Positions 1 to 64,000 of a stretch of DNA of 64,000 bases are shown here, one piece after another. The notes beneath the pieces were generated by a model that searched no databases, was not told the DNA's origin, and worked only from the letters and a program-made list of their open reading frames with translations. The stretch is from Xylanibacter rodentium (lineage in GTDB: Bacteria > Bacteroidota > Bacteroidia > Bacteroidales > Bacteroidaceae): positions 45,962 through 109,961 of the forward strand of contig NZ_JABKKE010000011.1 of the NCBI RefSeq assembly GCF_013166575.1, written 5' to 3'. Each line of letters begins with the position of its first letter. Within the stretch, counting starts at the first letter, position 1. Position numbers and translations under genes: made by a program.

Positions 1-532
1 CAGCACACAGAATCCATTCTGTCATTACCGACAGTATGAATATTGCTATAAGGGCTGTGCCCATGCGTCGGAGCAGTTTTACGTTTTTCCACTCGAATAT
101 CTCATGTCGCCGTACATTGCGTATGAACATTATCAGGCTGCATAGGAAGAATATGTCGGCCACGAGTACAATCAGGCCGGTGGCGGTCATAGCGGTGTCA
201 GTCGCCCATGAAGTTTTGTTTGCGCCTTTTACGAAAATCATGCTCTTCACCGGCATTATCTGTGTCTGCTCGCCCGTGAGCGTGTTTTCGATGGTAGTTT
301 CCTTGTTGCCGAATATGTTATATGGTATCATGCTGACAGTGCAAAGAGTATACTTGGTGTTGTCGAATATTTCGATGTCGTTTTTCAGTTTCTCTTTGTC
401 TGTCACGGTCATGCCGGCAGCCTGTTTAATCATATGATAGGCTATGACGCCTGAGTAAGTGAACCCTCCTGCAATGTACAGGATTATCACTGCGAACATT
501 GTCACGCAAAGGATGTTGAACTTCTTTTTCAT
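1..532 (-). CDS. DUF2975-like membrane protein (3' end cut by window)
   Basis: The reverse strand reads open from an ATG at 532 to the window edge, giving 177 residues with no stop. It begins MKKKFNILCVTMFAVIILYI, a hydrophobic first segment. A soluble loop of about 85 residues follows, then a second hydrophobic stretch (LIVLVADIFFLCSLIMFI). Next comes a short motif (EIFEWKNVKLLRRMG) and a third membrane segment. That spacing and the N-x-x-L-L-R-R-x-G motif fit the small DUF2975 membrane proteins of Bacteroidota, which usually sit beside an XRE regulator; such a gene may lie beyond the left edge. A good promoter lies 130 bases upstream. The family assignment is from pattern memory; the coding call is firm. 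Confidence 0.7.
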   Translation of the reverse strand, partial: MKKKFNILCVTMFAVIILYIAGGFTYSGVIAYHMIKQAAGMTVTDKEKLKNDIEIFDNTKYTLCTVSMIPYNIFGNKETTIENTLTGEQTQIMPVKSMIFVKGANKTSWATDTAMTATGLIVLVADIFFLCSLIMFIRNVRRHEIFEWKNVKLLRRMGTALIAIFILSVMTEWILCA

Positions 533-644
533 TGTCTTTCGTTTTTTTGTTGATTAATATTTTTTTTGTCGGTTTCTCATGGCCGTCTTTTTTATGACAG
601 CCGTGCTCGTGATTTCAGGAGTCTTTTCGTTTTATGATAAACAT

Positions 645-727
645 TTATCGTTTTTCGATATTGCAAAGGTATGGCAAATATTCTGAATGACCAAATATTT
701 CACTAATTATTTATCGAAAAACAATAA
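645..727. promoter_or_regulatory. putative operator pair flanking the promoter
   Basis: TTATCGTTTTTCGATA (645-660) and TTATCGAAAAACAATAA (711-727) are imperfect inverted copies of one another, and each is itself partly palindromic (TATCG...CGATA). They bracket the promoter at 664-695. Two matching sites straddling a promoter suggest a dimeric repressor, perhaps the XRE protein that usually accompanies DUF2975 genes. This is inference. Confidence 0.4.
664..695 (-). promoter_or_regulatory. Bacteroidetes-type promoter of the DUF2975-like gene
   Basis: On the minus strand TTTG (692-695) and TACCTTTG (664-671) are separated by 20 bases, matching the -33/-7 pattern of Bacteroidota. It points at the gene starting at 532 and leaves a leader of about 130 bases. 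Confidence 0.6.
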
Positions 728-876
728 AAAATTAGCGTTTTCTTTTGTTTTTGCGTATCAACTGGCAGTAATATCATGTATATACATTATTATATATAAG
801 TGACACACATTGTATATTTGAAGTGAAGTTGGCTTGTGTGTAGACGTGTGCCGTCAGGTGTGTTTGTCGGGCGTGG

Positions 877-1608
877 TTAAATGCCGTCAAAAAGCTCGTG
901 CAGCACATCAAGAGAACGCAGTTCGGGAAAGTCGGGTATGTGGATGCGGTAATACCGTATTATTATGTCAAGTGTGCGGTTGCGCTCGTCGCGCGACATA
1001 CGGTAAAGGTGCATTGTGGCAAATCGCATGCGCATCATAACACTTATTCGTGCCGCATCGGCGGGCTCTATAACGTCGTGGTGTGACGGGTGTGTGGCGG
1101 TGAAGCTGCCGGCGCGCAGGTCGAACCATGAGCCCGGTGTGTAACAGTCGAGATTGGGATAGAATCCGAGAAACAGTGACATTCGCATAAGGAATACGAT
1201 ATGGAAGTTGGCATGCCCCGATGCACTGTTGTCCAACCAACAGAGACTGTCGGCAATATAGTCGAAGAGCTGTTCGTTATGCTGTTCGCCGCGCAGGGCG
1301 TGACATAGAAATTCGGAAATGAAGAGCGATATTGATATCTTGACAGGGTCTGAAGGCAGCGAGACGTAAGGCACTGCCAGGCGGGTGTCTCGCAGTTTCT
1401 GCAACGGTATGTGCGGTCGGATGTCGCATTCAATGTCGAGCAGAGTGAGCGGTTGCAGCATTTGGCGGCGCAATCCGCCGTAGGATGAACGACTCACGGA
1501 CACGGCAAACGATATGCGTCCTGAGCTACGGGTGAACATTTCTGTTATCATACGCCGCTCGCCATATTTGATGGTACGTAGCACAATGGCCCATGTTTTT
1601 GTCAGCAT
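877..1608 (-). CDS. recO: DNA repair protein RecO
   Basis: The 243-residue protein starting MLTKTWAIVLRTIKYGERR matches the RecO N-terminus of Bacteroidales, where an OB fold opens with a MLxKTxGIVLxTxKY-type motif. RecO loads RecA onto SSB-coated single strands with RecR during gap repair. The family start at 1608 is preferred over an upstream in-frame start at 1713, because the extra 35 residues are low-complexity and would overlap the tRNA-Glu promoter region. The C-terminal helical part is diverged, as is usual for this family. No cysteine zinc finger is evident. It is divergent from tRNA-Glu and rpsT, a neighbourhood typical of this order. Confidence 0.85.
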   Translation of the reverse strand: MLTKTWAIVLRTIKYGERRMITEMFTRSSGRISFAVSVSRSSYGGLRRQMLQPLTLLDIECDIRPHIPLQKLRDTRLAVPYVSLPSDPVKISISLFISEFLCHALRGEQHNEQLFDYIADSLCWLDNSASGHANFHIVFLMRMSLFLGFYPNLDCYTPGSWFDLRAGSFTATHPSHHDVIEPADAARISVMMRMRFATMHLYRMSRDERNRTLDIIIRYYRIHIPDFPELRSLDVLHELFDGI

Positions 1609-1673
1609 AAAGACAAAGATAGGGCTTTTCTTACAGAAAATCATCACTTTAGTGCATTTTTCTTTTAAAAAAT

Positions 1674-1704
1674 TTTGTTGTATTAAATAAAAGCGGTAAC
1701 TTTG
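1674..1704 (+). promoter_or_regulatory. promoter of tRNA-Glu
   Basis: TTTG (1674-1677), 19 bases, then TAACTTTG (1697-1704): a near-perfect Bacteroidetes -33/-7 promoter about 20 bases ahead of the tRNA. Confidence 0.75.
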
Positions 1705-1724
1705 CACCCGCAAAACAACCCTAA

Positions 1725-1796
1725 GGTCCCTTCGTCTATCGGTTAGGACGAGAGATTTTCATTCTCTAAAGAGGAGTTCGACTCTCCTAGGGACTA
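1725..1796 (+). tRNA. tRNA-Glu (anticodon TTC)
   Basis: A 72-base cloverleaf. The acceptor stem GGTCCCT pairs with AGGGACT (one G-T pair) and is followed by discriminator A. The D arm contains GGTTAGGAC. The anticodon stem-loop GAGATTTTCATTCTC presents TTC. The T arm is GAGGAGTTCGACTCTCC. CCA is not encoded. It lies just upstream of rpsT and may be co-transcribed with it. Confidence 0.95.
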
Positions 1797-1823
1797 CGAA
1801 AATTAAAAATACGAAGAATAAAG

Positions 1824-2078
1824 ATGGCAAATCACAAATCAGCAATTAAGAGAATCCGTCAGAATAAGAAGAGAGCTCTGCACAATAAATATTATGCAAA
1901 GACAATGCGTAATGCTGTACGCAAATTGCGCGCTATCACGGATAAGGACGAGGCGGCAAAATTGTATCCTATTGTTCAGAAGATGCTGGACAAGCTGGCT
2001 AAGACCAATATTATTCACAAAAACAAGGCTTCAAACTTGAAGTCAAAGCTTGCCGCCCACGTTAACAAGTTGGGATAA
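1824..2078 (+). CDS. rpsT: 30S ribosomal protein S20
   Basis: An 84-residue basic protein starting [20 protein letters not shown], the characteristic S20 N-terminus, with three helices rich in Lys and Arg. S20 binds 16S rRNA in the small-subunit body early in assembly. The gene starts 27 bases after tRNA-Glu and shares its promoter as far as can be seen. It is followed by a strong hairpin terminator. Length and sequence are normal for the family. Confidence 0.97.
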
Positions 2079-2114
2079 TCTGTTCCTTTGTCTTATTTTG
2101 TATCGCGATATAAA

Positions 2115-2147
2115 ACGAGTTGCATACCGTTATGGAATGCAACTCGT
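2115..2147 (+). terminator. rho-independent terminator after rpsT
   Basis: ACGAGTTGCAT (2115-2125) pairs with ATGCAACTCGT (2137-2147) across an 11-base loop, 37 bases after the rpsT stop. A T-rich run follows within 25 bases. Confidence 0.75.
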
Positions 2148-2513
2148 TCTGTATGTGCATATTGGGACTTTTTTGTATCTTTTCTCTTCTCACTTTACTG
2201 ATATTTTACAGCTTTAGTATTGGGCATGTACAGGCCCGGTAAAATATATAGTGGGGATTATAGTTTTTTCATTATTGATTTTTTATGTCAATGGACTTGC
2301 CGACGGTCTGTTCCGGAGTAGCTGGTGCAGTGTATTTTGGTGAGGCTGCAACGGTGGCAGCGGATGTTCTCAGTGAGTGTGTGGGCGATGTCTGTGCGGT
2401 TGTGTTCTTTCGTTTCGGCAAGGGCTTTTTTAGGTTGTTTTTCGTCTTCCAAATATTTCGTCAAGTCATAAATATTTAGTAACTTTGCAATCTATAAAGA
2501 CTATAAACAAATT
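2148..2513 (+). promoter_or_regulatory. intergenic region with gyrB promoter
   Basis: Most of these 366 bases hold no convincing gene. TAACTTTG at 2480-2487 is a clear -7 box 27 bases ahead of gyrB, and a weak -33 candidate (TTTCG) ends at 2460. On the minus strand a stretch reads as Thr/Ala/Pro-rich protein without a start codon; I regard it as non-coding or a remnant. Confidence 0.5.
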
Positions 2514-4487
2514 ATGGCAGAAGACATAACGAAGGAAAGCAATTATTCCGCGAGTAACATTCAGGTGCTCGAGGGACTTGAGGCCGTGCGCAAGCGTCCT
2601 GCAATGTATATCGGCGATATAAGCGAGAAGGGACTTCACCATCTTGTCAACGAGACCGTAGACAACTCCATAGACGAGGCCATGGCCGGATATTGCACCC
2701 ATATAGAGGTGACTATAAATGAGGACAATTCGATAACCGTACAGGATAACGGTCGCGGTATACCTGTGGACGAGCATGAGAAACTTCACAAGTCGGCATT
2801 GGAGGTGGTAATGACAGTACTGCATGCCGGCGGAAAGTTTGACAAAGGCTCATATAAGGTCAGCGGCGGACTTCACGGTGTAGGTGTGAGTTGCGTCAAC
2901 GCGCTTTCCACACATATGCTGTCGCAGGTATTCCGTGACGGTAAGATTTACCAGCAGGAGTACGAGCAGGGCAAGCCGCTCTATCCCGTGAAGGTGGTGG
3001 GTGAGACCACTCTTAGAGGCACGCGTCAGCAGTTTTGGCCGGACAATACGATTTTTACTACTACGGAATACAAGTACGACATCATAGCCAAGCGTATGCG
3101 TGAGCTGGCATATCTCAACGCCGGCATCACCATTACGCTTACCGACATGCGCCCCGATGAAGAGGGCAAGACACGTCAGGAGGTGTTTCACGCCAAAGAC
3201 GGACTGAAGGAGTTTGTGCGGTATGTGGACCGTCATCGCTCGCATCTCTTCGACGATGTGATATATCTGAAGACCGAGAAGCAAGGCATACCCATAGAGG
3301 TGGCCGTGATGTACAATACAGACTATTCGGAAAACATTCATTCGTATGTCAACAATATCAACACCATTGAGGGAGGTACCCATCTGGTGGGATTCCGCAT
3401 GGCGCTCACCCGCACGCTGAAGAAGTATGCCGACGCCGACCCGGCCATATCGAAGCAGATTGAGAAGGCTAAGATAGAGGTGGCCGGGGAGGATTTCCGT
3501 GAGGGTCTCACCGCCGTTATATCCATCAAGGTAGCCGAGCCGCAGTTTGAGGGACAGACCAAGACAAAGCTGGGCAACAGCGAGGTGGCCGGAGCCGTGC
3601 AGCAGGCTGTGGGTGAGGCGATGGCGTATTATCTGGAGGAGCATCCGAAAGAGGCGCGGCAGATATGTGACAAGGTTATATTGGCAGCTACGGCGCGTAT
3701 CGCGGCACGCAAGGCCCGTGAGAGTGTACAGCGAAAGAATCCGATGACGGGTGGCGGACTGCCCGGCAAGTTGGCCGACTGTTCCAACAAAGACCCGAAG
3801 GCATGCGAGATATTTCTCGTCGAGGGAGACTCGGCCGGTGGTTCGGCCAAGCAGGGCCGCGACCGCTATACACAGGCAATACTGCCGCTTCGCGGTAAGA
3901 TATTGAACGTAGAGAAAGTGCAGTGGCATCGTGTGTTCGAGGCTGAGTCGGTGATGAACATCATACAGAGTATCGGAGTGCGTTTTGGGGTTGAGGGCGA
4001 AGGCGACAAGGAAGCCAACATAGACAAGCTGCGCTATGACAAGATCATAATAATGACTGACGCCGATGTCGATGGCTCGCACATCGACACGCTCATCATG
4101 ACACTATTCTACCGTTTCATGCCTAAGGTGATACAGGACGGACATCTTTACATTGCCACTCCGCCGCTTTATCTCTGTACATACAAGAACCAGGCCAAGG
4201 AGTACTGTTATACAGAGCAGCAGCGCCAGGCTTTCATCGACAAGTGGGGAGGTGGCGTAGACGACGGCAAGAGTATACACACGCAGCGGTACAAAGGTCT
4301 TGGTGAGATGAATCCGGAACAGCTTTGGGAGACAACAATGAATCCGGAGACACGTCTGCTCAAACAAGTTACAATAGAGAATGCGGCCGAGGCCGATGAA
4401 ATATTCTCGATGCTCATGGGTGACGATGTAGAACCGCGCCGCGAGTTTATCGAGAAAAATGCTACTTACGCCAATATTGACGCTTAA
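2514..4487 (+). CDS. gyrB: DNA gyrase subunit B
   Basis: A 657-residue type II topoisomerase ATPase subunit. The GHKL ATPase domain has the Asn of NETVDNSIDEA, DNGRGIP and GGLHGVGVSCVNALS. The transducer domain has the switch lysine in QTKTKLGNSE. The TOPRIM domain has EGDSAGG and DADVDGSH. The C-terminus holds QRYKGLGEMNPEQLWETTM, diagnostic of GyrB rather than ParE in this phylum. GyrB drives ATP-dependent negative supercoiling with GyrA, which is not in this window. The length is normal for Bacteroidota, which lack the large E. coli insertion. A perfect 35-bp inverted repeat follows the stop. Confidence 0.95.
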   Translation: MAEDITKESNYSASNIQVLEGLEAVRKRPAMYIGDISEKGLHHLVNETVDNSIDEAMAGYCTHIEVTINEDNSITVQDNGRGIPVDEHEKLHKSALEVVMTVLHAGGKFDKGSYKVSGGLHGVGVSCVNALSTHMLSQVFRDGKIYQQEYEQGKPLYPVKVVGETTLRGTRQQFWPDNTIFTTTEYKYDIIAKRMRELAYLNAGITITLTDMRPDEEGKTRQEVFHAKDGLKEFVRYVDRHRSHLFDDVIYLKTEKQGIPIEVAVMYNTDYSENIHSYVNNINTIEGGTHLVGFRMALTRTLKKYADADPAISKQIEKAKIEVAGEDFREGLTAVISIKVAEPQFEGQTKTKLGNSEVAGAVQQAVGEAMAYYLEEHPKEARQICDKVILAATARIAARKARESVQRKNPMTGGGLPGKLADCSNKDPKACEIFLVEGDSAGGSAKQGRDRYTQAILPLRGKILNVEKVQWHRVFEAESVMNIIQSIGVRFGVEGEGDKEANIDKLRYDKIIIMTDADVDGSHIDTLIMTLFYRFMPKVIQDGHLYIATPPLYLCTYKNQAKEYCYTEQQRQAFIDKWGGGVDDGKSIHTQRYKGLGEMNPEQLWETTMNPETRLLKQVTIENAAEADEIFSMLMGDDVEPRREFIEKNATYANIDA

Positions 4488-4495
4488 GAAAAAAA

Positions 4496-4590
4496 GAAAG
4501 CCCCCTATAATCCCCCAAAGGGGGATGCTGAGTTTACACGTCTTTTAGTAATTCCCAGCATCCCCCTTTGGGGGATTATAGGGGGCTTTC
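4496..4590. repeat. family H inverted repeat (perfect 35-bp arms)
   Basis: Arms 4496-4530 and 4556-4590 are exact reverse complements, built on the motif GCCCCCTATAATCCCCCAAA, with a 25-base loop. The element fills the whole gap between the convergent gyrB and the exported-protein gene: it begins 8 bases after the gyrB stop, and its last base is the first base of the other gene's stop codon. It could terminate both. Related arms occur at 50094-50127, 50288-50320, 54106-54138 and 54700-54733. Confidence 0.9.
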
Positions 4591-5360
4591 TACATTGTTT
4601 GCAGTTTCAATCCTATCGACAACCCGACAATATCCCAAAGACTTATTTTGTTGTCCTGAAGCATAGCCCGCAGATAGATGTCGCATGTGCTGATTTCGTA
4701 GAATATGGTGAGGCTTTTCATGAACTTGCGGCGGTTGTGCGGCACAATAGCGGTGAAGCGTTGGCCTGCGAACACGTTTATGCGAACCTTAGTTGACAGA
4801 AACTCATAATATTTGTCTGGATAACGTTTGGGCTCCCTTCCCCAAAACTCATGTCCGAAAACAGTGTTGAAGTATATTCCGCAGGTCAATGGCTCGACGT
4901 TGAACTTGCTGCCGGCAGGCAGTCGCCACGGAACGAAGTTCTGTTTGAATGTCATTGTCATCTTGGCTCTGGAACTGTTGAATCGCGGCAGGTATCCGAA
5001 CAGCAGGTTAGTCTCATATTGACGGTGGTTGCCGTAGTCCCATCCCATACCTACTGATACTACACCCATGTTGCCGGCATATTGTATGACGGTCTGTGTG
5101 GGTATCAGAAAGTTCCACAAACGGCGATATCGGTATACCCGGCGTTCATAGTTTGTCAACGCGGAGTTGTCGGTTGATGAATTTACGGTAGTTTCGTTGT
5201 TTTCGTTGTTCTTGTCCGTTATGGTATCGGTTGTCATGGTGACACCGGACACGGATTCTGTCGTTTCCGTAACATTATATTCTACTGAAGGCACGCTTGT
5301 TGCCATGGCAGTAGATACCGACATGATAAGTATAGGCATGCTAAAAATGAATGACTTCAT
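4590..5360 (-). CDS. exported beta-strand-rich protein, probably outer membrane
   Basis: A 256-residue protein starting MKSFIFSMPILIMSVSTAMA, a signal peptide with a cleavage site near residue 20. A Thr/Asn/Ser-rich linker of about 45 residues follows. The rest alternates polar and aromatic residues with many short Gly/Asn turns (for example VVSVGMGWDYGNHR), like a small outer-membrane barrel. I do not recognise a named family. The start at 5360 overlaps the end of the upstream phosphoesterase gene by 20 bases, indicating translational coupling in one operon. Its stop codon abuts the family H repeat. Confidence 0.7.
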   Translation of the reverse strand: MKSFIFSMPILIMSVSTAMATSVPSVEYNVTETTESVSGVTMTTDTITDKNNENNETTVNSSTDNSALTNYERRVYRYRRLWNFLIPTQTVIQYAGNMGVVSVGMGWDYGNHRQYETNLLFGYLPRFNSSRAKMTMTFKQNFVPWRLPAGSKFNVEPLTCGIYFNTVFGHEFWGREPKRYPDKYYEFLSTKVRINVFAGQRFTAIVPHNRRKFMKSLTIFYEISTCDIYLRAMLQDNKISLWDIVGLSIGLKLQTM

Positions 5361-6141
5361 AGGTATAACCGTCTTTTGTGATATTGAAAAGAAGATAGCT
5401 GCGGCGGTTGGCGCTTGGAACTCCGTAATATATGATGCCATCATCATAGATTTCTTCAATCTGCAAGCAGTGGTCGTGCCCGTTGACACAGAAGAGCAGG
5501 CCCGGAAACGTGCGGATGTAAAGCTGGAATGCCTTGGCAACGTTGTTGTTGAACTGTTCGCAATAAGGCCGTGCGTGCATGCAGACCACGGAACGGTCGA
5601 ATAAAGCGGAGTCGGCAGTGTGCTGTTCTTCCATATAGTCAAGATTAGGCACGGCCGCCAGATAGTCGTATTCGGTGGCGTTGGTGTTTAGGCATACGAA
5701 CTTTATGCGTCCTGCGATAAAGCTGAAGTCCATCTTCCCGTACATCACAGAATAGGTCTCGTTGCCAGTGCCGAGAAAATCATGATTGCCTATCAAAGCC
5801 ACGTAGGGTACTTTCAGACGTGCCAGTCGGTCACGTTGCCATATATATTCCTTTGTTGTGCCGCAGTCGGTCAGGTCGCCTCCGTGCACAACGAAGTCCA
5901 CATCCGGATGGCTGTTTATGTCGGCAATCATGTCTTCTGTATCGCCGTACCAACCGTGCGAGTCGCTTATGAATGCCACTGTGAGACTTTCTTTGTCGCG
6001 GCAATCTTCTTCTATTCGACTTATGTTGTGACTGTTTATGTCTTTTTCTCCGTCAAACCGCACGTCGTATGGATGGTAGTCAAATACACCACTGCATCCG
6101 GCAATCGACATACAGGACAGAAAAATGGTTAATCGGTTCAT
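5341..6141 (-). CDS. calcineurin-like metallophosphoesterase, lipoprotein
   Basis: A 266-residue protein with a lipoprotein signal (MNRLTIFLSCMSIAGCSG, lipid Cys at about residue 16) and all metallophosphoesterase motifs in order: DSHG, GGDLTD, GNHD, a His near MHARP, and GHDH. These bind a two-metal centre that hydrolyses phosphoesters. It is probably exported and membrane anchored. The substrate cannot be told from sequence; it is much shorter than 5'-nucleotidases. It overlaps the following exported-protein gene, so the two probably act together in the envelope. CAAAGTTA (6165-6172) gives a -7 box TAACTTTG on this strand. Confidence 0.85.
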   Translation of the reverse strand: MNRLTIFLSCMSIAGCSGVFDYHPYDVRFDGEKDINSHNISRIEEDCRDKESLTVAFISDSHGWYGDTEDMIADINSHPDVDFVVHGGDLTDCGTTKEYIWQRDRLARLKVPYVALIGNHDFLGTGNETYSVMYGKMDFSFIAGRIKFVCLNTNATEYDYLAAVPNLDYMEEQHTADSALFDRSVVCMHARPYCEQFNNNVAKAFQLYIRTFPGLLFCVNGHDHCLQIEEIYDDGIIYYGVPSANRRSYLLFNITKDGYTYEVIHF

Positions 6142-6341
6142 GGAATATATGATTGTTTGGATGGCAAAGTTAGTAATAAGAAGTGAGAAAACTGAAATAT
6201 AACACTAAGTTTTGTGGTCGTTTTTGCTGTTTTATTGTACAAAATAGAATATTTATCGTAAATTTGCAGCGGAGAAATACTGCATTTGGTTTTTATTGTT
6301 CATGAGGAACAGTGGTCAGTTGCTGTTTGCTATGACACCGA

Positions 6342-7238
6342 ATGTGGCAAAAACGACACATAATGAATCAGAAAAGTATTAAAGATGCGGATATTCAAGG
6401 AGCCAAAAATCTGAACGAGGCAAACTTTATCGGCAATGATATCCTGATAACAAACATGTGCGACGTGCCTATACCTGACGGTGCGCGCCGGATGAACTTT
6501 ATCCTCATTACTCTGTGTACCGGTGGCGAGGCCCGATATACCGTTGATACACAGGAACAGACAGTGAGGAAGAATGATGTGATAATAATTTCAGAGCGGC
6601 ATGTCGTGGCTGACTATAAGTCGAGTCTTGATATTGATGGAATATGTATCATTATGTCTGTAAAGTTCTTCTATGAGACGATAAGTAATGTCGGAGATAT
6701 CTCGGTGATGTTTCTTTTCTCCAAAAATCATCCTGTTGTCAGTCTTACACAGAATGAAGCCGATACTTTCAAGAGCTATTTCTACATGCTCAAGGACAAG
6801 CTGGCTGACATGCAGAATCATTTTCGTCGTGAACTGGCCCGTACGCTCATGCTTGCCATGTTCTATGAGATGAGCAATGTGATATACCGTGTGCAGCAGA
6901 ATAACAGTCGCCGGCATACGCGTGCCGATGTCATATTCACCCGTTTCCTGCATTTGGTAGAAGAGAATTTCAAGCGTGAACGGCGTGTCGGGTGGTATGC
7001 CGAGCAACTCTGCATCACTCCTAAGTATTTGTCGGAAACGGTGAAGAGTGTCAGCCGGCGCACACCCAATGAATGGATAGACCGTTACGTGACGTTTGAG
7101 TTGCGTATACAGTTGCGGAACTTTACGAAAAGTATCAAGGAGATAGCCATTGACATGAATTTCCCCAACCAGTCTTTTCTTGGAAAATATTTCAAGGAAC
7201 ATGTAGGCATGTCGCCGTCGGAATATAGAAAGTCGTAG
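6342..7238 (+). CDS. AraC family transcriptional regulator
   Basis: A 298-residue protein. The N-terminal half looks like a cupin-type sensor (residues about 20-150, with VRKNDVIII). The C-terminal 90 residues form the double helix-turn-helix of AraC/XylS regulators, with the first helix pair around AEQLCITPKYLSETVK. The signature second motif is IKEIAIDMNFPNQSFLGKYF, followed by GMSPSEYRKS. A second ATG at 6363 is equally usable. A -7 box TAAATTTG lies at 6259-6266. It is divergent from the phosphoesterase operon, which is a candidate target, but nothing proves this. Confidence 0.9.
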   Translation: MWQKRHIMNQKSIKDADIQGAKNLNEANFIGNDILITNMCDVPIPDGARRMNFILITLCTGGEARYTVDTQEQTVRKNDVIIISERHVVADYKSSLDIDGICIIMSVKFFYETISNVGDISVMFLFSKNHPVVSLTQNEADTFKSYFYMLKDKLADMQNHFRRELARTLMLAMFYEMSNVIYRVQQNNSRRHTRADVIFTRFLHLVEENFKRERRVGWYAEQLCITPKYLSETVKSVSRRTPNEWIDRYVTFELRIQLRNFTKSIKEIAIDMNFPNQSFLGKYFKEHVGMSPSEYRKS

Positions 7239-7245
7239 GAGGGCT

Positions 7246-7307
7246 TTTTTAGTGTTCAAGGAGTTAAAGGGATCTATTACTCCCTTTAACTCCTTGAACA
7301 CTAAAAA
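7246..7307. terminator. bidirectional terminator (27-bp perfect stem)
   Basis: Arms 7246-7272 and 7281-7307 are exact complements with an 8-base loop and T/A-rich ends. It separates the convergent AraC and Na/Pi genes. Its core (AAGGAGTTAAAGGG) resembles the family I repeats near 33.7 and 51.8 kb. Confidence 0.85.
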
Positions 7308-7323
7308 TATTCCTAAAGAAAAA

Positions 7324-9018
7324 TCACGCTGAATGTTGCCGTGTTCCCATGCGTGCCTCAACGACGTTGACAACATAGTCGCCCAGTTTTTCACACTCGC
7401 TCACAATATCCATGTACATTGTACCCATCTCGTAGGCATACTCGTGGTTGTTTATGTCGTTGATGTTCTGGTTTTTCAATTGTGTGCGGTAGTTGTTTAT
7501 TTCGTTTTCGATGTTGAACGAACGGTTTACGTCGAAACTGTCTTTGCGTCCTGTCATCAACACGTTCATCTGCGTGAGCGAATCGTCCGTCAGTTCAAGC
7601 ATCTGGTGCAGGTGTTCGTATTGCTTTTCGGTAAAGTCTTCCTTGCCGGCCGTTTTTCTGTTAAGTGTACGTGCAATGTTGTAACAACTGTCGCCGATAC
7701 TTTCAATCTCGGATATTTCGCGTAGCATAGCCCGTATTTTGGCTTTGGTGTCGTCACTCAGGTGTGCGTCGCTCACGTTGTTCAGATATTTGGCTATTTC
7801 TATTTCCATGTTGTCGCTGATGCTTTCGTACTTCTCTATGCGGGAATATAGTTTTGTGAATTCGTTTGTATCGGTGATGCCGAGCAATTCACGCACCATC
7901 CCGAACATACGTTGTATACGCTTGGCAAACAGTTGTATTTCTTTCTGTGCTTCAAGAACAGACAACTCCGGAGTCTTCATGATGGTATTGCCTCCGATGT
8001 AGTTCAGACGGAAATCCTCTTCCTCGTCGGCCTTTCGCGGCTTGATGGCCCAGCAGCAGAAATGTTCTATCTGTGGTATGAACCATATAAGGATGAAAGT
8101 GTTGGTCACGTTGAACATGGTATGGAATGTGGCCAGCACAAACGACAGACGCACGGGGTTGATACTGTTTGCCTCGGGGTCGACGCCTGTCAGCGAGCAT
8201 ACAAAGTTGACAAAGGGAAAGAACATTATGAGCACCCAGAGTACACCGAACACATTGAAGAACATGTGTGACAAGGCAGCGCGTCGTGCCTGCGTATTGC
8301 CGGTCATTGCTGCGAGATTTGCCGTGATGGTGGTACCTATGTTTTCGCCCATCACGAGAGCAATGCCCGGATATATGGACAGTACTCCGCTTGTACAGAG
8401 CACCATCGTTATGGCCATCAGGGCTGCTGATGACTGTACGCAGAATGTCAGTATGGTTCCGATGACAAGGAAAGCAAGTATGGTTCCGAAATTGTTGGGG
8501 TCGAACTGTGAGAAAAACTCGGCCAAAGCCGCATTGTGTGCCAAATCCATTTCCTTTCCGGTGATATTGAGAGTGCCTAAGGCGAAGAACATAAAAGAAG
8601 CACCGAAAAGAAAATCACCGATGTAACGGTATCTTTTCATGTATATGAGCATGATACCTATCAGGAATGCCGGCCAGACGAAGTTTGTTATGTTGAAAGA
8701 GAATCCGGCGCTCATAATCCATGCCGAGAGCGTTGTTCCGATGTTGGCTCCCATTATTACCGAGATAGCCTGTGCCAGTGTGAGCAGGCCCGCATTGACG
8801 AACGAAACCGTCATCACCGTCGTTGCGGCCGAGGACTGGACAGAGGCTGTTACGAACATTCCCGTTAGCATTCCGGTGAATCGGTTGGTAGTCATTGCTC
8901 CGAGCACGTGGCGTAATTGCGAGCCGGCCATTTTTTGAAGTGCCTCGCTCATGGCTTTCATTCCGTATATGAGCAGCGCGATGGCTCCAACAAGTTTAAA
9001 AATAATAAGTAACGACAT
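7324..9018 (-). CDS. Na+/phosphate symporter with PhoU-like domain
   Basis: A 564-residue protein. Residues 1-310 are hydrophobic and contain the two QSSAA inverted-repeat signatures of the NptA/YjbB family (VTASVQSSAATTVM and FCVQSSAALMAI), each followed by a GxNIGTT motif (MGANIGTT, MGENIGTT). Residues about 340-560 are a helical PhoU-like domain. The protein should move phosphate with sodium across the inner membrane; direction and substrate are inferred from the family. It is divergent from the nucleoside kinase gene and shares a 96-base gap with it. Confidence 0.92.
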   Translation of the reverse strand: MSLLIIFKLVGAIALLIYGMKAMSEALQKMAGSQLRHVLGAMTTNRFTGMLTGMFVTASVQSSAATTVMTVSFVNAGLLTLAQAISVIMGANIGTTLSAWIMSAGFSFNITNFVWPAFLIGIMLIYMKRYRYIGDFLFGASFMFFALGTLNITGKEMDLAHNAALAEFFSQFDPNNFGTILAFLVIGTILTFCVQSSAALMAITMVLCTSGVLSIYPGIALVMGENIGTTITANLAAMTGNTQARRAALSHMFFNVFGVLWVLIMFFPFVNFVCSLTGVDPEANSINPVRLSFVLATFHTMFNVTNTFILIWFIPQIEHFCCWAIKPRKADEEEDFRLNYIGGNTIMKTPELSVLEAQKEIQLFAKRIQRMFGMVRELLGITDTNEFTKLYSRIEKYESISDNMEIEIAKYLNNVSDAHLSDDTKAKIRAMLREISEIESIGDSCYNIARTLNRKTAGKEDFTEKQYEHLHQMLELTDDSLTQMNVLMTGRKDSFDVNRSFNIENEINNYRTQLKNQNINDINNHEYAYEMGTMYMDIVSECEKLGDYVVNVVEARMGTRQHSA

Positions 9019-9114
9019 ATTTTTTATTTTATTAAAATGTCAGTTCCGCATGTTCTCAAATATTTTGATTATCTTTACCGCAGTAAACAAACAACCCTTA
9101 AAACATAGAGAAGA

Positions 9115-10776
9115 ATGGAAAAAGAAATACAAATTCGTTGCAAAAATAATAAAAAAAAGATAAATATACGCATAGGCAGTACACTTTCTGAGATATTTCG
9201 TGAATTAAATCTTGCGATGGAATATGGTCCGGTAAGCGCAAAGGTGAACAATAAGGTTGAGGGAATGCACTATCGTGTATACAACAGCAAGGACATCGAG
9301 TTCCTGAACTTGCATTCGTCATCAGGCATGCGCACATATACACGCACGCTCTTCTTTGTGCTTTGCAAGGCTGTCAACGACCTTTACCCCGATGGGAGCG
9401 TGGTGATAGACATACCCGTATCCAACGGATACTATTGTGATCTGCGCATAGGTCGTGCCGTGACCGATGCCGATGCCACGGCCATACGCACCAGGATGCA
9501 GGAGATAATAGATGCGGCTATTCCCGTGCGCCGTCACGAATGTACCACAGAGGAGGCCATCCGCATGTTTGGTGAGATGGGGCGCGAGTCAAAGGCGAAA
9601 CTTCTTGAAAGCACCGGCCGGCTCTATACCATATATTATGATATAGACGGATATCGCGACTATTATTATGGCGTTTTGCTCACCAATACCTCCAAACTTC
9701 ATCTTTTCGGGCTTGAGAAATATTACGACGGACTGCTGTTGCGCATACCGTCTGTATCCGACCCTTCGCAGCTGGGCGAATTGATACGTCAGGACAAGAT
9801 GTTCGAGATATTCAAGGAGCACCACCAGTGGCAGGATATTCTCGGACTGTCCACCATCGGCGACCTGAACAGTGCCATAGACAAAGGATGGACCACGGAC
9901 CTTATAAACCTTTCCGAAGCACTTCAGGAGAAAAAAATAGTAAAGATAGCCGAAGACATTGCTTCGCGCACTGATGTGAAGATGGTGCTCATTGCCGGTC
10001 CGTCGTCGAGCGGCAAGACCACTACATGCAAGCGAATTTCGGTACAACTTCTGGCCAACGGAATACGCCCTGTGCCCATCTCGCTCGACGATTATTTTAT
10101 AGACCGTGACAAGACTCCCCGCGATGCTTCGGGTGATTACGATTTTGAAAGCCTTTATGCCCTTAATATACCGTTGCTCAACGAACAGATGAACGCCCTT
10201 TTTGCCGGCGAGGAGGTGGAGTTGCCGCGTTACGACTTCCCCACGGGCAAGAGCGTAAGCAGCGGCCGTCGGTTGAAGCTGAGGGGCAACGAAGTGCTTG
10301 TCGTTGAAGGAATACATGCGCTCAACCCCGAACTGACGGCTCACATCCCGGAGAATCAGAAATACCGGGTATACGCCTCTGCACTTACCACCATACTTAT
10401 AGACTCGCACAACTATGTGCCCACCACCGACAACCGACTGCTTCGGCGCATCATCCGCGACTACAAGTACCGTGGTGTCAGTGCCCGTGAGACAATACGC
10501 CGGTGGCCGTCGGTGCGCAAGGGGGAGAACCGTTGGATATTCCCGTTTCAGGAGCAGGCAGACGTGATGTTCAACACGGCCATGCTTTTCGAACTGGCTG
10601 TCATCAAGACTCAGGCCGAGCCATTGCTTGAGCTTGTGCCCGAAAATTGTGAGGAGCATAGTGAGGCCTACCGACTGTTGAAGTTCCTGCATTATATCAA
10701 GCCCATACCATACGAACAGGTTCCTTCAACATCGCTTCTGCGCGAGTTTCTTGGAGGCAGTTCGTTCAGGTACTGA
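9115..10776 (+). CDS. nucleoside kinase: TGS-like domain plus uridine kinase
   Basis: A 553-residue protein with a TGS-like N-terminus (residues 1-70) and a threonyl-tRNA-synthetase second-additional-domain-like region (about 70-210). The C-terminal uridine-kinase/phosphoribulokinase domain has the P-loop AGPSSSGKTT, then SLDDYFIDR, PRYDFPTG and VEGIHALNP. The same fusion is widespread in Bacteroidota and Firmicutes. Phosphorylation of a nucleoside is the expected reaction; the role of the tRNA-synthetase-like part is unknown. The A-family repeat starts 10 bases after the stop. Confidence 0.9.
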   Translation: MEKEIQIRCKNNKKKINIRIGSTLSEIFRELNLAMEYGPVSAKVNNKVEGMHYRVYNSKDIEFLNLHSSSGMRTYTRTLFFVLCKAVNDLYPDGSVVIDIPVSNGYYCDLRIGRAVTDADATAIRTRMQEIIDAAIPVRRHECTTEEAIRMFGEMGRESKAKLLESTGRLYTIYYDIDGYRDYYYGVLLTNTSKLHLFGLEKYYDGLLLRIPSVSDPSQLGELIRQDKMFEIFKEHHQWQDILGLSTIGDLNSAIDKGWTTDLINLSEALQEKKIVKIAEDIASRTDVKMVLIAGPSSSGKTTTCKRISVQLLANGIRPVPISLDDYFIDRDKTPRDASGDYDFESLYALNIPLLNEQMNALFAGEEVELPRYDFPTGKSVSSGRRLKLRGNEVLVVEGIHALNPELTAHIPENQKYRVYASALTTILIDSHNYVPTTDNRLLRRIIRDYKYRGVSARETIRRWPSVRKGENRWIFPFQEQADVMFNTAMLFELAVIKTQAEPLLELVPENCEEHSEAYRLLKFLHYIKPIPYEQVPSTSLLREFLGGSSFRY

Positions 10777-10785
10777 ATCTCTTTT

Positions 10786-10984
10786 TTATAATTGAGAATT
10801 GAGAGTTGAGAGTTGAGAATTATGATTACCTTTCCTCTAAAGGAAAAGCATTTCTATACTGCCGGTGTGGGAATCTCAAGATTTTCATGTAATTTTGTAC
10901 TCTCATTGGGAGAGAGATGTTAAAATGATGATGATATGGGCTAATCATAATTCTCAACTCTCAACTCTCAACTCTCAATTATAA
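10786..10984. repeat. family A inverted repeat (43-bp arms)
   Basis: Arms 10786-10828 and 10942-10984 are reverse complements with one mismatch. Each is made of TTATAATTGAGA, then tandem GAGAGTT units, then AATTATGATTA. The 113-base centre is unique. This fills the gap between the nucleoside kinase and the PKD protein gene. Other copies: 21282-21469, 23378-24063, 41138-41258. Confidence 0.9.
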
Positions 10985-11007
10985 TTTTTCGATAATAAAA
11001 CAAGATT

Positions 11008-12858
11008 ATGAAAAAAATTCTACTATTACTATCAATCTTCGCCGTGTTCGTGACCGGAGTACGGGCAGACGATCTGCGTGCGGCGTTCACGTCGGCACAG
11101 TCCTACATCCCCTATTACGTCCAGAACTTTGACAGCGAGGAGGAATTCTCGTCGTGGACAGTCAATACCACCAATCGCGAAGGCACATGGGAACTGGCGC
11201 CAGGAATGGGCTATAACATTACTTTTGACGGCATTGATCCGGACAACAAGAACTCGCTGACCATCAATTACAGCAAGAATCGTCAGGATGAGACCGCCAC
11301 ATCGCCTGAAATAGACATACTTCCCGGCAGCGTGGTGGAATATTACAATTATTTCAGTCCCGTATGGCTTGTCTTTGCCGGATATACGTTTTATGCCACT
11401 GACGTGGCTACAGGTGATACCATTCAGTTTCTCAATCAGTTCCGTTGGGCTCAGGCCGAAGGATATGACGAGACAGCTTGGAAAAAGTTCTCCTTTGACC
11501 TGAAGCGTCTGGAAGGCCGCAGGGTCACGTTTTCATTCCGCTATCAAGGCAGTGACGGAGACCAGCAGCTCATCGACGGATTTCGTGTGATGCAGGTGGA
11601 CGACAGCGATGATGCCCGCGTGAATGTATACCAGGGCGAGACCGTTCAGTTCTATGATCGTTCCGAGGGTGACGTGAAGTCGTGGCGATGGGAGTTTGAA
11701 GGCGGAGTGCCGGCCACATCGTCCAAGCCTGACCCGGTGGTGCGTTACGATCGGGCCGGAACTTATTCTGTCAAGCTCACTGTGAGCGACGGCACCGCTC
11801 AGTCGGAAACCGTACGTGAGGGGTATGTCATTGTCAGCATGCAGCAGCCGGTAGCTCAGATCGGCCTGCCCGAGGAGGGCTATCTGTCACCTTTCGTTGC
11901 CACTTTCGTTCCGACTGATGTTCCGCTGCAGTTCCGCAATCTGTCCACAGGTATGCCTACATCACTGAAATGGCAGTTTGTTGGAGGCTCGCCGGAAACG
12001 AGCACAGAGCAGAATCCCGTTGTCACATACACAAAGAAAGGCGTCTACAGCCTCTCGCTCACAGCCTCGAACGATGCCGGCACCGACACCGATGCCATGC
12101 TGTATGCCGTGCAGGCCGGTGGAGCGCAGTATGTGTGGAACATCACCCCTGAGGAAAACTCGTCGCTTGCACAGATCAAACTCGGATGGTACGGCAATTA
12201 CGCCGGCTCGAATTGGCTCGGGCTTTTGGCCTTTGCCGAGCATTATGACAAGCCTTTGGCTCCGGCCACGATAGACAGTGTCGACATTTATTTCTACTCC
12301 GGCCACACAGTGTCGCCCGACGCCCCCATCACGTTAAGCATCTGCCGTCCAGACGCTTCGGGCGCTCCGGGATAAGTGCTCGGCTCTGCTACAATAACGG
12401 CCAGTGGCATCGCCATCGACAACTCGTCGTTTGTGCCCACGCGTTTTCACCTGTCGTCACCGGTGGAGATAGACAGTGACTTCTTCGTGGTGATAGAAGG
12501 CTTCCCCAATGTATCTCAGGATACTGAACCTTACGACTCGGACGATATTGCCATTGCCTGCGTACGCCGCGCTGAGGGAGGAAAGACCACCACATGGCAG
12601 CTTGTGGAGGATCAGGATGATTATGGCAATTCGCTCGGTACGAGCCAATGGTTTGAAAACACAGATGATGCCGTGTCGATGGCCGTATGCCCGGTGATTA
12701 CCTACGACCCACCTGTAATCCCCGACGCCATTGTCCCCGTTGAGGTTTCTTCTGATGCCGGTGACGATGCCATATACACTCTGCAAGGCATACGTGTTAC
12801 GGGAACGACGTTGCCTGCGGGCATATATATAAAAGGCGGTAAAAAGGTGGCCTTTTAA
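11008..12858 (+). pseudogene. PKD-domain surface protein interrupted by one in-frame stop
   Basis: One continuous frame of 616 codons is broken only by TAA at 12373-12375. The N-terminus is a signal peptide (MKKILLLLSIFAVFVTGVRA). A jelly-roll-like domain with KNSLTINYSKN covers residues about 30-205. Two PKD-like domains follow (SWRWEFEGGVPATSSKPDP at about 225; SLKWQFVGGSPETSTEQNP at about 320), then a further beta domain. The stop falls inside this last domain, after DASGAPG, and the frame continues with VLGSATITASG. The distal part ends in YTLQGIRV...AGIYIKGGKKVAF, the cell-surface sorting-like tail of Prevotella proteins. A stop would leave a 455-residue product without the tail. It could be a true nonsense mutation, an error or readthrough. 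Confidence 0.75.
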
Positions 12859-12863
12859 GGAGC

Positions 12864-13028
12864 CTCTCTTGGGGCTGTGTCAAAATCCGGTCCATTTTGC
12901 TTGTAGGGATATATTCTTGTATTTGTCCGCTAAGTATATGCTGAATATCAACATGTTACTAACGGACAAATACAAGAATATGTCCCTACCTTTTGCGATA
13001 TCTATATTCTGACACAGCCCCAAGAGAG
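12864..13028. repeat. family E inverted repeat between convergent genes
   Basis: CTCTCTTGGGGCTGTGTCA (from 12864) pairs with the complementary sequence ending at 13028. A second paired block around TTCTTGTATTTGTCCG lies nearer the centre. It sits 5 bases after the PKD gene and 9 bases from the murF stop, so it may terminate both. Confidence 0.8.
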
Positions 13029-13037
13029 AAAAAAAAC

Positions 13038-14381
13038 TCACAGCTTTTCCGGCAGCTCGTACAATCTTGTGCTGTGACTGCCTTTTATCAGTATGTATCT
13101 TCCTTCAATGTGCTTGCGGTTGATTTCTTCTTTCACCTCGTCCACATTTCTGAATTTGCGGAATCTGCATTCCGTCCTGCCGAACTCCTCTCCTACGAGC
13201 CACACCTCGTCAAAGCCGCAGTCGTCGAGCAAAGCCACTATCTTGCTATGCTCGTCTGCGCTCACGTCGCCGAGTTCGCCCATGTCGCCGAGTATGGCCA
13301 TCTTGGGGCTTGTCTCCATCATCCGGAAGTTGTCGATGGCCGCAGCCATACTCGTCGGGTTGGCATTGTAGGCATCTACAATCAGACGGTTGTGTGCCGT
13401 CACGGTCATTTGCGAACGGTTGTTGCTTGGCATATAGTTCTCCAGTGCATGGCATATCCTGTCGGCGTCTACACCGAAGTGGCGTCCTACGGTGATTGCG
13501 GCCAGCATGTTGTCGGTGTTGTAGGCACCTATCAAGTGTGTCTGCACCTCGTGCCATTCTCCGGCGGTATGTCCGTCAGCGTGCTCTTCGCGCCATCTGA
13601 ATCTCAGAAACGGAGCGCAGCCCGTCACTTCACCCCTTACATAGGTGTCGTCAAGCGTCGTGGCGCCGTGTGTTTCCTGACGGGGACTCTTGCCGTATCC
13701 CACTACATGGGGCAGACCTGTAGCCATGTTTTCCAGAATATCGTTGTCGGCGTTGACAAAGGTAATGCTGTCGGGCTTTGTGCGAAGAAAATCGTAAAGT
13801 TCACCCTTTGTGCGAATCACGCCCTCAAACGAGCCGAAGCCAAGCAGATGGGCACGTCCTACGTTGGTTATCAGTCCGCAGTCGGGTTCGACAATCTCTA
13901 CCAACGTCTTTATGTCGCCAGGATGGCTTGCACCCATCTCTACCACGGCAATGTCATGTTCCGGTGTGATGCGGAGCAGTGTCTTTGGCACGCCGATGTC
14001 GTTGTTGAAGTTTCCCGCTGTGCAAAGCACATGGTATTTCTCGGCCAGTACGGCCGCGGTCAGTTCCTTTGTCGTTGTCTTGCCGTTGGTGCCCGTTATT
14101 CCTATCACGGGGTTGCAGAATTGCCGGCGGTGATGGCGTGCGAGCTGTTGCAGCGTCTGAAGGCAGTCGTCTACAAGTATGCACCGTTCGTCCGAGGCAT
14201 ATTCGGCCTCGTCGACCACGGCCCATGAACAACCTTTTTCAAGTGCCGCCGCTGCAAACCGGTTACCGTCGAACGATTCGCCTTTCAAGGCCACGAATAT
14301 AGAACCTTGCGGGCAGTCGCGGCTGTCGGTAGTGACCACAGGATGTTTTTTGAAAATGCTATAAAGTTCCGATATTTCCAT
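13038..14381 (-). CDS. murF: UDP-MurNAc-tripeptide--D-Ala-D-Ala ligase
   Basis: A 447-residue Mur ligase that adds D-alanyl-D-alanine to the UDP-MurNAc tripeptide in the cytoplasm, the last soluble step of peptidoglycan precursor synthesis. The ATP-binding motif GITGTNGKTTTKEL lies near residue 105. Mid-domain GNFNNDIGVP and EMGASHPGDI and the C-terminal VDAYNANPTSM are typical of MurF. The start MEISELYSIF at 14381 was chosen because family members begin this way; in-frame codons further upstream lie in AT-rich leader. ddl, at 43.1 kb, makes its D-Ala-D-Ala substrate. Confidence 0.93.
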   Translation of the reverse strand: MEISELYSIFKKHPVVTTDSRDCPQGSIFVALKGESFDGNRFAAAALEKGCSWAVVDEAEYASDERCILVDDCLQTLQQLARHHRRQFCNPVIGITGTNGKTTTKELTAAVLAEKYHVLCTAGNFNNDIGVPKTLLRITPEHDIAVVEMGASHPGDIKTLVEIVEPDCGLITNVGRAHLLGFGSFEGVIRTKGELYDFLRTKPDSITFVNADNDILENMATGLPHVVGYGKSPRQETHGATTLDDTYVRGEVTGCAPFLRFRWREEHADGHTAGEWHEVQTHLIGAYNTDNMLAAITVGRHFGVDADRICHALENYMPSNNRSQMTVTAHNRLIVDAYNANPTSMAAAIDNFRMMETSPKMAILGDMGELGDVSADEHSKIVALLDDCGFDEVWLVGEEFGRTECRFRKFRNVDEVKEEINRKHIEGRYILIKGSHSTRLYELPEKL

Positions 14382-14483
14382 AATCATCAGCTTTATTATT
14401 AGAATCAGCTTTATTACCGTAATATGTATTATTCGGCTGCAAAAATACATTAAAATTCCCGAACGGTGTAATATAATGATAAA

Positions 14484-14880
14484 TAAGTAAGTCAATCAAC
14501 AGAATTAAACTACATAATCTTCCGGACATAGGATGGGGCGCCTTGAAAGAACGTGCTTTGGATGGATGCGCCCCAACGGGGCAACGAGCACATAGCCCGG
14601 GGCAGAGCGTAGCGGCACCCCGGGAATAATACGATTCATACATTCGCCCTGAAAGGGCAAAAGCGTTAATTATCAAATACTTACATTTTTTTACATTCCA
14701 TATGTTTTTATGCTTTTGCCCTTTCAGGGCGCGGGGATTGTCGATGTTTGATTCCCGGGGTGCCGCTACGCTCTGCCCCGGGCTATGTGCTCGTTGCCCC
14801 GTTGGGGCGCATCCATCCAGAGTGCGTTCATCCTATATCCGGACGATAATGTAGTTTAATTTTGTTGACTAACTTATTTT
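14484..14880. repeat. family F long inverted repeat, copy 1
   Basis: Two arms of about 170 bases in opposite orientation. Each runs from GTCAAC-A-AATTAAACTAC through CCGGACATAGGATG, GGATGGATGCGCCCC, GAGCACATAGCCCGGGGC and CCCTGAAAGGGCAAAAGC. Each arm contains several short GC hairpins of its own. No reading frame of note crosses it. Two further copies lie at 46268-46610 and 63490-63868. It occupies the murF upstream region. Confidence 0.9.
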
Positions 14881-14908
14881 GATAATCTTTACAGGCAAAT
14901 TATAAAGT

Positions 14909-15012
14909 AATATAACTTATATTACTTATCAATATAACTTATATTACTTATCAATATAACTTATATTACTTATCAATATAACTTATATTACTTATCAATA
15001 TGACTTATATTA
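14909..15012 (+). repeat. 22-bp tandem repeat, four full units and a partial
   Basis: The unit AATATAACTTATATTACTTATC repeats exactly from 14909 to 14996, with a diverged partial unit to 15012. Each unit contains the near-palindrome TAATATAACTTATATTA. It begins about 30 bases after the end of F copy 1. No open frame uses it. Confidence 0.95.
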
Positions 15013-15253
15013 TATAATGGTGTTTGCCCAGTTGCCGTTACATCACTTAACATAGACGTTTGTGTCTTTTATATTTTTAGTTGAAGATTTAAATATGCAA
15101 AGATTTTTAGTTTTAACACAGGCAAGAGTTCGCCATTCCTCTGTGTTTTTCAGAAACATAAACTTATTTTATCCATTTGCAATTGTTGTTCGGGATTTTT
15201 TTCGTATTTTTGTCTCCGCATATGAATAAAAGATAGATATATTTATAAAAGCT

Positions 15254-16219
15254 ATGAACAGAATCATTCTTCTTGTAATAATGTTGATAGGCGTTGTTGC
15301 CGGTGTAGCGGCTCAGGACGATGCCGATGCAAAGTATGCCTCCGAATTGTTGAAACCCGGAGTTGAGGCTCCGGACTTTACCATTTCAAACTCAGGTTCC
15401 TCTTACGACGGTACGTCGCTCAGTTCGCTGCGTGGTAAGTATGTGGTGGTTGATTTCTGGGCGTCGTGGTGTCCGGACTGCCGTAAGGACATCAGAAAGA
15501 TAAGGTGGATGAACCGTCGTTTCGCTTCCGACAGTATCGTTTTTGTGGGTGTGTCGTTTGACAAGAGCGAGGAGGCGTGGCGCAAGTGTATCGCCGACAG
15601 TTCGATGACATGGATGCAGCATCGCGAGCAGAAGCCGTGGAAGGAGACCAAGATATCAAAGGACTACAACATAAAGTGGATTCCGTCGATTTATCTCATC
15701 GGTCCCGACGGCCGCGTTGTGCTCGGCACGGTGATGCCCGACAAGTTGCGCAAGGCTCTCGGAGACATTGCCCCTGAGGCCGCCGCACGGGGGAAGAGGG
15801 CGGTGAGCGGAGACATTCCGAAAGTCGCGGGGATATCCGGCATTGCCGACTTTGACAGGTTTCCGGGAGGATGTGATGCGCTGCAGAAATATTTAAAACG
15901 AAACATGCAATACCCGGATATGGCCACCAAACTACAGGCTGCCGGCCATGTGGTGATGCACTATACGGTAAATCCGGATGGAAGCATAACGGATATTACG
16001 GCCACCGACTGCAAATTGGAATATATCAATACGGCCATGCTCGACAAGTATACCGCAGAGCAGCAGGGCGAGATGCGCAAGGAATGTGTGCGACTGTTTG
16101 CAAAAGAGGGATATCGGCTTATCAAGAGTATGCCTAAGTGGAAGGCGGCAAGGAACGGCGGTCCGCTGAAAATAACATTGCCGCTGAATTTCACAGGGGT
16201 AGAATTGATTGAAAGATAG
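15254..16219 (+). CDS. thioredoxin-like (TlpA/ResA) protein fused to TonB C-terminal domain
   Basis: A 321-residue exported protein with signal peptide MNRIILLVIMLIGVVAGVAA. Residues about 35-170 form a TlpA/ResA-type thioredoxin fold with active site WCPDC (72-76), KYVVVDFWASWCPDC and the cis-proline region WIPSIYLIGPDGRVV. Residues about 203-320 match the TonB C-terminal fold: FPGG..ALQKYLKRNMQYP, then VMHYTVNPDGSITDI and a final LTLPLNF-like strand (ITLPLNFTG). The fusion suggests a periplasmic redox protein that contacts a TonB-dependent partner or simply uses the fold. A -7 box TATTTTTG is at 15205-15212. A hairpin follows the gene. Confidence 0.85.
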   Translation: MNRIILLVIMLIGVVAGVAAQDDADAKYASELLKPGVEAPDFTISNSGSSYDGTSLSSLRGKYVVVDFWASWCPDCRKDIRKIRWMNRRFASDSIVFVGVSFDKSEEAWRKCIADSSMTWMQHREQKPWKETKISKDYNIKWIPSIYLIGPDGRVVLGTVMPDKLRKALGDIAPEAAARGKRAVSGDIPKVAGISGIADFDRFPGGCDALQKYLKRNMQYPDMATKLQAAGHVVMHYTVNPDGSITDITATDCKLEYINTAMLDKYTAEQQGEMRKECVRLFAKEGYRLIKSMPKWKAARNGGPLKITLPLNFTGVELIER

Positions 16220-16263
16220 TTGTGCGTATTGGCTTGTAGTGAACTGAAAAGCAGAAATCAGAA

Positions 16264-16337
16264 CTTGCAGGGGCATGTCCTTTATCCCGCCGCGGTGAAA
16301 CAACCATGCAGCTGAATAAAAGACACGGCCCTGCAAG
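16264..16337. terminator. hairpin between convergent genes
   Basis: CTTGCAGGGGCATGTCCTTT near 16264 pairs with AGACACGGCCCTGCAAG ending at 16337, with two mismatches. It sits between the thioredoxin-TonB gene and the convergent MaoC gene and probably ends transcription in one or both directions. Confidence 0.6.
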
Positions 16338-16387
16338 TGTTCCGGCACAGGCTTTCATGTAGTGTCGTCAATTACGGCGGCACCGTG

Positions 16388-16852
16388 CTATTCGAAATAA
16401 TAAAGGAATGTGGCCACACCTTCAAGTGCCGGCTTGCGTGCGTCCTTTATCTCAATCTTGAACTTAATCTCAGCCTTGCACACGCCGCGCAGGTCGGCTA
16501 TCGACTGAAGTGTTGTGACCAGCCGTACGCTCGAGCCGGTCACTACGGCCTGTCCGAACTTCATCTTGTCCATTCCGTAGTTCACCATCATCTTCAGGTT
16601 GTTCACTTCGATAATCTGGTTCCACATATGCGGCAGCAGCGACAGTGTGAGATAGCCGTGGGCGATGGTGCTCTTGTACGGGCTCTCCACCTTGGCACGC
16701 TCCGTGTCTACATGTATCCACTGATGGTCTAATGTGGCATCGGCAAAGAGGTTGATACGTTCCTGATTCACTTCCACCCAGTCGGACGTGCCGAGCACTT
16801 CACCGAGGTGTGATGCAAATTCCTCGTATGAGTTTACTATAAGTTTTTCCAT
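16388..16852 (-). CDS. MaoC-like (hot-dog) dehydratase
   Basis: A 154-residue single hot-dog domain matching MaoC/(R)-enoyl-CoA hydratase family proteins. INLFADATLDHQWIHVD carries the catalytic Asp/His pair, and STIAHGYLTLSLLPHM is the second signature. It is expected to hydrate trans-2-enoyl thioesters or dehydrate 3-hydroxyacyl thioesters in the cytoplasm. Length is typical. It stands alone, convergent with the thioredoxin-TonB gene. A -7 box TACTTTTG on this strand lies at 16914-16921. Confidence 0.88.
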   Translation of the reverse strand: MEKLIVNSYEEFASHLGEVLGTSDWVEVNQERINLFADATLDHQWIHVDTERAKVESPYKSTIAHGYLTLSLLPHMWNQIIEVNNLKMMVNYGMDKMKFGQAVVTGSSVRLVTTLQSIADLRGVCKAEIKFKIEIKDARKPALEGVATFLYYFE

Positions 16853-17158
16853 GTTCTTTTATTTATTGGTTGTTTTATAGAGTATGTCATAAGTGTAGTC
16901 CGGTAAGGACATGCAAAAGTATCAATAAAATCTCGATAAAGAGTTGTAAACATCCTTGCTTTAACATAAGTTAATTTGCGTTTGGCCCCGTTTTACATAT
17001 CAAGTCTTTCAGTTTTTATTGAGAGCGAAGTCTTTAAAAATGAGTTATCGCTCATTTTGTCAGTTAAGATTTGTTTGTGACAAAAAGTTTTAAATACGGC
17101 TTATTTACGATAATTATATGTAAATTTGCCAAAATATTCCGATACATAATATACTGCA
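16853..17158. promoter_or_regulatory. divergent intergenic region with folP -7 box
   Basis: These 306 bases hold no gene. TAAATTTG at 17121-17128 is a good -7 box 31 bases ahead of folP; no clear -33 is seen at the usual distance. The minus-strand box for the MaoC gene is at 16914-16921. TTTAACATAAGTTAA near 16970 resembles the terminus of family G repeats. Confidence 0.45.
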
Positions 17159-18037
17159 ATGACACAACCTGTCAATTATACAATAAACGTACATGGCACT
17201 TTGATAGACCTCGGCCGGCCTCAGGTGATGGGCATACTCAACGTTACGCCCGACTCGTTCTATGCCGGCAGCCGCAAACAGACTGAGCGTGAGATAGCCG
17301 AAAGAGCATGCCGCATAGTGGAAGAAGGAGGCTCGATTGTTGATGTGGGAGCATTCTCCACACGTCCCGGTGCGCCTGTGGTGAGCGAGGCGGAGGAGAT
17401 GGAACGTTTGCGCCGCGGGCTTGCCACGGTGCGCCGCGTGTTGCCGGATGCCGTACTCAGTGTCGACACGTTCCGTCCGGATGTTGCCCGTATGGCTGTC
17501 GAGGAATATGGCGTGGGGATAATTAACGATGTGTCGGAGGGCAATGTGGGCGGAGCCTTTGGCGGAACGGATGCGTCAGTCTATGAAAATCGTGGTCTTG
17601 CGGCGTCGGGTGTGCCCGCTATGTTCGCAATGGTGGCCCGCCTTGGGGTTCCATATATACTGATGTCGTTGAAACCGACATTGCCCGAAATGCTCAAGGC
17701 CTTTGCCGCAGAGGTTCAGCAGCTGCGTGATCTTGGTGTGAAAGATATAATACTCGACCCCGGGTTCGGCTTTGGCAAGACTCTTGAACAGAACTATGCC
17801 GTCATAGCCGGTCTCGATCGCATGCTATGTCTGGGATTGCCGGTGCTTGTGGGCGTATCGCGAAAGTCTATGGTGTGGAAACTTCTCGGAGGCGGTGCCG
17901 ATGATGCACTTACAGGCACCACAGTGCTGCACGCCTTGGCTTTGGAGCGCGGTGCCTCGATACTGCGGGTGCACGACGTGCGCCAGGCCGTGGAGGCAGT
18001 GGCGGTGGTGGGACAGATGATGAGTGAAGAGTTCTGA
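17159..18037 (+). CDS. folP: dihydropteroate synthase
   Basis: A 292-residue TIM-barrel enzyme joining p-aminobenzoate to dihydropterin pyrophosphate in folate synthesis. Motifs: MGILNVTPDSFYAGSR, IVDVGAFSTRPGA (pterin and PABA loops), SVDTFRPDVA, IINDVSEGN, LDPGFGFGKT and VGVSRKSMVWK. It heads an operon with cdaA, a pairing common in this phylum. The last residues (MMSEEF) come from a family B repeat arm (about 18019-18057), so the native C-terminus appears to have been replaced or extended by a few residues. Confidence 0.95.
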   Translation: MTQPVNYTINVHGTLIDLGRPQVMGILNVTPDSFYAGSRKQTEREIAERACRIVEEGGSIVDVGAFSTRPGAPVVSEAEEMERLRRGLATVRRVLPDAVLSVDTFRPDVARMAVEEYGVGIINDVSEGNVGGAFGGTDASVYENRGLAASGVPAMFAMVARLGVPYILMSLKPTLPEMLKAFAAEVQQLRDLGVKDIILDPGFGFGKTLEQNYAVIAGLDRMLCLGLPVLVGVSRKSMVWKLLGGGADDALTGTTVLHALALERGASILRVHDVRQAVEAVAVVGQMMSEEF

Positions 18038-18057
18038 GTGATGAGTGAAGAGGTATG
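18019..18057 (+). repeat. solo arm of family B repeat at folP 3' end
   Basis: The motif GAGTGATGAGTGAAGAGG followed by TATGATATGCTTT matches the left arm of the family B element at 33579-33712. No complementary right arm follows before cdaA. It supplies the last six codons and the TGA of folP. Confidence 0.65.
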
Positions 18058-18097
18058 ATATGCTTTCAACTCCCTTTAACTCCTTAAAAAATAAAAT

Positions 18098-18874
18098 ATG
18101 TTTTTCGATTTTGGAATAAAGGATGTCATTGACATCTTTCTTGTAGCACTGATGCTCTACTACGTATATCGGCTGATGAAAGAGTCGAGGTCGCTTAATG
18201 TGTTCATCGGAATAATGATGTTCGTAGTGTCGTGGCTTTTCGTGTCACAGATACTTGAGATGCGTCTGCTTGGTTCGATTATGGACAAGTTGGTGAGTGT
18301 GGGAGTGATAGGTCTGATTATCCTGTTTCAGGAGGACATACGAAAGTTTCTCTATACACTCGGTGCCCATCAGCGCATACGTATGGTGATGAGGCTGTTC
18401 TCGTCGGACAAGGATACGACAGCCCGCGAGGACAAGGAGTCGATAATGCCCATAGTGATGGCATGCCTGAGTCTGAGCAAGGGTAAGGTGGGAGCGCTGA
18501 TTGTGATGGAGCGTTCCACACCGCTTGACGACATTGCCGATACGGGTGAAATAATCGATGCCGGCATCAACCAGCGGCTTATAGAGAATATATTCTTCAA
18601 AAATTCACCGTTGCACGACGGAGCGATGATAATATCAAAGAAGCGCATCAAGGCTGCAGGGTGCATACTGCCTGTGTCCCACAGCTACGACATACCTAAG
18701 GAGCTGGGGCTGCGACACCGTGCCGCCATGGGCATATCGCAGGAGTGCGATGCCATAGCTATCGTAGTGTCGGAGGAGACCGGCGGCATCTCGGTGGCCA
18801 TTAAGGGTGCTTTTCAGTTGCGTCTGTCGGCGGAAAAGCTGGAAAGCATACTTACCAATGAGATGGGACAGTGA
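18098..18874 (+). CDS. cdaA: diadenylate cyclase, membrane-bound
   Basis: A 258-residue protein with three N-terminal membrane segments (residues 1-80) and a DAC domain carrying both catalytic motifs, DGA (in NSPLHDGAMII) and RHR (in LGLRHRAAMG). It condenses two ATP into cyclic-di-AMP, which controls osmolyte transport and wall homeostasis. It starts 60 bases after folP, and the two genes are likely one transcript. Length and topology match CdaA (DacA). No CdaR-like partner is adjacent, as is usual in Bacteroidota. Confidence 0.93.
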   Translation: MFFDFGIKDVIDIFLVALMLYYVYRLMKESRSLNVFIGIMMFVVSWLFVSQILEMRLLGSIMDKLVSVGVIGLIILFQEDIRKFLYTLGAHQRIRMVMRLFSSDKDTTAREDKESIMPIVMACLSLSKGKVGALIVMERSTPLDDIADTGEIIDAGINQRLIENIFFKNSPLHDGAMIISKKRIKAAGCILPVSHSYDIPKELGLRHRAAMGISQECDAIAIVVSEETGGISVAIKGAFQLRLSAEKLESILTNEMGQ

Positions 18875-19042
18875 TTTTTTGTCATGGCCGTCAGTTCTTT
18901 TCGGATTATTTTTCTTACTTTTGTAGTCAGTTAAGTGAAAAACTCCGCCGGGTACGACAGGCGCGGCATCTGTCGTACGCTTTTGACAGAGCTTGAATCA
19001 AAGAAAACACATATTTTGATATATAAAAATTTAAAAACAACT

Positions 19043-20053
19043 ATGGATTTAGTACAACAAATCATTGAACGCGCAAAGAGCAACAAACAGCGCATTGTGC
19101 TTCCCGAAGCTACAGAGGAGCGCACATTGAGGGCAGCCGACAGGGTGTTGGCAGAGGGTATAGCCGACCTTATACTGATAGGCAATCCCGACGAGATACA
19201 CCGTCTGGCGGCAGAATGGGGACTGGATAACATCGACAAGGCCACGATTATAGACCCCGAGAACAATCCGAAGAGTGAGGAATATGCCGAACTGCTCGCC
19301 GAATTGCGCAAGAAGAAAGGTATGACTATAGAGAAGGCCCGTGAGCTGGTGAAAAACCCGCTCTATCTGGGATGTATGATTATAAAGACGGAAGGTGCCG
19401 ACGGACAGATAAGCGGCGCGCTCAGCACCACGGGTGACACGTTGCGCCCTGCGTTGCAGATTATCAAATGTGCTCCTGGTATCAGCTGCGTCAGCGGTGC
19501 CATGCTGCTCATTACCAAGCAGCCTCAGTATGGTGAGAATGGTGTGCTCGTAGTAGGTGACGTAGCTGTGACACCAATGCCCGATGCCGGTCAGCTGGCA
19601 CAGATAGCCGTATGCACGGCACAGACGGCAAAGAGTGTGGCCGGACTTGAAGATCCGCGTGTGGCCATGTTGAGCTTCTCTACAAAGGGCAGTGCAAGCC
19701 ACGAAGTGGTTGACAAGGTGGTCGAGGCTACACGTCTGGCCAAAGAACTGGCTCCCGAACTGAAAATTGACGGCGAGTTGCAGGCCGATGCCGCCCTCGT
19801 GCCGGCTGTTGGCGAGAAGAAGGCTCCCGGCAGCGACATCGCAGGCCATGCCAACGTGCTGGTATTCCCCAACCTTGAGGTGGGCAACATCGGATACAAG
19901 CTCGTGCAGCGTCTCGGTGATGCTGTGGCCATAGGCCCCATCCTTCAGGGTATTGCCCGTCCTGTCAATGACTTGAGCCGCGGCTGCTCTGTAGAGGATA
20001 TCTATTATCTGGTGGCCATAACAGCCTGCCAGGCCATGGATGCGAAGAAGTAA
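19043..20053 (+). CDS. pta: phosphate acetyltransferase
   Basis: A 336-residue short-form Pta that interconverts acetyl-CoA and acetyl phosphate. MDLVQQIIERAKSNKQRIVL at 19043 is the standard N-terminus; a longer in-frame reading from 18935 adds 36 residues not like the family. Motifs include LPEATEERTLRAADRVL, GCMIIKTEGADGQISGA and the C-terminal VFPNLEVGNIGYKLVQRLG with GPILQGIARPVNDLSRGC. A -7 box TACTTTTG lies at 18916-18923. ackA follows after 22 bases, forming the acetate/ATP operon. Confidence 0.95.
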   Translation: MDLVQQIIERAKSNKQRIVLPEATEERTLRAADRVLAEGIADLILIGNPDEIHRLAAEWGLDNIDKATIIDPENNPKSEEYAELLAELRKKKGMTIEKARELVKNPLYLGCMIIKTEGADGQISGALSTTGDTLRPALQIIKCAPGISCVSGAMLLITKQPQYGENGVLVVGDVAVTPMPDAGQLAQIAVCTAQTAKSVAGLEDPRVAMLSFSTKGSASHEVVDKVVEATRLAKELAPELKIDGELQADAALVPAVGEKKAPGSDIAGHANVLVFPNLEVGNIGYKLVQRLGDAVAIGPILQGIARPVNDLSRGCSVEDIYYLVAITACQAMDAKK

Positions 20054-20075
20054 TTAACTTATAAGTTTTGGATTT

Positions 20076-21275
20076 ATGAAAATATTAGTATTGAACTGCG
20101 GCTCATCGTCTATCAAGTACGCGTTGTACGACATGGACGACCGCTCTGTGATGACATCCGGCGGTGCCGAGCGTGTAGGACTCGACGGCGCTTTCGTGAA
20201 AGTGAAAATGGCCAATGGCGAGAAAAAGCAGATTATGCACGATATTCCCGAGCATACGGAGGGTGTGAAGTTTATCTTCAGTCTGCTCACCGACCCGGAG
20301 ATAGGTGTAATCAAGGATCTTAAGGAGATTGATGCTGTAGGCCACCGTATGGTGCACGGAGGAGAGAAGTTCAACAAGAGCGTGGTGCTTGACGACGAGG
20401 TTCTCAAGGTGTTTGAGGAGTGCAGCGATCTGGCTCCACTGCACAATCCTGCCAACCTGAAGGGTGTGAAAGCTGTTTCGGAGCTTATGCCCGGTCTGCC
20501 GCAGGTGGGTGTGTTCGACACCGCTTTCCATCAGACCATGCCGAAGAAGGCCTATATGTATGCTATCCCGTACGAACTTTACGAGAAGTATGCCATTCGC
20601 CGTTACGGCTTCCACGGCACAAGCCACCGCTATGTGTCGAAACGTGTTTGTGACTATCTCGGTGTGAAGCCAGAAGACAAGAAAGTCATCACCTGCCACA
20701 TCGGTAACGGCGGTTCGGTCGCTGCCGTAGACTGTGGAAAGTGTGTCGATACATCTATGGGTCTCACTCCGCTTGAGGGCGTTATGATGGGTACCCGTTC
20801 AGGCGATATCGACGGTGGTGCAGTATCGTTCATACAGAAGAAATTGGGACTCGATGCCGACGGCATTTCCAACCTGCTCAACAAGAAGAGCGGTGTTCTC
20901 GGCATTACAGGCATATCTTCCGACATGCGTGAGATTGACGCAGCATCGGACAATGGTGACGAGAAGGCGCGTCTGGCTCTTGAGATGTACAACTATCGCA
21001 TCAAGAAGTACGTCGGTGCATATGCTGCTGCCATGGGTGGTGCGGACATCATAGTGTTTACTGCCGGTGTCGGTGAGAATCAGGCCAACATGCGCGAAAG
21101 TGTTTGTGAGAACATGGAGTGGATGGGTGTGAAGCTCGATGTAGAGAAGAATAACGCCATACATGGTGAAGAGGCTGTGATATCCGCCCCCGACTCTAAG
21201 GTGACGGTGGTTGTAATCCCTACCGATGAGGAACTGATGATTGCTTCCGATACGATGGAACTCTGCGGAAAATAA
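20076..21275 (+). CDS. ackA: acetate kinase
   Basis: A 399-residue ASKHA-fold kinase making ATP and acetate from acetyl phosphate. Family signatures: MKILVLNCGSSSIKYALYD, VGHRMVHGGE, FDTAFHQTMP, FHGTSHRYV, ITCHIGNGGSVAAV, GVMMGTRSGDID and FTAGVGEN. Full length. It is the second gene of the pta-ackA operon. A family A repeat fills the gap to the convergent lpxH. Confidence 0.97.
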   Translation: MKILVLNCGSSSIKYALYDMDDRSVMTSGGAERVGLDGAFVKVKMANGEKKQIMHDIPEHTEGVKFIFSLLTDPEIGVIKDLKEIDAVGHRMVHGGEKFNKSVVLDDEVLKVFEECSDLAPLHNPANLKGVKAVSELMPGLPQVGVFDTAFHQTMPKKAYMYAIPYELYEKYAIRRYGFHGTSHRYVSKRVCDYLGVKPEDKKVITCHIGNGGSVAAVDCGKCVDTSMGLTPLEGVMMGTRSGDIDGGAVSFIQKKLGLDADGISNLLNKKSGVLGITGISSDMREIDAASDNGDEKARLALEMYNYRIKKYVGAYAAAMGGADIIVFTAGVGENQANMRESVCENMEWMGVKLDVEKNNAIHGEEAVISAPDSKVTVVVIPTDEELMIASDTMELCGK

Positions 21276-21281
21276 ATTGAC

Positions 21282-21469
21282 AATTGATAATTAAGAGTTG
21301 AGAATGGAGAATTATGATTAGCTTTGCTTGTTGGCATTAGTATCATAATTCTCCATTCTCAACTTATTCAATTCTCCATTATGAACTTGTCTTTCAATTC
21401 TCGGTTATCAACGCTCAACAAAAACAAAGCTAATCATAATTCTCCATTCTCAACTCTCAATTATCAATT
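21282..21469. repeat. family A inverted repeat with an extra internal arm
   Basis: Arms 21282-21326 and 21425-21469 are reverse complements with one mismatch. A third diverged copy of the right arm (TATCATAATTCTCCATTCTC) starts at 21341. The element fills the ackA-lpxH gap and ends 10 bases from the lpxH stop. Confidence 0.88.
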
Positions 21470-21478
21470 AAAAGAGAG

Positions 21479-22243
21479 TCACATCCTGCTTTCTCCCTCC
21501 ACATATTCTCCAAGGTGCATGAACTCACCGTCGAATACGGCATAGGTGAACTGTGTGATCCAGTCGCCGAGTATAATCATGCGTGCACGCTTGGTCAGCT
21601 GCAGGTCGAGTTCGATATGCCTGTGGCCGTAGATGAAGAAGTCGATGTCGGGATGTCGTGCAATGTATTCCTTGGTGTAGAGTACCAGATGCTCGCGGTG
21701 TTCCCCCATGTATGCGGGCTCCTCGGTGGCGGCATGCTTCATGCGGCTGTGCTTGGCCCATGTCAGTCCGAACCACATTGCCCAGCGGGGATGCAGCATT
21801 GAGAACATCCGCTGGCACAGCCGGTTGTGGAATACGGAGCGTATGAACTTGAACTTGCGGTCGGGGTCGCCCATGCCGTCTCCGTGAGCAAGGAAGAACG
21901 TGCGGCCGTAGATTTCGGTGGTAAGCGGCTGCTTATGCAAAACCACGCCGCACTCCCGTTCCAGATAGTCGTATGCCCAGATGTCGTGGTTGCCGGTGAA
22001 GAAGTGAACTTCCACACCCATGTCGGTCAGTTCCGACAACTTGCCGAGAAAACGAGTGTATCCCCGTGGCACAACGTATCGGTATTCGTACCAGAAGTCG
22101 AACATGTCGCCAAGCAGGTAGACTGCGGCGGCTTTGTGCTTGATGCTGTCGAGAAATCGCACAAGACGGCGCTCGTGCATTCTTGAATGGTCGATGGCGA
22201 GTGAGCCCAGATGGGCGTCGGAGAGGAAGTATATCGGTTTCAT
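21479..22243 (-). CDS. lpxH: UDP-2,3-diacylglucosamine diphosphatase
   Basis: A 254-residue metallophosphoesterase of the LpxH type, which cleaves UDP-2,3-diacylglucosamine to lipid X in lipid A synthesis at the inner membrane. Metal motifs in order: SDAHLGS, LGDMFDFWYEY, TGNHDIWAYDY, HGDGMGDPD and YGHRHI. The N-terminal MKPIYFLSDAHLG is standard. Bacteroidota commonly carry this form. It is convergent with ackA and followed 57 bases upstream by the SufT-like gene in the same direction. Confidence 0.9.
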   Translation of the reverse strand: MKPIYFLSDAHLGSLAIDHSRMHERRLVRFLDSIKHKAAAVYLLGDMFDFWYEYRYVVPRGYTRFLGKLSELTDMGVEVHFFTGNHDIWAYDYLERECGVVLHKQPLTTEIYGRTFFLAHGDGMGDPDRKFKFIRSVFHNRLCQRMFSMLHPRWAMWFGLTWAKHSRMKHAATEEPAYMGEHREHLVLYTKEYIARHPDIDFFIYGHRHIELDLQLTKRARMIILGDWITQFTYAVFDGEFMHLGEYVEGESRM

Positions 22244-22300
22244 AAAGTATATTCTTAGGTTGGCGTTATAAGTGTTTCACTTCCTGTTCTGACTTTCGGA

Positions 22301-22627
22301 CTAATCGAATCCCAGTTCCACACGGGCTTCTTCTGTCATCATGCTTTGGTCCCATTCTGGTTCGAACACAAGATTTACATTGGCGTTTTTCACTCCGTTT
22401 ACACTGTCCACCTTTTGGCGCACATCTTCAAGTATAAAGTCGGCGGCCGGGCATGACGGTGCCGTGAAGGTCATGTCAACGTCAACGTCGCCGCTTTCCT
22501 TGACGTCGATTTTGTATATCAGTCCGAGGTCGTAGATGTTTACCGGAATTTCCGGGTCGTAAACGGTCTTCAGCACGTCTACGATGTTTTCCTCTATCAG
22601 TGTCTTTTCCTGTTGTGTCATTTGCAT
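22301..22627 (-). CDS. MIP18/SufT-like iron-sulfur assembly protein
   Basis: A 108-residue DUF59 (MIP18) protein: VLKTVYDPEIPVNIYDLGLI is the diagnostic motif, followed by MTFTAPSCPAADFI with the conserved cysteine. Proteins of this family help deliver or assemble Fe-S clusters; the stand-alone form is SufT-like. ATG codons at residues 1 and 3 are both possible starts. A -7 box TATTTTTG on this strand is at 22649-22656. No other suf gene is nearby. Confidence 0.85.
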   Translation of the reverse strand: MQMTQQEKTLIEENIVDVLKTVYDPEIPVNIYDLGLIYKIDVKESGDVDVDMTFTAPSCPAADFILEDVRQKVDSVNGVKNANVNLVFEPEWDQSMMTEEARVELGFD

Positions 22628-22696
22628 ATTTTCTTCTTAAGTATAATGCAAAAATACGAAAAAAATCCGATTAACAGGCAGGACTGTGTGGATTTT

Positions 22697-23377
22697 TTAC
22701 ATTCTGCCTTCCTCGCGGTAGCTGTAATAGCGTCCGTCGGTGATGATGACATGGTCGGCCATGTGTATGCGCATGATGTCGGCCGCCGCCTTGAGTTTTT
22801 GTGTCAGACGGTCGTCATCGGTGCTTGGTCTTGGATTGTTGCTCGGATGGTTGTGACACAGGGCTATGATTGTGGCGTTGTTGAGCAATGCTTCTTTGAT
22901 GATTATGCGTACGTCGACAGCAGTTTCGCTCAGTCCTCCGTGACTGATGCGCAAGCGTTTTATCAGTTTGAAGTTGCGGTTCATCAGCAACACCCACGCC
23001 TCTTCTACATCAAGGTCCTGCATTATAGGGTGCATGTGGTTGTATATTGCCGTGGCCGAACCGAGGTCTTCGCGCTCTTCGGCTTTTTCAAGTTGTCTGC
23101 GTTTGCCCAGTTCGCAGGCGGCAAGTATAGTGATGGCCTTGGCGGGTCCCATGCCGTTGTATGCCGTCAGTTCATGAATTGAGCGTTTGCCGAGCGTGTT
23201 CAGATTGTTGTTGCAGTCGCCGAGCACACGTTTCATCAGGTCGACGGCACTTTCGCGTGGCGAGCCGGAGCCTATGAGTATGGCCAGCAGTTCGGCGTTT
23301 GACAGTGCCTGTGCTCCGAGACGCTCGAGCTTTTCGCGTGGCCGGTCTTCTTCGGCCCAGTTGCTTATTCTAAGCAT
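22697..23377 (-). CDS. radC: RadC family JAB-domain protein
   Basis: A 226-residue protein: an N-terminal helix-hairpin-helix-like region (LSNAELLAILIGSG, YNGMGPAKAITILAA) and a C-terminal JAB/MPN domain with the JAMM zinc motif LCHNHPSNNPRPSTDD. The RadC name is traditional; a repair role is doubtful and the enzymatic role is unknown. The start at 23377 is directly followed (upstream in the gene sense) by a family A repeat arm, so its leader and probably its promoter lie in or beyond repeat sequence. Confidence 0.92.
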   Translation of the reverse strand: MLRISNWAEEDRPREKLERLGAQALSNAELLAILIGSGSPRESAVDLMKRVLGDCNNNLNTLGKRSIHELTAYNGMGPAKAITILAACELGKRRQLEKAEEREDLGSATAIYNHMHPIMQDLDVEEAWVLLMNRNFKLIKRLRISHGGLSETAVDVRIIIKEALLNNATIIALCHNHPSNNPRPSTDDDRLTQKLKAAADIMRIHMADHVIITDGRYYSYREEGRM

Positions 23378-23418
23378 AATTGAGAATTGAAAGTTGAGAA
23401 TGGATAATTATGATTACC
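23378..23418 (-). repeat. family A arm at the radC start
   Basis: A single arm (AATTGAGAATTGAAAGTTGA... to AATTATGATTACC) that begins at the base next to the radC start codon. Its best complement is the right arm ending at 24063, with the four-helix-bundle gene in between. Confidence 0.75.
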
Positions 23419-23532
23419 TTTGTTTTTATGACGTATCATAGCGACTGTATCATGTAATAGAGCATTCTTTTTTGTGGTCATAATACAGCGTGATGATATA
23501 TTGTCGTGATTATTGTTGTATTTGCTGTTTCA

Positions 23533-23907
23533 TTATTGTATTGTAATATTGTTTTTCTTTGTTTTTATTATACTTGTCAGTATTTTTATTATTTCTTCGT
23601 TATCTGTCATCATGGAGTAAAACTGTTTTTCTGTTATATAATTGCCTGCCTTCAGACTTTTCAACCAAAACATTGTTTCATCAGCCTCTTTCAAAGCGAT
23701 GTTCAATTTGTTGATGAAATCAGCTGCGCTTTGTGCATTCCTGCTTTCAGCTACATTCGCCCCGATGCTTGTTCCGCTACGCAATATTTGTTTTGACATA
23801 ACAGTCTCATATTTTATCTTTATTAGATATTGGTACATTCGGATAATTCTCGCGGAATATTTCTCGCTTTTATCTTGTATGATGTTTTCTTTCCTCGGCA
23901 TTGTCAT
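23533..23907 (-). CDS. four-helix bundle protein (S23 / rRNA intervening-sequence type)
   Basis: A 124-residue helical protein with the family motifs LRSGTSIGANVAESRNAQS, DFINKLNIALKEADET and WLKSL. The best-known relatives are encoded by intervening sequences in 23S rRNA genes; stand-alone copies, as here, have unknown function. The gene is AT-richer than its neighbours and lies between family A repeat arms (23378-23418 and 23953-24063), which suggests it arrived as, or within, a repeat-bounded cassette. Confidence 0.88.
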   Translation of the reverse strand: MTMPRKENIIQDKSEKYSARIIRMYQYLIKIKYETVMSKQILRSGTSIGANVAESRNAQSAADFINKLNIALKEADETMFWLKSLKAGNYITEKQFYSMMTDNEEIIKILTSIIKTKKNNITIQ

Positions 23908-23952
23908 TATATAAGTTTTTTAGGGGGAGTACATTTGATTACAAGTGCAATA

Positions 23953-24063
23953 TTGGATTCTGAATTGATAATTATGATTACTCTATATGACAGTTTTGGA
24001 TGAGTGTCCCCATAAAACAAGAGTAATCATAATTATCAATTCTGAATTCTCAACTCTCAATTA
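23953..24063. repeat. family A inverted repeat upstream of the four-helix gene
   Basis: AATTGATAATTATGATTACT (from about 23963) pairs with AGTAATCATAATTATCAATT (from about 24023). The right arm extends to TCTCAATTATAA at 24063 and supplies the TGA of the glycosyltransferase gene. Confidence 0.85.
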
Positions 24064-25094
24064 TAAAAGTTTTTCTCGAACGCGCTGAATTCGTCGTGTC
24101 CCATCACGCAGCGTTTCCACCACGCACTGATGAATCCTGAGCCGTAGCCCACCAACTGGGTGAAGGCGGCGGCAATGGCGATGCATCCGATGCGTGCGTT
24201 GCGGTACTGTCGGACGGAGTCGGCAAAGATGACCGTGCAATATGTCAGGATGGGTAGCCACGGAGCGGCGCACAGCCAGTACCAGCGGTCTGTGTTGTCG
24301 TAGTGCATCAGTACTCGTCCCACGGCAGAAGTGAGCACCAGTGCTGCCACTCCCACTGTGAATACTGCCGGCAGCAGATGTACGGGCTTGAGTGATTCGG
24401 GATATTTCTTGTACAGGTTGATGCGTGCTATTCCGCTGTTGTAAACCTGACGGAAAAACTTGCGCAGATCGGTGCGGCGTTTGTGCCATACCCATGCTTC
24501 GGGAAAGAGCCGGCAGCTGCAGCCTGCCTTGAATATGCGTATGCTGAAGTCTATGTCCTCACCGAAGCGCATGCGCGAGAATCCGCCAAGGCGCATGTAT
24601 ACATCGCGGCGTATACCCATGTTGAACGAACGTGGATAGAACTTGTCGAGCTTTTTACGGCCGCCGCGTATGCCGCCTGTGGTGAAGAAACTCGTCATCG
24701 AGTAGGAGATAGCCTTCTGTGTGTCGGTGAACGAAGGGTGAGCGCAGTCGGGTCCGCCGAAAGCATCGGCCGGCTTGCGTGTAAGTTCGTCGTCAACGGA
24801 CTGCATATATCCCGGTGGCAATACCACGTCTGAGTCGAGCACGATGAGGTATTCGCCATGCGCCCGTTCGGCACCGTAGTTGCGGCTTTGGCCTGGTCCT
24901 GAATTGGGTTTCGTATGATAGTGCACGTCGAGTGTGCCGTTGTATTTCTCCACTATTTCACGGCAGTCGCGTTCGGAGCCGTCCTCCACTATTATCACTT
25001 CAAAGTCGCGGCAGGTCTGTCGTGTCATGCTGTCAAGCAGTTCGTCCACCTCGTCGGGGCGGTTGAACACAGGAATGATGATCGAGTATTTCAT
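24057..25094 (-). CDS. GT2 family glycosyltransferase with C-terminal membrane segments
   Basis: A 345-residue protein with a GT-A fold: MKYSIIIPVFNRPDEVDELL, EVIIVEDGSERD, the DSD metal motif in YLIVLDSDVVLP, and the acceptor-side GEDIDFSIRI (EDxD). Residues about 245-325 contain two or three hydrophobic segments, indicating membrane attachment. It probably transfers a sugar to a lipid or surface glycan; donor and acceptor are unknown. Its last codons and TGA lie in the family A arm (TTTTATAATTGA read on this strand), so the extreme C-terminus may be repeat-derived. Confidence 0.88.
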   Translation of the reverse strand: MKYSIIIPVFNRPDEVDELLDSMTRQTCRDFEVIIVEDGSERDCREIVEKYNGTLDVHYHTKPNSGPGQSRNYGAERAHGEYLIVLDSDVVLPPGYMQSVDDELTRKPADAFGGPDCAHPSFTDTQKAISYSMTSFFTTGGIRGGRKKLDKFYPRSFNMGIRRDVYMRLGGFSRMRFGEDIDFSIRIFKAGCSCRLFPEAWVWHKRRTDLRKFFRQVYNSGIARINLYKKYPESLKPVHLLPAVFTVGVAALVLTSAVGRVLMHYDNTDRWYWLCAAPWLPILTYCTVIFADSVRQYRNARIGCIAIAAAFTQLVGYGSGFISAWWKRCVMGHDEFSAFEKNFYN

Positions 25095-25460
25095 TTAAAT
25101 TAAGAGTTAAGAATTAAGAGGTCTTATCGAGGTCAGAACTTGGAGTATTCTCAAGGTCAGAACTTAGAGTGATGAGTGAAGAGGTATGATTACCCTTGTC
25201 TATCAAGATTGGAGCTCAGAGCTTGGAGTGATGGGGTATGATTGCTATTTCAGACGTGTAGTGTACGTTGCAATATGGCTTGGCAGACCCATACAGACTG
25301 CCCTAAACAAAGAAGAGATATGACAGCTCCCGTATACATATACAAGAGTAATCATACCTCTTCACTTTTCACTCTTCGCTCTTCGTTCAAAGTTCAGACC
25401 TTGAGAAAAAAGGTAATCATACCTCTTCACTCATCACTCTGAGCTCTGAACTTTAAAAAG
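25095..25460. repeat. cluster of family A/B repeat arms
   Basis: The 369 bases between the glycosyltransferase and efp hold no gene and are almost all repeat. An A-like arm abuts the glycosyltransferase start (25095-25122). Forward B arms with GAGTGATGAGTGAAGAGGTA lie near 25168 and a diverged one at 25209-25245. Reverse arms with ATCATACCTCTTCACT lie near 25350 and 25416. They nest into a long imperfect hairpin. Confidence 0.85.
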
Positions 25461-25463
25461 TAG

Positions 25464-26030
25464 TTATTCTTTCACGCGCTGCAGATAGCTGCCGTCGCGT
25501 GTGTCCACCTGGATGAGGTCGCCTTCGTTGATGAACAGCGGCACTCGAACCTCAACGCCGGTCTCCAGTGTTGCGGGCTTTGTGGCGTTTGTTGCCGTGT
25601 CACCCTTGATACCCGGCTCGCTGTGTGTGATGCGAAGGTTGGTTTTCACCGGCATTTCGGCGTAGAGGATAGTCTCGGTGTCGGCATCGCTCACCACCTC
25701 GACAATATCGCTTTCTTTCATGAAGTCAACACCTGTAATGAGGTCCTTTGCGATAGGAATCTGGTCGTATGTCTCCTGATTCATGAATATATAGTCGTTG
25801 CCTTCCATGTAGAGGAACTGGTAGGGACGACGCTCCACGCGTACATCCTCCAAAGCCTCACCGATGTTGAAGCGCTTTTCGAGCACGCGGCCGCTAACCA
25901 CGTCTTTAAGTGTGGTGCGCATGATGGTGTTGCCCTTGCCCGGCTTCACGTGCAGGAAGTCGATGCAGAAATACAGTTTGCCGTCCATGCGGATGCAAGT
26001 ACCTTTCTTGATGTCTTGTGACTTAATCAT
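25464..26030 (-). CDS. efp: translation elongation factor P
   Basis: A 188-residue EF-P with three beta-barrel domains: MIKSQDIKKGTCIRMDGKLY, the loop VKPGKGNTIMRTTLKD with the modifiable lysine at residue 32, and the C-terminal VRVPLFINEGDLIQVDTRDG. It rescues ribosomes stalled at polyproline. It is divergent from rpmH; the two are neighbours in many Bacteroidota. The modification enzymes are not in this window. Confidence 0.96.
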   Translation of the reverse strand: MIKSQDIKKGTCIRMDGKLYFCIDFLHVKPGKGNTIMRTTLKDVVSGRVLEKRFNIGEALEDVRVERRPYQFLYMEGNDYIFMNQETYDQIPIAKDLITGVDFMKESDIVEVVSDADTETILYAEMPVKTNLRITHSEPGIKGDTATNATKPATLETGVEVRVPLFINEGDLIQVDTRDGSYLQRVKE

Positions 26031-26256
26031 AATGTAACGAATCTAATTATTGTTTTATTTATATGTTTTTTCAGTGTTTCAGGATATTTCCGTCAGCCCC
26101 GTTAAAAGCCGTTTCATGCCAGTGTATGCGAGGTACACCGGCGGACACCGGATTGCGGGCAGGTGCCTGATTTTGGCGCAATTACAAACATTTCGGCTGC
26201 AAAGGTACTGAAAAAAAGCAAAAAACATAAAACTTTGAACTAAAAATAATATAATC

Positions 26257-26288
26257 TTTGGCTATTTCGAAATAAATAAGTAATTTTG
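26257..26288 (+). promoter_or_regulatory. rpmH promoter
   Basis: TTTG (26257-26260), 20 bases, TAATTTTG (26281-26288), about 45 bases ahead of the rpmH start. Confidence 0.7.
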
Positions 26289-26332
26289 CACCCCAAAAGT
26301 GTATATAATATAACATAAAAAATAATAAAGCA

Positions 26333-26488
26333 ATGAAAAGAACATTTCAGCCGCACAACAGAAGAAGAGTGAACAAGCACGGCTTCCGCGAGAGAATGGC
26401 AACAAAGAATGGTCGCCGCGTATTGGCTTCACGTCGTGCAAAAGGACGCAAGAAACTGACTGTTTCTGACGAGCATCACGGAAAATAA
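26333..26488 (+). CDS. rpmH: 50S ribosomal protein L34
   Basis: A 51-residue, strongly basic protein [20 protein letters not shown]...HGK, unmistakably L34. It sits in the large subunit near the exit tunnel side of 23S rRNA. It is too short for many gene finders. It has its own promoter and a strong hairpin terminator. No dnaA or rnpA lies beside it, as is usual in this phylum. Confidence 0.97.
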
Positions 26489-26528
26489 TCCGTTGCAGCG
26501 TCAGAGTGTCGGGCGCCTGATGGAAAAC

Positions 26529-26570
26529 AAGAGACTGTATCGTAACTTGGATGTTACGGCACAGTCTCTT
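26529..26570 (+). terminator. terminator after rpmH
   Basis: AAGAGACTGT pairs with ACAGTCTCTT, with an inner CGTAAC/GTTACG stem; the hairpin is followed by T-rich sequence. Confidence 0.8.
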
Positions 26571-26706
26571 TGTCGTTTGTGCAATATATGTATTTTGACA
26601 CAACTTCACGGTATGGTTCTGATATGTCAGAGTTGAAATAAGTTTCACTCTGATTATTTGATTTGACAAAAGCGTTTTTTTGTCTTTATGTTTAAAGAAT
26701 CTTAAT

Positions 26707-27046
26707 GTCTTGATTATTCTGAAAAAAACGCATTTAATTTTTTCTGAAATAGAAAAGCTTTGAGGCCATCCCGACTCCCTTTACACATGTTTTTGGCATG
26801 GTTATCCTGCCGTAAGGGCCTCCCGACACTCCCGCGAGGGCCGTTTCACCTTGCAATAAGGCCGTTATTGCATTGCAACGGCGGCCCCGTTGCGAGGCCA
26901 AACAGCCCTCTCTGCTTTCTTTACAAAGCCCTGCCTACGTAACGTGCTGATTGTCAGTGCTTCCTGTTTGGACCAAAATTCGCGATTTTCGGGCCGTAGT
27001 GTGGAAATTGCAATACGGATGTCGCTTAACATATGTTAAAGTAAAG
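26707..27046 (-). repeat. family G repeat, copy 1 (reverse orientation)
   Basis: About 340 bases. Read on the minus strand it begins TTTACTTTAACATATGTTAA, contains CGACATCCGT, GGGCTTTGTAAAGAAAGCAG and a GC-rich hairpin built on GCAATAACGGCC, and ends GCGTTTTTTTCAGAATAATC. The same landmarks in the same order occur at 46777-47113 and 62889-63228. No open reading frame of note and no transposase is present. Confidence 0.85.
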
Positions 27047-27231
27047 AAATTTCGGATCGATGCACCAAAATCGGATTCTCAGGACTTGAGGATATCCTAA
27101 GCACTTTAATCATACCAAAGTCCCAATATCTGTATATAAGAAATAAGGCAAATCAAAAGTGATGTAGCATCATTTTATGTATTTAGTAGGTTAAATTTTG
27201 TTATAATATCTATATACTTCATAAAACATGC

Positions 27232-27259
27232 GGGGGGGGGAAATTTATACTTAAATTTG
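27232..27259 (+). promoter_or_regulatory. poly-G tract and -7 box ahead of the TerY island
   Basis: Nine consecutive G (27232-27240) lie 11 bases before the -7 box TAAATTTG (27252-27259), about 97 bases ahead of the first island gene. The tract falls where the -33/-7 spacer would be. Slippage in such a tract would change the spacing. The rest of 27047-27355 is AT-rich without a gene. Confidence 0.55.
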
Positions 27260-27355
27260 TGCACAGGACAGTTTAACCACTGTTACAAATCTGAATAACA
27301 ATGCCATACAAGCGACGGATGCAATATTTACCAATGAATATATACCTTATACAAT

Positions 27356-27721
27356 ATGAAGAATCCGAAAAAAGACCTTATGGTGGTGATGGGCATGTGC
27401 AGCCGCACCGGACGACCTTATGGAGTGACTGTTGAAAAACACGGCAGCTACTGCGACCTGCAATGGGCTTTCAAGATAAGCGCCTCGTCGGCCAAGCGTG
27501 AGGGCTACGACCGCAACTCGTTTCATGGCGCAGTAAACACCGACAGCAACTTTCCGGGATGCCCCCACTGCGGTTCGCAGGGATGGTACATCTGCGGTCA
27601 CTGCAAGACAATGATATGCAACGACCAGGAAGAAGGCAAGGTGACATGCCCAAAATGTGGAAAGACAAGCAATCTGGTAATCACTGATGAGTTTGACCTG
27701 AAAGGCGGTGGAAACATGTAA
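27356..27721 (+). CDS. TerY-C-like zinc-ribbon protein
   Basis: A 121-residue protein. Residues 69-101 hold a zinc-binding array (Cys 69, 72, 80, 83, 88, 98, 101; for example GCPHCGSQGWYICGHC and VTCPKCG). The N-terminal 60 residues are predicted to be beta-rich. The cysteine pattern resembles the metal-binding domain found at the C-terminus of TerY proteins; here it stands alone, while the TerY vWA gene downstream lacks it. That split and the position at the head of the operon argue that the two work as one. Metal or partner are not known. Confidence 0.7.
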   Translation: MKNPKKDLMVVMGMCSRTGRPYGVTVEKHGSYCDLQWAFKISASSAKREGYDRNSFHGAVNTDSNFPGCPHCGSQGWYICGHCKTMICNDQEEGKVTCPKCGKTSNLVITDEFDLKGGGNM

Positions 27722-27943
27722 GGAGCCAGCCCCACACGGCCTTCCCAAAGGGGAGGAGAAGTGACGTGAACAGAATATCCACCCAGCCTGAAGAAGGACA
27801 AGAACAGAATGTCGTACCGAAGTGAAGAGTACAACATTTCATATACACAAAAAAGAATAACAAACAGATTACGGTCGTCACCATTTCCTCTCCCCCTGTG
27901 GAGGCCGGGTGGGGCCTCACATCTATCAAACACATTAATATAT
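27722..27943. repeat. family D inverted repeat between the first two island genes
   Basis: Arms near 27722-27766 (GCCCCACACGGCCTTCCCAA...) and 27877-27921 (...GGAGGCCGGGTGGGGCCTCA) are imperfect complements. It separates the zinc-ribbon gene from the kinase gene. The kinase frame stays open upstream through part of it, but the ATG at 27944 is the natural start. Related single arms are at 39952-39995 and 56636-56675. Confidence 0.75.
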
Positions 27944-29224
27944 ATGTCTGAACTTAAAAACGGAACACGCGTGCAGCTTACAAACGGCAAGTCGTGCACG
28001 GTGAAAAAGGAGCTCGGCCGCGGCGGTCAGGGCATCGTATACCTTGTTGACTACGAAGGCAAGGACTATGCGCTGAAATGGTATATAGTGGACTATCCGG
28101 ACGCATTCATGAACAATCTGGAGAAGAACTGCAAGGCCGGTGCACCGACGAAGAACTTCCTGTGGCCCATAGCCGTGGCCCGACGGCAGTACGACAGCTT
28201 CGGCTATGTGATGCAGCTGCGCCCGCAGGGCTATGAGGAGATGGCCATGTACATACTGGCCAAGGCACGCTTCGCCTCGCTCGACGCCATGTTCAACGCC
28301 TGCCTGCAGATATGCACCGGCTTCATGGAGCTGCACAAGCGTGGCCTGTGCTATCAGGATATGAACGACGGCAACTTCTTCATCAACCCCCGCACGGGCG
28401 ACGTGCTCGTCTGCGACAACGACAACGTGGCTCCCAACGGTGTTGACGTGGGCATACTCGGCAAGTCGGGATATATGGCACCGGAGATAGTGGAGCGCGA
28501 GTCGGCACCCAACCGCCACACCGACTATTTCTCGCAGGCCGTGTGCCTGTTCATCCTGATCTATCTGAACAAGCCGTTCGAGGGCGCACGCTACCTTAGC
28601 TGTCCGTGCCTGTCGCCCGAAGCCGAGCGCAAACTTTTCGGCAAGGGCGCAGTGTTTATCTGCGACCCGACCGACAACAGCAACCGTCCGGTGAAGGGCA
28701 TCCACAACAACGTCATCAACCGCTGGCCGCTCTTCCCAAAGTATCTGCAAAAGGCATTTGTGGCAGCGTTCTCGAAAGAGGCGATATGCACGCCGGGCAA
28801 GCGCCTGCTCGACAAGAAGTGGCAGGAGGTGATAATCCAGCTGCGCTCGCTGTACATAAAGTGTCCGCAGTGCGGGGAGCACACCTTCTACGATCCGACG
28901 ACTGCCGACAACCGCTGTCTGGAGTGCGGCCGCACGGTGCCCGCCGTCACGTCGCTCTTCGTAGGCCACTACGCCATCCCGCTGGCCGAGGGACAGAAGA
29001 TATACTGTTGTCAGGTGAAGAACGAGCCCGACTACGACAAGGTGGCCGCCACGGTGGTGAAGAACGCCGCCGGCAAGCTGGGTCTGAAGAACCAGAGCGA
29101 CATGCCGTGGACGGTGATGCTGCCCACGGGCGAGGTGCGCGTGGTGAAGCCGGGCGAGGGCATGCCCGCCGCCAAGGGCCTGAAGATAAGGTTCGGACAG
29201 AACGAGACCGGCGAGATAAAGTAA
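27944..29224 (+). CDS. Ser/Thr kinase-like protein with C-terminal zinc ribbon (TerY-P kinase)
   Basis: A 426-residue protein. Kinase features: Gly loop GRGGQG (25-30), lysine in YALKWY (45), catalytic loop CYQDMNDGNFF (Asp139, Asn144), the metal site as CDND (Asp158) in place of DFG, and GYMAPE (176-181). A CPQC...CLEC zinc ribbon follows (about 305-330), then a beta-rich tail. This layout matches the kinase of the TerY-P triad (TerY, PP2C, kinase) described in Ter-system surveys. It should phosphorylate a protein in the cytoplasm; the target is unknown. A long in-frame extension upstream reads through repeat sequence and is not credible. Confidence 0.85.
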   Translation: MSELKNGTRVQLTNGKSCTVKKELGRGGQGIVYLVDYEGKDYALKWYIVDYPDAFMNNLEKNCKAGAPTKNFLWPIAVARRQYDSFGYVMQLRPQGYEEMAMYILAKARFASLDAMFNACLQICTGFMELHKRGLCYQDMNDGNFFINPRTGDVLVCDNDNVAPNGVDVGILGKSGYMAPEIVERESAPNRHTDYFSQAVCLFILIYLNKPFEGARYLSCPCLSPEAERKLFGKGAVFICDPTDNSNRPVKGIHNNVINRWPLFPKYLQKAFVAAFSKEAICTPGKRLLDKKWQEVIIQLRSLYIKCPQCGEHTFYDPTTADNRCLECGRTVPAVTSLFVGHYAIPLAEGQKIYCCQVKNEPDYDKVAATVVKNAAGKLGLKNQSDMPWTVMLPTGEVRVVKPGEGMPAAKGLKIRFGQNETGEIK

Positions 29225-29365
29225 GGCCGCACAACGATTACAATAATCATCAAACATAGAATTTATAACGTTTTCGTTAAGCCAAATGAACAATGTCAAA
29301 CTTGTTTAAGCATTGCCATGGCGAGAAAACGGGTATTAATATAAACCTTTAAACAACATAACATT

Positions 29366-30130
29366 ATGAGCTCATTTGATAAAGTAGAAGCTGCTCCACG
29401 CAGAGTGATGACCCTTATATTCCTTGTAGACACATCCGGAAGTATGGAGGGAGAGAAGATGGGACAGGTGAATGATACCATCGAGAACATCCTTCCTGAG
29501 ATAGGAGAAATATCAAGCACCAATGCTGACGCAGAGATAAAGATTGCCGTACTGGAGTTTTCGAGCGGCATAGAATGGATGTATCCCGAGCCTATATCGG
29601 CCGAAGACTTCACATGGCAGAACCTCGAGGCCGGTGGGCTCACCAGTATGGGCGAGGCTTTCAAGGAACTGAACACCAAACTGTCACAAACCACAGGATT
29701 TATGAAAGAGGCTGCCGGCTCGTTTGCTCCCGCCATCATCATGCTCTCCGACGGCGAGCCAACCCAGGAATACAAGCATGCACTGGAGAAACTGAAGGCC
29801 AACAACTGGTTCAAGGCTGCTATCAAGGTGGCAATATCCATAGGCGATGATGGCAACAAGGACATTCTTGTCGACTTTACCGGCACCAAAGAGGCCGTGT
29901 ATACGGTACACAACCGCGAACAGCTGAAGAAGATTATCCGCTTTGTCAGCGTGACGGCATCGCAGGTGGCCAGCTCACATTCGTCGGTGGGCAAGGAAGC
30001 TCCTACTACCAAGCAGGAGGAATTTGTAGACAAGATGAACGATGCCGACAACACGTCCGACACATTCGACGGTGTGGACATAGGTGACGAGACCACCAAC
30101 GCCGGCACCGACGACTGGGGCACGTTCTAA
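29366..30130 (+). CDS. TerY-like von Willebrand A domain protein
   Basis: A 254-residue protein whose vWA domain (about 12-200) has a complete MIDAS: DTSGS (22-26), Thr93 in GGLTSMGEAF and Asp129 in MLSDGEPT. A flexible acidic tail (about 205-254) ends in DDWGTF. The metal-dependent adhesion site suggests it binds an acidic partner. It lacks the C-terminal zinc domain of classical TerY, which is encoded separately by the first gene of the island. Gap to the kinase gene is 141 bases with no gene; gap to PP2C is 40 bases. Confidence 0.88.
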   Translation: MSSFDKVEAAPRRVMTLIFLVDTSGSMEGEKMGQVNDTIENILPEIGEISSTNADAEIKIAVLEFSSGIEWMYPEPISAEDFTWQNLEAGGLTSMGEAFKELNTKLSQTTGFMKEAAGSFAPAIIMLSDGEPTQEYKHALEKLKANNWFKAAIKVAISIGDDGNKDILVDFTGTKEAVYTVHNREQLKKIIRFVSVTASQVASSHSSVGKEAPTTKQEEFVDKMNDADNTSDTFDGVDIGDETTNAGTDDWGTF

Positions 30131-30170
30131 AACAGACTGGTAATAGGAAATAACCATAAACCAATCCGTT

Positions 30171-31739
30171 ATGAACGACAACCTGACAGTATTCAACGTT
30201 ACCCGACTTGGTGCCAGTCACACCAAGTCGGGCAAACCGTGCCAGGACTATTCGCTGTCGTGGCAGAGTGACGACAACAGCGTGCAGGTGGCCATAGTGT
30301 GCGACGGCCACGGCGGCGACACCTACGTGCGTAGTGATGTGGGGTCGCGGCTGGCAGCCGAAATCACGCTGAAACATCTGAAAGCCATGAGCGACGACAC
30401 GACAACCTACGCCGGCATATTCTTCGGCCGTAAGGGAGCCGTGACGGCACGACCCACAGGGCCGCGCAAGCTGCACGACCCGAAAAGCCCGAGCGAGAGC
30501 GAGATGCAACTGCTCAAACAAGACGCCCTGTTCAAGAAGCAGATAGCACAGCACGCCGAGCAGGACAAGGTGGTGATGCCGATGTTCAAAAGCATCTACG
30601 ACGAGTGGGCGGCAGCCATCGAGGCCGACGCCAAAGAAAACCCGTTTACCGACTACGAGGCGGGCATGCTCGGCAAGAACCGCATAGCCAAGGCCTACGG
30701 TACCACGCTGATGGCCTTCATGCGCACACCTTATTATTGGTTTGCCTTCCACATCGGCGACGGCAAGATGCTGGCCTGCGACCGCACTCTGACATGGGTA
30801 GAGCCGGTGCCATGGGACTGCAACTGCTTCCTCAACGTTACCACGTCGCTCTGCAACAGCAACCCGCTGCCCTCGTTCCGCTATGCCTTCGACGGCACGG
30901 GAGCATTTCCAATGGCCGTAATCATGGGCAGCGACGGACTGGACGACTCGTGGGTGACCATGCCCAAGCTGCAGCACTTCTACGCCCAGACACTGGAGAT
31001 ATTCGCCAATCAGGGCCGCGACAAGACCGTGGACGAACTGGGCGACTACCTCACCAAGCTGAGCGCCACGGGCAGCCGCGACGACATGTCGATGGCGGGC
31101 ATACTCAACATGGATTTGCTCGACAATGCCTTCACAATGTATGCCACAAGGCAGGAGGGCCTGAAACTGAAGGCAGAGTTTACCAACCGCCAGAGCGAGA
31201 TGGAAAAGCTGAACCACGACCTCGACGAGATGAAGAAGAATCTGGCCGAGGCCGAGAGCAAGCTCGCCACCCTCGAAAAGCAGAAACAGGACGTTGAGAC
31301 CATGCGCCGCGAACTGCAAGCACGTATGGTTCAGGTGGAAACCAAAGCCGCCGAATATGCCGAGATAGACAAAGAGGCACGCGCCCGCAACGCCGAACTG
31401 ATAGCTCAATGGAACACCATGAAGGAAAAGGCCAAACGGGCCGAAGACGATTGGCGCGCACAGTGGATGGCTGAAAAAGGGGCCATGCTGTCAGGAACAG
31501 CCCAACCGGAAGAAACAGTACAGCCTGAAGAAACAATTCAACCGGAAGAAGCAAAGGCCGAAGATCCGGCTGTAGAAGAAGTGAAGGCTGAAGGGCAGAA
31601 CACTGAAGAGCAGAACACTGAAGAGCCGAGTTCTGAAGAACCGGCAACCGAAAAGCCGGAGAAAAAAGACCGTACTGCTTGGTGGTCGGCATTGAATCCA
31701 TGGGCTACTAACGGCAAAGATGAAGACGGAAAAGAGTGA
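30171..31739 (+). CDS. PP2C phosphatase with long coiled coil and acidic tail
   Basis: A 522-residue protein. Residues 1-305 are a PP2C domain with the metal residues in CDGHGGDTY (Asp45), MGSDGLDDSW (about 255) and SRDDMS (about 304). It has an insertion of about 60 charged residues after the first strands. Residues about 320-450 form a coiled coil (heptads of Glu/Lys/Leu). Residues about 455-500 are imperfect PEE/TEE repeats. It should reverse the kinase's phosphorylation. The coiled coil may tether it to other island proteins. Its last 20 bases overlap the next gene. Confidence 0.87.
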   Translation: MNDNLTVFNVTRLGASHTKSGKPCQDYSLSWQSDDNSVQVAIVCDGHGGDTYVRSDVGSRLAAEITLKHLKAMSDDTTTYAGIFFGRKGAVTARPTGPRKLHDPKSPSESEMQLLKQDALFKKQIAQHAEQDKVVMPMFKSIYDEWAAAIEADAKENPFTDYEAGMLGKNRIAKAYGTTLMAFMRTPYYWFAFHIGDGKMLACDRTLTWVEPVPWDCNCFLNVTTSLCNSNPLPSFRYAFDGTGAFPMAVIMGSDGLDDSWVTMPKLQHFYAQTLEIFANQGRDKTVDELGDYLTKLSATGSRDDMSMAGILNMDLLDNAFTMYATRQEGLKLKAEFTNRQSEMEKLNHDLDEMKKNLAEAESKLATLEKQKQDVETMRRELQARMVQVETKAAEYAEIDKEARARNAELIAQWNTMKEKAKRAEDDWRAQWMAEKGAMLSGTAQPEETVQPEETIQPEEAKAEDPAVEEVKAEGQNTEEQNTEEPSSEEPATEKPEKKDRTAWWSALNPWATNGKDEDGKE

Positions 31740-32586
31740 GTTTCATGTCTGTCTGCATCAGATAGTAGACGAGTTTGGTATAGAAGTGATTGCCGAACAA
31801 AAGGCCGAGGCCCTGATGGCCGACATGATGGGACATCGGTTTACGATGGGCTCGGTGATGCGCAGTGCCCGCCAGTGCCACGTGACGCAGCGGCTGCTGG
31901 CACTGATGGATGACGATGTCGCCGACCGCACGCCGCAGATAGACAACCTCAAGCTGCTGTTGCAGGACAACTTCTTCCTGCGCCCGTCGGTGGCCGCCTA
32001 CGTGGTGGACAGCTACTGCTACGCCCTGGGCTACACCGACGACATGGCGCCACTCGACGACTACGACCACGATGAGGCCACGGCAGCTGCCACGGGCGAA
32101 CTTTCGTTTGAAACGGCCGACGACGGCGAGTTCTGCGGATACAAGAACGACGAGTCGCAGCGGTCGGGATTCGGCATACTGAGAAGTTCCAACGGCAACA
32201 CCTACGCCGGCGAATGGAAGCACGGCATAAAGATGGGTTTCGGACTGGGATTCAACCAAAACCGCGAGCGCTATGCCGGCGAATGGAGTTTCAACCGCCA
32301 TTCGGGCATCGGCGTGGAGGTGCAGAACGACGGCAAGCGCTATGCCGGCATGTGGAAGAACGGCCGGCGCAACGGCACGGGCATGATTCATCTGCCCAAC
32401 GGCAACACCGTCTGCGGCACGTTCCGCAATGACAGTCTGACCGACGCCCATGGCACGATGTTCGTGCAGGACGGAAGCATGGTGGTGGGACGCATGACGT
32501 CCGACGGGCCTGACGGCCAATGCGAGCATTATTATCCTGACGGCTCACACTGCACGGAGACGTGGCACCACGGCATATTACAATAA
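31720..32586 (+). CDS. MORN-repeat protein
   Basis: A 288-residue protein. The N-terminal 110 residues are helical and of no family I recognise. From about residue 130 there are five or six MORN-type repeats (YAGEWKHGIKMGFG, YAGEWSFNRHSGIG, YAGMWKNGRRNGTG, and so on). MORN repeats make an extended beta ladder used for scaffolding or lipid contact. It starts inside the PP2C gene (20-base overlap), so the two are translationally coupled. A second MORN-bearing gene closes the island. Confidence 0.8.
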   Translation: MKTEKSEFHVCLHQIVDEFGIEVIAEQKAEALMADMMGHRFTMGSVMRSARQCHVTQRLLALMDDDVADRTPQIDNLKLLLQDNFFLRPSVAAYVVDSYCYALGYTDDMAPLDDYDHDEATAAATGELSFETADDGEFCGYKNDESQRSGFGILRSSNGNTYAGEWKHGIKMGFGLGFNQNRERYAGEWSFNRHSGIGVEVQNDGKRYAGMWKNGRRNGTGMIHLPNGNTVCGTFRNDSLTDAHGTMFVQDGSMVVGRMTSDGPDGQCEHYYPDGSHCTETWHHGILQ

Positions 32587-32607
32587 CCATTTTAATCATA
32601 TAACACT

Positions 32608-33606
32608 ATGGTATTCAAGAAATTATTCGGACCAAAGGAAGAACCGCAACGGCCCGAGAATGCCCCAAAGGAGCAGACTGTAGAACAGGAACAGACTGCT
32701 CGGGAAAGACAGCCCTCCCGGGAAGAACAGACCGTTCAAAGAGAAGAAACCACTCAGTGGAAACATACCGCACAAAGGGAACAAACCCAATATCCCCCGC
32801 AAGCGGAGCCGGAACAAGCCTACAACGCATACACCACAGCAAAGCAAGCACAAACAGAACCCGCACAAACAGAGCAGGCTCCGGCCGAAGAAGCGCCTGA
32901 AGCTACGCCGCAACCGTGGAACGGCGAACCCGTGGCCGTGACCATCGACAACTCGGAGGTGCTGCACGAGACTGAGCGCATAATCGACGCCCTGCGTAAG
33001 AGCATCGCCAACCAAAGGAACATACACGGCATACTGACTCAGCAGATGCAGGACATGCAGGAGCACAACCGTCAGCTGATGGAACAGAACAAGCAGCTGA
33101 CCGACGTGATACGGAATCAGCATCAGACGATAGCCAAGTTCCAGAACGACGTGTTCTACCGCGCACAAAAGGACGTTATAATGGAAATAATACGCATTGC
33201 CGACGAGGTACAGACAATCACCGACGGATGCGCTACAGACAACCCAATGCACAGCGAGCTTGCCGGACTGGCCGACTTCATCGACAAGGGCTTGACGTTC
33301 TCGGCCGTGCGCAGTTTCAGGCATGCCGATGGCTGCTCCGACGGGTTCGACCCCAAATGCCAGGAGTTTGACTCCACACCTGTGCACACCGACAACCCTG
33401 CCAAGCACGGCCTCATCGTATCGGTGCGCCCGGGATATGTGTGGACAATGCCGTGGCTCGTGGCCAACACCGACGTGCAGCTTCAGAACTTCATGCGCGA
33501 CAATCACGAGCCCAAGCGTTTCGAATTTGTCATCCGACCCGAGCTCGTGGCAAGGATGGAATATGTGGAAAGTGAAGAGTCTTTTTCTGTTCAGAGCGAA
33601 GAGTGA
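32608..33606 (+). CDS. GrpE-like nucleotide exchange factor, divergent
   Basis: A 332-residue protein. Residues 1-110 are low-complexity (Gln/Glu/Pro/Ala/Thr). A coiled coil covers about 115-190, as in GrpE. Residues about 190-320 carry a GrpE-like head pattern: NDVFYRAQKDVIMEIIRIAD, SDGFDPKCQEFDSTPVHTDN and VSVRPGYVWTMPWLV, resembling the G-x-x-FDPxxH and GY motifs of GrpE. It lies just upstream of a dedicated Hsp70, which supports the exchange-factor role. The last residues (SFSVQSEE) come from a family B repeat. Functional call is inference from pattern and position. Confidence 0.6.
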   Translation: MVFKKLFGPKEEPQRPENAPKEQTVEQEQTARERQPSREEQTVQREETTQWKHTAQREQTQYPPQAEPEQAYNAYTTAKQAQTEPAQTEQAPAEEAPEATPQPWNGEPVAVTIDNSEVLHETERIIDALRKSIANQRNIHGILTQQMQDMQEHNRQLMEQNKQLTDVIRNQHQTIAKFQNDVFYRAQKDVIMEIIRIADEVQTITDGCATDNPMHSELAGLADFIDKGLTFSAVRSFRHADGCSDGFDPKCQEFDSTPVHTDNPAKHGLIVSVRPGYVWTMPWLVANTDVQLQNFMRDNHEPKRFEFVIRPELVARMEYVESEESFSVQSEE

Positions 33607-33712
33607 TGAGTCTTGAGGTATGATATGCTTTATGCCGTTCCAGCCGAACTGTTCACTCTGAACTATACAGAAGGTAATCATACCTCTGCACTCATCACTC
33701 TGAACTCATAAC
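33579..33712. repeat. family B inverted repeat at the end of the GrpE-like gene
   Basis: The left arm (CTTTTTCTGTTCAGAG... TGAGGTATGATATG) starts inside the gene and provides its last codons and TGA. The right arm (GGTAATCATACCTCTGCACT... ACTCTGAACTCA) ends near 33712. A family I fragment (GAGCGACCGCAGGGAGCGAT) follows at 33739-33786, then a short AT-rich leader to the Hsp70 gene. Confidence 0.8.
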
Positions 33713-33812
33713 TAAATGAAGCATTTGTTTTTAACTCCTGAGCGACCGCAGGGAGCGATGACTCCCGTTAACTCCTTTAACTTCTAAAAAAACTCCCAAA
33801 AGAAAAAAAGAA

Positions 33813-35294
33813 ATGTCACAAGAAATATACGGTATCGACCTTGGCACTACCAACTCGTGCATTGCCACTATCAATCCTGCTGACGGACAGCCGGAGGTTA
33901 TCATCAATCAAGCAACCCAACAGACCACACCATCGGTGGTATACTACGATGATTTAGACACGCCCATAGTAGGCAACGACGCCAAGAATATGATGAAGAT
34001 GAACCCGTTGCGCTCTGTGGCGTTCATCAAGCGCGAGATGTCGAACAAGAACTACAAGCGCAGCATAGGCACTGAAGAAATATCTCCGGTGAAGATTTCG
34101 GCACTCATACTGAAAAAACTGGTGGACGACGCCAACATAGCCCGTGAATACGAGGGTAAGGCGCCTATACACAAGGCTGTGATAACCGTGCCGGCATATT
34201 TCGGCAACGATGAGCACGTTCTTACACGCCAGGCTGGCGAGGTAGCCGGACTTGAGGTGATTGGACTGCTCAACGAGCCCACCGCTGCGGCACTGAGCTA
34301 CGGCAAGGACACCTTTGAGGGCAAGACCATCATGGTGTACGACCTTGGCGGAGGCACATTCGACGTGAGCATCATTCGCATGCACAACGGCAATCTCGAG
34401 ACCCTTGCCACCGATGGCGACCACCATCTCGGCGGAGTGGACTGGGACGAGATGATAGTGAACTACACACTGGCCGTGTCGGGCTACGACGTGACCTATG
34501 CCGACATAAAGGACAAGAAAGAAGGCGGCGCCATGATACTTGCCGCCGAGCAATGCAAGCAGCAGCTGTCGGTGCAGACCAAAGCCCCTATGCGTTTCCG
34601 CTACGGCGGCAGCAAGCTGCAGACGGTGGAGATAAGTCAGGCCACATTCAAGGAGCTGACAGAAGAACTGCTCGACCGCACCATCGACTGCACCCACCAC
34701 GCCATCGGACTGATGAAGGAGCAGATAACCATTGACGAGATAATCCTTGTGGGCGGCTCATCGCGCATGCCGATGGTAAAGGAACGGCTGATGAGAGAGT
34801 TTCCCAACATCAAGATACGCCTCGACCGCTTCGAGCCTGATCTGGCCGTGGCCAAAGGTGCAGCCCTATATGCCGCCAACACCAGCGTCATCGACGACAA
34901 GTCGGCACGCTCCTACGGTATACTTACCACCACGGGTATCACCAACGTACTGTTGCGCACCGACCCGATGGTGTTTGAAGGAATTTCCCATTTCATCACC
35001 TCAAGCGAGGGACAGAGCAGTGTGTGGATAAAAGTGTACGAGAACTCCAGCGCCGAACCTACCATACACCAGTCGAAAGGCGACCTTATACTCAAGCGCG
35101 AACTTTCGTGGGGCAAGCCTGTGCCCAAGGGCACCGAGGTGACGGCTTTTGTGCGCCGCGGCAAAGACGGCATAGTGCATATAGAGGTGAAGTGCGAAAG
35201 TTCATCGGTGACACTTGAGATACAGCCCGAGAGACAGTTGTCGGCCACAGAAGTAAAGAAACTGAAAGACGAATTCAAGGATATAGAACTCTGA
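33813..35294 (+). CDS. short Hsp70 (HscC/DnaK-like) chaperone without lid
   Basis: A 493-residue Hsp70. The ATPase domain is complete: YGIDLGTTNSCIA, VITVPAYFGNDE, LLNEPTAAALSYG, VYDLGGGTFDVS and ILVGGSSRMP. The substrate-binding beta domain (about 375-470) is present but the helical lid of DnaK (about 100 residues more) is absent. No DnaJ is in the window. The truncated form recalls HscC-type specialised Hsp70s. It probably acts on island clients, with the upstream GrpE-like protein as exchange factor. The LIM-DA1 gene starts 2 bases after its stop. Confidence 0.9.
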   Translation: MSQEIYGIDLGTTNSCIATINPADGQPEVIINQATQQTTPSVVYYDDLDTPIVGNDAKNMMKMNPLRSVAFIKREMSNKNYKRSIGTEEISPVKISALILKKLVDDANIAREYEGKAPIHKAVITVPAYFGNDEHVLTRQAGEVAGLEVIGLLNEPTAAALSYGKDTFEGKTIMVYDLGGGTFDVSIIRMHNGNLETLATDGDHHLGGVDWDEMIVNYTLAVSGYDVTYADIKDKKEGGAMILAAEQCKQQLSVQTKAPMRFRYGGSKLQTVEISQATFKELTEELLDRTIDCTHHAIGLMKEQITIDEIILVGGSSRMPMVKERLMREFPNIKIRLDRFEPDLAVAKGAALYAANTSVIDDKSARSYGILTTTGITNVLLRTDPMVFEGISHFITSSEGQSSVWIKVYENSSAEPTIHQSKGDLILKRELSWGKPVPKGTEVTAFVRRGKDGIVHIEVKCESSSVTLEIQPERQLSATEVKKLKDEFKDIEL

Positions 35295-35296
35295 CA

Positions 35297-35989
35297 ATGT
35301 CACCGATACGATGGCCGGGCAGCCTAACATGCTTGATGTGCGGCAAGCCGATCCGTGGGTCCTACCTGTCCGACTGGAATGGCAATGCCGTGTGTGCCGA
35401 CCACACGGCCGACACCATACCGCGCTGCGTGAGCTGCCACAGGTTTTGCGACCCGCGGCAGTCCACGCCGTTATCGCACGGTGCATACCTGTGCCCCATC
35501 TGCTGCAGCGACGTGGTAAACAGACAGACGGCTGCCGCCATCGTATCGTACATTCGTCGCGCATACATTAAGGCCGGACTTGGCGAGATAAAGAACTGGC
35601 GACTGAAGGTGACCGACCTTGACACCATGTACAACCGCCACGGCAACATCAACGTGCGCGGTTATGCCAGCAACTTCTGCGGCAACTACGAGGTGTACGT
35701 GCTGCGCCACCTTTCGCGCGTGGCCTTTGCCAACGTGCTGGCCCACGAGCTGCTGCATATATGGCAGTTCAACCATCACCTGGACCCCATCCCGCCACTG
35801 TGCGAGGGCTTCTGCAACATGGGCAGCTATTACGTGCTCCAGCACATAGGCAACGACGAGGCACACGCCTTCATGGCCATGCACGAAAACAACACCGACC
35901 CCGTATATGGCAATGGATTCAGGATAGTAAAGGCCGCCTACGACCATGGAGGATGGGATGAGGCACGAACACTGCTCACAAACAAATAA
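35297..35989 (+). CDS. LIM-like zinc domain plus DA1-type metallopeptidase
   Basis: A 230-residue protein. Residues 12-70 contain a treble-clef, LIM-like double zinc site (Cys 12, 15, 33, His 36, Cys 44, 47, 51, 66, 69/70). Residues about 85-225 hold a zincin with AHELLHIWQFNHH (HExxH at 150-154) and the third ligand in CEGFCN (Glu170), matching the DA1-like peptidase that in plants follows a LIM domain. It could cleave or test a client delivered by the adjacent Hsp70. It is packed against the Hsp70 gene. Bacterial LIM-peptidase proteins have been noted, but their targets are unknown. Confidence 0.8.
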   Translation: MSPIRWPGSLTCLMCGKPIRGSYLSDWNGNAVCADHTADTIPRCVSCHRFCDPRQSTPLSHGAYLCPICCSDVVNRQTAAAIVSYIRRAYIKAGLGEIKNWRLKVTDLDTMYNRHGNINVRGYASNFCGNYEVYVLRHLSRVAFANVLAHELLHIWQFNHHLDPIPPLCEGFCNMGSYYVLQHIGNDEAHAFMAMHENNTDPVYGNGFRIVKAAYDHGGWDEARTLLTNK

Positions 35990-36029
35990 CATAACAACGG
36001 CAGACACGCCGCCTTCAAAAAAAACAATA

Positions 36030-38309
36030 ATGGCAGACCCATTACTTAAAATCAAAGCGAACGACTGGATAAAGAGCGTTATCACCATTCGCGACAACAT
36101 AAAGCGATTTGAGAAAAAGGAGGCCGAAGCCTTCATCTGTGCCGTACGCGCCGTACTCGAGATTGACACGGTCGGCAAGCAGATGGCCGAGGCCGACCTG
36201 AATGAGCTCGGCAACTATATTCATGAGGCCATGCAGGATGATTTCTGCACAGCCGTGCAGAAGTTTGTGACCTCGTCCCGCAAGTTCAACACAAGCGTAG
36301 GTACACTCAAAGAACTGCGCCTGCTCATAGGCAAAGACATCAGCCATCTCATTTTTGCTAAGACACCAGAACCGTCAACCCCCATACACTATAAAACAGC
36401 CACGGTAGACACGCCACCTTCAGAACAAACGACAAAAGCAGACACATTATTTAAACTTAAAGCTGACGGATGGATAAAGAACGTTATCATCGTTCGCGAC
36501 AACATAAAAAATTTTGAAAAACATGAAGCCGAAGCCTTCGTCAATGCCGTGCGTGCCGTGTTTGAGATAGACACGGCTGGCAAACTGATAGTCGATACCG
36601 ACCTGAGCAAGCTTGAAAATTATATAAATAATGCCAAACCTGGCCCATTCTACACTGCCGTACAGCAATTTATCGTATATACCCGCAAGTTTAACAAGAG
36701 CGTAGATACGCTCAAAGAACTGCGCCTTTACATTTCCAAAAACATCACCGAGTTCGCCTTTGCCAAGACCCCCGAACCTCCCAAACCCATACAGCGGAAA
36801 GTGACCATGCCCAACGGTGCTGTATGGGAAGGCACGTTCCTCGGCGACGAACCGGTACAGTCGGGCAAGATATTCTACAAGAGCGGCTTCAGATATGAAG
36901 GACAATGGAACAAGTATGGCCCCCACGGATACGGAAAAGACTACGATGATAAGGGTGTTGTACTTGGCGAAGGTCATTATTACAACGGCAGGCAAGCTGG
37001 TAGAGGCGTGTATTATGACGGTAACGGCAAAAAATTCTACGAAGGTGAATGGGACGAAGGTGACAACGGAATGCCCAAGGACGGATGCCGCGGATACATA
37101 ATCAACGACGATGGCAGCAAGACAGAGGCGGAGTGGCAAAACGGCGATATAAAGGAAGGAAAAACAATACCGTCACCTAACAAACCCGCTTCTAAACCTA
37201 CTCCCAAACCTGCATCACAGACGCAAAAACCGAAAACATCGTCTTATTCTTCATCCTCGTCTTCTACATCGACTTATCGGCCTCAACCGGCCAAGCCGAA
37301 GAAGAAAGACGGTTGCAAGACATCGTGTCTGATATGGATTTTCATTCTTCTGTTTGGAAGCGGGCCGATATATTTCGGCAGCCAATGGCTGTTGGAAAAG
37401 TTCGCCGAGCAACCCGTAGCCTACGAAGAGCTGTTGCAAGGCCCGTGGAACGGCACAGTGGGCGAAACACCTGCCACACTGCTCTTTACCGAGATGCGGG
37501 GTGACTCTGTCTTTGCACGCCTCACTGCAAAATACCGCAAGAAGGTGACACACAGGCTCGAAGGCTTTGTAAACCGTAAGGAAAACTACATATATTTCAC
37601 TGATATGGATACGGACAAATATATGAACGGTGACTTCAGGATATCCATGACCGACAGTCATGATTCGCTCACCGGCCATTTCATTGCCACAACCAGCAGA
37701 AGAACAGTACCGGTAAGTTTCGGCAAGTCGGACAGCATATATGTGGAGGAAAAGACAAAAAGCACCACCACAACAAGCAAGCAGACGAAGAAGAAACGAA
37801 ACACCGGGACTGCTGCCACTGAAAAGCAGCCAAGCGAAGAGGCATACGAAAGGGTAATGTCCAAAGCACAAGCCATGGCCGATGCTGATGCTGCAAAGGG
37901 GAAGCCCGACAAAGCCGTACAATCGGAATCGGCCGTACGGAACGAAACGCCGGCCCACACGGCCCCGGTCGAAGATAATGAGAAGGCCGACAACACTCCC
38001 GTAGTGTCGGCTGATATGATGCCGTCGTTCCCCGGCGGAGACGCTGCGCTTATGAGGTGGTTGGGCCAGAACATCAGATACCCGGCAGATGCAATGGAGA
38101 ACGGAATACAGGGGCGTGTTTTCGTCAGGTTTACCGTTGACAAGAACGGTACCATCCACGACCCGAAAGTGATCAGAGGTGTAGACCCGTCACTCGACAG
38201 GGAAGCGCTCCGCGTAATCAAGGCCATGCCTCGTTGGATTCCCGGCAAGAATAACGGCAGAGCTGTTGCCGTATACCTGACTCTGCCCGTAACATTCAAG
38301 CTGCGCTGA
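36030..38309 (+). CDS. duplicated helical domain, MORN, membrane segment, TonB C-terminal domain
   Basis: A 759-residue protein read from ATG at 36030. Two copies of a helical domain of about 110 residues come first (ANDWIKSVITIRDNIKRFEK and ADGWIKNVIIVRDNIKNFEK). MORN-like repeats follow (about 255-365). A Pro/Lys/Ser linker precedes one membrane segment (SCLIWIFILLFGSGPIYFGS, about 433). A beta domain comes next, and a C-terminal TonB fold (FPGGDAALMRWLGQNIRYP to VYLTLPVTFKLR). The topology places the helical and MORN parts in the cytoplasm and TonB in the periplasm. It may carry the island's signal to the envelope. The frame stays open to 35946, overlapping the previous gene. Confidence 0.8.
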   Translation: MADPLLKIKANDWIKSVITIRDNIKRFEKKEAEAFICAVRAVLEIDTVGKQMAEADLNELGNYIHEAMQDDFCTAVQKFVTSSRKFNTSVGTLKELRLLIGKDISHLIFAKTPEPSTPIHYKTATVDTPPSEQTTKADTLFKLKADGWIKNVIIVRDNIKNFEKHEAEAFVNAVRAVFEIDTAGKLIVDTDLSKLENYINNAKPGPFYTAVQQFIVYTRKFNKSVDTLKELRLYISKNITEFAFAKTPEPPKPIQRKVTMPNGAVWEGTFLGDEPVQSGKIFYKSGFRYEGQWNKYGPHGYGKDYDDKGVVLGEGHYYNGRQAGRGVYYDGNGKKFYEGEWDEGDNGMPKDGCRGYIINDDGSKTEAEWQNGDIKEGKTIPSPNKPASKPTPKPASQTQKPKTSSYSSSSSSTSTYRPQPAKPKKKDGCKTSCLIWIFILLFGSGPIYFGSQWLLEKFAEQPVAYEELLQGPWNGTVGETPATLLFTEMRGDSVFARLTAKYRKKVTHRLEGFVNRKENYIYFTDMDTDKYMNGDFRISMTDSHDSLTGHFIATTSRRTVPVSFGKSDSIYVEEKTKSTTTTSKQTKKKRNTGTAATEKQPSEEAYERVMSKAQAMADADAAKGKPDKAVQSESAVRNETPAHTAPVEDNEKADNTPVVSADMMPSFPGGDAALMRWLGQNIRYPADAMENGIQGRVFVRFTVDKNGTIHDPKVIRGVDPSLDREALRVIKAMPRWIPGKNNGRAVAVYLTLPVTFKLR

Positions 38310-38326
38310 AATACGCCAGCAAGTGT

Positions 38327-38386
38327 AAATATGGTGTCTCAGAACCCGACAATACGATTACTGGAGTTCTGTGACACCATATTTTT
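38327..38386 (+). terminator. terminator of the TerY island
   Basis: AAATATGGTGTCTCAGAAC pairs with GTTCTGTGACACCATATTT (one mismatch) and is followed by T residues, 18 bases after the last island gene. Confidence 0.8.
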
Positions 38387-38705
38387 ATTGATGACGATAC
38401 ACGTCACAGATATTCTACACATTTTCCGTGTCAGTGGATTTTTGTGATAACAGTCTTGTCTGCAACCAACTCTTGAATATGATTGCTCCACGGCTCCTTT
38501 TTCGTATTATTTACACAAAATACTTGCACAACAGGAAATAAAGCGCTATTTTTGCGGATATATACGAACGTATCATGCAGTGCGGTCCGTGTCCTTACAT
38601 CATATCCGACATAATCGTCAGAATCCGGCATGTGCCGGTATTGTCACGGCAGACGGCATTGTCCTGCAGTAGCAACAATCAGAAACTGAACATAAACATA
38701 TACCA
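38387..38705 (+). promoter_or_regulatory. intergenic leader with proA promoter
   Basis: No gene is visible. CTTG (38523-38526), 20 bases, TATTTTTG (38547-38554) form a Bacteroidetes promoter. The leader to proA is about 150 bases, with a small GGCATGTGCC hairpin near 38629; I cannot assign a riboswitch. Confidence 0.55.
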
Positions 38706-39947
38706 ATGACAGAGACATTCAAGAAAGCCAAGTCGGCCGGCCGGAAACTCGCACTGCTGACCGATGAAAAGCGTAACGGGATATTGCGTGATGTGGCCGA
38801 TGCGATAATAGCCGGTAAGAGCTACATATTGCAGGCCAACGTTGCAGACCTGAAAAAGATGGAACCGTCGGATCCGCTTTACGACCGGCTGATGCTTACG
38901 GAAAGCCGGTTGGAGTCTATAGCCGCAGACATGCGCAATGTGAGCCGGCTGCCGTCGCCGTTGGGCCGCACCTTGACAGAGCGTACGCTTGACAACGGTT
39001 TGAGACTGAGGCGCGTGAGTGTGCCGTTCGGTGTGATCGGCATGATATATGAGGCACGGCCAAACGTAACATTCGACGTTTTCGCGCTTTGTTTCAAAAG
39101 CGGCAATGCATGTGTGTTGAAAGGCGGACGCGATGCCGACTGTTCCAACCGTGCCGCGGTCGATGTGATACATAAGGTGCTTGCCGGTCATGGAATAGAC
39201 ACGGCGGCGGTCACGCTTCTTCCTGCCACTCACGAAGCCACGGCATCCATGCTGTCGGCCGTAGGATATATCGACCTTTGCATACCGCGCGGCGGACGCA
39301 AGCTGATAGACTTTGTACGCGACACGGCCCGCGTGCCGGTAATAGAGACGGGCGCCGGTGTTGTGAACACCTACTTCGACGCGGCGGGAGATACGGAAAA
39401 AGGACAACGCATCATCTGCAATGCCAAGACAAGGCGCGTCAGCGTGTGCAATGCTCTCGACTGTCTGCTTGTACACCGTGCTCGCCTGACCGATCTTCCG
39501 GCCTTGTGCGCTCCGCTGGCCGAAAAGCAGGTGACCGTCTTCGCCGATGTTTCTGCAATGAATATGCTGCGCGGCTCTTATCCCGACAGACTGCTTGCCG
39601 ACGCCACGGCCGACAGCTACGGCACGGAATACATGGACTACAAGATGGCCGTCAGAACGGTATCGTCGGCCGCCGAGGCAATAGACCATATCAACCGCTA
39701 CGGCTCGGGACACAGCGAGTGTATCATAACGGAAGATGCAGATACGGCGCGACAGTTCCAGACAAGGGTAGACGCAGCCTGTGTATATGTCAACGCCCCC
39801 ACGAGTTTCACCGACGGGGCACAGTTCGGGCTTGGGGCCGAAATAGGAATAAGTACTCAGAAACTGGGGCCGAGAGGACCGATGGGTCTTGAGGAGATTA
39901 CCACGTACAAGTGGCTCATCGAGGGTGACGGACAGATAAGGGAATAA
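38706..39947 (+). CDS. proA: glutamate-5-semialdehyde dehydrogenase (gamma-glutamyl phosphate reductase)
   Basis: A 413-residue aldehyde-dehydrogenase-fold enzyme that reduces gamma-glutamyl phosphate with NADPH in proline synthesis. Motifs: [59 protein letters not shown], and [17 protein letters not shown] with the catalytic Cys. The C-terminal [20 protein letters not shown] is standard. proB lies 7 kb downstream on the other strand rather than beside it. argF' follows after 147 bases containing a family D repeat arm. Confidence 0.96.
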
Positions 39948-39951
39948 GAAG

Positions 39952-39995
39952 CCCCACCCGACCTCCCCAAGTGGAGGAGAAGTGAAGAAACGGGG
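39952..39995 (+). repeat. family D repeat arm
   Basis: GCCCCACCCGACCTCCCCAA followed by GGAGGAGAAGTGAAG: a single arm of the family seen as an inverted pair at 27722-27943. Confidence 0.65.
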
Positions 39996-40093
39996 ATGGG
40001 TTCGAAGTGATGAAGCACAGTCACCACAAGTAGGGATTGGGATGGCGGCAGTGCAGAAGAAATACGATTATACAATTTAAAGGACAAGACAAT

Positions 40094-41143
40094 ATGAGAA
40101 CATTCATCAACGTAGAAGACATCGGTGACCTCAACCTTGCGCTCGCCGAAGCACAGGAGATAAAAAACGACAGATTCAAATATCAGCATCTCGGCAAGAA
40201 CAAGACACTGCTGATGATATTTTTCAACAACTCTCTGCGCACACGCCTGAGCACACAGAAAGCCGCGATGAACCTCGGCATGAACGTCATCGTGCTCGAT
40301 GTGAACGCCGGTGCATGGAAACTGGAAACCGAACGCGGCGTGATAATGGACGGAGACAAGAGCGAGCATCTTCTCGAGGCTATACCTGTGATGGCCTCCT
40401 ACTGCGACATTATCGGAGTACGCTCGTTTGCAGGACTTACCGACCGTGAGTACGATTATGCCGAGACGGTGCTCAATCAATTCATCCGTTACAGCGGCAA
40501 GCCGGTTTTCGCTATGGAGACGGCCACGGTACATCCGCTCCAGGCTTTCGCCGACCTTATTACCATAAATGAGGAATGGAGAATGAAGAATGAAGAATGT
40601 GGAATGATGGATGAAGAATCCACCGCGGCAGCAAATTCTTCATCCATCATTCCACATTCTTCATTTAAAAAACGTCCCAAGGTGGTACTGACATGGGCGC
40701 CCCACTGCCGCGCATTGCCGCAGGCTGTACCTAACTCGTTCGCACAATGGATGAACGCGGCCGACGTCGATTTCGTAATAACGCATCCCGAGGGCTATGA
40801 GCTCGACCCGAAGTTTGCGGGCGGGGCCCGGGTGGAGTACAATCAGATGAAAGCATTGGAGAATGCTGATTTCGTATATGCCAAAAACTGGAGTTGTCCG
40901 GGTGTGACATGCCCCGACGACTATGGCAAGATACTGTCTAAGGACATGAGCTGGACGATAGATTCTGCCCACATGGCCGTAACCGACAAAGGCAAGTTCA
41001 TGCACTGTCTGCCCGTACGCCGTGGTCTCATCGTTACCGACGATGTTATCGAAGGTCCCGATTCGCTCGTAATCCCTGAGGCTGCCAACCGTGAGATTTC
41101 ATGTTCGGTGGTGCTTAAAAGGATGCTTGAAAGCAACTTATAA
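40094..41143 (+). CDS. argF': N-succinylornithine (acetylornithine-type) carbamoyltransferase with repeat-derived insertion
   Basis: A 349-residue transcarbamylase of the type shown in Bacteroides fragilis to use N-succinylornithine. The carbamoyl-phosphate motif is FFNNSLRTRLSTQK; TVHPLQAFADLITI and FMHCLPVRRGLIVTDDVI are also present. Between ADLITI and RPKVVLTWAPH the family normally has about ten residues; here about 35 are found, encoded by a perfect 31-bp inverted repeat (40589-40665, residues 166-191). The frame is intact, so the enzyme may work with a surface loop insertion. The final Leu codon and stop come from a family A repeat. Start 40094 matches the family N-terminus (MRTFINVEDI). 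Confidence 0.92.
   Translation: MRTFINVEDIGDLNLALAEAQEIKNDRFKYQHLGKNKTLLMIFFNNSLRTRLSTQKAAMNLGMNVIVLDVNAGAWKLETERGVIMDGDKSEHLLEAIPVMASYCDIIGVRSFAGLTDREYDYAETVLNQFIRYSGKPVFAMETATVHPLQAFADLITINEEWRMKNEECGMMDEESTAAANSSSIIPHSSFKKRPKVVLTWAPHCRALPQAVPNSFAQWMNAADVDFVITHPEGYELDPKFAGGARVEYNQMKALENADFVYAKNWSCPGVTCPDDYGKILSKDMSWTIDSAHMAVTDKGKFMHCLPVRRGLIVTDDVIEGPDSLVIPEAANREISCSVVLKRMLESNL
40589..40665. repeat. family C palindrome inside argF' (perfect 31-bp arms)
   Basis: Arms 40589-40619 and 40635-40665 are exact complements built on GAATGTGGAATGATGGATGA, with a 15-base loop CCACCGCGGCAGCAA. Repeated GAATGAA units extend the left side. The reading frame passes through both arms without a stop. Confidence 0.92.
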
Positions 41144-41258
41144 TTGAGAATTGAGAGTTGAGAATGGAGAATTATGATTAGCTTTATATCAAGAAACTGT
41201 TGAAAGTCTTGAAGGTAATCATAATTCTCCATTCTCAACTCTCAATTCTCAATTATAA
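41138..41258. repeat. family A inverted repeat, perfect 43-bp arms, contains two stop codons
   Basis: Arms 41138-41180 and 41216-41258 are exact complements. The outer ends (TTATAATTGAGA) supply TTA-TAA, the last codon and stop of argF' (stop 41141-41143). On the other strand they supply the stop of the NigD-like gene (41253-41255). The whole gap between the convergent genes is the element. Confidence 0.93.
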
Positions 41259-41966
41259 AATTTCCAGTTTTTTCGTCACCGGTCCGTCGTATGTATTTAT
41301 TGTTATATATACAGAGTCACCATCGATTTCTCCACACGGCACACTGACATAATACCGCGATGAATAATACTCGGGCACACCGCCCTGGTCGTGATACATC
41401 TGCAACATTACGGTACGTGTTCCGTCATCGTTTGTAACAATCCGTCGTTGCACCATACCGATAGTATGCAGTATGTTATCATCTCCGGTACTGCCGTTTT
41501 TCAGATAAAAGCCGATGTTGACATAGCGTCCGCCGGCACTCAGCCACATGCTTTCAAACTTCACCGGGTCGGTGCGTACCCCATCCTTGAAACTGTCTTC
41601 GGCCTTGGGACTGAGCACCGGCACCATCGACAGTGCGACGGGTTCGGCCACTGCCGCAGCGTCGTTTGTATTGTCCGTGATTTCCGTATCAGCGGATACA
41701 TTGTAATACAGCACCGCGCGATACAGCGTGTCGGGCCGGTTGAGCCATCCGGCTGTAAGGCGGCTGCTCAGGTTGATTTTCCTGCCGTCGTCCGTGAGCA
41801 CATAGTCCACGGCACAGTCATTGCCGGTGTGGGCCTCGACAAAGTCGGCGCGGGTGAGCGACAATGGTCCGGTACCGCTGTCATAGGCATCGTTCTTGCA
41901 GGCTGTCATCGTAGTGATAGCCGCCACAGCCATGACAGCCGCTTTGAGCAGCGTGCTTCTTTTCAT
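41253..41966 (-). CDS. NigD-like lipoprotein
   Basis: A 237-residue protein with a lipoprotein signal (MKRSTLLKAAVMAVAAITTM then TAC, lipid Cys about residue 23) and a beta-rich body resembling the NigD-like family of Bacteroidota (YVNIGFYLKNGS, then a C-terminal sandwich ending VTKKLEIL). Function is unknown; such proteins are surface or periplasmic lipoproteins. Its start overlaps the stop of the upstream acyltransferase by 4 bases, so it belongs to the PASTA-rluD-ddl-acyltransferase operon. Its stop codon lies in the family A repeat. Confidence 0.75.
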   Translation of the reverse strand: MKRSTLLKAAVMAVAAITTMTACKNDAYDSGTGPLSLTRADFVEAHTGNDCAVDYVLTDDGRKINLSSRLTAGWLNRPDTLYRAVLYYNVSADTEITDNTNDAAAVAEPVALSMVPVLSPKAEDSFKDGVRTDPVKFESMWLSAGGRYVNIGFYLKNGSTGDDNILHTIGMVQRRIVTNDDGTRTVMLQMYHDQGGVPEYYSSRYYVSVPCGEIDGDSVYITINTYDGPVTKKLEIL

Positions 41967-43114
41967 TTCAGAGCCTCCAGATGGTTTATCGCCGGATTGG
42001 CATACATCGTCAGCATACGCTCGCGCAGGAAGTCCTCGTCCTTGTTGTCGAGTTCTATTTTTGCCATCTGTCCCGTCAGATACTGCTCGAACGCAGCCTT
42101 TTCCTCCACCGTATAGTGAGCCTTGAAACGGTCGTTGCCGGCCAGCATGTCGGCCGCCGCATAATTACAAGGATATAGCCGGTAGTTGGAATGTATCTCG
42201 CGGTCGATGTGCTTTGCCACAGTCTCGAACAGTTCGCCCTTCGGTATGTCCGGATCGAGCGAGAGCAGCCATCTGTCAATACATGGCGCGCAGTGATAAT
42301 GTATGTGTCCTTTGTACCCCATGATACCGGTCTTCATGCTCAGCACATCATCGGCTTTGGTCTTTTTCCATCCCTCGACGTCACGTTTGAGCTGGAACTC
42401 GCGAGCTTTCAGCCAGTCGCACGGGTCATACTCATACGATATGGCCAACGGCACGATGTGCAATTGCAACAGGCGTTCTGTCACCGAACCCTCGCCGCCC
42501 ATGGCCATCATCTTGATGATAGACTGCTGCGTGCGGTCGTCACTGTCCTTGGCCCGTCCTTCACGCTGCGCTATCCATATGTTGTCGTGCTTGGTGCTGA
42601 TGACAAAGTGCATGTATTCCGACAGCCTCCGGCTGTTGGCAAGCATCTCACGTATACCGGCACTACGTTGCACGATGAATGCCTTTGTCACCTTGACGAG
42701 GTCCTTTATCCATGGCGCGGCCAGCAGGTTGTCACCGATGGCAATCTCGGTGGTGGTTCCGCATCCAGTATCGAAAAGCATGACATCGAGCAATGCCGAA
42801 TCGAGCACAATGTCCCTGTGGTTGCTGACAAAGGTATAGCGTCCGTTCAGATCAACAGCGCCGGCATTCATGTCGCAACCCTTTGCGGCTTTGGCCACAA
42901 GATTCTTCAGGAACGGATAGCAAAGCGCATGCTGGAACTCTATGTTGGTCTTGCAGGCTCTTATCTTCTGTGCGACAGCCTCGAAAGGCACGCTGCTGAA
43001 AATATGTCCGATGACAGTACGGAACTGCGGGTCGGCAATGAGCCGTTCGTATGCCTCGGGCAATTCTTCCGGCTCGAAAGGCCGTATCGGGTCAAATTGT
43101 GATGGGATGTTCAT
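41963..43114 (-). CDS. glycerolphosphate-type acyltransferase (PlsC-like)
   Basis: A 383-residue protein with the acyltransferase motif FVSNHRDIVLDSALLDVML (about 93) and a downstream block IWIAQREGRAKDSDDRTQQS that fits the EGxR-type phosphate-binding motif. Length and pattern match the larger LPLAT proteins of Bacteroidota, often called 1-acyl-sn-glycerol-3-phosphate acyltransferase. It should acylate a glycerol-phosphate or similar lipid at the inner membrane. It lies 19 bases after ddl and overlaps the NigD-like gene by 4 bases. Confidence 0.8.
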   Translation of the reverse strand: MNIPSQFDPIRPFEPEELPEAYERLIADPQFRTVIGHIFSSVPFEAVAQKIRACKTNIEFQHALCYPFLKNLVAKAAKGCDMNAGAVDLNGRYTFVSNHRDIVLDSALLDVMLFDTGCGTTTEIAIGDNLLAAPWIKDLVKVTKAFIVQRSAGIREMLANSRRLSEYMHFVISTKHDNIWIAQREGRAKDSDDRTQQSIIKMMAMGGEGSVTERLLQLHIVPLAISYEYDPCDWLKAREFQLKRDVEGWKKTKADDVLSMKTGIMGYKGHIHYHCAPCIDRWLLSLDPDIPKGELFETVAKHIDREIHSNYRLYPCNYAAADMLAGNDRFKAHYTVEEKAAFEQYLTGQMAKIELDNKDEDFLRERMLTMYANPAINHLEALK

Positions 43115-43133
43115 ATGTCTTTCTTTATTTCAG

Positions 43134-44150
43134 TCATTGAAACTGATTCTCTACAATATCCGTCAGCACGTCCTTCATTTCCAGTCCTGCGGCGCGCACC
43201 TGTTGCGGAATGAAGCTCGTGGGCGTCATTCCCGGCGTGGTGTTCACCTCGAGCATGTATATCTTGTCTGTATCCCGGCCGTCTCTGCCCTTGCCCTTGG
43301 CTATGATGTAGTCTATACGTATGATGCCGTTGCATCCCAATATGTCGTAGATGTGGCTCGTTATCTCACGCACACGCCGTGTGGTGTCGTCGCTTAGGCG
43401 CGCGGGCGTAATCTCTTTCACTTGTCCGTTGTATTTGGCGTCGTAATCGAAGAATTCGTTGCTTGTGACCACTTCTGTAGCCGGCAGCACTACCGTCTTC
43501 TCCTTCGTCTTGTACACACCGATTGAAATCTCCGTTCCCTCGATATACTGCTCCACCATCACCTCGGGACTTTCCATTATAGCCTTGCGGATGGCGGGGG
43601 CGAGCTGGTCCTTGTTTTTCACTTTCGACACGCCGAAACTACTGCCGTCGGCAGCAGGCTTTACGAAACAAGGCATGCCTATACGCCGCTCCACTTCGTC
43701 GTCGCTCACCATTTCCTCGTAGCCTTTGCGTATCAGCAGCGAGTCGGCCACGAGCACGCCATATCCTCTAAGATACTGGTTGAGTACGAACTTGTCGAAC
43801 GTGATGGCCTCGACGAGTACGCCGCTTGTGGAATAGGGCAGGCCGATAAGGTCGAAATATCCCTGCAGCAGCCCGTTTTCGCCAGGTGTGCCGTGAATGG
43901 TGATGTAGGCATAATCGAACTGTACGGCAACTCCGTTCTCGACAAACGAGAAGTCGTTGCGGTCGATGGGTGCGGTGGTGCCGTCGGTCAGTTCGACGTG
44001 CCAGTCCTGTCCTTTTATATCGACGATGCGTATGTTGTAGCGTTCCTTGTCGAAGAACGAGTAAAGACCGCGTGCCGAGCGCAGCGAAACGTCGTGCTCG
44101 GACGAGTCTCCGCCGCATACGATGGCTATATTTTTTTTCTGATTTTCCAT
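43134..44150 (-). CDS. ddl: D-alanine--D-alanine ligase
   Basis: A 338-residue ATP-grasp enzyme making D-Ala-D-Ala, used by MurF. Motifs: IAIVCGGDSSEHDVSLRSA, TIHGTPGENGLLQGYFD, FVKPAADGSSFGVSKV, EQYIEGTEISIGV and the C-terminal YMLEVNTTPGMTPTSFIP. Family length and active-site residues are intact. It lies between the rluD-like gene (132 bases) and the acyltransferase (19 bases) in one direction. Confidence 0.96.
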   Translation of the reverse strand: MENQKKNIAIVCGGDSSEHDVSLRSARGLYSFFDKERYNIRIVDIKGQDWHVELTDGTTAPIDRNDFSFVENGVAVQFDYAYITIHGTPGENGLLQGYFDLIGLPYSTSGVLVEAITFDKFVLNQYLRGYGVLVADSLLIRKGYEEMVSDDEVERRIGMPCFVKPAADGSSFGVSKVKNKDQLAPAIRKAIMESPEVMVEQYIEGTEISIGVYKTKEKTVVLPATEVVTSNEFFDYDAKYNGQVKEITPARLSDDTTRRVREITSHIYDILGCNGIIRIDYIIAKGKGRDGRDTDKIYMLEVNTTPGMTPTSFIPQQVRAAGLEMKDVLTDIVENQFQ

Positions 44151-44282
44151 ATTATTGTTTTTTGATGTCTTTTTATATGTATAGATGTCTTCTCACACGA
44201 ACTTGTTTTCCCGTCTTTCCGGGTTCTCCCGAGGCATCCGGTGCCATTGAAGTCGGTGACGGTCCGGATGTTGGTGCCGGCT

Positions 44283-45398
44283 TTAGCCGCGTGCCTGCGG
44301 CAGGTCTTCCTTAGGCATGCGTGCCGACACGTACCTACGCCACTTTTCTATCAGTGCCCACAGGTCGGCGGGCAGGTCGGACGTGAAGTCCATCTGCTCT
44401 TTTGTCGTGGGGTGGACAAAGCCCAGCGTGCGTGCGTGCAGGGCCTGCCGCGGGCAGTATGCGAAGCAGTTCAGCACAAACTGACGGTAGCTGCCGGTGC
44501 GTTCTCCGCGCAGTATCTCCGTTCCGCCGTAGCGCTGGTCGGAGAACAGCGGATGTCCGATGTGGCGCATGTGGGCACGTATCTGATGGGTACGTCCGGT
44601 CTCGAGAATGCACTCGACGAGGGTTACATATCCGAAACGCTCGATTACGCGGTAGTGTGTCACGGCGCTTTTTCCTATATCCGAGTCCGGGGGAAACACC
44701 GTCATTCGCATGCGGTCCTTGGGATCGCGTGCTATATTGCCCTCGATGGTGCCGCTGTCTTCGGTAAAGTTGCCCCACACCAGAGCCACGTAGCTGCGGT
44801 GGGTGGTCTTGTTGAAAAACTGTACTCCAAGCCCCATCTTCGCCTCGGGGGTCTTTGCCACCACGAGCAGCCCGCTGGTGTCCTTGTCAATGCGGTGCAC
44901 CAGTCCCACCTGCGGGTCGTTGGGGTCGTATGTGGGCAGGGTACGCAGATGCCATGCCACAGCGTTGACCAGTGTTCCGCTGAAGTTGCCGCATCCCGGA
45001 TGCACCACCAGTCCTGCCGGTTTGTTGACCACCATCAGGTCGTCGTCTTCGTAGACGATGTTGAGCGGAATGTCTTCCGGCTCTATGCGTGTGTTGTAGT
45101 GCGGCCTGTCGAGCATCAGTGTGACCACGTCGCCCGGGCGTACCTTGCAGTTGCTCTTCACGGGAGAGTCGTTCACAAACACGAATCCGGCGTCGGCGGC
45201 TTTCTGTATGCGGTTGCGGCTTGAGTGCTGCAACTTTTCGCACATATATTTGTCTATGCGCACAGGGTCCTGTCCACGGTCCACCTCAAACCGGTAGTGC
45301 TCAAACAGCTGCCGGTCCTGAAGTTGCTGGCTGTCGTCGCTTTCGACAATTCCGAACTCGTCTGTCAGTTCTTCTTCCATTATATTATCCAAATCCAT
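44283..45398 (-). CDS. RluD-family 23S rRNA pseudouridine synthase
   Basis: A 371-residue protein with an S4 RNA-binding domain (RIDKYMCEKLQHSSRNRIQK) and a pseudouridine synthase domain with catalytic Asp in VHRIDKDTSGLLVVAK. ECILETGRTHQIRAHMRHIG and SDQRYGG follow. RluD and RluC isomerise uridines in 23S rRNA; which site is modified cannot be told. ATG at 45398 is preferred to a GTG five codons upstream. It follows the PASTA gene by about 110 bases. Confidence 0.92.
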   Translation of the reverse strand: MDLDNIMEEELTDEFGIVESDDSQQLQDRQLFEHYRFEVDRGQDPVRIDKYMCEKLQHSSRNRIQKAADAGFVFVNDSPVKSNCKVRPGDVVTLMLDRPHYNTRIEPEDIPLNIVYEDDDLMVVNKPAGLVVHPGCGNFSGTLVNAVAWHLRTLPTYDPNDPQVGLVHRIDKDTSGLLVVAKTPEAKMGLGVQFFNKTTHRSYVALVWGNFTEDSGTIEGNIARDPKDRMRMTVFPPDSDIGKSAVTHYRVIERFGYVTLVECILETGRTHQIRAHMRHIGHPLFSDQRYGGTEILRGERTGSYRQFVLNCFAYCPRQALHARTLGFVHPTTKEQMDFTSDLPADLWALIEKWRRYVSARMPKEDLPQARG

Positions 45399-45509
45399 TC
45401 TGTTAGATTTCACAATCCTTGTCGTTCATATTCATTGCGTGTCTTCTCCGCCACGGCAGAGTAGTGACAAGTATCACCCTGCCAGTCTGGCCTGAGGGGA
45501 ACGCCCTTT

Positions 45510-46178
45510 TTATTCTGTCTTCATGCCTGTGGGAGGCTCGGTCACTTCCTCAAATTCGTCGAATTCGCTTTCGCCCGTGTCGTATTCCGGATCGGTATAT
45601 CTGATGTCTTCCGGGTCGTCCTCCATCATCCCGCTGCCCACCACGAGCGTCAGCGGGTCTTCGATGGATACGCGGTCGCCGGTGCCGATACGCCGTCCGC
45701 GACATACGATGCCGTATACCCAGTCCTTTTCTCCGGGCACTTGTTGTGGTTCGAGCAGACGGAATCCTATTGCCGTCAGTTTGGCTTCGGCCTCGCGTAC
45801 GCTGCTGTTGTCGACAATGTCTGGGATGGCAAACGATGGCGACGACGGTGAATTGATTGTGACATATACCGTATGTCCCGACTTCACTTTCACGCCTGCG
45901 CCCGGAGTCTGTACGAGTATACATTCGGCCGGCAGCGCCTTGTTGTATCCCGAGTCGCTCACTACGATGTTCAGTCCGTTTTGGCTGAGCAGTGCACTTG
46001 CCTTGTCGTAGCTCATATTTTGCAGGTTGGGAACGGGTATTCCCTCGCCATGGCGGGTGTACGACTTGAGGCCGTAATTGACGCCCACGCACAGCAACAG
46101 CACCACGACAGCCATTGCGAGCAGGTTCCCCCACAGGTATGCACCGGCAAATTTGCCGAAAAATTCTTTTAGCTTCAT
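45510..46178 (-). CDS. membrane-anchored PASTA-domain protein
   Basis: A 222-residue protein with one N-terminal membrane segment (LLAMAVVVLLLCVGVNYGL, about 20-38). Two to three PASTA domains follow (IPVPNLQNMSYDKASALLSQ, FAIPDIVDNSSVREAEAKLT), then an acidic tail. PASTA domains bind peptidoglycan. Unlike in Gram-positives there is no kinase attached. The start MKLKEFFGKF at 46178 is chosen because it sits 39 bases after a strong promoter and before the membrane segment. First gene of an operon with rluD-like, ddl, acyltransferase and NigD-like. Confidence 0.88.
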   Translation of the reverse strand: MKLKEFFGKFAGAYLWGNLLAMAVVVLLLCVGVNYGLKSYTRHGEGIPVPNLQNMSYDKASALLSQNGLNIVVSDSGYNKALPAECILVQTPGAGVKVKSGHTVYVTINSPSSPSFAIPDIVDNSSVREAEAKLTAIGFRLLEPQQVPGEKDWVYGIVCRGRRIGTGDRVSIEDPLTLVVGSGMMEDDPEDIRYTDPEYDTGESEFDEFEEVTEPPTGMKTE

Positions 46179-46216
46179 TTTTAGTCGTTTATCAATCAGC
46201 CTCTGCTTTAACACCA

Positions 46217-46248
46217 CAAAGATAGTGCAAAGTAGCCGAAACACCAAA
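46217..46248 (-). promoter_or_regulatory. promoter of the PASTA-rluD-ddl operon
   Basis: On the minus strand TTTG (46245-46248), 20 bases, TATCTTTG (46217-46224), 39 bases ahead of the PASTA gene. Confidence 0.7.
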
Positions 46249-46267
46249 TGAATGGTCGTCTTTCTTT

Positions 46268-46610
46268 TAAAACTAAGTCAGTCAACAGAATTAAACTGCA
46301 TTATCCTCCGGACATAGGATGTGTGCGTGTCACAATCAATTCGCCGTCCCTTGGATGGATGCGCCCCGACGGGGCAACGAGCACATAGCCCGGGGCAGAG
46401 CGAAGCGGCACCCCGGGAATCAAACATCGCCAATCCCCGCGCCCTGAAAGGGCAAAAGCATAAAAACATATGGGACGTAAAGATATAAGTGTTTGATAAT
46501 TAACGCTTTTGCCCTTTCAGGGCGAATGTATGAATCGTATTATTCCCGGGGTGCCGCTTCGCTCTGCCCCGGGCTATGAGCTTGCTGCCCCATTCGGGGC
46601 GCACACGTAG
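46268..46610. repeat. family F long inverted repeat, copy 2 (right end truncated)
   Basis: Same landmarks as copy 1 (GTCAACAGAATTAAACTGC, GGATGGATGCGCCCC, GAGCACATAGCCCGGGGC, CCCTGAAAGGGCAAAAGC) and the opposite arm. The right arm stops at GGGGCGCACACG, lacking the terminal CCGGA...GTTGAC block. The following 46611-46776 holds no gene. Confidence 0.88.
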
Positions 46611-46776
46611 AAACGTCTTTGTCAAGCCAAACAAGAAGCCCGCTCTGTGTGTACGTACCATCATGTCTGAAGAAAGAAGGTAGCGGGCTGAACGGTCGAT
46701 GAAACATGATAATACGGACACACATAACGAACAATCTGATGATAATTAATTTGGAGTACCTACTCATTAAAAAAAC

Positions 46777-47113
46777 TTTACTTTAACATGTGTTAAGCGA
46801 CATCCGTCTCGCGATTTTCGCACTATGGCCCGAAAATCGCGATTTTTGCTTCAAATGGGGAGCGCTGATTATCAGTATGTTACGGCAATGGGGCTTTGTA
46901 AAGAAAGCAGAGAGGGCCGTTTCACCTTGCAATAACGGCCTTATTGCATTGCGACGGCGGCCTCGTTGCACTCCAATAAGGCCGTTATGGCGATGCCGGG
47001 AGGCCCTTACGGCAAGTTGACCCCTCGGAAAACACATAAAAAGAAGGCCCGAAGAGTATCCAGGCCTTTCTGGTTTGAGAAAAAGTAAATGCGTTTTTTT
47101 CAGAATAAATCTG
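46777..47113 (+). repeat. family G repeat, copy 2
   Basis: Begins TTTACTTTAACATGTGTTAA, has GAAAATCGCGATTTTTGC, GGGCTTTGTAAAGAAAGCAG and the GCAATAACGGCC hairpin, and ends GCGTTTTTTTCAGAATAAAT. Forward orientation. It ends 63 bases short of the proB stop; that remainder is featureless. Confidence 0.85.
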
Positions 47114-47175
47114 ACATGCGGGCGTCGTGGCCGTCATGATGTGCGGGTTGCTCCACAGTAGGGCACCAATGCCGG

Positions 47176-48246
47176 TCATTCCATATAGAGATAGTCGTAG
47201 TGCACTATCGGACGCACGTCGTGTCTGCCTGCGAGGCGGGCAGCCTCGTCCTTGGAGTAGTTGCTGCGGCCTATGCCGACGGGCCGGCCGTCGTGGTCGG
47301 TGATGGAGACGATGTCGCCTTCTTCGAATTCGCCTTCAACGGCCGTCACACCCACCATCAGCAGACTTACGGCACGGCCGGAGCGCAGGGCCTCGGCGGC
47401 GCGGGCGTTTATGCGAACGGTGCCTTTGGCGAAGCTCGCGCTGTGGGCTATCCACTTCTTCACATTGGACACTTCGCCCGTGCGCGGCACAAACTCGGTG
47501 TGCAGGGTGGTGCCGGGTGACGTCACGAGGTCGGCCAATATGTTGTCGCGCCGGCCGTTGGCAATGACAACACGTATGCCCTCGTCGGCCACACGGCGCG
47601 CTATGTTGCATTTGGCGGTCATTCCGCCGCGGCCGAATCCGCTCTTCTCCTGTTGTATATAGTCGCTGAGGTCGCGGCCCGGCTCCACGCGCGGTATCAC
47701 GCTTGACGAGGGATTGTCGGGTGCGCCGTCGAATATGCCGTCGATGTTGCTCAGTATGATAAGCACGTCGGCGTCCATCATCGAAGCTATCAGGCCCGAC
47801 AGTTCGTCATTGTCGGTGAACATCAGTTCGGTCACGCTGACGGTGTCGTTCTCGTTGACTATGGGGATGACTCCGTTGTCGAGCATGACGGTCATGCAGG
47901 CACGTTGGTTGAGATATTCGCGGCGTGTGGCAAAACTCTCTTTCATGGTGAGCACCTGGCCTACGTGGATGCCATATTCGCGGAAGAGGTTGTAGTAGAG
48001 GTTTATCAGTTTGGCCTGGCCGAGGGCGGAGAACAGCTGGCGCTGGGATACACTGTCGAGGCGCCGTCCGCCGGTCTTCATTTCACCTCGTCCGCTGGCT
48101 ACGGCTCCGCTCGACACGAGTATCACCTCGTGACCTTTGCCGCGCAGCCATGCTATCTGGTCCACGATGGCCGACATGCGCGTGACGTCGAGTTTGCCGT
48201 TTTCTCTGGTCAGTACGTTGCTGCCCACTTTTATCACTATTCTCAT
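47176..48246 (-). CDS. proB: glutamate 5-kinase
   Basis: A 356-residue enzyme starting proline synthesis by phosphorylating glutamate. The amino-acid-kinase domain (1-255) has MRIVIKVGSNVLT, VILVSSGAVASGR, PIVNENDTVSV and GFGRGGMTAKCNIA. A C-terminal PUA domain (about 275-356) has GTVRINARAAEALRSGRAV and EGDIVSITDHDG. The full-length form with PUA is feedback-regulated by proline in other bacteria. It lies 13 bases after the acyl-CoA synthetase stop, in the same direction, but the link is positional only. Confidence 0.96.
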   Translation of the reverse strand: MRIVIKVGSNVLTRENGKLDVTRMSAIVDQIAWLRGKGHEVILVSSGAVASGRGEMKTGGRRLDSVSQRQLFSALGQAKLINLYYNLFREYGIHVGQVLTMKESFATRREYLNQRACMTVMLDNGVIPIVNENDTVSVTELMFTDNDELSGLIASMMDADVLIILSNIDGIFDGAPDNPSSSVIPRVEPGRDLSDYIQQEKSGFGRGGMTAKCNIARRVADEGIRVVIANGRRDNILADLVTSPGTTLHTEFVPRTGEVSNVKKWIAHSASFAKGTVRINARAAEALRSGRAVSLLMVGVTAVEGEFEEGDIVSITDHDGRPVGIGRSNYSKDEAARLAGRHDVRPIVHYDYLYME

Positions 48247-48259
48247 CGGTCTGTCGTTG

Positions 48260-50152
48260 TTATTCCTTGTTCTTGTCTTTCTCTCTTATCTCCACCCTGC
48301 GTATCTTGCCGCTGATGGTCTTTGGCAGTTCGTCGACAAACTCGATGATCCGGGGATATTTGTAAGGGGCGGTCTCGCGCTTGACATGTGCCTGGAGTTC
48401 CTTTACGAGCTCGTCGCCGGCCTGGTGCTTCCATTCGGCGTGCAGCACTACGGTGGCCTTGACCACCATGCCGCGTATGTCGTCGGGCACGCCGGTGATG
48501 GCGCATTCCACCACGGCGGGATGGGTCATCAGCGCGCTCTCCACCTCGAACGGGCCGATGCGGTAGCCGCTGCTCTTGATTACGTCGTCTATGCGGCCCA
48601 CAAACCAGTAGTAGCCGTCTTCGTCGCGCCATGCCACGTCGCCGGTGTGATACATTCCGTCGTGCCACACGCGGCGTGTCTGCTCCTCGTCGCGGTAGTA
48701 CTCCTTGAACAGTCCGACAGGCTTTTTCAGTTCAGAATGCAGAGTATAGAGTGAAGAGGTATGATTACTCTCAGGATTTGGGCATTGTGCATCGTCATGA
48801 CCTCCGTTCGTTACGGATCCCGACTTGTCTACAATATTCAAATCTTGAGAGTAATCATACCTCTGTACTCTGCACTCTTCACTCTGAACTGAAAAAGTAT
48901 TCTGAACTTTTATCACTATTTCGCCTTTCTCGCCGTCTTCGCACGGTGTGCCGTCGGGTTTGACCAGACCGATGTTGTACTGAGGATTGGGCAGCCCCAT
49001 AGATCCGGGCTTGGGCTTGTTCCACGGCATGGTGCCGAGCGTCATTGTGGTTTCGGTCTGCCCGAAGCCCTCCATCAGGCTGATGCCCGTCAGTCTGCGG
49101 AACTTATCGTATACGGCGGGATTGAGTGCTTCGCCGGCGGTGGTGCAGTAGCGCAGTGACGACAGGTCGTAGCGCGAGAAGTCTTCGTGTATCATGAAGC
49201 GGTAGACCGTGGGCGGGGCGCAGAACGATGTGATGCGGTATTTCTCTATCTGCCGCAGCAGTTTGTCGGCTGTAAACTTCTCGTGGTCGAACACGAACAC
49301 CGTCGCTCCGGCAAACCACTGTCCGTAGAGCTTTCCCCAAACAGCCTTGCCCCATCCTGTGTCGGCCACGGTGAGGTGGATGCTGTCGGGTGTGAGGTTG
49401 TGCCAGAACACTCCGGTTGTCAGATGGCCCAAAGCATACAGGTAGTCGTGGGCCACCATCTTCGGTTCGCCGCTCGTGCCGCTGGTGAAGTACATCAGCA
49501 TGGTGTCGTCGTTGTCGTTGACGTTTGCGGGGCGTGCGAATGCGGGTGCTTCCGGCCATTCGCGCTGCCAGTCGTGGAAGCCGTCGGCCTGTTGCGGGCC
49601 CACGCTCACGAGTATCTCTACGGTGGGGCTGTCGGCCATGGCGTCGCTCACCTGCTTCATCGCATATTCCTCGCCCACGCATACTATGGCCTTGATGCCG
49701 GCCCGAGTGTTGCGGTACACAATGTCGTGGCGGGTGAGCATATGGGTGGCGGGTATGGCTATGGCACCAATCTTGTGCAGGGCCAGCATGGAGAGCCAGA
49801 ACTCGTAGCGGCGCTTGAGTATCAGCATCACCTTGTCGCCGCGGCCTATGCCCAGTTGGGTGAACCATGCGGCGGTTCGGTCGGTGAGTGTCTTCAGTTC
49901 GGCAAACGAGAAACGTCGGCACGCGCCTTCGTCGTTTGTCCATAGCAGTGCCGTCTTGTCGGGCTGTTCGTCGGCCCATACGTCCATGACGTCGTATGCG
50001 AAATTAAAGTGTTCGGGTATCTTGAAGTGCAGATTGCGTATGAAGTCGTCCTGCGACTCGAAGTGTGTCTGTGTGAGGAAGCGGGAGAGAATGGAAGCCC
50101 CCTGTTGCTCCCCAAGGGGGGACGCTGCGTGTGTGTAGTCGGTTGGTGTCAT
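48260..50152 (-). CDS. AMP-forming acyl-CoA synthetase with two repeat-derived segments
   Basis: A 630-residue ANL-superfamily enzyme: core motif YFTSGTSGEPKMVAHD, LMEGFGQTETTMT, the TGDVAWRDEDGYYWFVGR hinge and KTISGKIRR with the catalytic Lys. It resembles the medium-chain or acetate-like synthetases common in Bacteroidota and activates an acid to acyl-CoA. Two parts are foreign. Residues about 9-20 (AASPLGEQQGAS) come from a family H arm. Residues about 419-477, between GEIVIK and KPVGLFKEYYRD, come from a 176-bp family B inverted repeat and add about 57 residues. The frame is open throughout. It follows the XRE-cupin gene in the same direction. Confidence 0.9.
   Translation of the reverse strand: MTPTDYTHAASPLGEQQGASILSRFLTQTHFESQDDFIRNLHFKIPEHFNFAYDVMDVWADEQPDKTALLWTNDEGACRRFSFAELKTLTDRTAAWFTQLGIGRGDKVMLILKRRYEFWLSMLALHKIGAIAIPATHMLTRHDIVYRNTRAGIKAIVCVGEEYAMKQVSDAMADSPTVEILVSVGPQQADGFHDWQREWPEAPAFARPANVNDNDDTMLMYFTSGTSGEPKMVAHDYLYALGHLTTGVFWHNLTPDSIHLTVADTGWGKAVWGKLYGQWFAGATVFVFDHEKFTADKLLRQIEKYRITSFCAPPTVYRFMIHEDFSRYDLSSLRYCTTAGEALNPAVYDKFRRLTGISLMEGFGQTETTMTLGTMPWNKPKPGSMGLPNPQYNIGLVKPDGTPCEDGEKGEIVIKVQNTFSVQSEECRVQRYDYSQDLNIVDKSGSVTNGGHDDAQCPNPESNHTSSLYTLHSELKKPVGLFKEYYRDEEQTRRVWHDGMYHTGDVAWRDEDGYYWFVGRIDDVIKSSGYRIGPFEVESALMTHPAVVECAITGVPDDIRGMVVKATVVLHAEWKHQAGDELVKELQAHVKRETAPYKYPRIIEFVDELPKTISGKIRRVEIREKDKNKE
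48722..48897. repeat. family B inverted repeat inside the acyl-CoA synthetase gene
   Basis: Ends CTTTTTCAGTTCAGA (48722) and TCTGAACTGAAAAAG (to 48897) are exact complements. The arms share GTATGATTACTCTCA and its complement, with small rearrangements between. The centre is unique. The frame passes through with no stop, encoding a polar segment that includes FSVQSEE. Confidence 0.92.
50094..50127 (-). repeat. family H arm in the N-terminal codons of the acyl-CoA synthetase
   Basis: GAAGCCCCCTGTTGCTCCCC followed by AAGGGGGGACGC matches the left arm at 4496. Read on the minus strand it encodes ASPLGEQQGA. The partner arm is at 50288-50320 across the start codon. Confidence 0.75.
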
Positions 50153-50287
50153 ATTGTTAAAAGAAAGCCCGGCCTCCGAAGATGGATGCGGAGTGTTTCG
50201 TTATCAGAATACTTGTTTATGATATATAAATTAATGTGTACATGCCGGTCGGCTTTTTTCCGGTGGTTGTTTCTTCCGGTTTTCCCA

Positions 50288-50320
50288 ATGTCCCCCTTTG
50301 GGGGACCATAGGGGGCTATT
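50288..50320. repeat. family H arm at the XRE-cupin stop
   Basis: TGTCCCCCTTTGGGGGACCA then TAGGGGGCTATTCC: on the minus strand the stop TAG of the XRE-cupin gene (50316-50318) is the first part of this arm. It is inverted relative to the arm at 50094. Confidence 0.75.
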
Positions 50321-50870
50321 CCACTACAACGAGAAATTTCACCGGCCGGCCGTCGAGCGCGCGCATGCAGTGGGGCTGCGAGGCATCGAAGAAGATGCTG
50401 TCGCCCGGGCCCAGTTCCATAACCTTGTTGCCTATGGTTATTTCCATGCGGCCCTCGACGATGTAGTCAAACTCTTGTCCGTCGTGCGAGTTCTTGCTGA
50501 ATCGGGCATCGTCGGGCAGCGGGTCGACCTGTGTCATGAACGGGTCGAACTTGCGGCCGCGGAATCCGCTTGCCAGACTCTGGTACTTGTAGCTCTTGCG
50601 GCGTTCCACGGCCATGCCCTGTCCGTTGCGCGTGAGGAAGTAGCTGCTCATGCGCGGCTCCTCGCCGAACATTAGTACGTCGAGGGCTATGCCGTAGCGC
50701 TTGGCTATCTTCGAAAGGCGGTATACCGACGGGTCGGCCTCGCCCGATTCTATCTTCATGTAGTGCTCGGGTGTGATGTCGCAGAGTTCGGCCACTTCTT
50801 CGGCCGGTATGTCGAGCACTTCGCGCAGGCCGCGCAGGCGCTCGCCTATTTGTCTTATCTGTTCGTCCAT
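50316..50870 (-). CDS. XRE-type regulator with cupin domain
   Basis: A 184-residue protein: helix-turn-helix at 5-65 (LRGLREVLDIPAEEVAELCD, ITPEHYMKIESGEADPSVYR) and a C-terminal cupin (about 105-184; SHDGQEFDYIVEGRMEITIG, GPGDSIFFDASQPHCMRAL). This pairing is typical of small-molecule-responsive repressors. It lies 163 bases upstream of the acyl-CoA synthetase in the same direction and probably senses that enzyme's substrate or product. A -7 box TACTTTTG on this strand is at 50897-50904. Confidence 0.9.
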   Translation of the reverse strand: MDEQIRQIGERLRGLREVLDIPAEEVAELCDITPEHYMKIESGEADPSVYRLSKIAKRYGIALDVLMFGEEPRMSSYFLTRNGQGMAVERRKSYKYQSLASGFRGRKFDPFMTQVDPLPDDARFSKNSHDGQEFDYIVEGRMEITIGNKVMELGPGDSIFFDASQPHCMRALDGRPVKFLVVVE

Positions 50871-50964
50871 AGATGTCTTTTTGTTGTTTTATCCTGCAAA
50901 AGTACGAATAAATGACTTAAAAGCAGATGCAAATGATGATAAAAAGAGTAACTCCGTCGCACTT

Positions 50965-51756
50965 TCATTGTTTCACCCCTGCTTTCAGTCCGCGGATTAC
51001 GGCACTGGTGAATCCGGCGTGTTCCATCTCGTTGAGACCGCGGATGGTGAGGCCGCCGGGAGTGGTCACCTTGTCTATCTCGGCTTCGGGATGGTTGCCG
51101 TTGGCCAGCAGCAGGTCGACGGCGCCTTTTACTGTCTGTAGCACTATGTTTTTGGCATCGGTGGCACGGAATCCCAGTTCCACTCCGCCCTCGGTGGCCG
51201 CCCGTATGTAGCGCATGGCATAGGCAATGCCGCAGGAGGCGAGGGTGGTGGCGGCTCCGAGCAGACGTTCTTCCGTTATCATGGCGTTGCCGGTATCGTC
51301 GAAGATGTTTTTCATTGTGGCTGTCTGTGCGTCGCTTGCTCCTACGGGCACGATGAATGTCATCGAACTGCGTTCGGCAATTGCTATGTTGGGCATGACG
51401 AGGAATGTCGGCGGCACGCTGCCGTCGTCTTTGCGCATCCATTCCGTTATTGTCGTCGAAGGCAGACCGGCCACCACCACTGCGAGTGTCTGTCGGCTGT
51501 AGTCCATAACGGGCTTTATCTCGCGCAGTACTGTCTCGGCTATCCATGGCTTCACGGCCACGCACACGATGTCGGCATTGGCTGCCGCCACGCGGTTGTC
51601 GGTGGTGAGACTCACGCCGGTGTCTGCAAAACAGTCGAGTGCACCCTGCGAGCGGTTGGATATGGTGATGTCCGAGGGTTTGAATATGCTGCCTTTGAGG
51701 AATCCTCTTGCCATTGCGCCGCCCATTGCGCCGGCGCCGATAATTGATATTGTCAT
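50965..51756 (-). CDS. proC: pyrroline-5-carboxylate reductase
   Basis: A 263-residue Rossmann enzyme completing proline synthesis with NAD(P)H. Motifs: MTISIIGAGAMGGAMARGFL, DIVCVAVKPWIAETVL, VVVAGLPSTTI, RVMPNIA-type VMPNIAIAERSS, and the C-terminal LMxxV-like EIDKVTTPGGLTIRGLNEME, the P5C signature. It sits between argD and the XRE-cupin gene, so proline and arginine genes are mixed here. A family I repeat fills the 248-base gap to argD. Confidence 0.95.
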   Translation of the reverse strand: MTISIIGAGAMGGAMARGFLKGSIFKPSDITISNRSQGALDCFADTGVSLTTDNRVAAANADIVCVAVKPWIAETVLREIKPVMDYSRQTLAVVVAGLPSTTITEWMRKDDGSVPPTFLVMPNIAIAERSSMTFIVPVGASDAQTATMKNIFDDTGNAMITEERLLGAATTLASCGIAYAMRYIRAATEGGVELGFRATDAKNIVLQTVKGAVDLLLANGNHPEAEIDKVTTPGGLTIRGLNEMEHAGFTSAVIRGLKAGVKQ

Positions 51757-51802
51757 GGTTCTTGTTCTTTTAGGATTATTGCGGCTGCGCCGCTTGATGG
51801 GG

Positions 51803-51996
51803 AGTTAAAGGAGTTAAAAGGAGTTATCGCTCCCTGCGGTCGCTCCGGAGTTAAAGACAATACTAACAATATCATTCTTTTCGAGTTTTCTCTTTTTGTT
51901 GATGTCACTCTATAAGTCCGTTATGAATGTGCTTTATATTGGTATTGTCTTTAACTCCGGAGCGACCGCAGGGAGCGATAACTCCTTTAACTCCTA
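51803..51996. repeat. family I inverted repeat between argD and proC
   Basis: Arms of about 55-60 bases (51803-51863, 51942-51996), with GAGCGACCGCAGGGAGCGAT and AACTCCTTTAACTCC as core words. A one-base indel is the main difference. A fragment of the family is at 33739-33786. Confidence 0.88.
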
Positions 51997-52004
51997 TGAA
52001 GAAA

Positions 52005-53138
52005 TCAAAGTACATTGGTCAGCTTTTCTATAAACTCATCCGCCATATCTTCGGTGAAACACAGTGGCGGCAGCAGGCGCAACAGGTTGGTGCCTGTGCA
52101 TCCGGTGAACACGTGCTGTTCGTAGACGAGGCGTTCGCGTATGGGCTTTTGCGGTATGTCGAGTTCGATTCCTATCATCAGTCCGCGGCCGCGCACGTCG
52201 GTGATGTGGGGCTGCGACTGCTGCAAGTCCTTGAGGCGTGTCATGAGATACTCACCCGTATGGCGGGCGTTCTCCACAAGGTCGCTGCTCTCCATGACGT
52301 CAAGCACGGCCAGTGCCGCGGCGCAGGCGAGATGGTTGCCGCCGAAGGTGGTGCCGAGTTGTCCGTATTTTGGAGTGAACTCGGGGGATATCAGTACGGC
52401 GCCCACCGGGAAACCGTTGGCAATGCCCTTTGCCACGGTGATGATGTCGGGGCGTATGCCGAGCCACTGGTGGGCGAAGAACTTGCCTGAACGGCCGTAG
52501 CCGCATTGTATCTCGTCGCAGATGAGCACTGTGCCGTTGCGGCGGCAGGCCGCTTGCAGCCCTTGGGCAAATTCCTCGGTGGCAAGTTTGATGCCGCCAA
52601 CGCCCTGTATGCACTCGATTATGCAGGCGCAGACATCGCCCTTCTGCAATTCAGCCTCCCATGCGGCAAGATCGTTGAGCGGCAGATATGTCACGTGGCC
52701 GTTGGCATTGACGGGTGCGATGATGTTGGGGTTGGCTGTGGCCTCTACAGCCAGCGACGTGCGGCCATGGAAAGCCTTCTCTGCTGACAGGATGCGGGTG
52801 CGGCCGTTGGAGAACGACGCCAGCTTCAGGGCGTTCTCGTTGGCCTCGGCACCGCTGTTGATTAGAAACAGCTGGTAGTCATCGTAACCGCTTATGCGGC
52901 CCAGGCGCCCGGCCAGTTCTGCCTGCAACTTGTTTATCACGGAGTTGGAGTAGAAGCCGAGTCGGCCCATCTGTTCGCCGACCTTATTTATATAATGTGG
53001 GTGACAGTGGCCTATGCTTATCACGGCATGGCCGCCGTAAAGGTCGAGATACTCCTGTCCGCGGTCGTCCCACACGCGGCAGCCCTCACCTTTGACGATG
53101 TTTACGTCGAATAATGGATATACGTCGAATAGTTTCAT
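52005..53138 (-). CDS. argD: acetyl/succinylornithine aminotransferase
   Basis: A 377-residue class III PLP aminotransferase. Motifs: LDLYGGHAVISIGHCHP, FLINSGAEANENALKLA, FHGRTSLAVEATAN, ICDEIQCGYGRSGKFFAH with the Asp for PLP nitrogen, and ITVAKGIANGFPVGAVLI with the PLP lysine. Given the succinylornithine-type carbamoyltransferase in this genome, its in vivo substrate may be the succinyl compound. argC ends 2 bases ahead of its start, so the two are one transcript. Confidence 0.94.
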   Translation of the reverse strand: MKLFDVYPLFDVNIVKGEGCRVWDDRGQEYLDLYGGHAVISIGHCHPHYINKVGEQMGRLGFYSNSVINKLQAELAGRLGRISGYDDYQLFLINSGAEANENALKLASFSNGRTRILSAEKAFHGRTSLAVEATANPNIIAPVNANGHVTYLPLNDLAAWEAELQKGDVCACIIECIQGVGGIKLATEEFAQGLQAACRRNGTVLICDEIQCGYGRSGKFFAHQWLGIRPDIITVAKGIANGFPVGAVLISPEFTPKYGQLGTTFGGNHLACAAALAVLDVMESSDLVENARHTGEYLMTRLKDLQQSQPHITDVRGRGLMIGIELDIPQKPIRERLVYEQHVFTGCTGTNLLRLLPPLCFTEDMADEFIEKLTNVL

Positions 53139-53140
53139 GA

Positions 53141-54208
53141 TTAAAACGCGCTTGCTTTTAAGTTCAAACCTGTCTTTTCGTCAATGCCGGACATGATGTT
53201 CATGTTCTGTACGGCCTGGCCCACGGCGCCTTTCAGCAGATTGTCGATGCATGATGTGACGAGCAGTTTGTTGCCGTATTTCTCGCAGTGCACCAGTGCC
53301 TTGTTCGTGTTTACCACCTGTTTCATGTCTATCTGCCTGTCGCTGTAGTGTGTGAATGCGGCATCGCGGTAGAACTCTTTGTATGCTGCCACGATATCTT
53401 CTGTCGGCGCTTCGGTCTTTACCACACAGGTGGCGAAGATGCCACGGGCGAAGTCGCCGCGATAAGGGATGAAGTCGATGGCGACGTCGAGAGTGCCCTG
53501 CACTTGTGTAAGGCTCTGGCGTATCTCAGGCACATGCTGGTGGGTAAATGCCTTGTATATGCTCATGTTGCCTGTGCGCCACGAGAAATGGGTGGTGGCC
53601 GAAGGTTTCTGTCCTGCACCGGTCGAACCCGTTATGGCGTTCACCGCCACATCTTCGGTCAGGATTCCCATCTTCGCTGCCGGCAGCAGGCCAAGTTGTA
53701 TGCATGTGGCGAAGCATCCGGGATTGGCCACGTGTTGTGCTGTGGCAATGTGGTTGCGGTTGATTTCCGGCAGACCGTATATGTAGTCGTTGCCCGGAGC
53801 TGACAGACGGAAGTCCTGGGCGAGGTCGATAATCTTTACACTTTCCGGTATGCTGTGCTCTTTCAGAAAAGCCGCGCTCTTGCCGTGGCCGAAGCAGAAG
53901 AAGACAATGTCGACCTTGTCGAAAGGCATATCGTCGGTGAATACGAGGTCGGTATCGCCTATGAGGCCTTCATGCACGTCGGCAACGGGGTTGCCTGCAT
54001 TACTCTCGCTGTTGGCAAAGACAATCTCAGCCTCGGGGTGGTTGACGAGCAACCGTATCAGTTCGCCGCCGGTGTATCCAGCGGCACCGAGTATTCCGAC
54101 GTGTAGGCCCCTCTTAGTCCCCCCGAGGGGGGAATTGGTGTCTCCTTTGATTATTCCAGAGGAAGGATTTAGACTTCCGTTATATGATGGATTAATGTTG
54201 TTACACAT
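53141..54208 (-). CDS. argC: N-acetyl-gamma-glutamyl-phosphate reductase with repeat-derived N-terminus
   Basis: A 355-residue enzyme with HVGILGAAGYTGGELIRLL, catalytic Cys in HVANPGCFATCIQLGLLPA, and HQHVPEIRQ. Other ArgC proteins begin just before the Gly-rich loop. Here about 35 extra residues precede it, and part of them (NSPLGGTKRG) is encoded by a family H repeat arm (54106-54138). No other start codon lies between the arm and the loop, so the extension is probably translated. A DUF559 gene separates it from argG. Confidence 0.93.
   Translation of the reverse strand: MCNNINPSYNGSLNPSSGIIKGDTNSPLGGTKRGLHVGILGAAGYTGGELIRLLVNHPEAEIVFANSESNAGNPVADVHEGLIGDTDLVFTDDMPFDKVDIVFFCFGHGKSAAFLKEHSIPESVKIIDLAQDFRLSAPGNDYIYGLPEINRNHIATAQHVANPGCFATCIQLGLLPAAKMGILTEDVAVNAITGSTGAGQKPSATTHFSWRTGNMSIYKAFTHQHVPEIRQSLTQVQGTLDVAIDFIPYRGDFARGIFATCVVKTEAPTEDIVAAYKEFYRDAAFTHYSDRQIDMKQVVNTNKALVHCEKYGNKLLVTSCIDNLLKGAVGQAVQNMNIMSGIDEKTGLNLKASAF
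54106..54138 (-). repeat. family H arm within the argC 5' codons
   Basis: GGCCCCTCTTAGTCCCCCCG followed by AGGGGGGAATTGG: the H motif with CCCCCC/GGGGGG core. The partner arm is at 54700-54733 beyond the DUF559 gene. Confidence 0.7.
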
Positions 54209-54226
54209 ATTCTTTTTTCTTTGATG

Positions 54227-54619
54227 CTATTGCTTCAAGTATTCTTTTATTTTGTTTATTACATATCCAGTGTTGCATATAGCTTCCTCATTGCTGAACC
54301 GTAACACTGTAAATCCTTGCTTGTTAAGCCATCGGGTTCTCTCTTCGTCACTTGTCTTCTGTTGAGGCAACTGATGATATCCGCCGTCAAGTTCTATTAT
54401 AAGCCTGGATTTCAGACATACAAAATCTGCAATAAATTCGCCAATGATGTGTTGGCGTCTGAAATTGGCTCCCAATTTTCCGCTACACAGATATTCCCAA
54501 AGGGTGGATTCCGCCACAGTAGGATATTTCCTGTTGTGTCTGGCATATTCTTTCAGTATCCCATATACAATGGGATTGGCCGTACAATAATGGAATGTTT
54601 TGGTTGGCTTGTTGTCCAT
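54227..54619 (-). CDS. DUF559 endonuclease-like protein
   Basis: A 130-residue protein with the DUF559 pattern: ESTLWEYLCSGKLGANFRRQ, GEFIADFVCLKSRLIIELDG (the D-x-n-E-x-D of the PD-(D/E)XK fold related to Vsr) and a final GFTVLRFSNEEAICN. Activity and role are unproven; such genes are scattered as small orphans in Bacteroidota. It interrupts the argC-argG order, with family H arms on both sides, which suggests insertion. Confidence 0.88.
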   Translation of the reverse strand: MDNKPTKTFHYCTANPIVYGILKEYARHNRKYPTVAESTLWEYLCSGKLGANFRRQHIIGEFIADFVCLKSRLIIELDGGYHQLPQQKTSDEERTRWLNKQGFTVLRFSNEEAICNTGYVINKIKEYLKQ

Positions 54620-54699
54620 ATACTGATAGAATATCCGGATTTCAATTTCTCTTTTCTTGATTTTTCCCGTTTTTGGGGTATCTCATGGTTTTCCCCATT

Positions 54700-54733
54700 A
54701 TCCCCCCCCCCCTTTGGGGGATTATAGGGGGCA
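54700..54733. repeat. family H arm with an 11-C run at the argG stop
   Basis: Eleven consecutive C (54702-54712), TTTGGGGGATTATAGGGGGC follows. On the minus strand the argG codons CPL and TAA come from this arm. The C run is a slippage-prone homopolymer but lies outside coding sequence. Confidence 0.8.
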
Positions 54734-55924
54734 CTTGTGGATTCCGTAATAAGCCCTCAGAGCTGTGCTTGACACCTTGATGAAGCCTTTTGCCTCGTCG
54801 GCGGTCCATCCTGTCTGTGTTTCGCCATACTCTCCGAGTTTCGATTTCGTCAGATCGTCGTCAGAGTCCACGCCTACCGTTTCGAAACCATACGGGCGGA
54901 GTTTCAATATTGCTGTGCCGTTCACGTTGCGTTGAGATGATGTAAGCATGGCCTCGATGTCCGGCATGACCGGTTCAAGATACTGGCTTTCGTGGAGGAA
55001 CATGCCGTACCAGTTGGCCACCTGGTCTTTCCAGTACTGCTGCCACTTGCTCAGTGTCGATTTCTCCAGAAGGCGGTGGGCCTCGATGATGAGTTTCGGA
55101 GCGGCTGCCTCAAATCCGACGCGGCCCTTGATGCCTATGATGGTGTCGCCAACGTTGCAGTCGCGGCCGATGGCATATGATGCACCTATCTCTTCTATCT
55201 TCTTTATGGCTTTCACTTTGTCGTCAAACTTCTCGCCGTTTACAGCTGCTATCTCTCCTTTTTCGAAAGTTATCTTCAGCTCCGTTTCCTGTTCTTTTGC
55301 CGTTACATGCTTCAGATAAGCCTCTTCTGGCAGTCCCTGGCGAGGGTCGAGCAGTTCGCCGCCGCAGATGCTCGTACCCCATATTCCCACATTGTATGAA
55401 TACTTCAGTCTGGTGAAGTCGGCCGAGAATCCGTTGGCGTTGAGATAGTCCACTTCTTCCTTGCGTGTAAGGTTGCGGTCGCGTGTCAGTGTGATAATCT
55501 CAACGCCCGGCGCCATCACGAGGAATGTCATGTCGAAGCGTATCTGGTCGTTGCCGGCACCGGTTGAGCCGTGGGCGATGGCGTCGGCGCCTATCTCGTT
55601 GGCATAGCGTGCGATGGCGATGGCCTGGAATATGCGCTCGGATGATACAGAGATGGGGTAGCAGTTGTTGCGCAGCACGTTGCCGTATATCATGTATTTC
55701 AGCGATTTTGCGTAGTACTCCTGTGTCACGTCGAGCGTGACATATTTCACTGCGCCCAGCTTGTAGGCGTTCTCCTCATTCTTTTTCAGCTGTTCGGCGC
55801 TGAATCCGCCGGTGTTTGCGCATGCCGCATAAACCTCATATCCCATCTCTTTGGTGAGATACATCACGTTGTAGCTCGTGTCGAGTCCGCCACTGAATGC
55901 TACCACTACTTTCTTTTTTGCCAT
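54722..55924 (-). CDS. argG: argininosuccinate synthase
   Basis: A 400-residue enzyme joining citrulline and aspartate with ATP. Motifs: KKKVVVAFSGGLDTSYNVMY (P-loop), AHGSTGAGNDQIRFD and GIKGRVGFEAAAPKLIIEAH. The start MAKKKVVVAFSGG at 55924 is the family start. The last residues (CPL and stop) lie in a family H repeat, but the enzyme core is complete. The GNAT gene ends 64 bases ahead of it. Confidence 0.96.
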   Translation of the reverse strand: MAKKKVVVAFSGGLDTSYNVMYLTKEMGYEVYAACANTGGFSAEQLKKNEENAYKLGAVKYVTLDVTQEYYAKSLKYMIYGNVLRNNCYPISVSSERIFQAIAIARYANEIGADAIAHGSTGAGNDQIRFDMTFLVMAPGVEIITLTRDRNLTRKEEVDYLNANGFSADFTRLKYSYNVGIWGTSICGGELLDPRQGLPEEAYLKHVTAKEQETELKITFEKGEIAAVNGEKFDDKVKAIKKIEEIGASYAIGRDCNVGDTIIGIKGRVGFEAAAPKLIIEAHRLLEKSTLSKWQQYWKDQVANWYGMFLHESQYLEPVMPDIEAMLTSSQRNVNGTAILKLRPYGFETVGVDSDDDLTKSKLGEYGETQTGWTADEAKGFIKVSSTALRAYYGIHKCPL

Positions 55925-55988
55925 ATACTTATTATGTTTTTTTGTTTTTGTCGTTGCTATGCCGGGACTGTTTCCGTTCTTTTGTTTT

Positions 55989-56612
55989 TCAATGATTGCC
56001 GGCTGCATCTTGTTGAATCGGGTTGTCTATTTTTCTTATCCTTTCCAGCACCTCTGCGGGTATCTTTGCCGGCAGATGCTCCTCCGGATCGAAAAGCATT
56101 CCCGTGCATATACAGTATTTGCGGCCGGTGCGTTTGAGTACGTCCACGTTGATGCAGCCTTCGCATCCGCGCCAGAAGGCCTCGTCGTCGGTGAGGTCGG
56201 CAAAGGTGACAGGCTTATATCCAAGTTGCGTGTTCATCTGCATCACGGCGGCTCCGCTCGTCAGCGAGAATATCTTTGCTTTGGGCCAGCGTATCCGGGC
56301 CAGTGTGAAAGTCATGTCCTTGATTCGTTTGGCCAGTCCTATGCCGCGGAAGTCGGGATGCACTATCAGCCCTGACGTGGTGACGTACTGTCTGTTGCCC
56401 CATGTCTCTATGTAGCTGAAGCCTGCAAACTTGTCTCCTTGCAGTGCTATCACGGCCTTGGCCTCTCTCATCTTTGTCGTTACATATTCGTGTGAGCGCT
56501 TTGCTATACCTGTTCCACGCACGGCCGCAGCTGCGGCTATCGTGTCCAGGATGGTGTCAACGTATTTCTCGTGCTCCACGTTGGCCACCATTACTTCAAC
56601 TTCTTTTTCCAC
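55989..56612 (-). CDS. GNAT N-acyltransferase in the arginine operon
   Basis: A 207-residue GNAT protein with the acyl-CoA loop VHPDFRGIGLAKRIKDM and strand motif SGLIVHPD. A Cys-rich tail follows (RGCEGCINVDVLKRTGRKYC). The start is uncertain: GTG at 56612 keeps the first beta strand (VEVMVAN), while ATG at 56591 would cut it, and GTG at 56651 would include repeat sequence. This gene sits between argR and argG in many Bacteroidota. It is a candidate for the N-acylation of glutamate that starts the pathway; this is inference. Confidence 0.8.
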   Translation of the reverse strand: MEKEVEVMVANVEHEKYVDTILDTIAAAAAVRGTGIAKRSHEYVTTKMREAKAVIALQGDKFAGFSYIETWGNRQYVTTSGLIVHPDFRGIGLAKRIKDMTFTLARIRWPKAKIFSLTSGAAVMQMNTQLGYKPVTFADLTDDEAFWRGCEGCINVDVLKRTGRKYCICTGMLFDPEEHLPAKIPAEVLERIRKIDNPIQQDAAGNH

Positions 56613-56635
56613 CTTGTTTGTCGTATTTGAAAAAG

Positions 56636-56675
56636 CCACTCCCGACCTCACTCCCCTTAGGGGAGGAAAGATAGT
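56636..56675. repeat. family D repeat arm ahead of the GNAT gene
   Basis: CCACTCCCGACCTCACTCCC then CTTAGGGGAGGAAAG: a single diverged arm. The remaining 56676-56817 is AT-rich with no gene and includes a TTTAACTCTT word of family I. Confidence 0.55.
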
Positions 56676-56817
56676 GCGGCTGTTTTTATCGTTTATTCCT
56701 CAATAGGACTTTTAAAATAGGAACATATTTAAATTTAAATAGTAATTTCCTTGAAGAGGTACATTCCTGAAGAAGTAACGAAGCATTTGTCTTTAACTCT
56801 TCAAATCATTTACATCC

Positions 56818-57294
56818 TTATTTTATATTCGGCACAACATCGTTAAGTGCCTCTATCACTTCGTTGTCCGTTACGCCCTGGCGTATCACGATGAAGATGG
56901 TGTCGTCGCCGGCGATCGTGCCTATGATTTGCGGTATGTCGTTGTTGTCTATGTTATAGGCTATGCTGCTTGCGTAGCCGGGCCGCGTCTTTATCACTCC
57001 CATATTGCCTGAGAAATTTATCGACAGGAATCCCGGCACCTGCATCATTTCCCTTATCTGTTGGGGCGTGCTCACACGTTTATACATCGTGACATTGGGC
57101 AGCACATACACATAGTTGCCGTTCATCGTGGCGGCTTTGGCCACTTTCAGCTGTTTCAGGTCACGGCTAAGTGTGGCCTGTGTCAGTTTGAAACCTTCTT
57201 TCTGAAGTGCCTCAAGCAGTTCGTCCTGGCTGCCTAACTCCTGACTCGATATTATCATGCGGAGCGTCTCAAGTCTGTTCTTTTTTATTTTCAT
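56818..57294 (-). CDS. argR: arginine repressor
   Basis: A 158-residue ArgR: winged helix (NRLETLRMIISSQELGSQDE, GFKLTQATLSRDLKQLKVAK with the SR-D motif) and a C-terminal hexamerisation/arginine domain (VTMYKRVSTPQ, IAGDDTIFIVIRQG). It binds ARG boxes as a hexamer with arginine and heads the arginine gene block. Palindromes overlap its own promoter. Confidence 0.95.
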   Translation of the reverse strand: MKIKKNRLETLRMIISSQELGSQDELLEALQKEGFKLTQATLSRDLKQLKVAKAATMNGNYVYVLPNVTMYKRVSTPQQIREMMQVPGFLSINFSGNMGVIKTRPGYASSIAYNIDNNDIPQIIGTIAGDDTIFIVIRQGVTDNEVIEALNDVVPNIK

Positions 57295-57297
57295 GAC

Positions 57298-57358
57298 GTA
57301 TAATTATACAAATAACGCTGCAAAGTTATACATATTTATACGAATATACAAATAAAAA
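57298..57358 (-). promoter_or_regulatory. argR promoter with putative ARG boxes
   Basis: On the minus strand TTTG, 20 bases, TAACTTTG forms a strong promoter (about 57321-57352). GTATAATTATAC (57298-57309) is a perfect 12-base palindrome just ahead of the start codon, and TTATACATATTTATAC (57326-57341) lies over the promoter spacer. AT-rich palindromes of this kind fit ArgR sites; autoregulation is inferred. Confidence 0.55.
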
Positions 57359-57378
57359 CGAATATTTTTGCAAAATAA

Positions 57379-57411
57379 GAGCGGCACCCCGCATAGTGTG
57401 GGATGCCGCTC
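57379..57411. terminator. terminator of the large surface-protein gene
   Basis: GAGCGGCACCCC (57379-57390) pairs with GGGATGCCGCTC (57400-57411), one mismatch, and is followed on the minus strand by a T-rich run, 42 bases after the gene's stop. Confidence 0.75.
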
Positions 57412-57452
57412 CATATAAAAAGGATTGTCTTTATCTCAATGAGCTGACATGG

Positions 57453-60400
57453 TTATTTGATAACAACCTTCTTGCCACCGATGATGTACATGCCCTTGGC
57501 CAGACCCTCGAGAGATTCGCCGGCATTGCGCACCTTGACACCATTGATTGTGTAAACATTGTTGTTGATCACCTTGACCTCTGCCTTGACATCGCTGATG
57601 CCGTCCACAACGCCTGTTGCATCTACGTTGATGTAGTAGATGTGGCAACCGTTGGTGTTGGTGATAACAACATCAGACAATACATTGTCTGTCAGTTCAC
57701 CGGGAACGGTGATTTCGAATACATCATAAGTTGTGGGAACAGCACGTCCTATTTCCGTTCCGTCGATGGTCAGTGTCACGCCGCGTGCGTCGGTTGTCTT
57801 GTGAGACTCTACACCCATTGTGATCTTAGAACCGGACTTGACGTTAGGTATGGTGAACGAATTGTTCTTGCCGCCAATCCAGAGGTAGGCAGGACCTTCG
57901 TATGTGCCGAGAGTTGTCTCCGGGTAGTTTATAGCTGCGGCCAGTGCGCCTGCGGCCATTGTGTTGAACAACAGACCCTTGGTCTCTGCTATAACAGTGC
58001 CGTTGGCAGTGAGTTCCTCAGCGCCTGAGATGGCTGTACCATACCAGTAGGCATTGCCCTCACGGTCGGGATCAGCTTCTGTAGGACCATTGACCTTCTC
58101 GTAGCTGCGCCACGGAGTCACTGTCGGGTATGTTAATGTACCGTCGCCATTGTCTGTCGGAACAACGGTAGCAGCGTCGGCAGCCATGTTGGCCTTTGTC
58201 TCTTCGCTCCATGCCGTGAAGTCCCACTTGCGGAGGTTGGCCACCTCGTTGGGGTTACCGGCCTTGACCTCGAGGCTGTAGAAGCGGAGGTCTGCGTTGT
58301 CACCCTTCAGTATGATAGAACCGGCCTCGCACATAACGAATGTACAGATGTGCTTGGATGTCACAGCCTCAAAGCCTTCGATGATGTTGGCTACAGAGGT
58401 GGCGGGAGCTTCCAGAGTGGCTGCGGTCTTGCTTGATGTGCAAACCTCAACACGTACAGTGTCACCTACTGCGAGGTCTGTCACTCTGAACGAAGAGCCC
58501 TTCTGAACCTGCATGAAGTGGTTGCTGCCGTTTATGCCCGAACCGAGCAACAGTTTGTTGGCCTCGGCTGTGAAGAGCAGACCCTTGGTCACTTCAAGCT
58601 CAACGTCGTTGACCTTGATAACCTCGTCGTTGAATGCAACGCCACTGTTCTGGAAGCGGTTCTTGCTTACTGACCAGTGCTCGGTGTCGGCAGCGAGCAG
58701 AGCCTCGTCGGCCTCGCCCATTGCGTCGAAGTGCCATTGGCGTCCGTCGGCAACGGCAGCCTCCTCGAATCCTTCGCCTGTCGGGATGAAGTAGTCCTCA
58801 GCGCCGATTACTTCTGTCCAGTTTGCGTCGTATACAGGCATGCTCATGATGATACCGCTGACGTTGTACTTGCCGGTTGCAATAGCGTCGCCGTTCTCGT
58901 CGTATGTCTTGCTGAACATATCTTGAAGTTTCATCTCCTTCTCGCCGTCTGTCAGCACGTAGATGTCGTAGCTGTAAGCGTCGTCGCCTTCACCTTCGGT
59001 GATTGTCTTGGTTGCCAGTTCAGTGTTCATCACCTTTATGAGCTTCTGGTTGTAGTTGGCGCTTGTAGCGTCTGCCAATGCTACTTCCTTGGCGACTACG
59101 TCCTTAACCTCGGCTGTGTACTCGGACTTGGCTGTATGGCTTGTTGTCTCGAGGTTCTGCACACCGTTCTCGTCCACATACTTCAGATAGATGTATCCGT
59201 TGAATGTCTTTCCGAATTCGTTGAAGATTGTGCCGTCGTTGTCATTTATCTGTATACCGGCAGTCTCGTCCTCGATGTATATCGATACGCCTCTGCGGGC
59301 CTGTTCGTATACTGTAACCTGGGTGTTGTTCAGGGCAAGTTTGATGTCGGTGCCGTTCTCAACGTTCTTCAGGTCAGCGATGTTTGCCACTTCCTTGAAC
59401 TCTATCTGCTTCTCTACAGCCTTGAACTCTCCGTAGGGAACAAACTCCAGTCCGTAGTATCCGTACATCACGGTACCGTTGATGCTTTCAAACTTCTCAA
59501 TGGTGGTCAGGTCGGGCAGTGTCCACATAACGTCGTTGATGGCAAGTTCCTTGTCACCGTCTACCAGGAAAGTACTCCAACCATCGGCGTCTGCCTTTAT
59601 GTTGACGTTCTCCAGGCGATAGTACTTCGATGTAACATCTGCCGGCATGCCGTCGACGATAGCGGCTATGGTCGTTGTGGTGGGCTCGATGGTGGTCTCT
59701 TCTGTTGTTATCTCGGAAGAAGCGGTATTCTCGGTGCTCTCGAACTTGAATACTCCGCCCATGCGCTGATCCTTTGTCACCTTACCGATGATGAATCCTT
59801 TCAGGGCTACGCCATCCTTGCCGAGCAGTTTGCCGATATTCATGTCAACCATGATGGCGCCGGTCTCGTCCTCGATGAACGATTCGGCCAAGTTGTTGCC
59901 ACCGAACAGTGTCACTTTCGCACCGTCGACGTTCAGCTTGATTTCCTTGTCTCTCAACTCGGCATCCTTGGCGGCTGCGATGTTGGCTGCCTCGGGAGTG
60001 CTCACCTCAGCGGCAACGATGCTGTCGGGGCTTACGGGATGGAATGTGTTGGTACCGTTTGCAGTGTTGATGATACCCACGATGCTCTTGGCAACGGCGG
60101 GATATACATAGTCGCCCATTACCTTGAACTTGTCGTAGAATGCAATCTCGTCCTCACCCTGAGTGATGGTCTGATAGTCGGCGTTGATGTTCACGTTCTC
60201 CAGCTTAACCAGCTTCGATACGTTCTCGACAGTATTTGCCTCGGCCACAGTCACTACTGTTGCGGTAATTTCTGTATCGGCCTCTGTAAATTCAGAAGCG
60301 GGAGTAACGTCGATGGCTGTCAGTTCGGCCAGACCGTTATAGTCTGTGTATGCACCGTTGATGAATCCGGTGATGGCCTTGCCGGCTGTCATTGTCAGTC

Positions 60401-62414
60401 CGGTCTTGTAGAGCAGCAGTGCACCTGTCTCGTCCTCGATGTAGATATTGTCGTCCTTGGCAAATGTAACCTTCGCACCGTTAACGGCTAATTTGGCGCG
60501 TGTACCGGCCTCAAGAGCCTTGAAAGCTGCGATGTTGGCAACATCGGTAACGGGCTCGGCGGGAGCGACATATTCACCTACGGTGATTGAGTTGATAAAC
60601 GATTTTGCCATAGTGAACACTACTTTTGTAGCTTCGCCAGTCCAAACATCTTTTTCCAGCATACCGCAATCAGCATTTGATATGCTGAATGTTTTTGAGT
60701 CATGATTGAATACAATCTTGTTGAGAGTCTTTCCAGCAACGGCTTCTACTGTTACAGTACCACCGTATATGCGGAGCTGTGAACCTTTCTTGCCGTCCAC
60801 TGTTGCACTCCAAAATCTGTTGGGTGTGTTTGTTGTAGACGGAGATATTATTACGGAGAAGTCATCAGCATTGAATGTCTTGTTTTCTGTGATGTCACCG
60901 TCTGTTACTGCTGTAGCGCCGCTACCGCTTGAAACAGGAAGATTCATTGCGATGAAATCCATCTTGCCTGCTGCTGCAACCGGGGCTGCCAGTTCGGCGT
61001 CACCGGTCTTGACAACATATATAAAGTCGAGACCTTTGTTGTCCGAACCACCTGCATTAAGTATGAGGTTGGTGGATGCATTGTTTAGTTCGAACTCTTC
61101 TATATCAATTTCCTGCCAGTTTACAGTGTTTGTGTGGAGATCGAATTTCTTGTCTCCTGCGCTGATATTAAGAGTCCAGTCTGGTTCTTTGCTTGCGTCA
61201 AAAAGTACTGCGTGTATCTTGTACTTGCCGTTAGGTAAGGTTGTCATTACCAAATCGGTATCAGCGGCATAACCTGAACCGGAGAAACTGCTACGGATTG
61301 TAGTGTTGTTGGCAGTACATTTTGTAGTGCCTTCAATCTGTTCGCCTTCAGCAAGGTAAACAACGTTTGTTATATCTGTGGCGGTATAATCCAAATTTAT
61401 CGTCTGCTCGTTTTCGGTGAGTGTGAACCTATGGTTGTATTCCTTGTTTGTCGGGTCTTTTTTGTAAAGAGTTCCATTCACGTTTACATACAATTTGTAT
61501 GGCGCTGTAACTTCGTCAGCCTCAAATGCATTGCCTTTGACGAGTGTTTCGATTATATCCCCATTTTCATTTACGGCGTTTACTGTATAAGCCATTGCGG
61601 TAGCCTCATGGAACTTAACTGTTACAACCGTAGAGCCATCTTCTGCAACGGTCAGATTCTCGCTGTCATCGCTGTCGTATACAAATTTCTTTGTTCCGTC
61701 TTCACTGATAATTGGAGCTTTGTCCGAGTCAATGAGTGTAGGTTTTGTGCCTACTGTTGCTTCTGATATGCGGTTTGCTTTGTTGAGAGCGTTTCCGTTC
61801 ATGTCTACATATTTCACCGTATAATTAGCAAACTTCATGTCTGCCGGCGGAGCATAGATGGTAAGCGTTGTGATGGCACTCTTGCCGTTATTACCCATGA
61901 AACCGATTTGTCCGTCTTCGGTCATGGTGCAGTAGAATTTCTTCCCGTCCTCGCTCTTGACGTATGTGAACGGACCGTCAGGCTCTCCGCTTCCATTGGT
62001 GAGCGACATGACGTTAGAAGCATCTTGGCTACATTCGAAAACCACTACCTGGTTTTTCTGAAGATTGATTATAGCGGCACATCTTCCTGCTTTATATGAA
62101 TATAAGCCGACACCGTCGCGCAGCCACCAGCCCTTGCCGGAACCGTTGCCGATAGCTTGTACAGCCAGAACTCCGGCCAATTCTTCAGGGGTTGTTACGT
62201 TGTAGAGGTCTTGATCTTTTTTATTACCGGTGTCATAGGATTTTGTTCCTGTGGCGTCACCCTGTGTCAGAGTTGTATTGTCCGTGAAGCCGTTCTTGAA
62301 ATCAAAAGTCTTGATTACCGTGTAATTACTCAAGTCCGGATCGGCAGCAAATATGTTCTGCGGAAGCAGAAAAGCAAAAGCCACCAATAACAATTGGGTA
62401 AGTAATCTTTTCAT
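57453..62414 (-). CDS. large secreted surface protein with repeated OB-like domains
   Basis: A 1653-residue protein with signal peptide MKRLLTQLLLVAFAFLLPQN and C-terminal tail VYTINGVKVRN...KGMYIIGGKKVVIK, a sorting-like end typical of Prevotella secreted proteins. Three units of about 130-180 residues carry the motif IYIEDETGALLLY / SFIEDETGAIMVD / IYIEDETAGIQIN, resembling OB-fold repeats (DUF5689-like). MucBP-like and beta-sandwich regions precede them (for example YTVKYVDMNGNALNK). No catalytic motif is seen. It may bind glycan or protein outside the cell. It stands alone with its own terminator. Confidence 0.8.
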   Translation of the reverse strand: MKRLLTQLLLVAFAFLLPQNIFAADPDLSNYTVIKTFDFKNGFTDNTTLTQGDATGTKSYDTGNKKDQDLYNVTTPEELAGVLAVQAIGNGSGKGWWLRDGVGLYSYKAGRCAAIINLQKNQVVVFECSQDASNVMSLTNGSGEPDGPFTYVKSEDGKKFYCTMTEDGQIGFMGNNGKSAITTLTIYAPPADMKFANYTVKYVDMNGNALNKANRISEATVGTKPTLIDSDKAPIISEDGTKKFVYDSDDSENLTVAEDGSTVVTVKFHEATAMAYTVNAVNENGDIIETLVKGNAFEADEVTAPYKLYVNVNGTLYKKDPTNKEYNHRFTLTENEQTINLDYTATDITNVVYLAEGEQIEGTTKCTANNTTIRSSFSGSGYAADTDLVMTTLPNGKYKIHAVLFDASKEPDWTLNISAGDKKFDLHTNTVNWQEIDIEEFELNNASTNLILNAGGSDNKGLDFIYVVKTGDAELAAPVAAAGKMDFIAMNLPVSSGSGATAVTDGDITENKTFNADDFSVIISPSTTNTPNRFWSATVDGKKGSQLRIYGGTVTVEAVAGKTLNKIVFNHDSKTFSISNADCGMLEKDVWTGEATKVVFTMAKSFINSITVGEYVAPAEPVTDVANIAAFKALEAGTRAKLAVNGAKVTFAKDDNIYIEDETGALLLYKTGLTMTAGKAITGFINGAYTDYNGLAELTAIDVTPASEFTEADTEITATVVTVAEANTVENVSKLVKLENVNINADYQTITQGEDEIAFYDKFKVMGDYVYPAVAKSIVGIINTANGTNTFHPVSPDSIVAAEVSTPEAANIAAAKDAELRDKEIKLNVDGAKVTLFGGNNLAESFIEDETGAIMVDMNIGKLLGKDGVALKGFIIGKVTKDQRMGGVFKFESTENTASSEITTEETTIEPTTTTIAAIVDGMPADVTSKYYRLENVNIKADADGWSTFLVDGDKELAINDVMWTLPDLTTIEKFESINGTVMYGYYGLEFVPYGEFKAVEKQIEFKEVANIADLKNVENGTDIKLALNNTQVTVYEQARRGVSIYIEDETAGIQINDNDGTIFNEFGKTFNGYIYLKYVDENGVQNLETTSHTAKSEYTAEVKDVVAKEVALADATSANYNQKLIKVMNTELATKTITEGEGDDAYSYDIYVLTDGEKEMKLQDMFSKTYDENGDAIATGKYNVSGIIMSMPVYDANWTEVIGAEDYFIPTGEGFEEAAVADGRQWHFDAMGEADEALLAADTEHWSVSKNRFQNSGVAFNDEVIKVNDVELEVTKGLLFTAEANKLLLGSGINGSNHFMQVQKGSSFRVTDLAVGDTVRVEVCTSSKTAATLEAPATSVANIIEGFEAVTSKHICTFVMCEAGSIILKGDNADLRFYSLEVKAGNPNEVANLRKWDFTAWSEETKANMAADAATVVPTDNGDGTLTYPTVTPWRSYEKVNGPTEADPDREGNAYWYGTAISGAEELTANGTVIAETKGLLFNTMAAGALAAAINYPETTLGTYEGPAYLWIGGKNNSFTIPNVKSGSKITMGVESHKTTDARGVTLTIDGTEIGRAVPTTYDVFEITVPGELTDNVLSDVVITNTNGCHIYYINVDATGVVDGISDVKAEVKVINNNVYTINGVKVRNAGESLEGLAKGMYIIGGKKVVIK

Positions 62415-62888
62415 TGTTGAATTGATTTGTTTTTCTGCGCATTCCGTTCCGTTTGCGCTTTTTTAAATTTAGATTTAATTTTCCGTTCGCCGTTGCGGAA
62501 CGTTCAACCCTCCCAGTCTGAGTGGTAAGGGCAACGGCGACAAATCTCTTTCTTTGGTTAAAGGGATTCTTCTGATGATTTTCTTCTCGTTTTCTTTATT
62601 TAGTAGTTCTTTTTTTGATTGTTAATTTAAATATAGAGAAATTTTTGGCTAAGTTACACATTGTTTAATAATAATAAAGTAAAAACCTCGTGTTTTTATA
62701 TATTTTTTGCAAAATAATATGGAAATATTGTAGAATGCCACTATTCTGCGAATGTACTCAGCCATATTTATGTATATTTTCAACGTATACATGGTGGTGT
62801 GCTTGTTTGATATTTCAGTGTTGTCACCGTTGTGTGTTGTTACTCGTCGGTTCGGCATTCTGTTTTCGTTAAGGGACTACTAAAAATA
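62415..62888. other. AT-rich upstream region of the surface-protein gene
   Basis: No gene is visible. A GC-rich imperfect hairpin (CCGTTGCGGAACG region, and GGTAAGGGCAACGG) lies at about 62490-62545. A weak minus-strand -7-like word (TAAATTTA) lies near 62463. Short frames here look random. Confidence 0.4.
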
Positions 62889-63228
62889 TTTACTTTAACG
62901 TATGTTAAGCGACATCTGTATTGCTGTTTTCGGGCAAGGCTCCGAAAATCGCGATTTTTGTGTCAAATGGGAAGTGTTGATTATCAGCATGTTACAATCA
63001 TAGGGCTTTGTCAAGAAAGCAGAGAGACCCTTTCGGCCTTGCAACGGGGCCGTTGTTGCATTGCGACGGCGGCCTTATTGCAAGGCGAAACGGCCCTCGC
63101 GGGAGTGCCGGGAGGGTCTTATTGCAAATTAACCCTCCCTCAAACACGTGTAAAATAAGCAGAGAGGGCCTTTTCGCTGTTCTATTTCGCGAAAAATAAA
63201 ACACGTTTTTTTCGGAATAATCAAGACA
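62889..63228 (+). repeat. family G repeat, copy 3
   Basis: Begins TTTACTTTAACGTATGTTAA, has GAAAATCGCGATTTTTGTG, GGGCTTTGTCAAGAAAGCAG, the GC hairpin region, and ends CGTTTTTTTCGGAATAATCA. Forward orientation, followed by F copy 3 after 261 bases without a gene. Confidence 0.85.
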
Positions 63229-63489
63229 CCGGCATTCTGCCCATCTGTCTTGGCGGGAATACTGTGTTCCATCCTGTGCTTTGCTCTGTCCCGGGATGGA
63301 TTCACACATTGTTATATCCTGACCTGTCGAATCCATTCCGATGTCCATATTCCGGCAGTTCTATTCAAGAGTATGCTTCTACGAATCGTTCAGTCTTTCA
63401 CAAAGTTGTCCTCTGAATAAAGAATGAGGTAACAATATAAGTGTTACTTGGTAGATTGTAGACTATTCTTAATAAGTTACTAGTCTTAT

Positions 63490-63868
63490 AAGTTGGTCAA
63501 CAGAATCAAGCTACATTATCCTCCGGACGTTGTACGGATGTGTCTTGAATGTATGCGCCCCACCGGGGCAACGAGCACACAGCCCGGGGCAGAGCGAAGC
63601 GGCACCCCGGGTGTCCATGTGTTAGAATCCCCGCGCCCTGCAGGGGCAAAAGCGTAAAACATTTGCAAAACAAGAAACGGTAAATATCTGATTATTAATG
63701 CTTTTGCCCTTACAGGGCGCGGGGATTGTCGGTATCTGACACCCGGGGTGCCGCTTCGCTCTGCCCCGGGCTGTGTGCTCGTTGCCCCGGTGGGGCGCAT
63801 ACATTCAGAGCGCGTTCATCCTATGTCCGGAGGATAATGCAGCTTGATTTTGTTGACAGACTTATCCT
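63490..63868. repeat. family F long inverted repeat, copy 3
   Basis: Both arms complete: GTCAACAGAATCAAGCTAC ... CCGGACG at the left and CCGGAGGATAATGCAGCTTG ... GTTGACAGAC at the right, with GAGCACACAGCCCGGGGC and CCCTGCAGGGGCAAAAGC inside. Confidence 0.9.
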
Positions 63869-63880
63869 TGTTATATTGAT

Positions 63881-64000
63881 GTATCCCTTTATAATGTATC
63901 TCTTTATAATGTATCTCTTTATAATGTATCTCTTTATAATGTATCTCTTTATAATGTATCTCTTTATAATGTATCTCTTTATAATGTATCTCTTTATAAT
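63881..64000 (+). repeat. 15-bp tandem repeat, eight units, cut by window end
   Basis: The unit GTATCTCTTTATAAT repeats eight times from 63881 to the last base (the first unit has one change, GTATCCC). It starts 12 bases after F copy 3 and probably continues beyond the window. Confidence 0.95.

Follow-up and report, generated by a model that had tools for sequence, protein, structure and literature searches.

In Xylanibacter rodentium, a TerY-P triad is followed on the same strand by genes for a GrpE-like protein, a second Hsp70 and a DA1-like peptidase. The genes lie in a window of 64,000 nucleotides, the whole stretch of contig NZ_JABKKE010000011.1 that was analysed. We tentatively favor a reading, held at somewhat less than even confidence and drawn from sequence comparison, in which the cluster is a phosphorylation-gated TerY-P system for conflict or stress and the triad would turn on proteolysis aided by a chaperone. 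TerY-P triads are known through comparative genomics, and their outputs are poorly understood. DA1 is found paired with the triad in some loci and with Hsp70/GrpE in others, which makes the peptidase a concrete candidate for such an output; if the reading is true, a bacterial chaperone would choose substrates for a signal-gated protease. The titles and abstract openings of the best-ranked literature matches, mostly open-access, describe no cluster in which DA1 accompanies TerY-P or Hsp70/GrpE genes.

Layout of the cluster and its triad genes

Nine ORFs occupy positions 27356-38309 of the forward strand, flanked by efp and proA, and the single direction claimed for them in the sequence-only reading holds. 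By eye, rpmH lies on the efp side. The features are as follows (loci are cited by L number).

27356..27721, + strand: g1, stand-alone TerY_C zinc domain, 121 aa (PF15616 39.0 bits, cut-off 28.4)
27944..29224, + strand: g2, Ser/Thr kinase with a C-terminal four-Cys zinc ribbon (PF00069 49.8 bits)
29366..30130, + strand: g3, TerY-like vWA protein with MIDAS-like DxSGS, T and D (PF00092 46.5 bits; aligned with L008, L015 and L016)
30171..31739, + strand: g4, PP2C phosphatase, DGHGG present, C-terminal coiled coil (PF13672 96.2 bits; alignment)
31720..32586, + strand: g5, N-terminal DOMx domain (residues ~8-110) and MORN repeats (PF02493 47.4 bits; profile comparison)
32608..33606, + strand: g6, divergent GrpE-like protein (hhalign)
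33600..33712, no strand: palindromic dispersed repeat in the g6-g7 gap (own-genome matches)
33813..35294, + strand: g7, second Hsp70, 493 aa (PF00012 306.7 bits; alignment with the genome's own DnaK)
35297..35989, + strand: g8, DA1-like gluzincin peptidase (PF12315 27.0 bits, cut-off 25)
36030..38309 (ORF opens at 35946), + strand: g9, TonB C-terminal domain protein (PF03544 79.8 bits)
38327..38384, + strand: intrinsic terminator hairpin (fold energy -28.1 kcal/mol, z -6.1)

The 20-nt overlap of the PP2C and MORN genes and the 2-nt gap between the Hsp70 and DA1 genes are as first claimed; the tight packing claimed along with them breaks at g1-g2 (222 nt), g2-g3 (141 nt) and g6-g7 (206 nt). The terminator proposed at the cluster end is borne out by its folding, which none of 200 shuffles equaled. 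The palindromic repeat between g6 and g7 has 58 matches in its own genome, itself counted and mostly partial, and the 223-nt gap region folds with z -5.2. Rfam gave no match within 24000-41000 of the window, and promoter scans at the cluster start (sigma-70-like, TTTG/TAnnTTTG) returned nothing useful. Two gene starts were revised. The kinase start at 27809 gave way to 27944, where relatives begin in the alignment; for g9 the more likely start is 36030, as its L007 counterpart suggests, which leaves a 40-nt gap after g8 in place of a 44-nt overlap, and the overlap is probably a start-call artefact. A clean insertion into an empty site is unsupported, since the proA neighborhood differs from that of other genomes. 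A proB-like gene (N-terminus, by eye) lies upstream of proA in 14 of 17 other proA loci, and the window has its proB at 47485-48243 on the opposite strand, so the site has been rearranged.

Pfam matches above cut-off were obtained for TerY_C, Pkinase, VWA, PP2C_2, MORN, HSP70, DA1-like and TonB_C. This upholds most domains of the eight-family description; the LIM, the MORN repeats of g9 and the GrpE are without a Pfam match of their own. The kinase, PP2C and vWA set fits the TerY-P triad as characterized in the relevant passages of PMC11090510: a TerY-like vWA gene, a PP2C gene and a kinase with a C-terminal zinc ribbon stand adjacent. The window differs from that description in having TerY_C as a gene of its own, in the absence of TerB and TerD from the matches found, and in the added downstream Hsp70, GrpE-like and DA1-like genes. 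Together g1 and g3 cover one TerY, which in its canonical form has TerY_C fused to the vWA; the canonical TerY of L036 aligns to both, and a g1-like gene is also present in L035, L049, L051 and L090. Active-site-like residues of g2 align with those of the L008, L015 and L016 kinases; its ribbon shows four aligned Cys, with all Pfam ribbon matches below cut-off. Against PADLOC the window proteins gave weak matches, the kinase being best at 40 bits. The claim that Ter genes are missing stands for TerD- and TerB-like genes, for which tblastn of three TerD and two TerB-like proteins against the window returned nothing at E <= 0.01, and the Pfam scan of the nine genes found no TerB, TerC or TerD. 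A vWA at strong score occurs in 2 of 120 congeners.

The chaperone pair and the DA1-like peptidase

The g6 protein begins with a long low-complexity tail, resembles a coiled coil in its central part and carries an insert close to its C-terminal end. Its designation as GrpE survives through a profile link by way of an L021 intermediate, which itself matches GrpE (PF01025 43.8 bits), and g6 has no Pfam or NCBIfam match of its own. In hhalign, g6 reached 94.3% (E 1e-7, colinear) against four GrpE proteins, with 14 controls at or below 0.3%; against single GrpE proteins it scored 94.4% with that of L021, 0.8% with that of E. coli and 0.2% with the genome's own. Only two of eight g6 family members match Pfam/NCBIfam GrpE, at E >= 0.0041. 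The g7 Hsp70 comprises the ATPase domain and the beta part of the substrate domain and ends without the C-terminal lid. Its Pfam match stops at profile position 513 of 599, the Hsp70s of L007 and L008 being likewise short, and its ATPase motifs DLGTTNS, DLGGGTFD and GGSSRMP are intact in the alignment with the genome's own DnaK. There is no J protein among the cluster genes; g7 might share the housekeeping DnaJ (L027). We do not claim the cassette Hsp70s as one clade because support in the Hsp70 tree is mostly weak.

DA1 peptidases are known mainly from plants, where LIM motifs stand ahead of the peptidase domain. The g8 protein has HELLH, followed 20 residues downstream by EGFC, and LIM-like Cys/His zinc motifs N-terminal to them. 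C44, C47, C66, C69, H150, E151, H154 and E170 are invariant across 19 rows, and the zinc-site residues of HExxH and EGxC are kept in all 18 DA1s. As for the LIM part of the original description, the conserved Cys/His pairs are real and no Pfam LIM match appears at E <= 1; the Cys/His pattern may be that of a LIM domain. The plant DA1 peptidases are alike in their peptidase domain, which in g8 follows the LIM-like motifs, and their activation, as given in PMC5322733, is by ubiquitylation. The DA1 family has no counterpart among solved structures. It occurs in 3 of 393 genomes of the order and has no match in viral contigs, phages or plasmids, and a prophage, phage or plasmid origin was set aside on the lack of matches in those records.

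Of 18 DA1 loci, 12 have triad genes or Hsp70/GrpE nearby, and these 12 are spread over separate branches of the DA1 tree. To be counted, a locus had to show, within the stretch seen, either Hsp70 together with GrpE or no fewer than two of the three kinds of triad gene. Both partners accompany it in the window and in L008; an A-type triad only in L015 and L016; B-type triad genes in L018, L019, L020, L039 and L040 (no kinase was found in L018 and no vWA in L040, and both contigs end there); and Hsp70/GrpE only in L007, L017 and L021. Neither partner is seen in the remaining six, L009-L014, of which two sit on contigs shorter than 8 kb. The Hsp70-linked DA1s include two supported, distant pairs in the 18-row tree, window with L007 (96/94) and L017 with L021 (98/97). 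In L039, DA1, vWA, PP2C and kinase genes form a tight run on one strand; in L021, DA1 is 11 nt upstream of GrpE and three Hsp70 genes; and in L017, ~8 kb and a change of strand separate DA1 from the GrpE-Hsp70 pair. L020 also has a TonB_C protein near its DA1, on the opposite strand. Across the 15 DA1-bearing genomes, six Hsp70 clusters score 216-399 bits, and four of these are no more than 10 kb away from DA1. Excluded from the count were the DnaK matches (above 850 bits), three partial pieces (110-225 bits), smaller pieces of counted clusters and MreB-like rows below 40 bits.

Conservation of the set and the DOMx domain

In L008 the genes for kinase, vWA, PP2C, MORN, GrpE, Hsp70 and DA1 follow one another in the order of the window, at 35-57% identity, and neighbors overlap by up to 28 nt or are spaced by at most 27 nt. 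The seven-gene set is real yet rare. The joining of chaperone and protease genes to the triad, as first proposed, is seen again in L008, and Hsp70, GrpE and DA1 also share a locus in L007 and L021, as they do across the two strands in L017. Co-occurrence of all eight families, the check suggested at first, is not supported as stated: few genomes have the complete set, and what adjoins the triad is usually something else, so by the refuting criterion given then the families are partly scattered. An eight-gene operon conserved across Bacteroidota was likewise rejected, because only a single g6-like protein, the window's own, came up among 60 relatives, and likewise among 393 genomes of the order. 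Seven A-type triad loci were located independently of DA1 (L035, L049, L050, L051, L052, L053 and L090), and neither DA1 nor Hsp70 occurs within the stretch read, which spans only 3.8 kb in L052 and is cut by a contig end in L035. For this reason the coupling of the triad to DA1 and Hsp70 rests mainly on the window and L008.

The triad is a hub, and the genes behind it are swapped in relatives. Behind the seven A-type triads are His-Xaa-Ser maturases, a restriction-type helicase-nuclease, FtsK with a helicase-exonuclease, Zorya-like and TPR genes. The DOMx-fused helicase-nuclease of L049 matches PADLOC PDC-S37 (1255 bits) and Hhe (555 bits); L053 has a caspase beside genes that resemble ZorB (49 bits) and ZorA (32 bits); the plasmid locus L090 has FtsK and UvrD-exonuclease genes; and plasmid pE2-28 carries an A-type triad with a different cassette. 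In two A-type relatives, His-Xaa-Ser systems stand with peptidoglycan-binding proteins. The genes beside the triads of L049, L053 and L090 suggest a role in conflict.

DOMx, the N-terminal domain of g5, is common to 8 of 11 Bacteroidales triads. It is fused to MORN, LRR, FGE, FtsK and helicase-nuclease domains and stands in several copies beside the core genes in L090 (four) and L035 (three); when the eight DOMx-bearing loci were searched with the DOMx model, no copy appeared within a gene for kinase, vWA or PP2C. No Pfam model matches it convincingly in 15 members (best E 0.011), and its identification as Pfam EAD was dropped for want of such a match in them. Compared with Methylomonas copies alone, the similarity is weak and shifts with the alignment used (0.8% and 17.9% where rows were poorly trimmed; 17.7%, 48.9% and 74.5% with trimmed rows); when 120 relatives of those copies are included it reaches 96.8% (E 2.5e-10), with 20 shuffles at or below 0.7. 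Neighboring proteins under triad control are probably marked by this shared adaptor. A broader proposal, which we regard as unlikely though worth stating, is that Bacteroidales TerY-P triads are a plug-in immune hub in which DOMx docks interchangeable effectors under kinase and phosphatase control, the effector in the window being a lid-less Hsp70-GrpE pair that chooses proteins for DA1-type cleavage. If true, this would be a bacterial chaperone-guided proteolytic immune response.

Readings of the cluster and comparison with known systems

Our favored reading is based on gene content and order, the retention of catalytic-type residues, the L008 order, the DA1 pairings and the gene exchange behind triads. 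A trigger would be sensed by the vWA/TerY_C pair and the zinc-ribbon kinase; kinase and phosphatase would between them determine whether the DOMx-MORN protein g5, and perhaps the g6 GrpE-like tail, is phosphorylated; and this state would dock or release the Hsp70-GrpE pair. The lid-less Hsp70 would hold its client briefly, and the presented protein would be clipped by g8. TerY-P-like modules are described as stand-alone antiphage defense in the passages of PMC11090510 that deal with them.

Alternatively, two modules could adjoin without functional coupling, the triad and DOMx (g1-g5) and an Hsp70-GrpE-DA1 quality-control set (g6-g9), which co-travel in islands. Triads with DOMx and no Hsp70 in L035, L049, L051 and L090 fit such a division, as do the GrpE-Hsp70 and DA1 genes without a triad in L021 and L017 and the 206-nt gap with its dispersed repeat. 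However, the seven genes of L008 all overlap or lie at most 27 nt apart, the gap comes after g6 and leaves it next to the triad genes, and in other genomes DA1 goes with either half. We consider the division improbable.

We also doubt that the cluster is a phospho-controlled quality-control or metal-stress system with no phage role, in which the zinc-binding parts (TerY_C, kinase ribbon and DA1) would detect metal or oxidative damage, and chaperone and protease would mend the affected proteins or dispose of them. The TerY-P discussion in PMC11090510, citing Anantharaman 2012, hypothesizes a metal-sensing switch, and this DA1 is in no phage or plasmid record. In E. coli the Hsp70 gene yegD lies beside yegI-pphC-yegL and, according to PMC13232886, increases when yegJ of the same locus is overproduced. 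That locus resembles the window in that an Hsp70-family gene adjoins those for a kinase, a PP2C and a vWA protein; it differs in that yegD is convergent to the triad and shows no substrate-binding domain in the alignment, and in that no GrpE or DA1 gene is annotated. Against the metal or quality-control account, the sporadic spread of vWA (2/120 congeners) and DA1 (3/393) fits an accessory rather than a housekeeping role, and restriction-type genes adjoin other A-type triads. A tellurite, metal or heat stress role may nevertheless apply to the cluster.

The g9 protein has a duplicated helical N-terminal repeat and, by eye, MORN-like and membrane-span-like stretches. Its naming as a MORN-TonB protein holds for TonB_C; there is no Pfam MORN match at E <= 1, and the repeats are read by eye. 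Homology of the N-terminal repeat to a 706-aa protein of L057 is unsupported (5.9%). That g9 is the true output of an envelope-stress system, with Hsp70 and DA1 processing envelope precursors, is very improbable: TonB_C with the membrane-span-like stretch, the peptidoglycan-binding proteins of the two His-Xaa-Ser relatives and the TonB_C protein of L020 would fit, but g9 is missing from L008 and partial in L007 (a 98-aa shared stretch at 35.7% identity, in a protein without a Pfam TonB match), which makes the envelope output the weakest link of the original proposal.

Among known systems, the GTPase-centered GAP1-N2 conflict systems, in the account of their themes in PMC7159879, include Hsp70 with GrpE and kinase-zinc ribbon with PP2C and vWA. 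There the three themes are non-overlapping and built on the GTPase, whereas the window puts two of them in one cluster and, by Pfam, none of its nine genes has a GTPase domain of the TRAFAC type or any other. The main text of PMC7159879 mentions neither DA1 nor LIM. DOMx resembles the EADs in the part of PMC7159879 devoted to them, in its small size, in having diverse effector-type domains as fusion partners and in its several copies next to core genes; it differs in that none of the copies seen is fused to a core gene and no Pfam match is convincing. CoCoNuT Type III-A, as outlined in PMC11090510, differs in having its Hsp70 fused to McrC in an McrBC-type system, McrBC being without a Pfam match among the nine genes, and is alike in that a TerY-P triad and an Hsp70-like domain stand in one predicted system.

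Gene order and encoded proteins

Between efp/rpmH on one side and proA on the other, the window ORFs and their Pfam matches give nine plus-strand genes, which bears out the sequence-only reading of eight co-directional genes behind a leading TerY_C gene, with a hairpin at the end.

Features of the cluster (window coordinates)
27356-27721, +, g1, TerY_C
27944-29224, +, g2, kinase
29366-30130, +, g3, vWA
30171-31739, +, g4, PP2C with coiled coil
31720-32586, +, g5, MORN
32608-33606, +, g6, GrpE-like
33600-33712, dispersed palindromic repeat
33813-35294, +, g7, Hsp70
35297-35989, +, g8, DA1-like
probably 36030-38309, +, g9, TonB-domain protein
38327-38384, terminator hairpin (z -6.1)

The g2 ORF is open from 27809, but in the alignment the related kinases begin at the residue that corresponds to position 27944. 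The proposed overlaps or tiny gaps do not extend to g6-g7, where a 206-nt gap contains the palindrome (58 matches in the same genome including itself, mostly partial); in L008, a relative with seven of the genes in window order, the counterparts of g6 and g7 are 2 nt apart. The window's proA (38706-39947) and proB (47485-48243) lie apart on opposite strands, whereas 14 of 17 related proA loci have the two genes side by side; the split points to rearrangement at this place.

In alignments, the kinase keeps its lysine and a YQDMNDGN loop, with DND where DFG is expected; PP2C retains DGHGG plus later Asp-Gly and Asp-Asp positions; and the vWA protein retains DxSGS, T and D. By eye, the kinase tail past the zinc ribbon (about 28950-29220) looks like a beta domain of FHA type, for which a Pfam scan at E <= 1 returned no FHA match. 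Together g1 and g3 span one canonical TerY, as the fused vWA-TerY_C protein of comparison locus L036 (TerY_C, 157.6 bits) aligns to each. Hsp70 g7 retains the three ATPase signatures and ends before the lid, as aligned counterparts in L008 and the DA1 locus L007 do, and HExxH and EGxC occur in 18/18 DA1 homologues.

The GrpE identity of g6 finds no match in Pfam or NCBIfam, and only two of eight family members touch PF01025 (E 0.0041 or worse); it is supported by profile comparison, in which the g6 family scored 87.4% against the E. coli and L021 GrpEs and 94.3% against four GrpE proteins, with none of the controls (11 shuffled alignments, one reversed, two unrelated) above 0.3%. Single GrpEs gave 0.8% (E. 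coli), 0.2% (own genome) and 2.3% (L057), and the link is carried by the intermediate L021 GrpE, which passes the Pfam cut-off at 43.8 bits. We read g6 as a GrpE that has diverged and has a long tail as well as an insert. According to PMC12915176, the tails of GrpE touch the substrate domain of DnaK, which would make the long g6 tail a plausible control point.

Neighbourhoods of the triad and of DA1

The vWA gene matched 5/120 congeners at E 1e-10, strongly in the window's own genome and G466; the weaker matches (G434, G462, G472) lie within clusters having TerD-like proteins, judged by eye. At E 1e-20 it occurs in 8/393 order genomes, two of them weak and beside TerD-like proteins. The DA1 family occurs in 3/393 order genomes and 1/395 class genomes, and a motif scan of the genome collection gave 15 loci, all Bacteroidales by record title.

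Among 11 Bacteroidales A-type triads (window, L008, L015, L016, L035, L049-L053, L090), Hsp70 and GrpE accompany only the window and L008. DA1 accompanies only these two, L015 and L016, where L008, L015 and L016 were found through DA1 and the other seven relatives otherwise. A further, distant A-type triad lies on a Methylomonas plasmid (L091). L035 (4060-9642, congener) and L051 (5003-10856, other family) join the triad to His-Xaa-Ser (Hxs) radical-SAM maturation genes, with HxsB and HxsD over cut-off in both, HxsC in L051 (its scan covered L051 of the two), and peptidoglycan-binding proteins. L050 has TPR-like proteins (by eye). L053 has ZorA/ZorB-like genes and a caspase-domain gene, its triad also lying near an extra vWA gene (6146-17908). 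L052 was read to its contig edge.

Around DA1, 18 loci were counted (window, L007-L021, L039, L040): A-type triad with Hsp70/GrpE in two (window, L008), A-type triad alone in two (L015, L016), B-type triad genes in five (L018, L019, L020, L039, L040; the stretch seen has no kinase in L018 and no vWA in L040, and L018-L020 are close kin and not independent), Hsp70/GrpE without a triad in three (L007, whose upstream side is cut; L017, with the genes on opposite strands; and L021), a tubulin-like gene in one (L010), and none of these partners in five. In the DA1 tree, Hsp70-linked members form two supported pairs far apart, with L008 unresolved near the first, and triad-linked members spread over several branches. 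In the 15 DA1-bearing genomes, six Hsp70 clusters scored 216-399 bits, and four of them are no more than 10 kb from DA1; this count leaves out DnaK matches, MreB-like rows and three partial pieces.

Downstream of the seven genes in L008 (11876-15605), two NAD-synthase-like genes (the second recognised by eye) flank FGE-domain and TerB-like genes, the latter at 22.2 bits, under its 24.4 cut-off. L021/L060 (676-14090, Prevotellamassilia timonensis) holds DA1, GrpE, three Hsp70 genes and a large zinc-ribbon protein, J-like at its N-terminus by eye but without a Pfam J match. Upstream of these lies a gene for a TraG-type coupling protein.

DOMx, a proposed adaptor domain

Over roughly its first 105 residues, g5 is homologous to DOMx, a putative adaptor domain in genes at other A-type triads (profile comparison 96.8%, 10 shuffles <= 0.4; second comparison 97.8%, 20 shuffles <= 1.8). 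DOMx occurs in 8/11 of the Bacteroidales A-type loci (L050 and L053 are without it, L052 is cut); searched with a model made from these copies, the remaining loci gave no extra copy at E <= 1e-4 bar duplicates of the same places, and Pfam matched none of 15 DOMx segments convincingly (best E 0.011). The fusion partners of DOMx are MORN in the window, BspA-type LRR in L015, FGE and FtsK in L090, and a helicase-nuclease in L049. The L049 fusion protein (2561-9469, 2302 aa), encoded beside the triad, has N-terminal DOMx, a DUF4011 helicase and an MTES_1575 nuclease, and matches PADLOC PDC-S37 and Hhe. On Prevotella sp. E2-28 plasmid pE2-28 (L090:13621-27799), TerY_C-kinase-vWA-PP2C is followed by four DOMx proteins, the FGE and FtsK fusions among them, and UvrD-exonuclease; ADP-ribosylglycohydrolase genes lie upstream.

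From L091 we found a broad bacterial family of 131 proteins (120 among the matches listed) homologous to DOMx (96.8%, E 2.5e-10, 20 shuffles <= 0.7). Among the matches listed, its fusions include Sel1, FGE, DUF1566, receiver and LRR, and MORN in protein P0029. DOMx shares two of the features that PMC7159879 gives for effector-associated domains, but no DOMx copy was seen fused to a core gene.

A possible role in conflict

PMC7159879 treats Hsp70 with GrpE, and kinase-ribbon with PP2C and vWA, as two distinct themes within conflict systems built around a GTPase; the window cluster combines both, with the GTPase absent. The E. coli yegD gene beside yegI-pphC-yegL is a looser parallel. TerY-P triads have been described both in defence and in metal sensing (PMC11090510). 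For this cluster we consider a conflict role more likely than a metal-stress role. By inference from gene content, motifs, homology and neighbourhood, we favour a phosphorylation-gated, chaperone-assisted protease as its output.

At L010 (2991-10663), DA1 directly follows a Tubulin_2 gene together with an uncharacterised 788-aa protein, recalling the tubulin theme in PMC7159879. On contig C34 of the window's own genome (L061:7386-12102), a third gene of Hsp70 type (403 aa, covering the ATPase part) is flanked by two dynamin-type GTPase-like proteins (by eye), with zinc-ribbon proteins adjoining, possibly a GTPase-Hsp70 conflict system.
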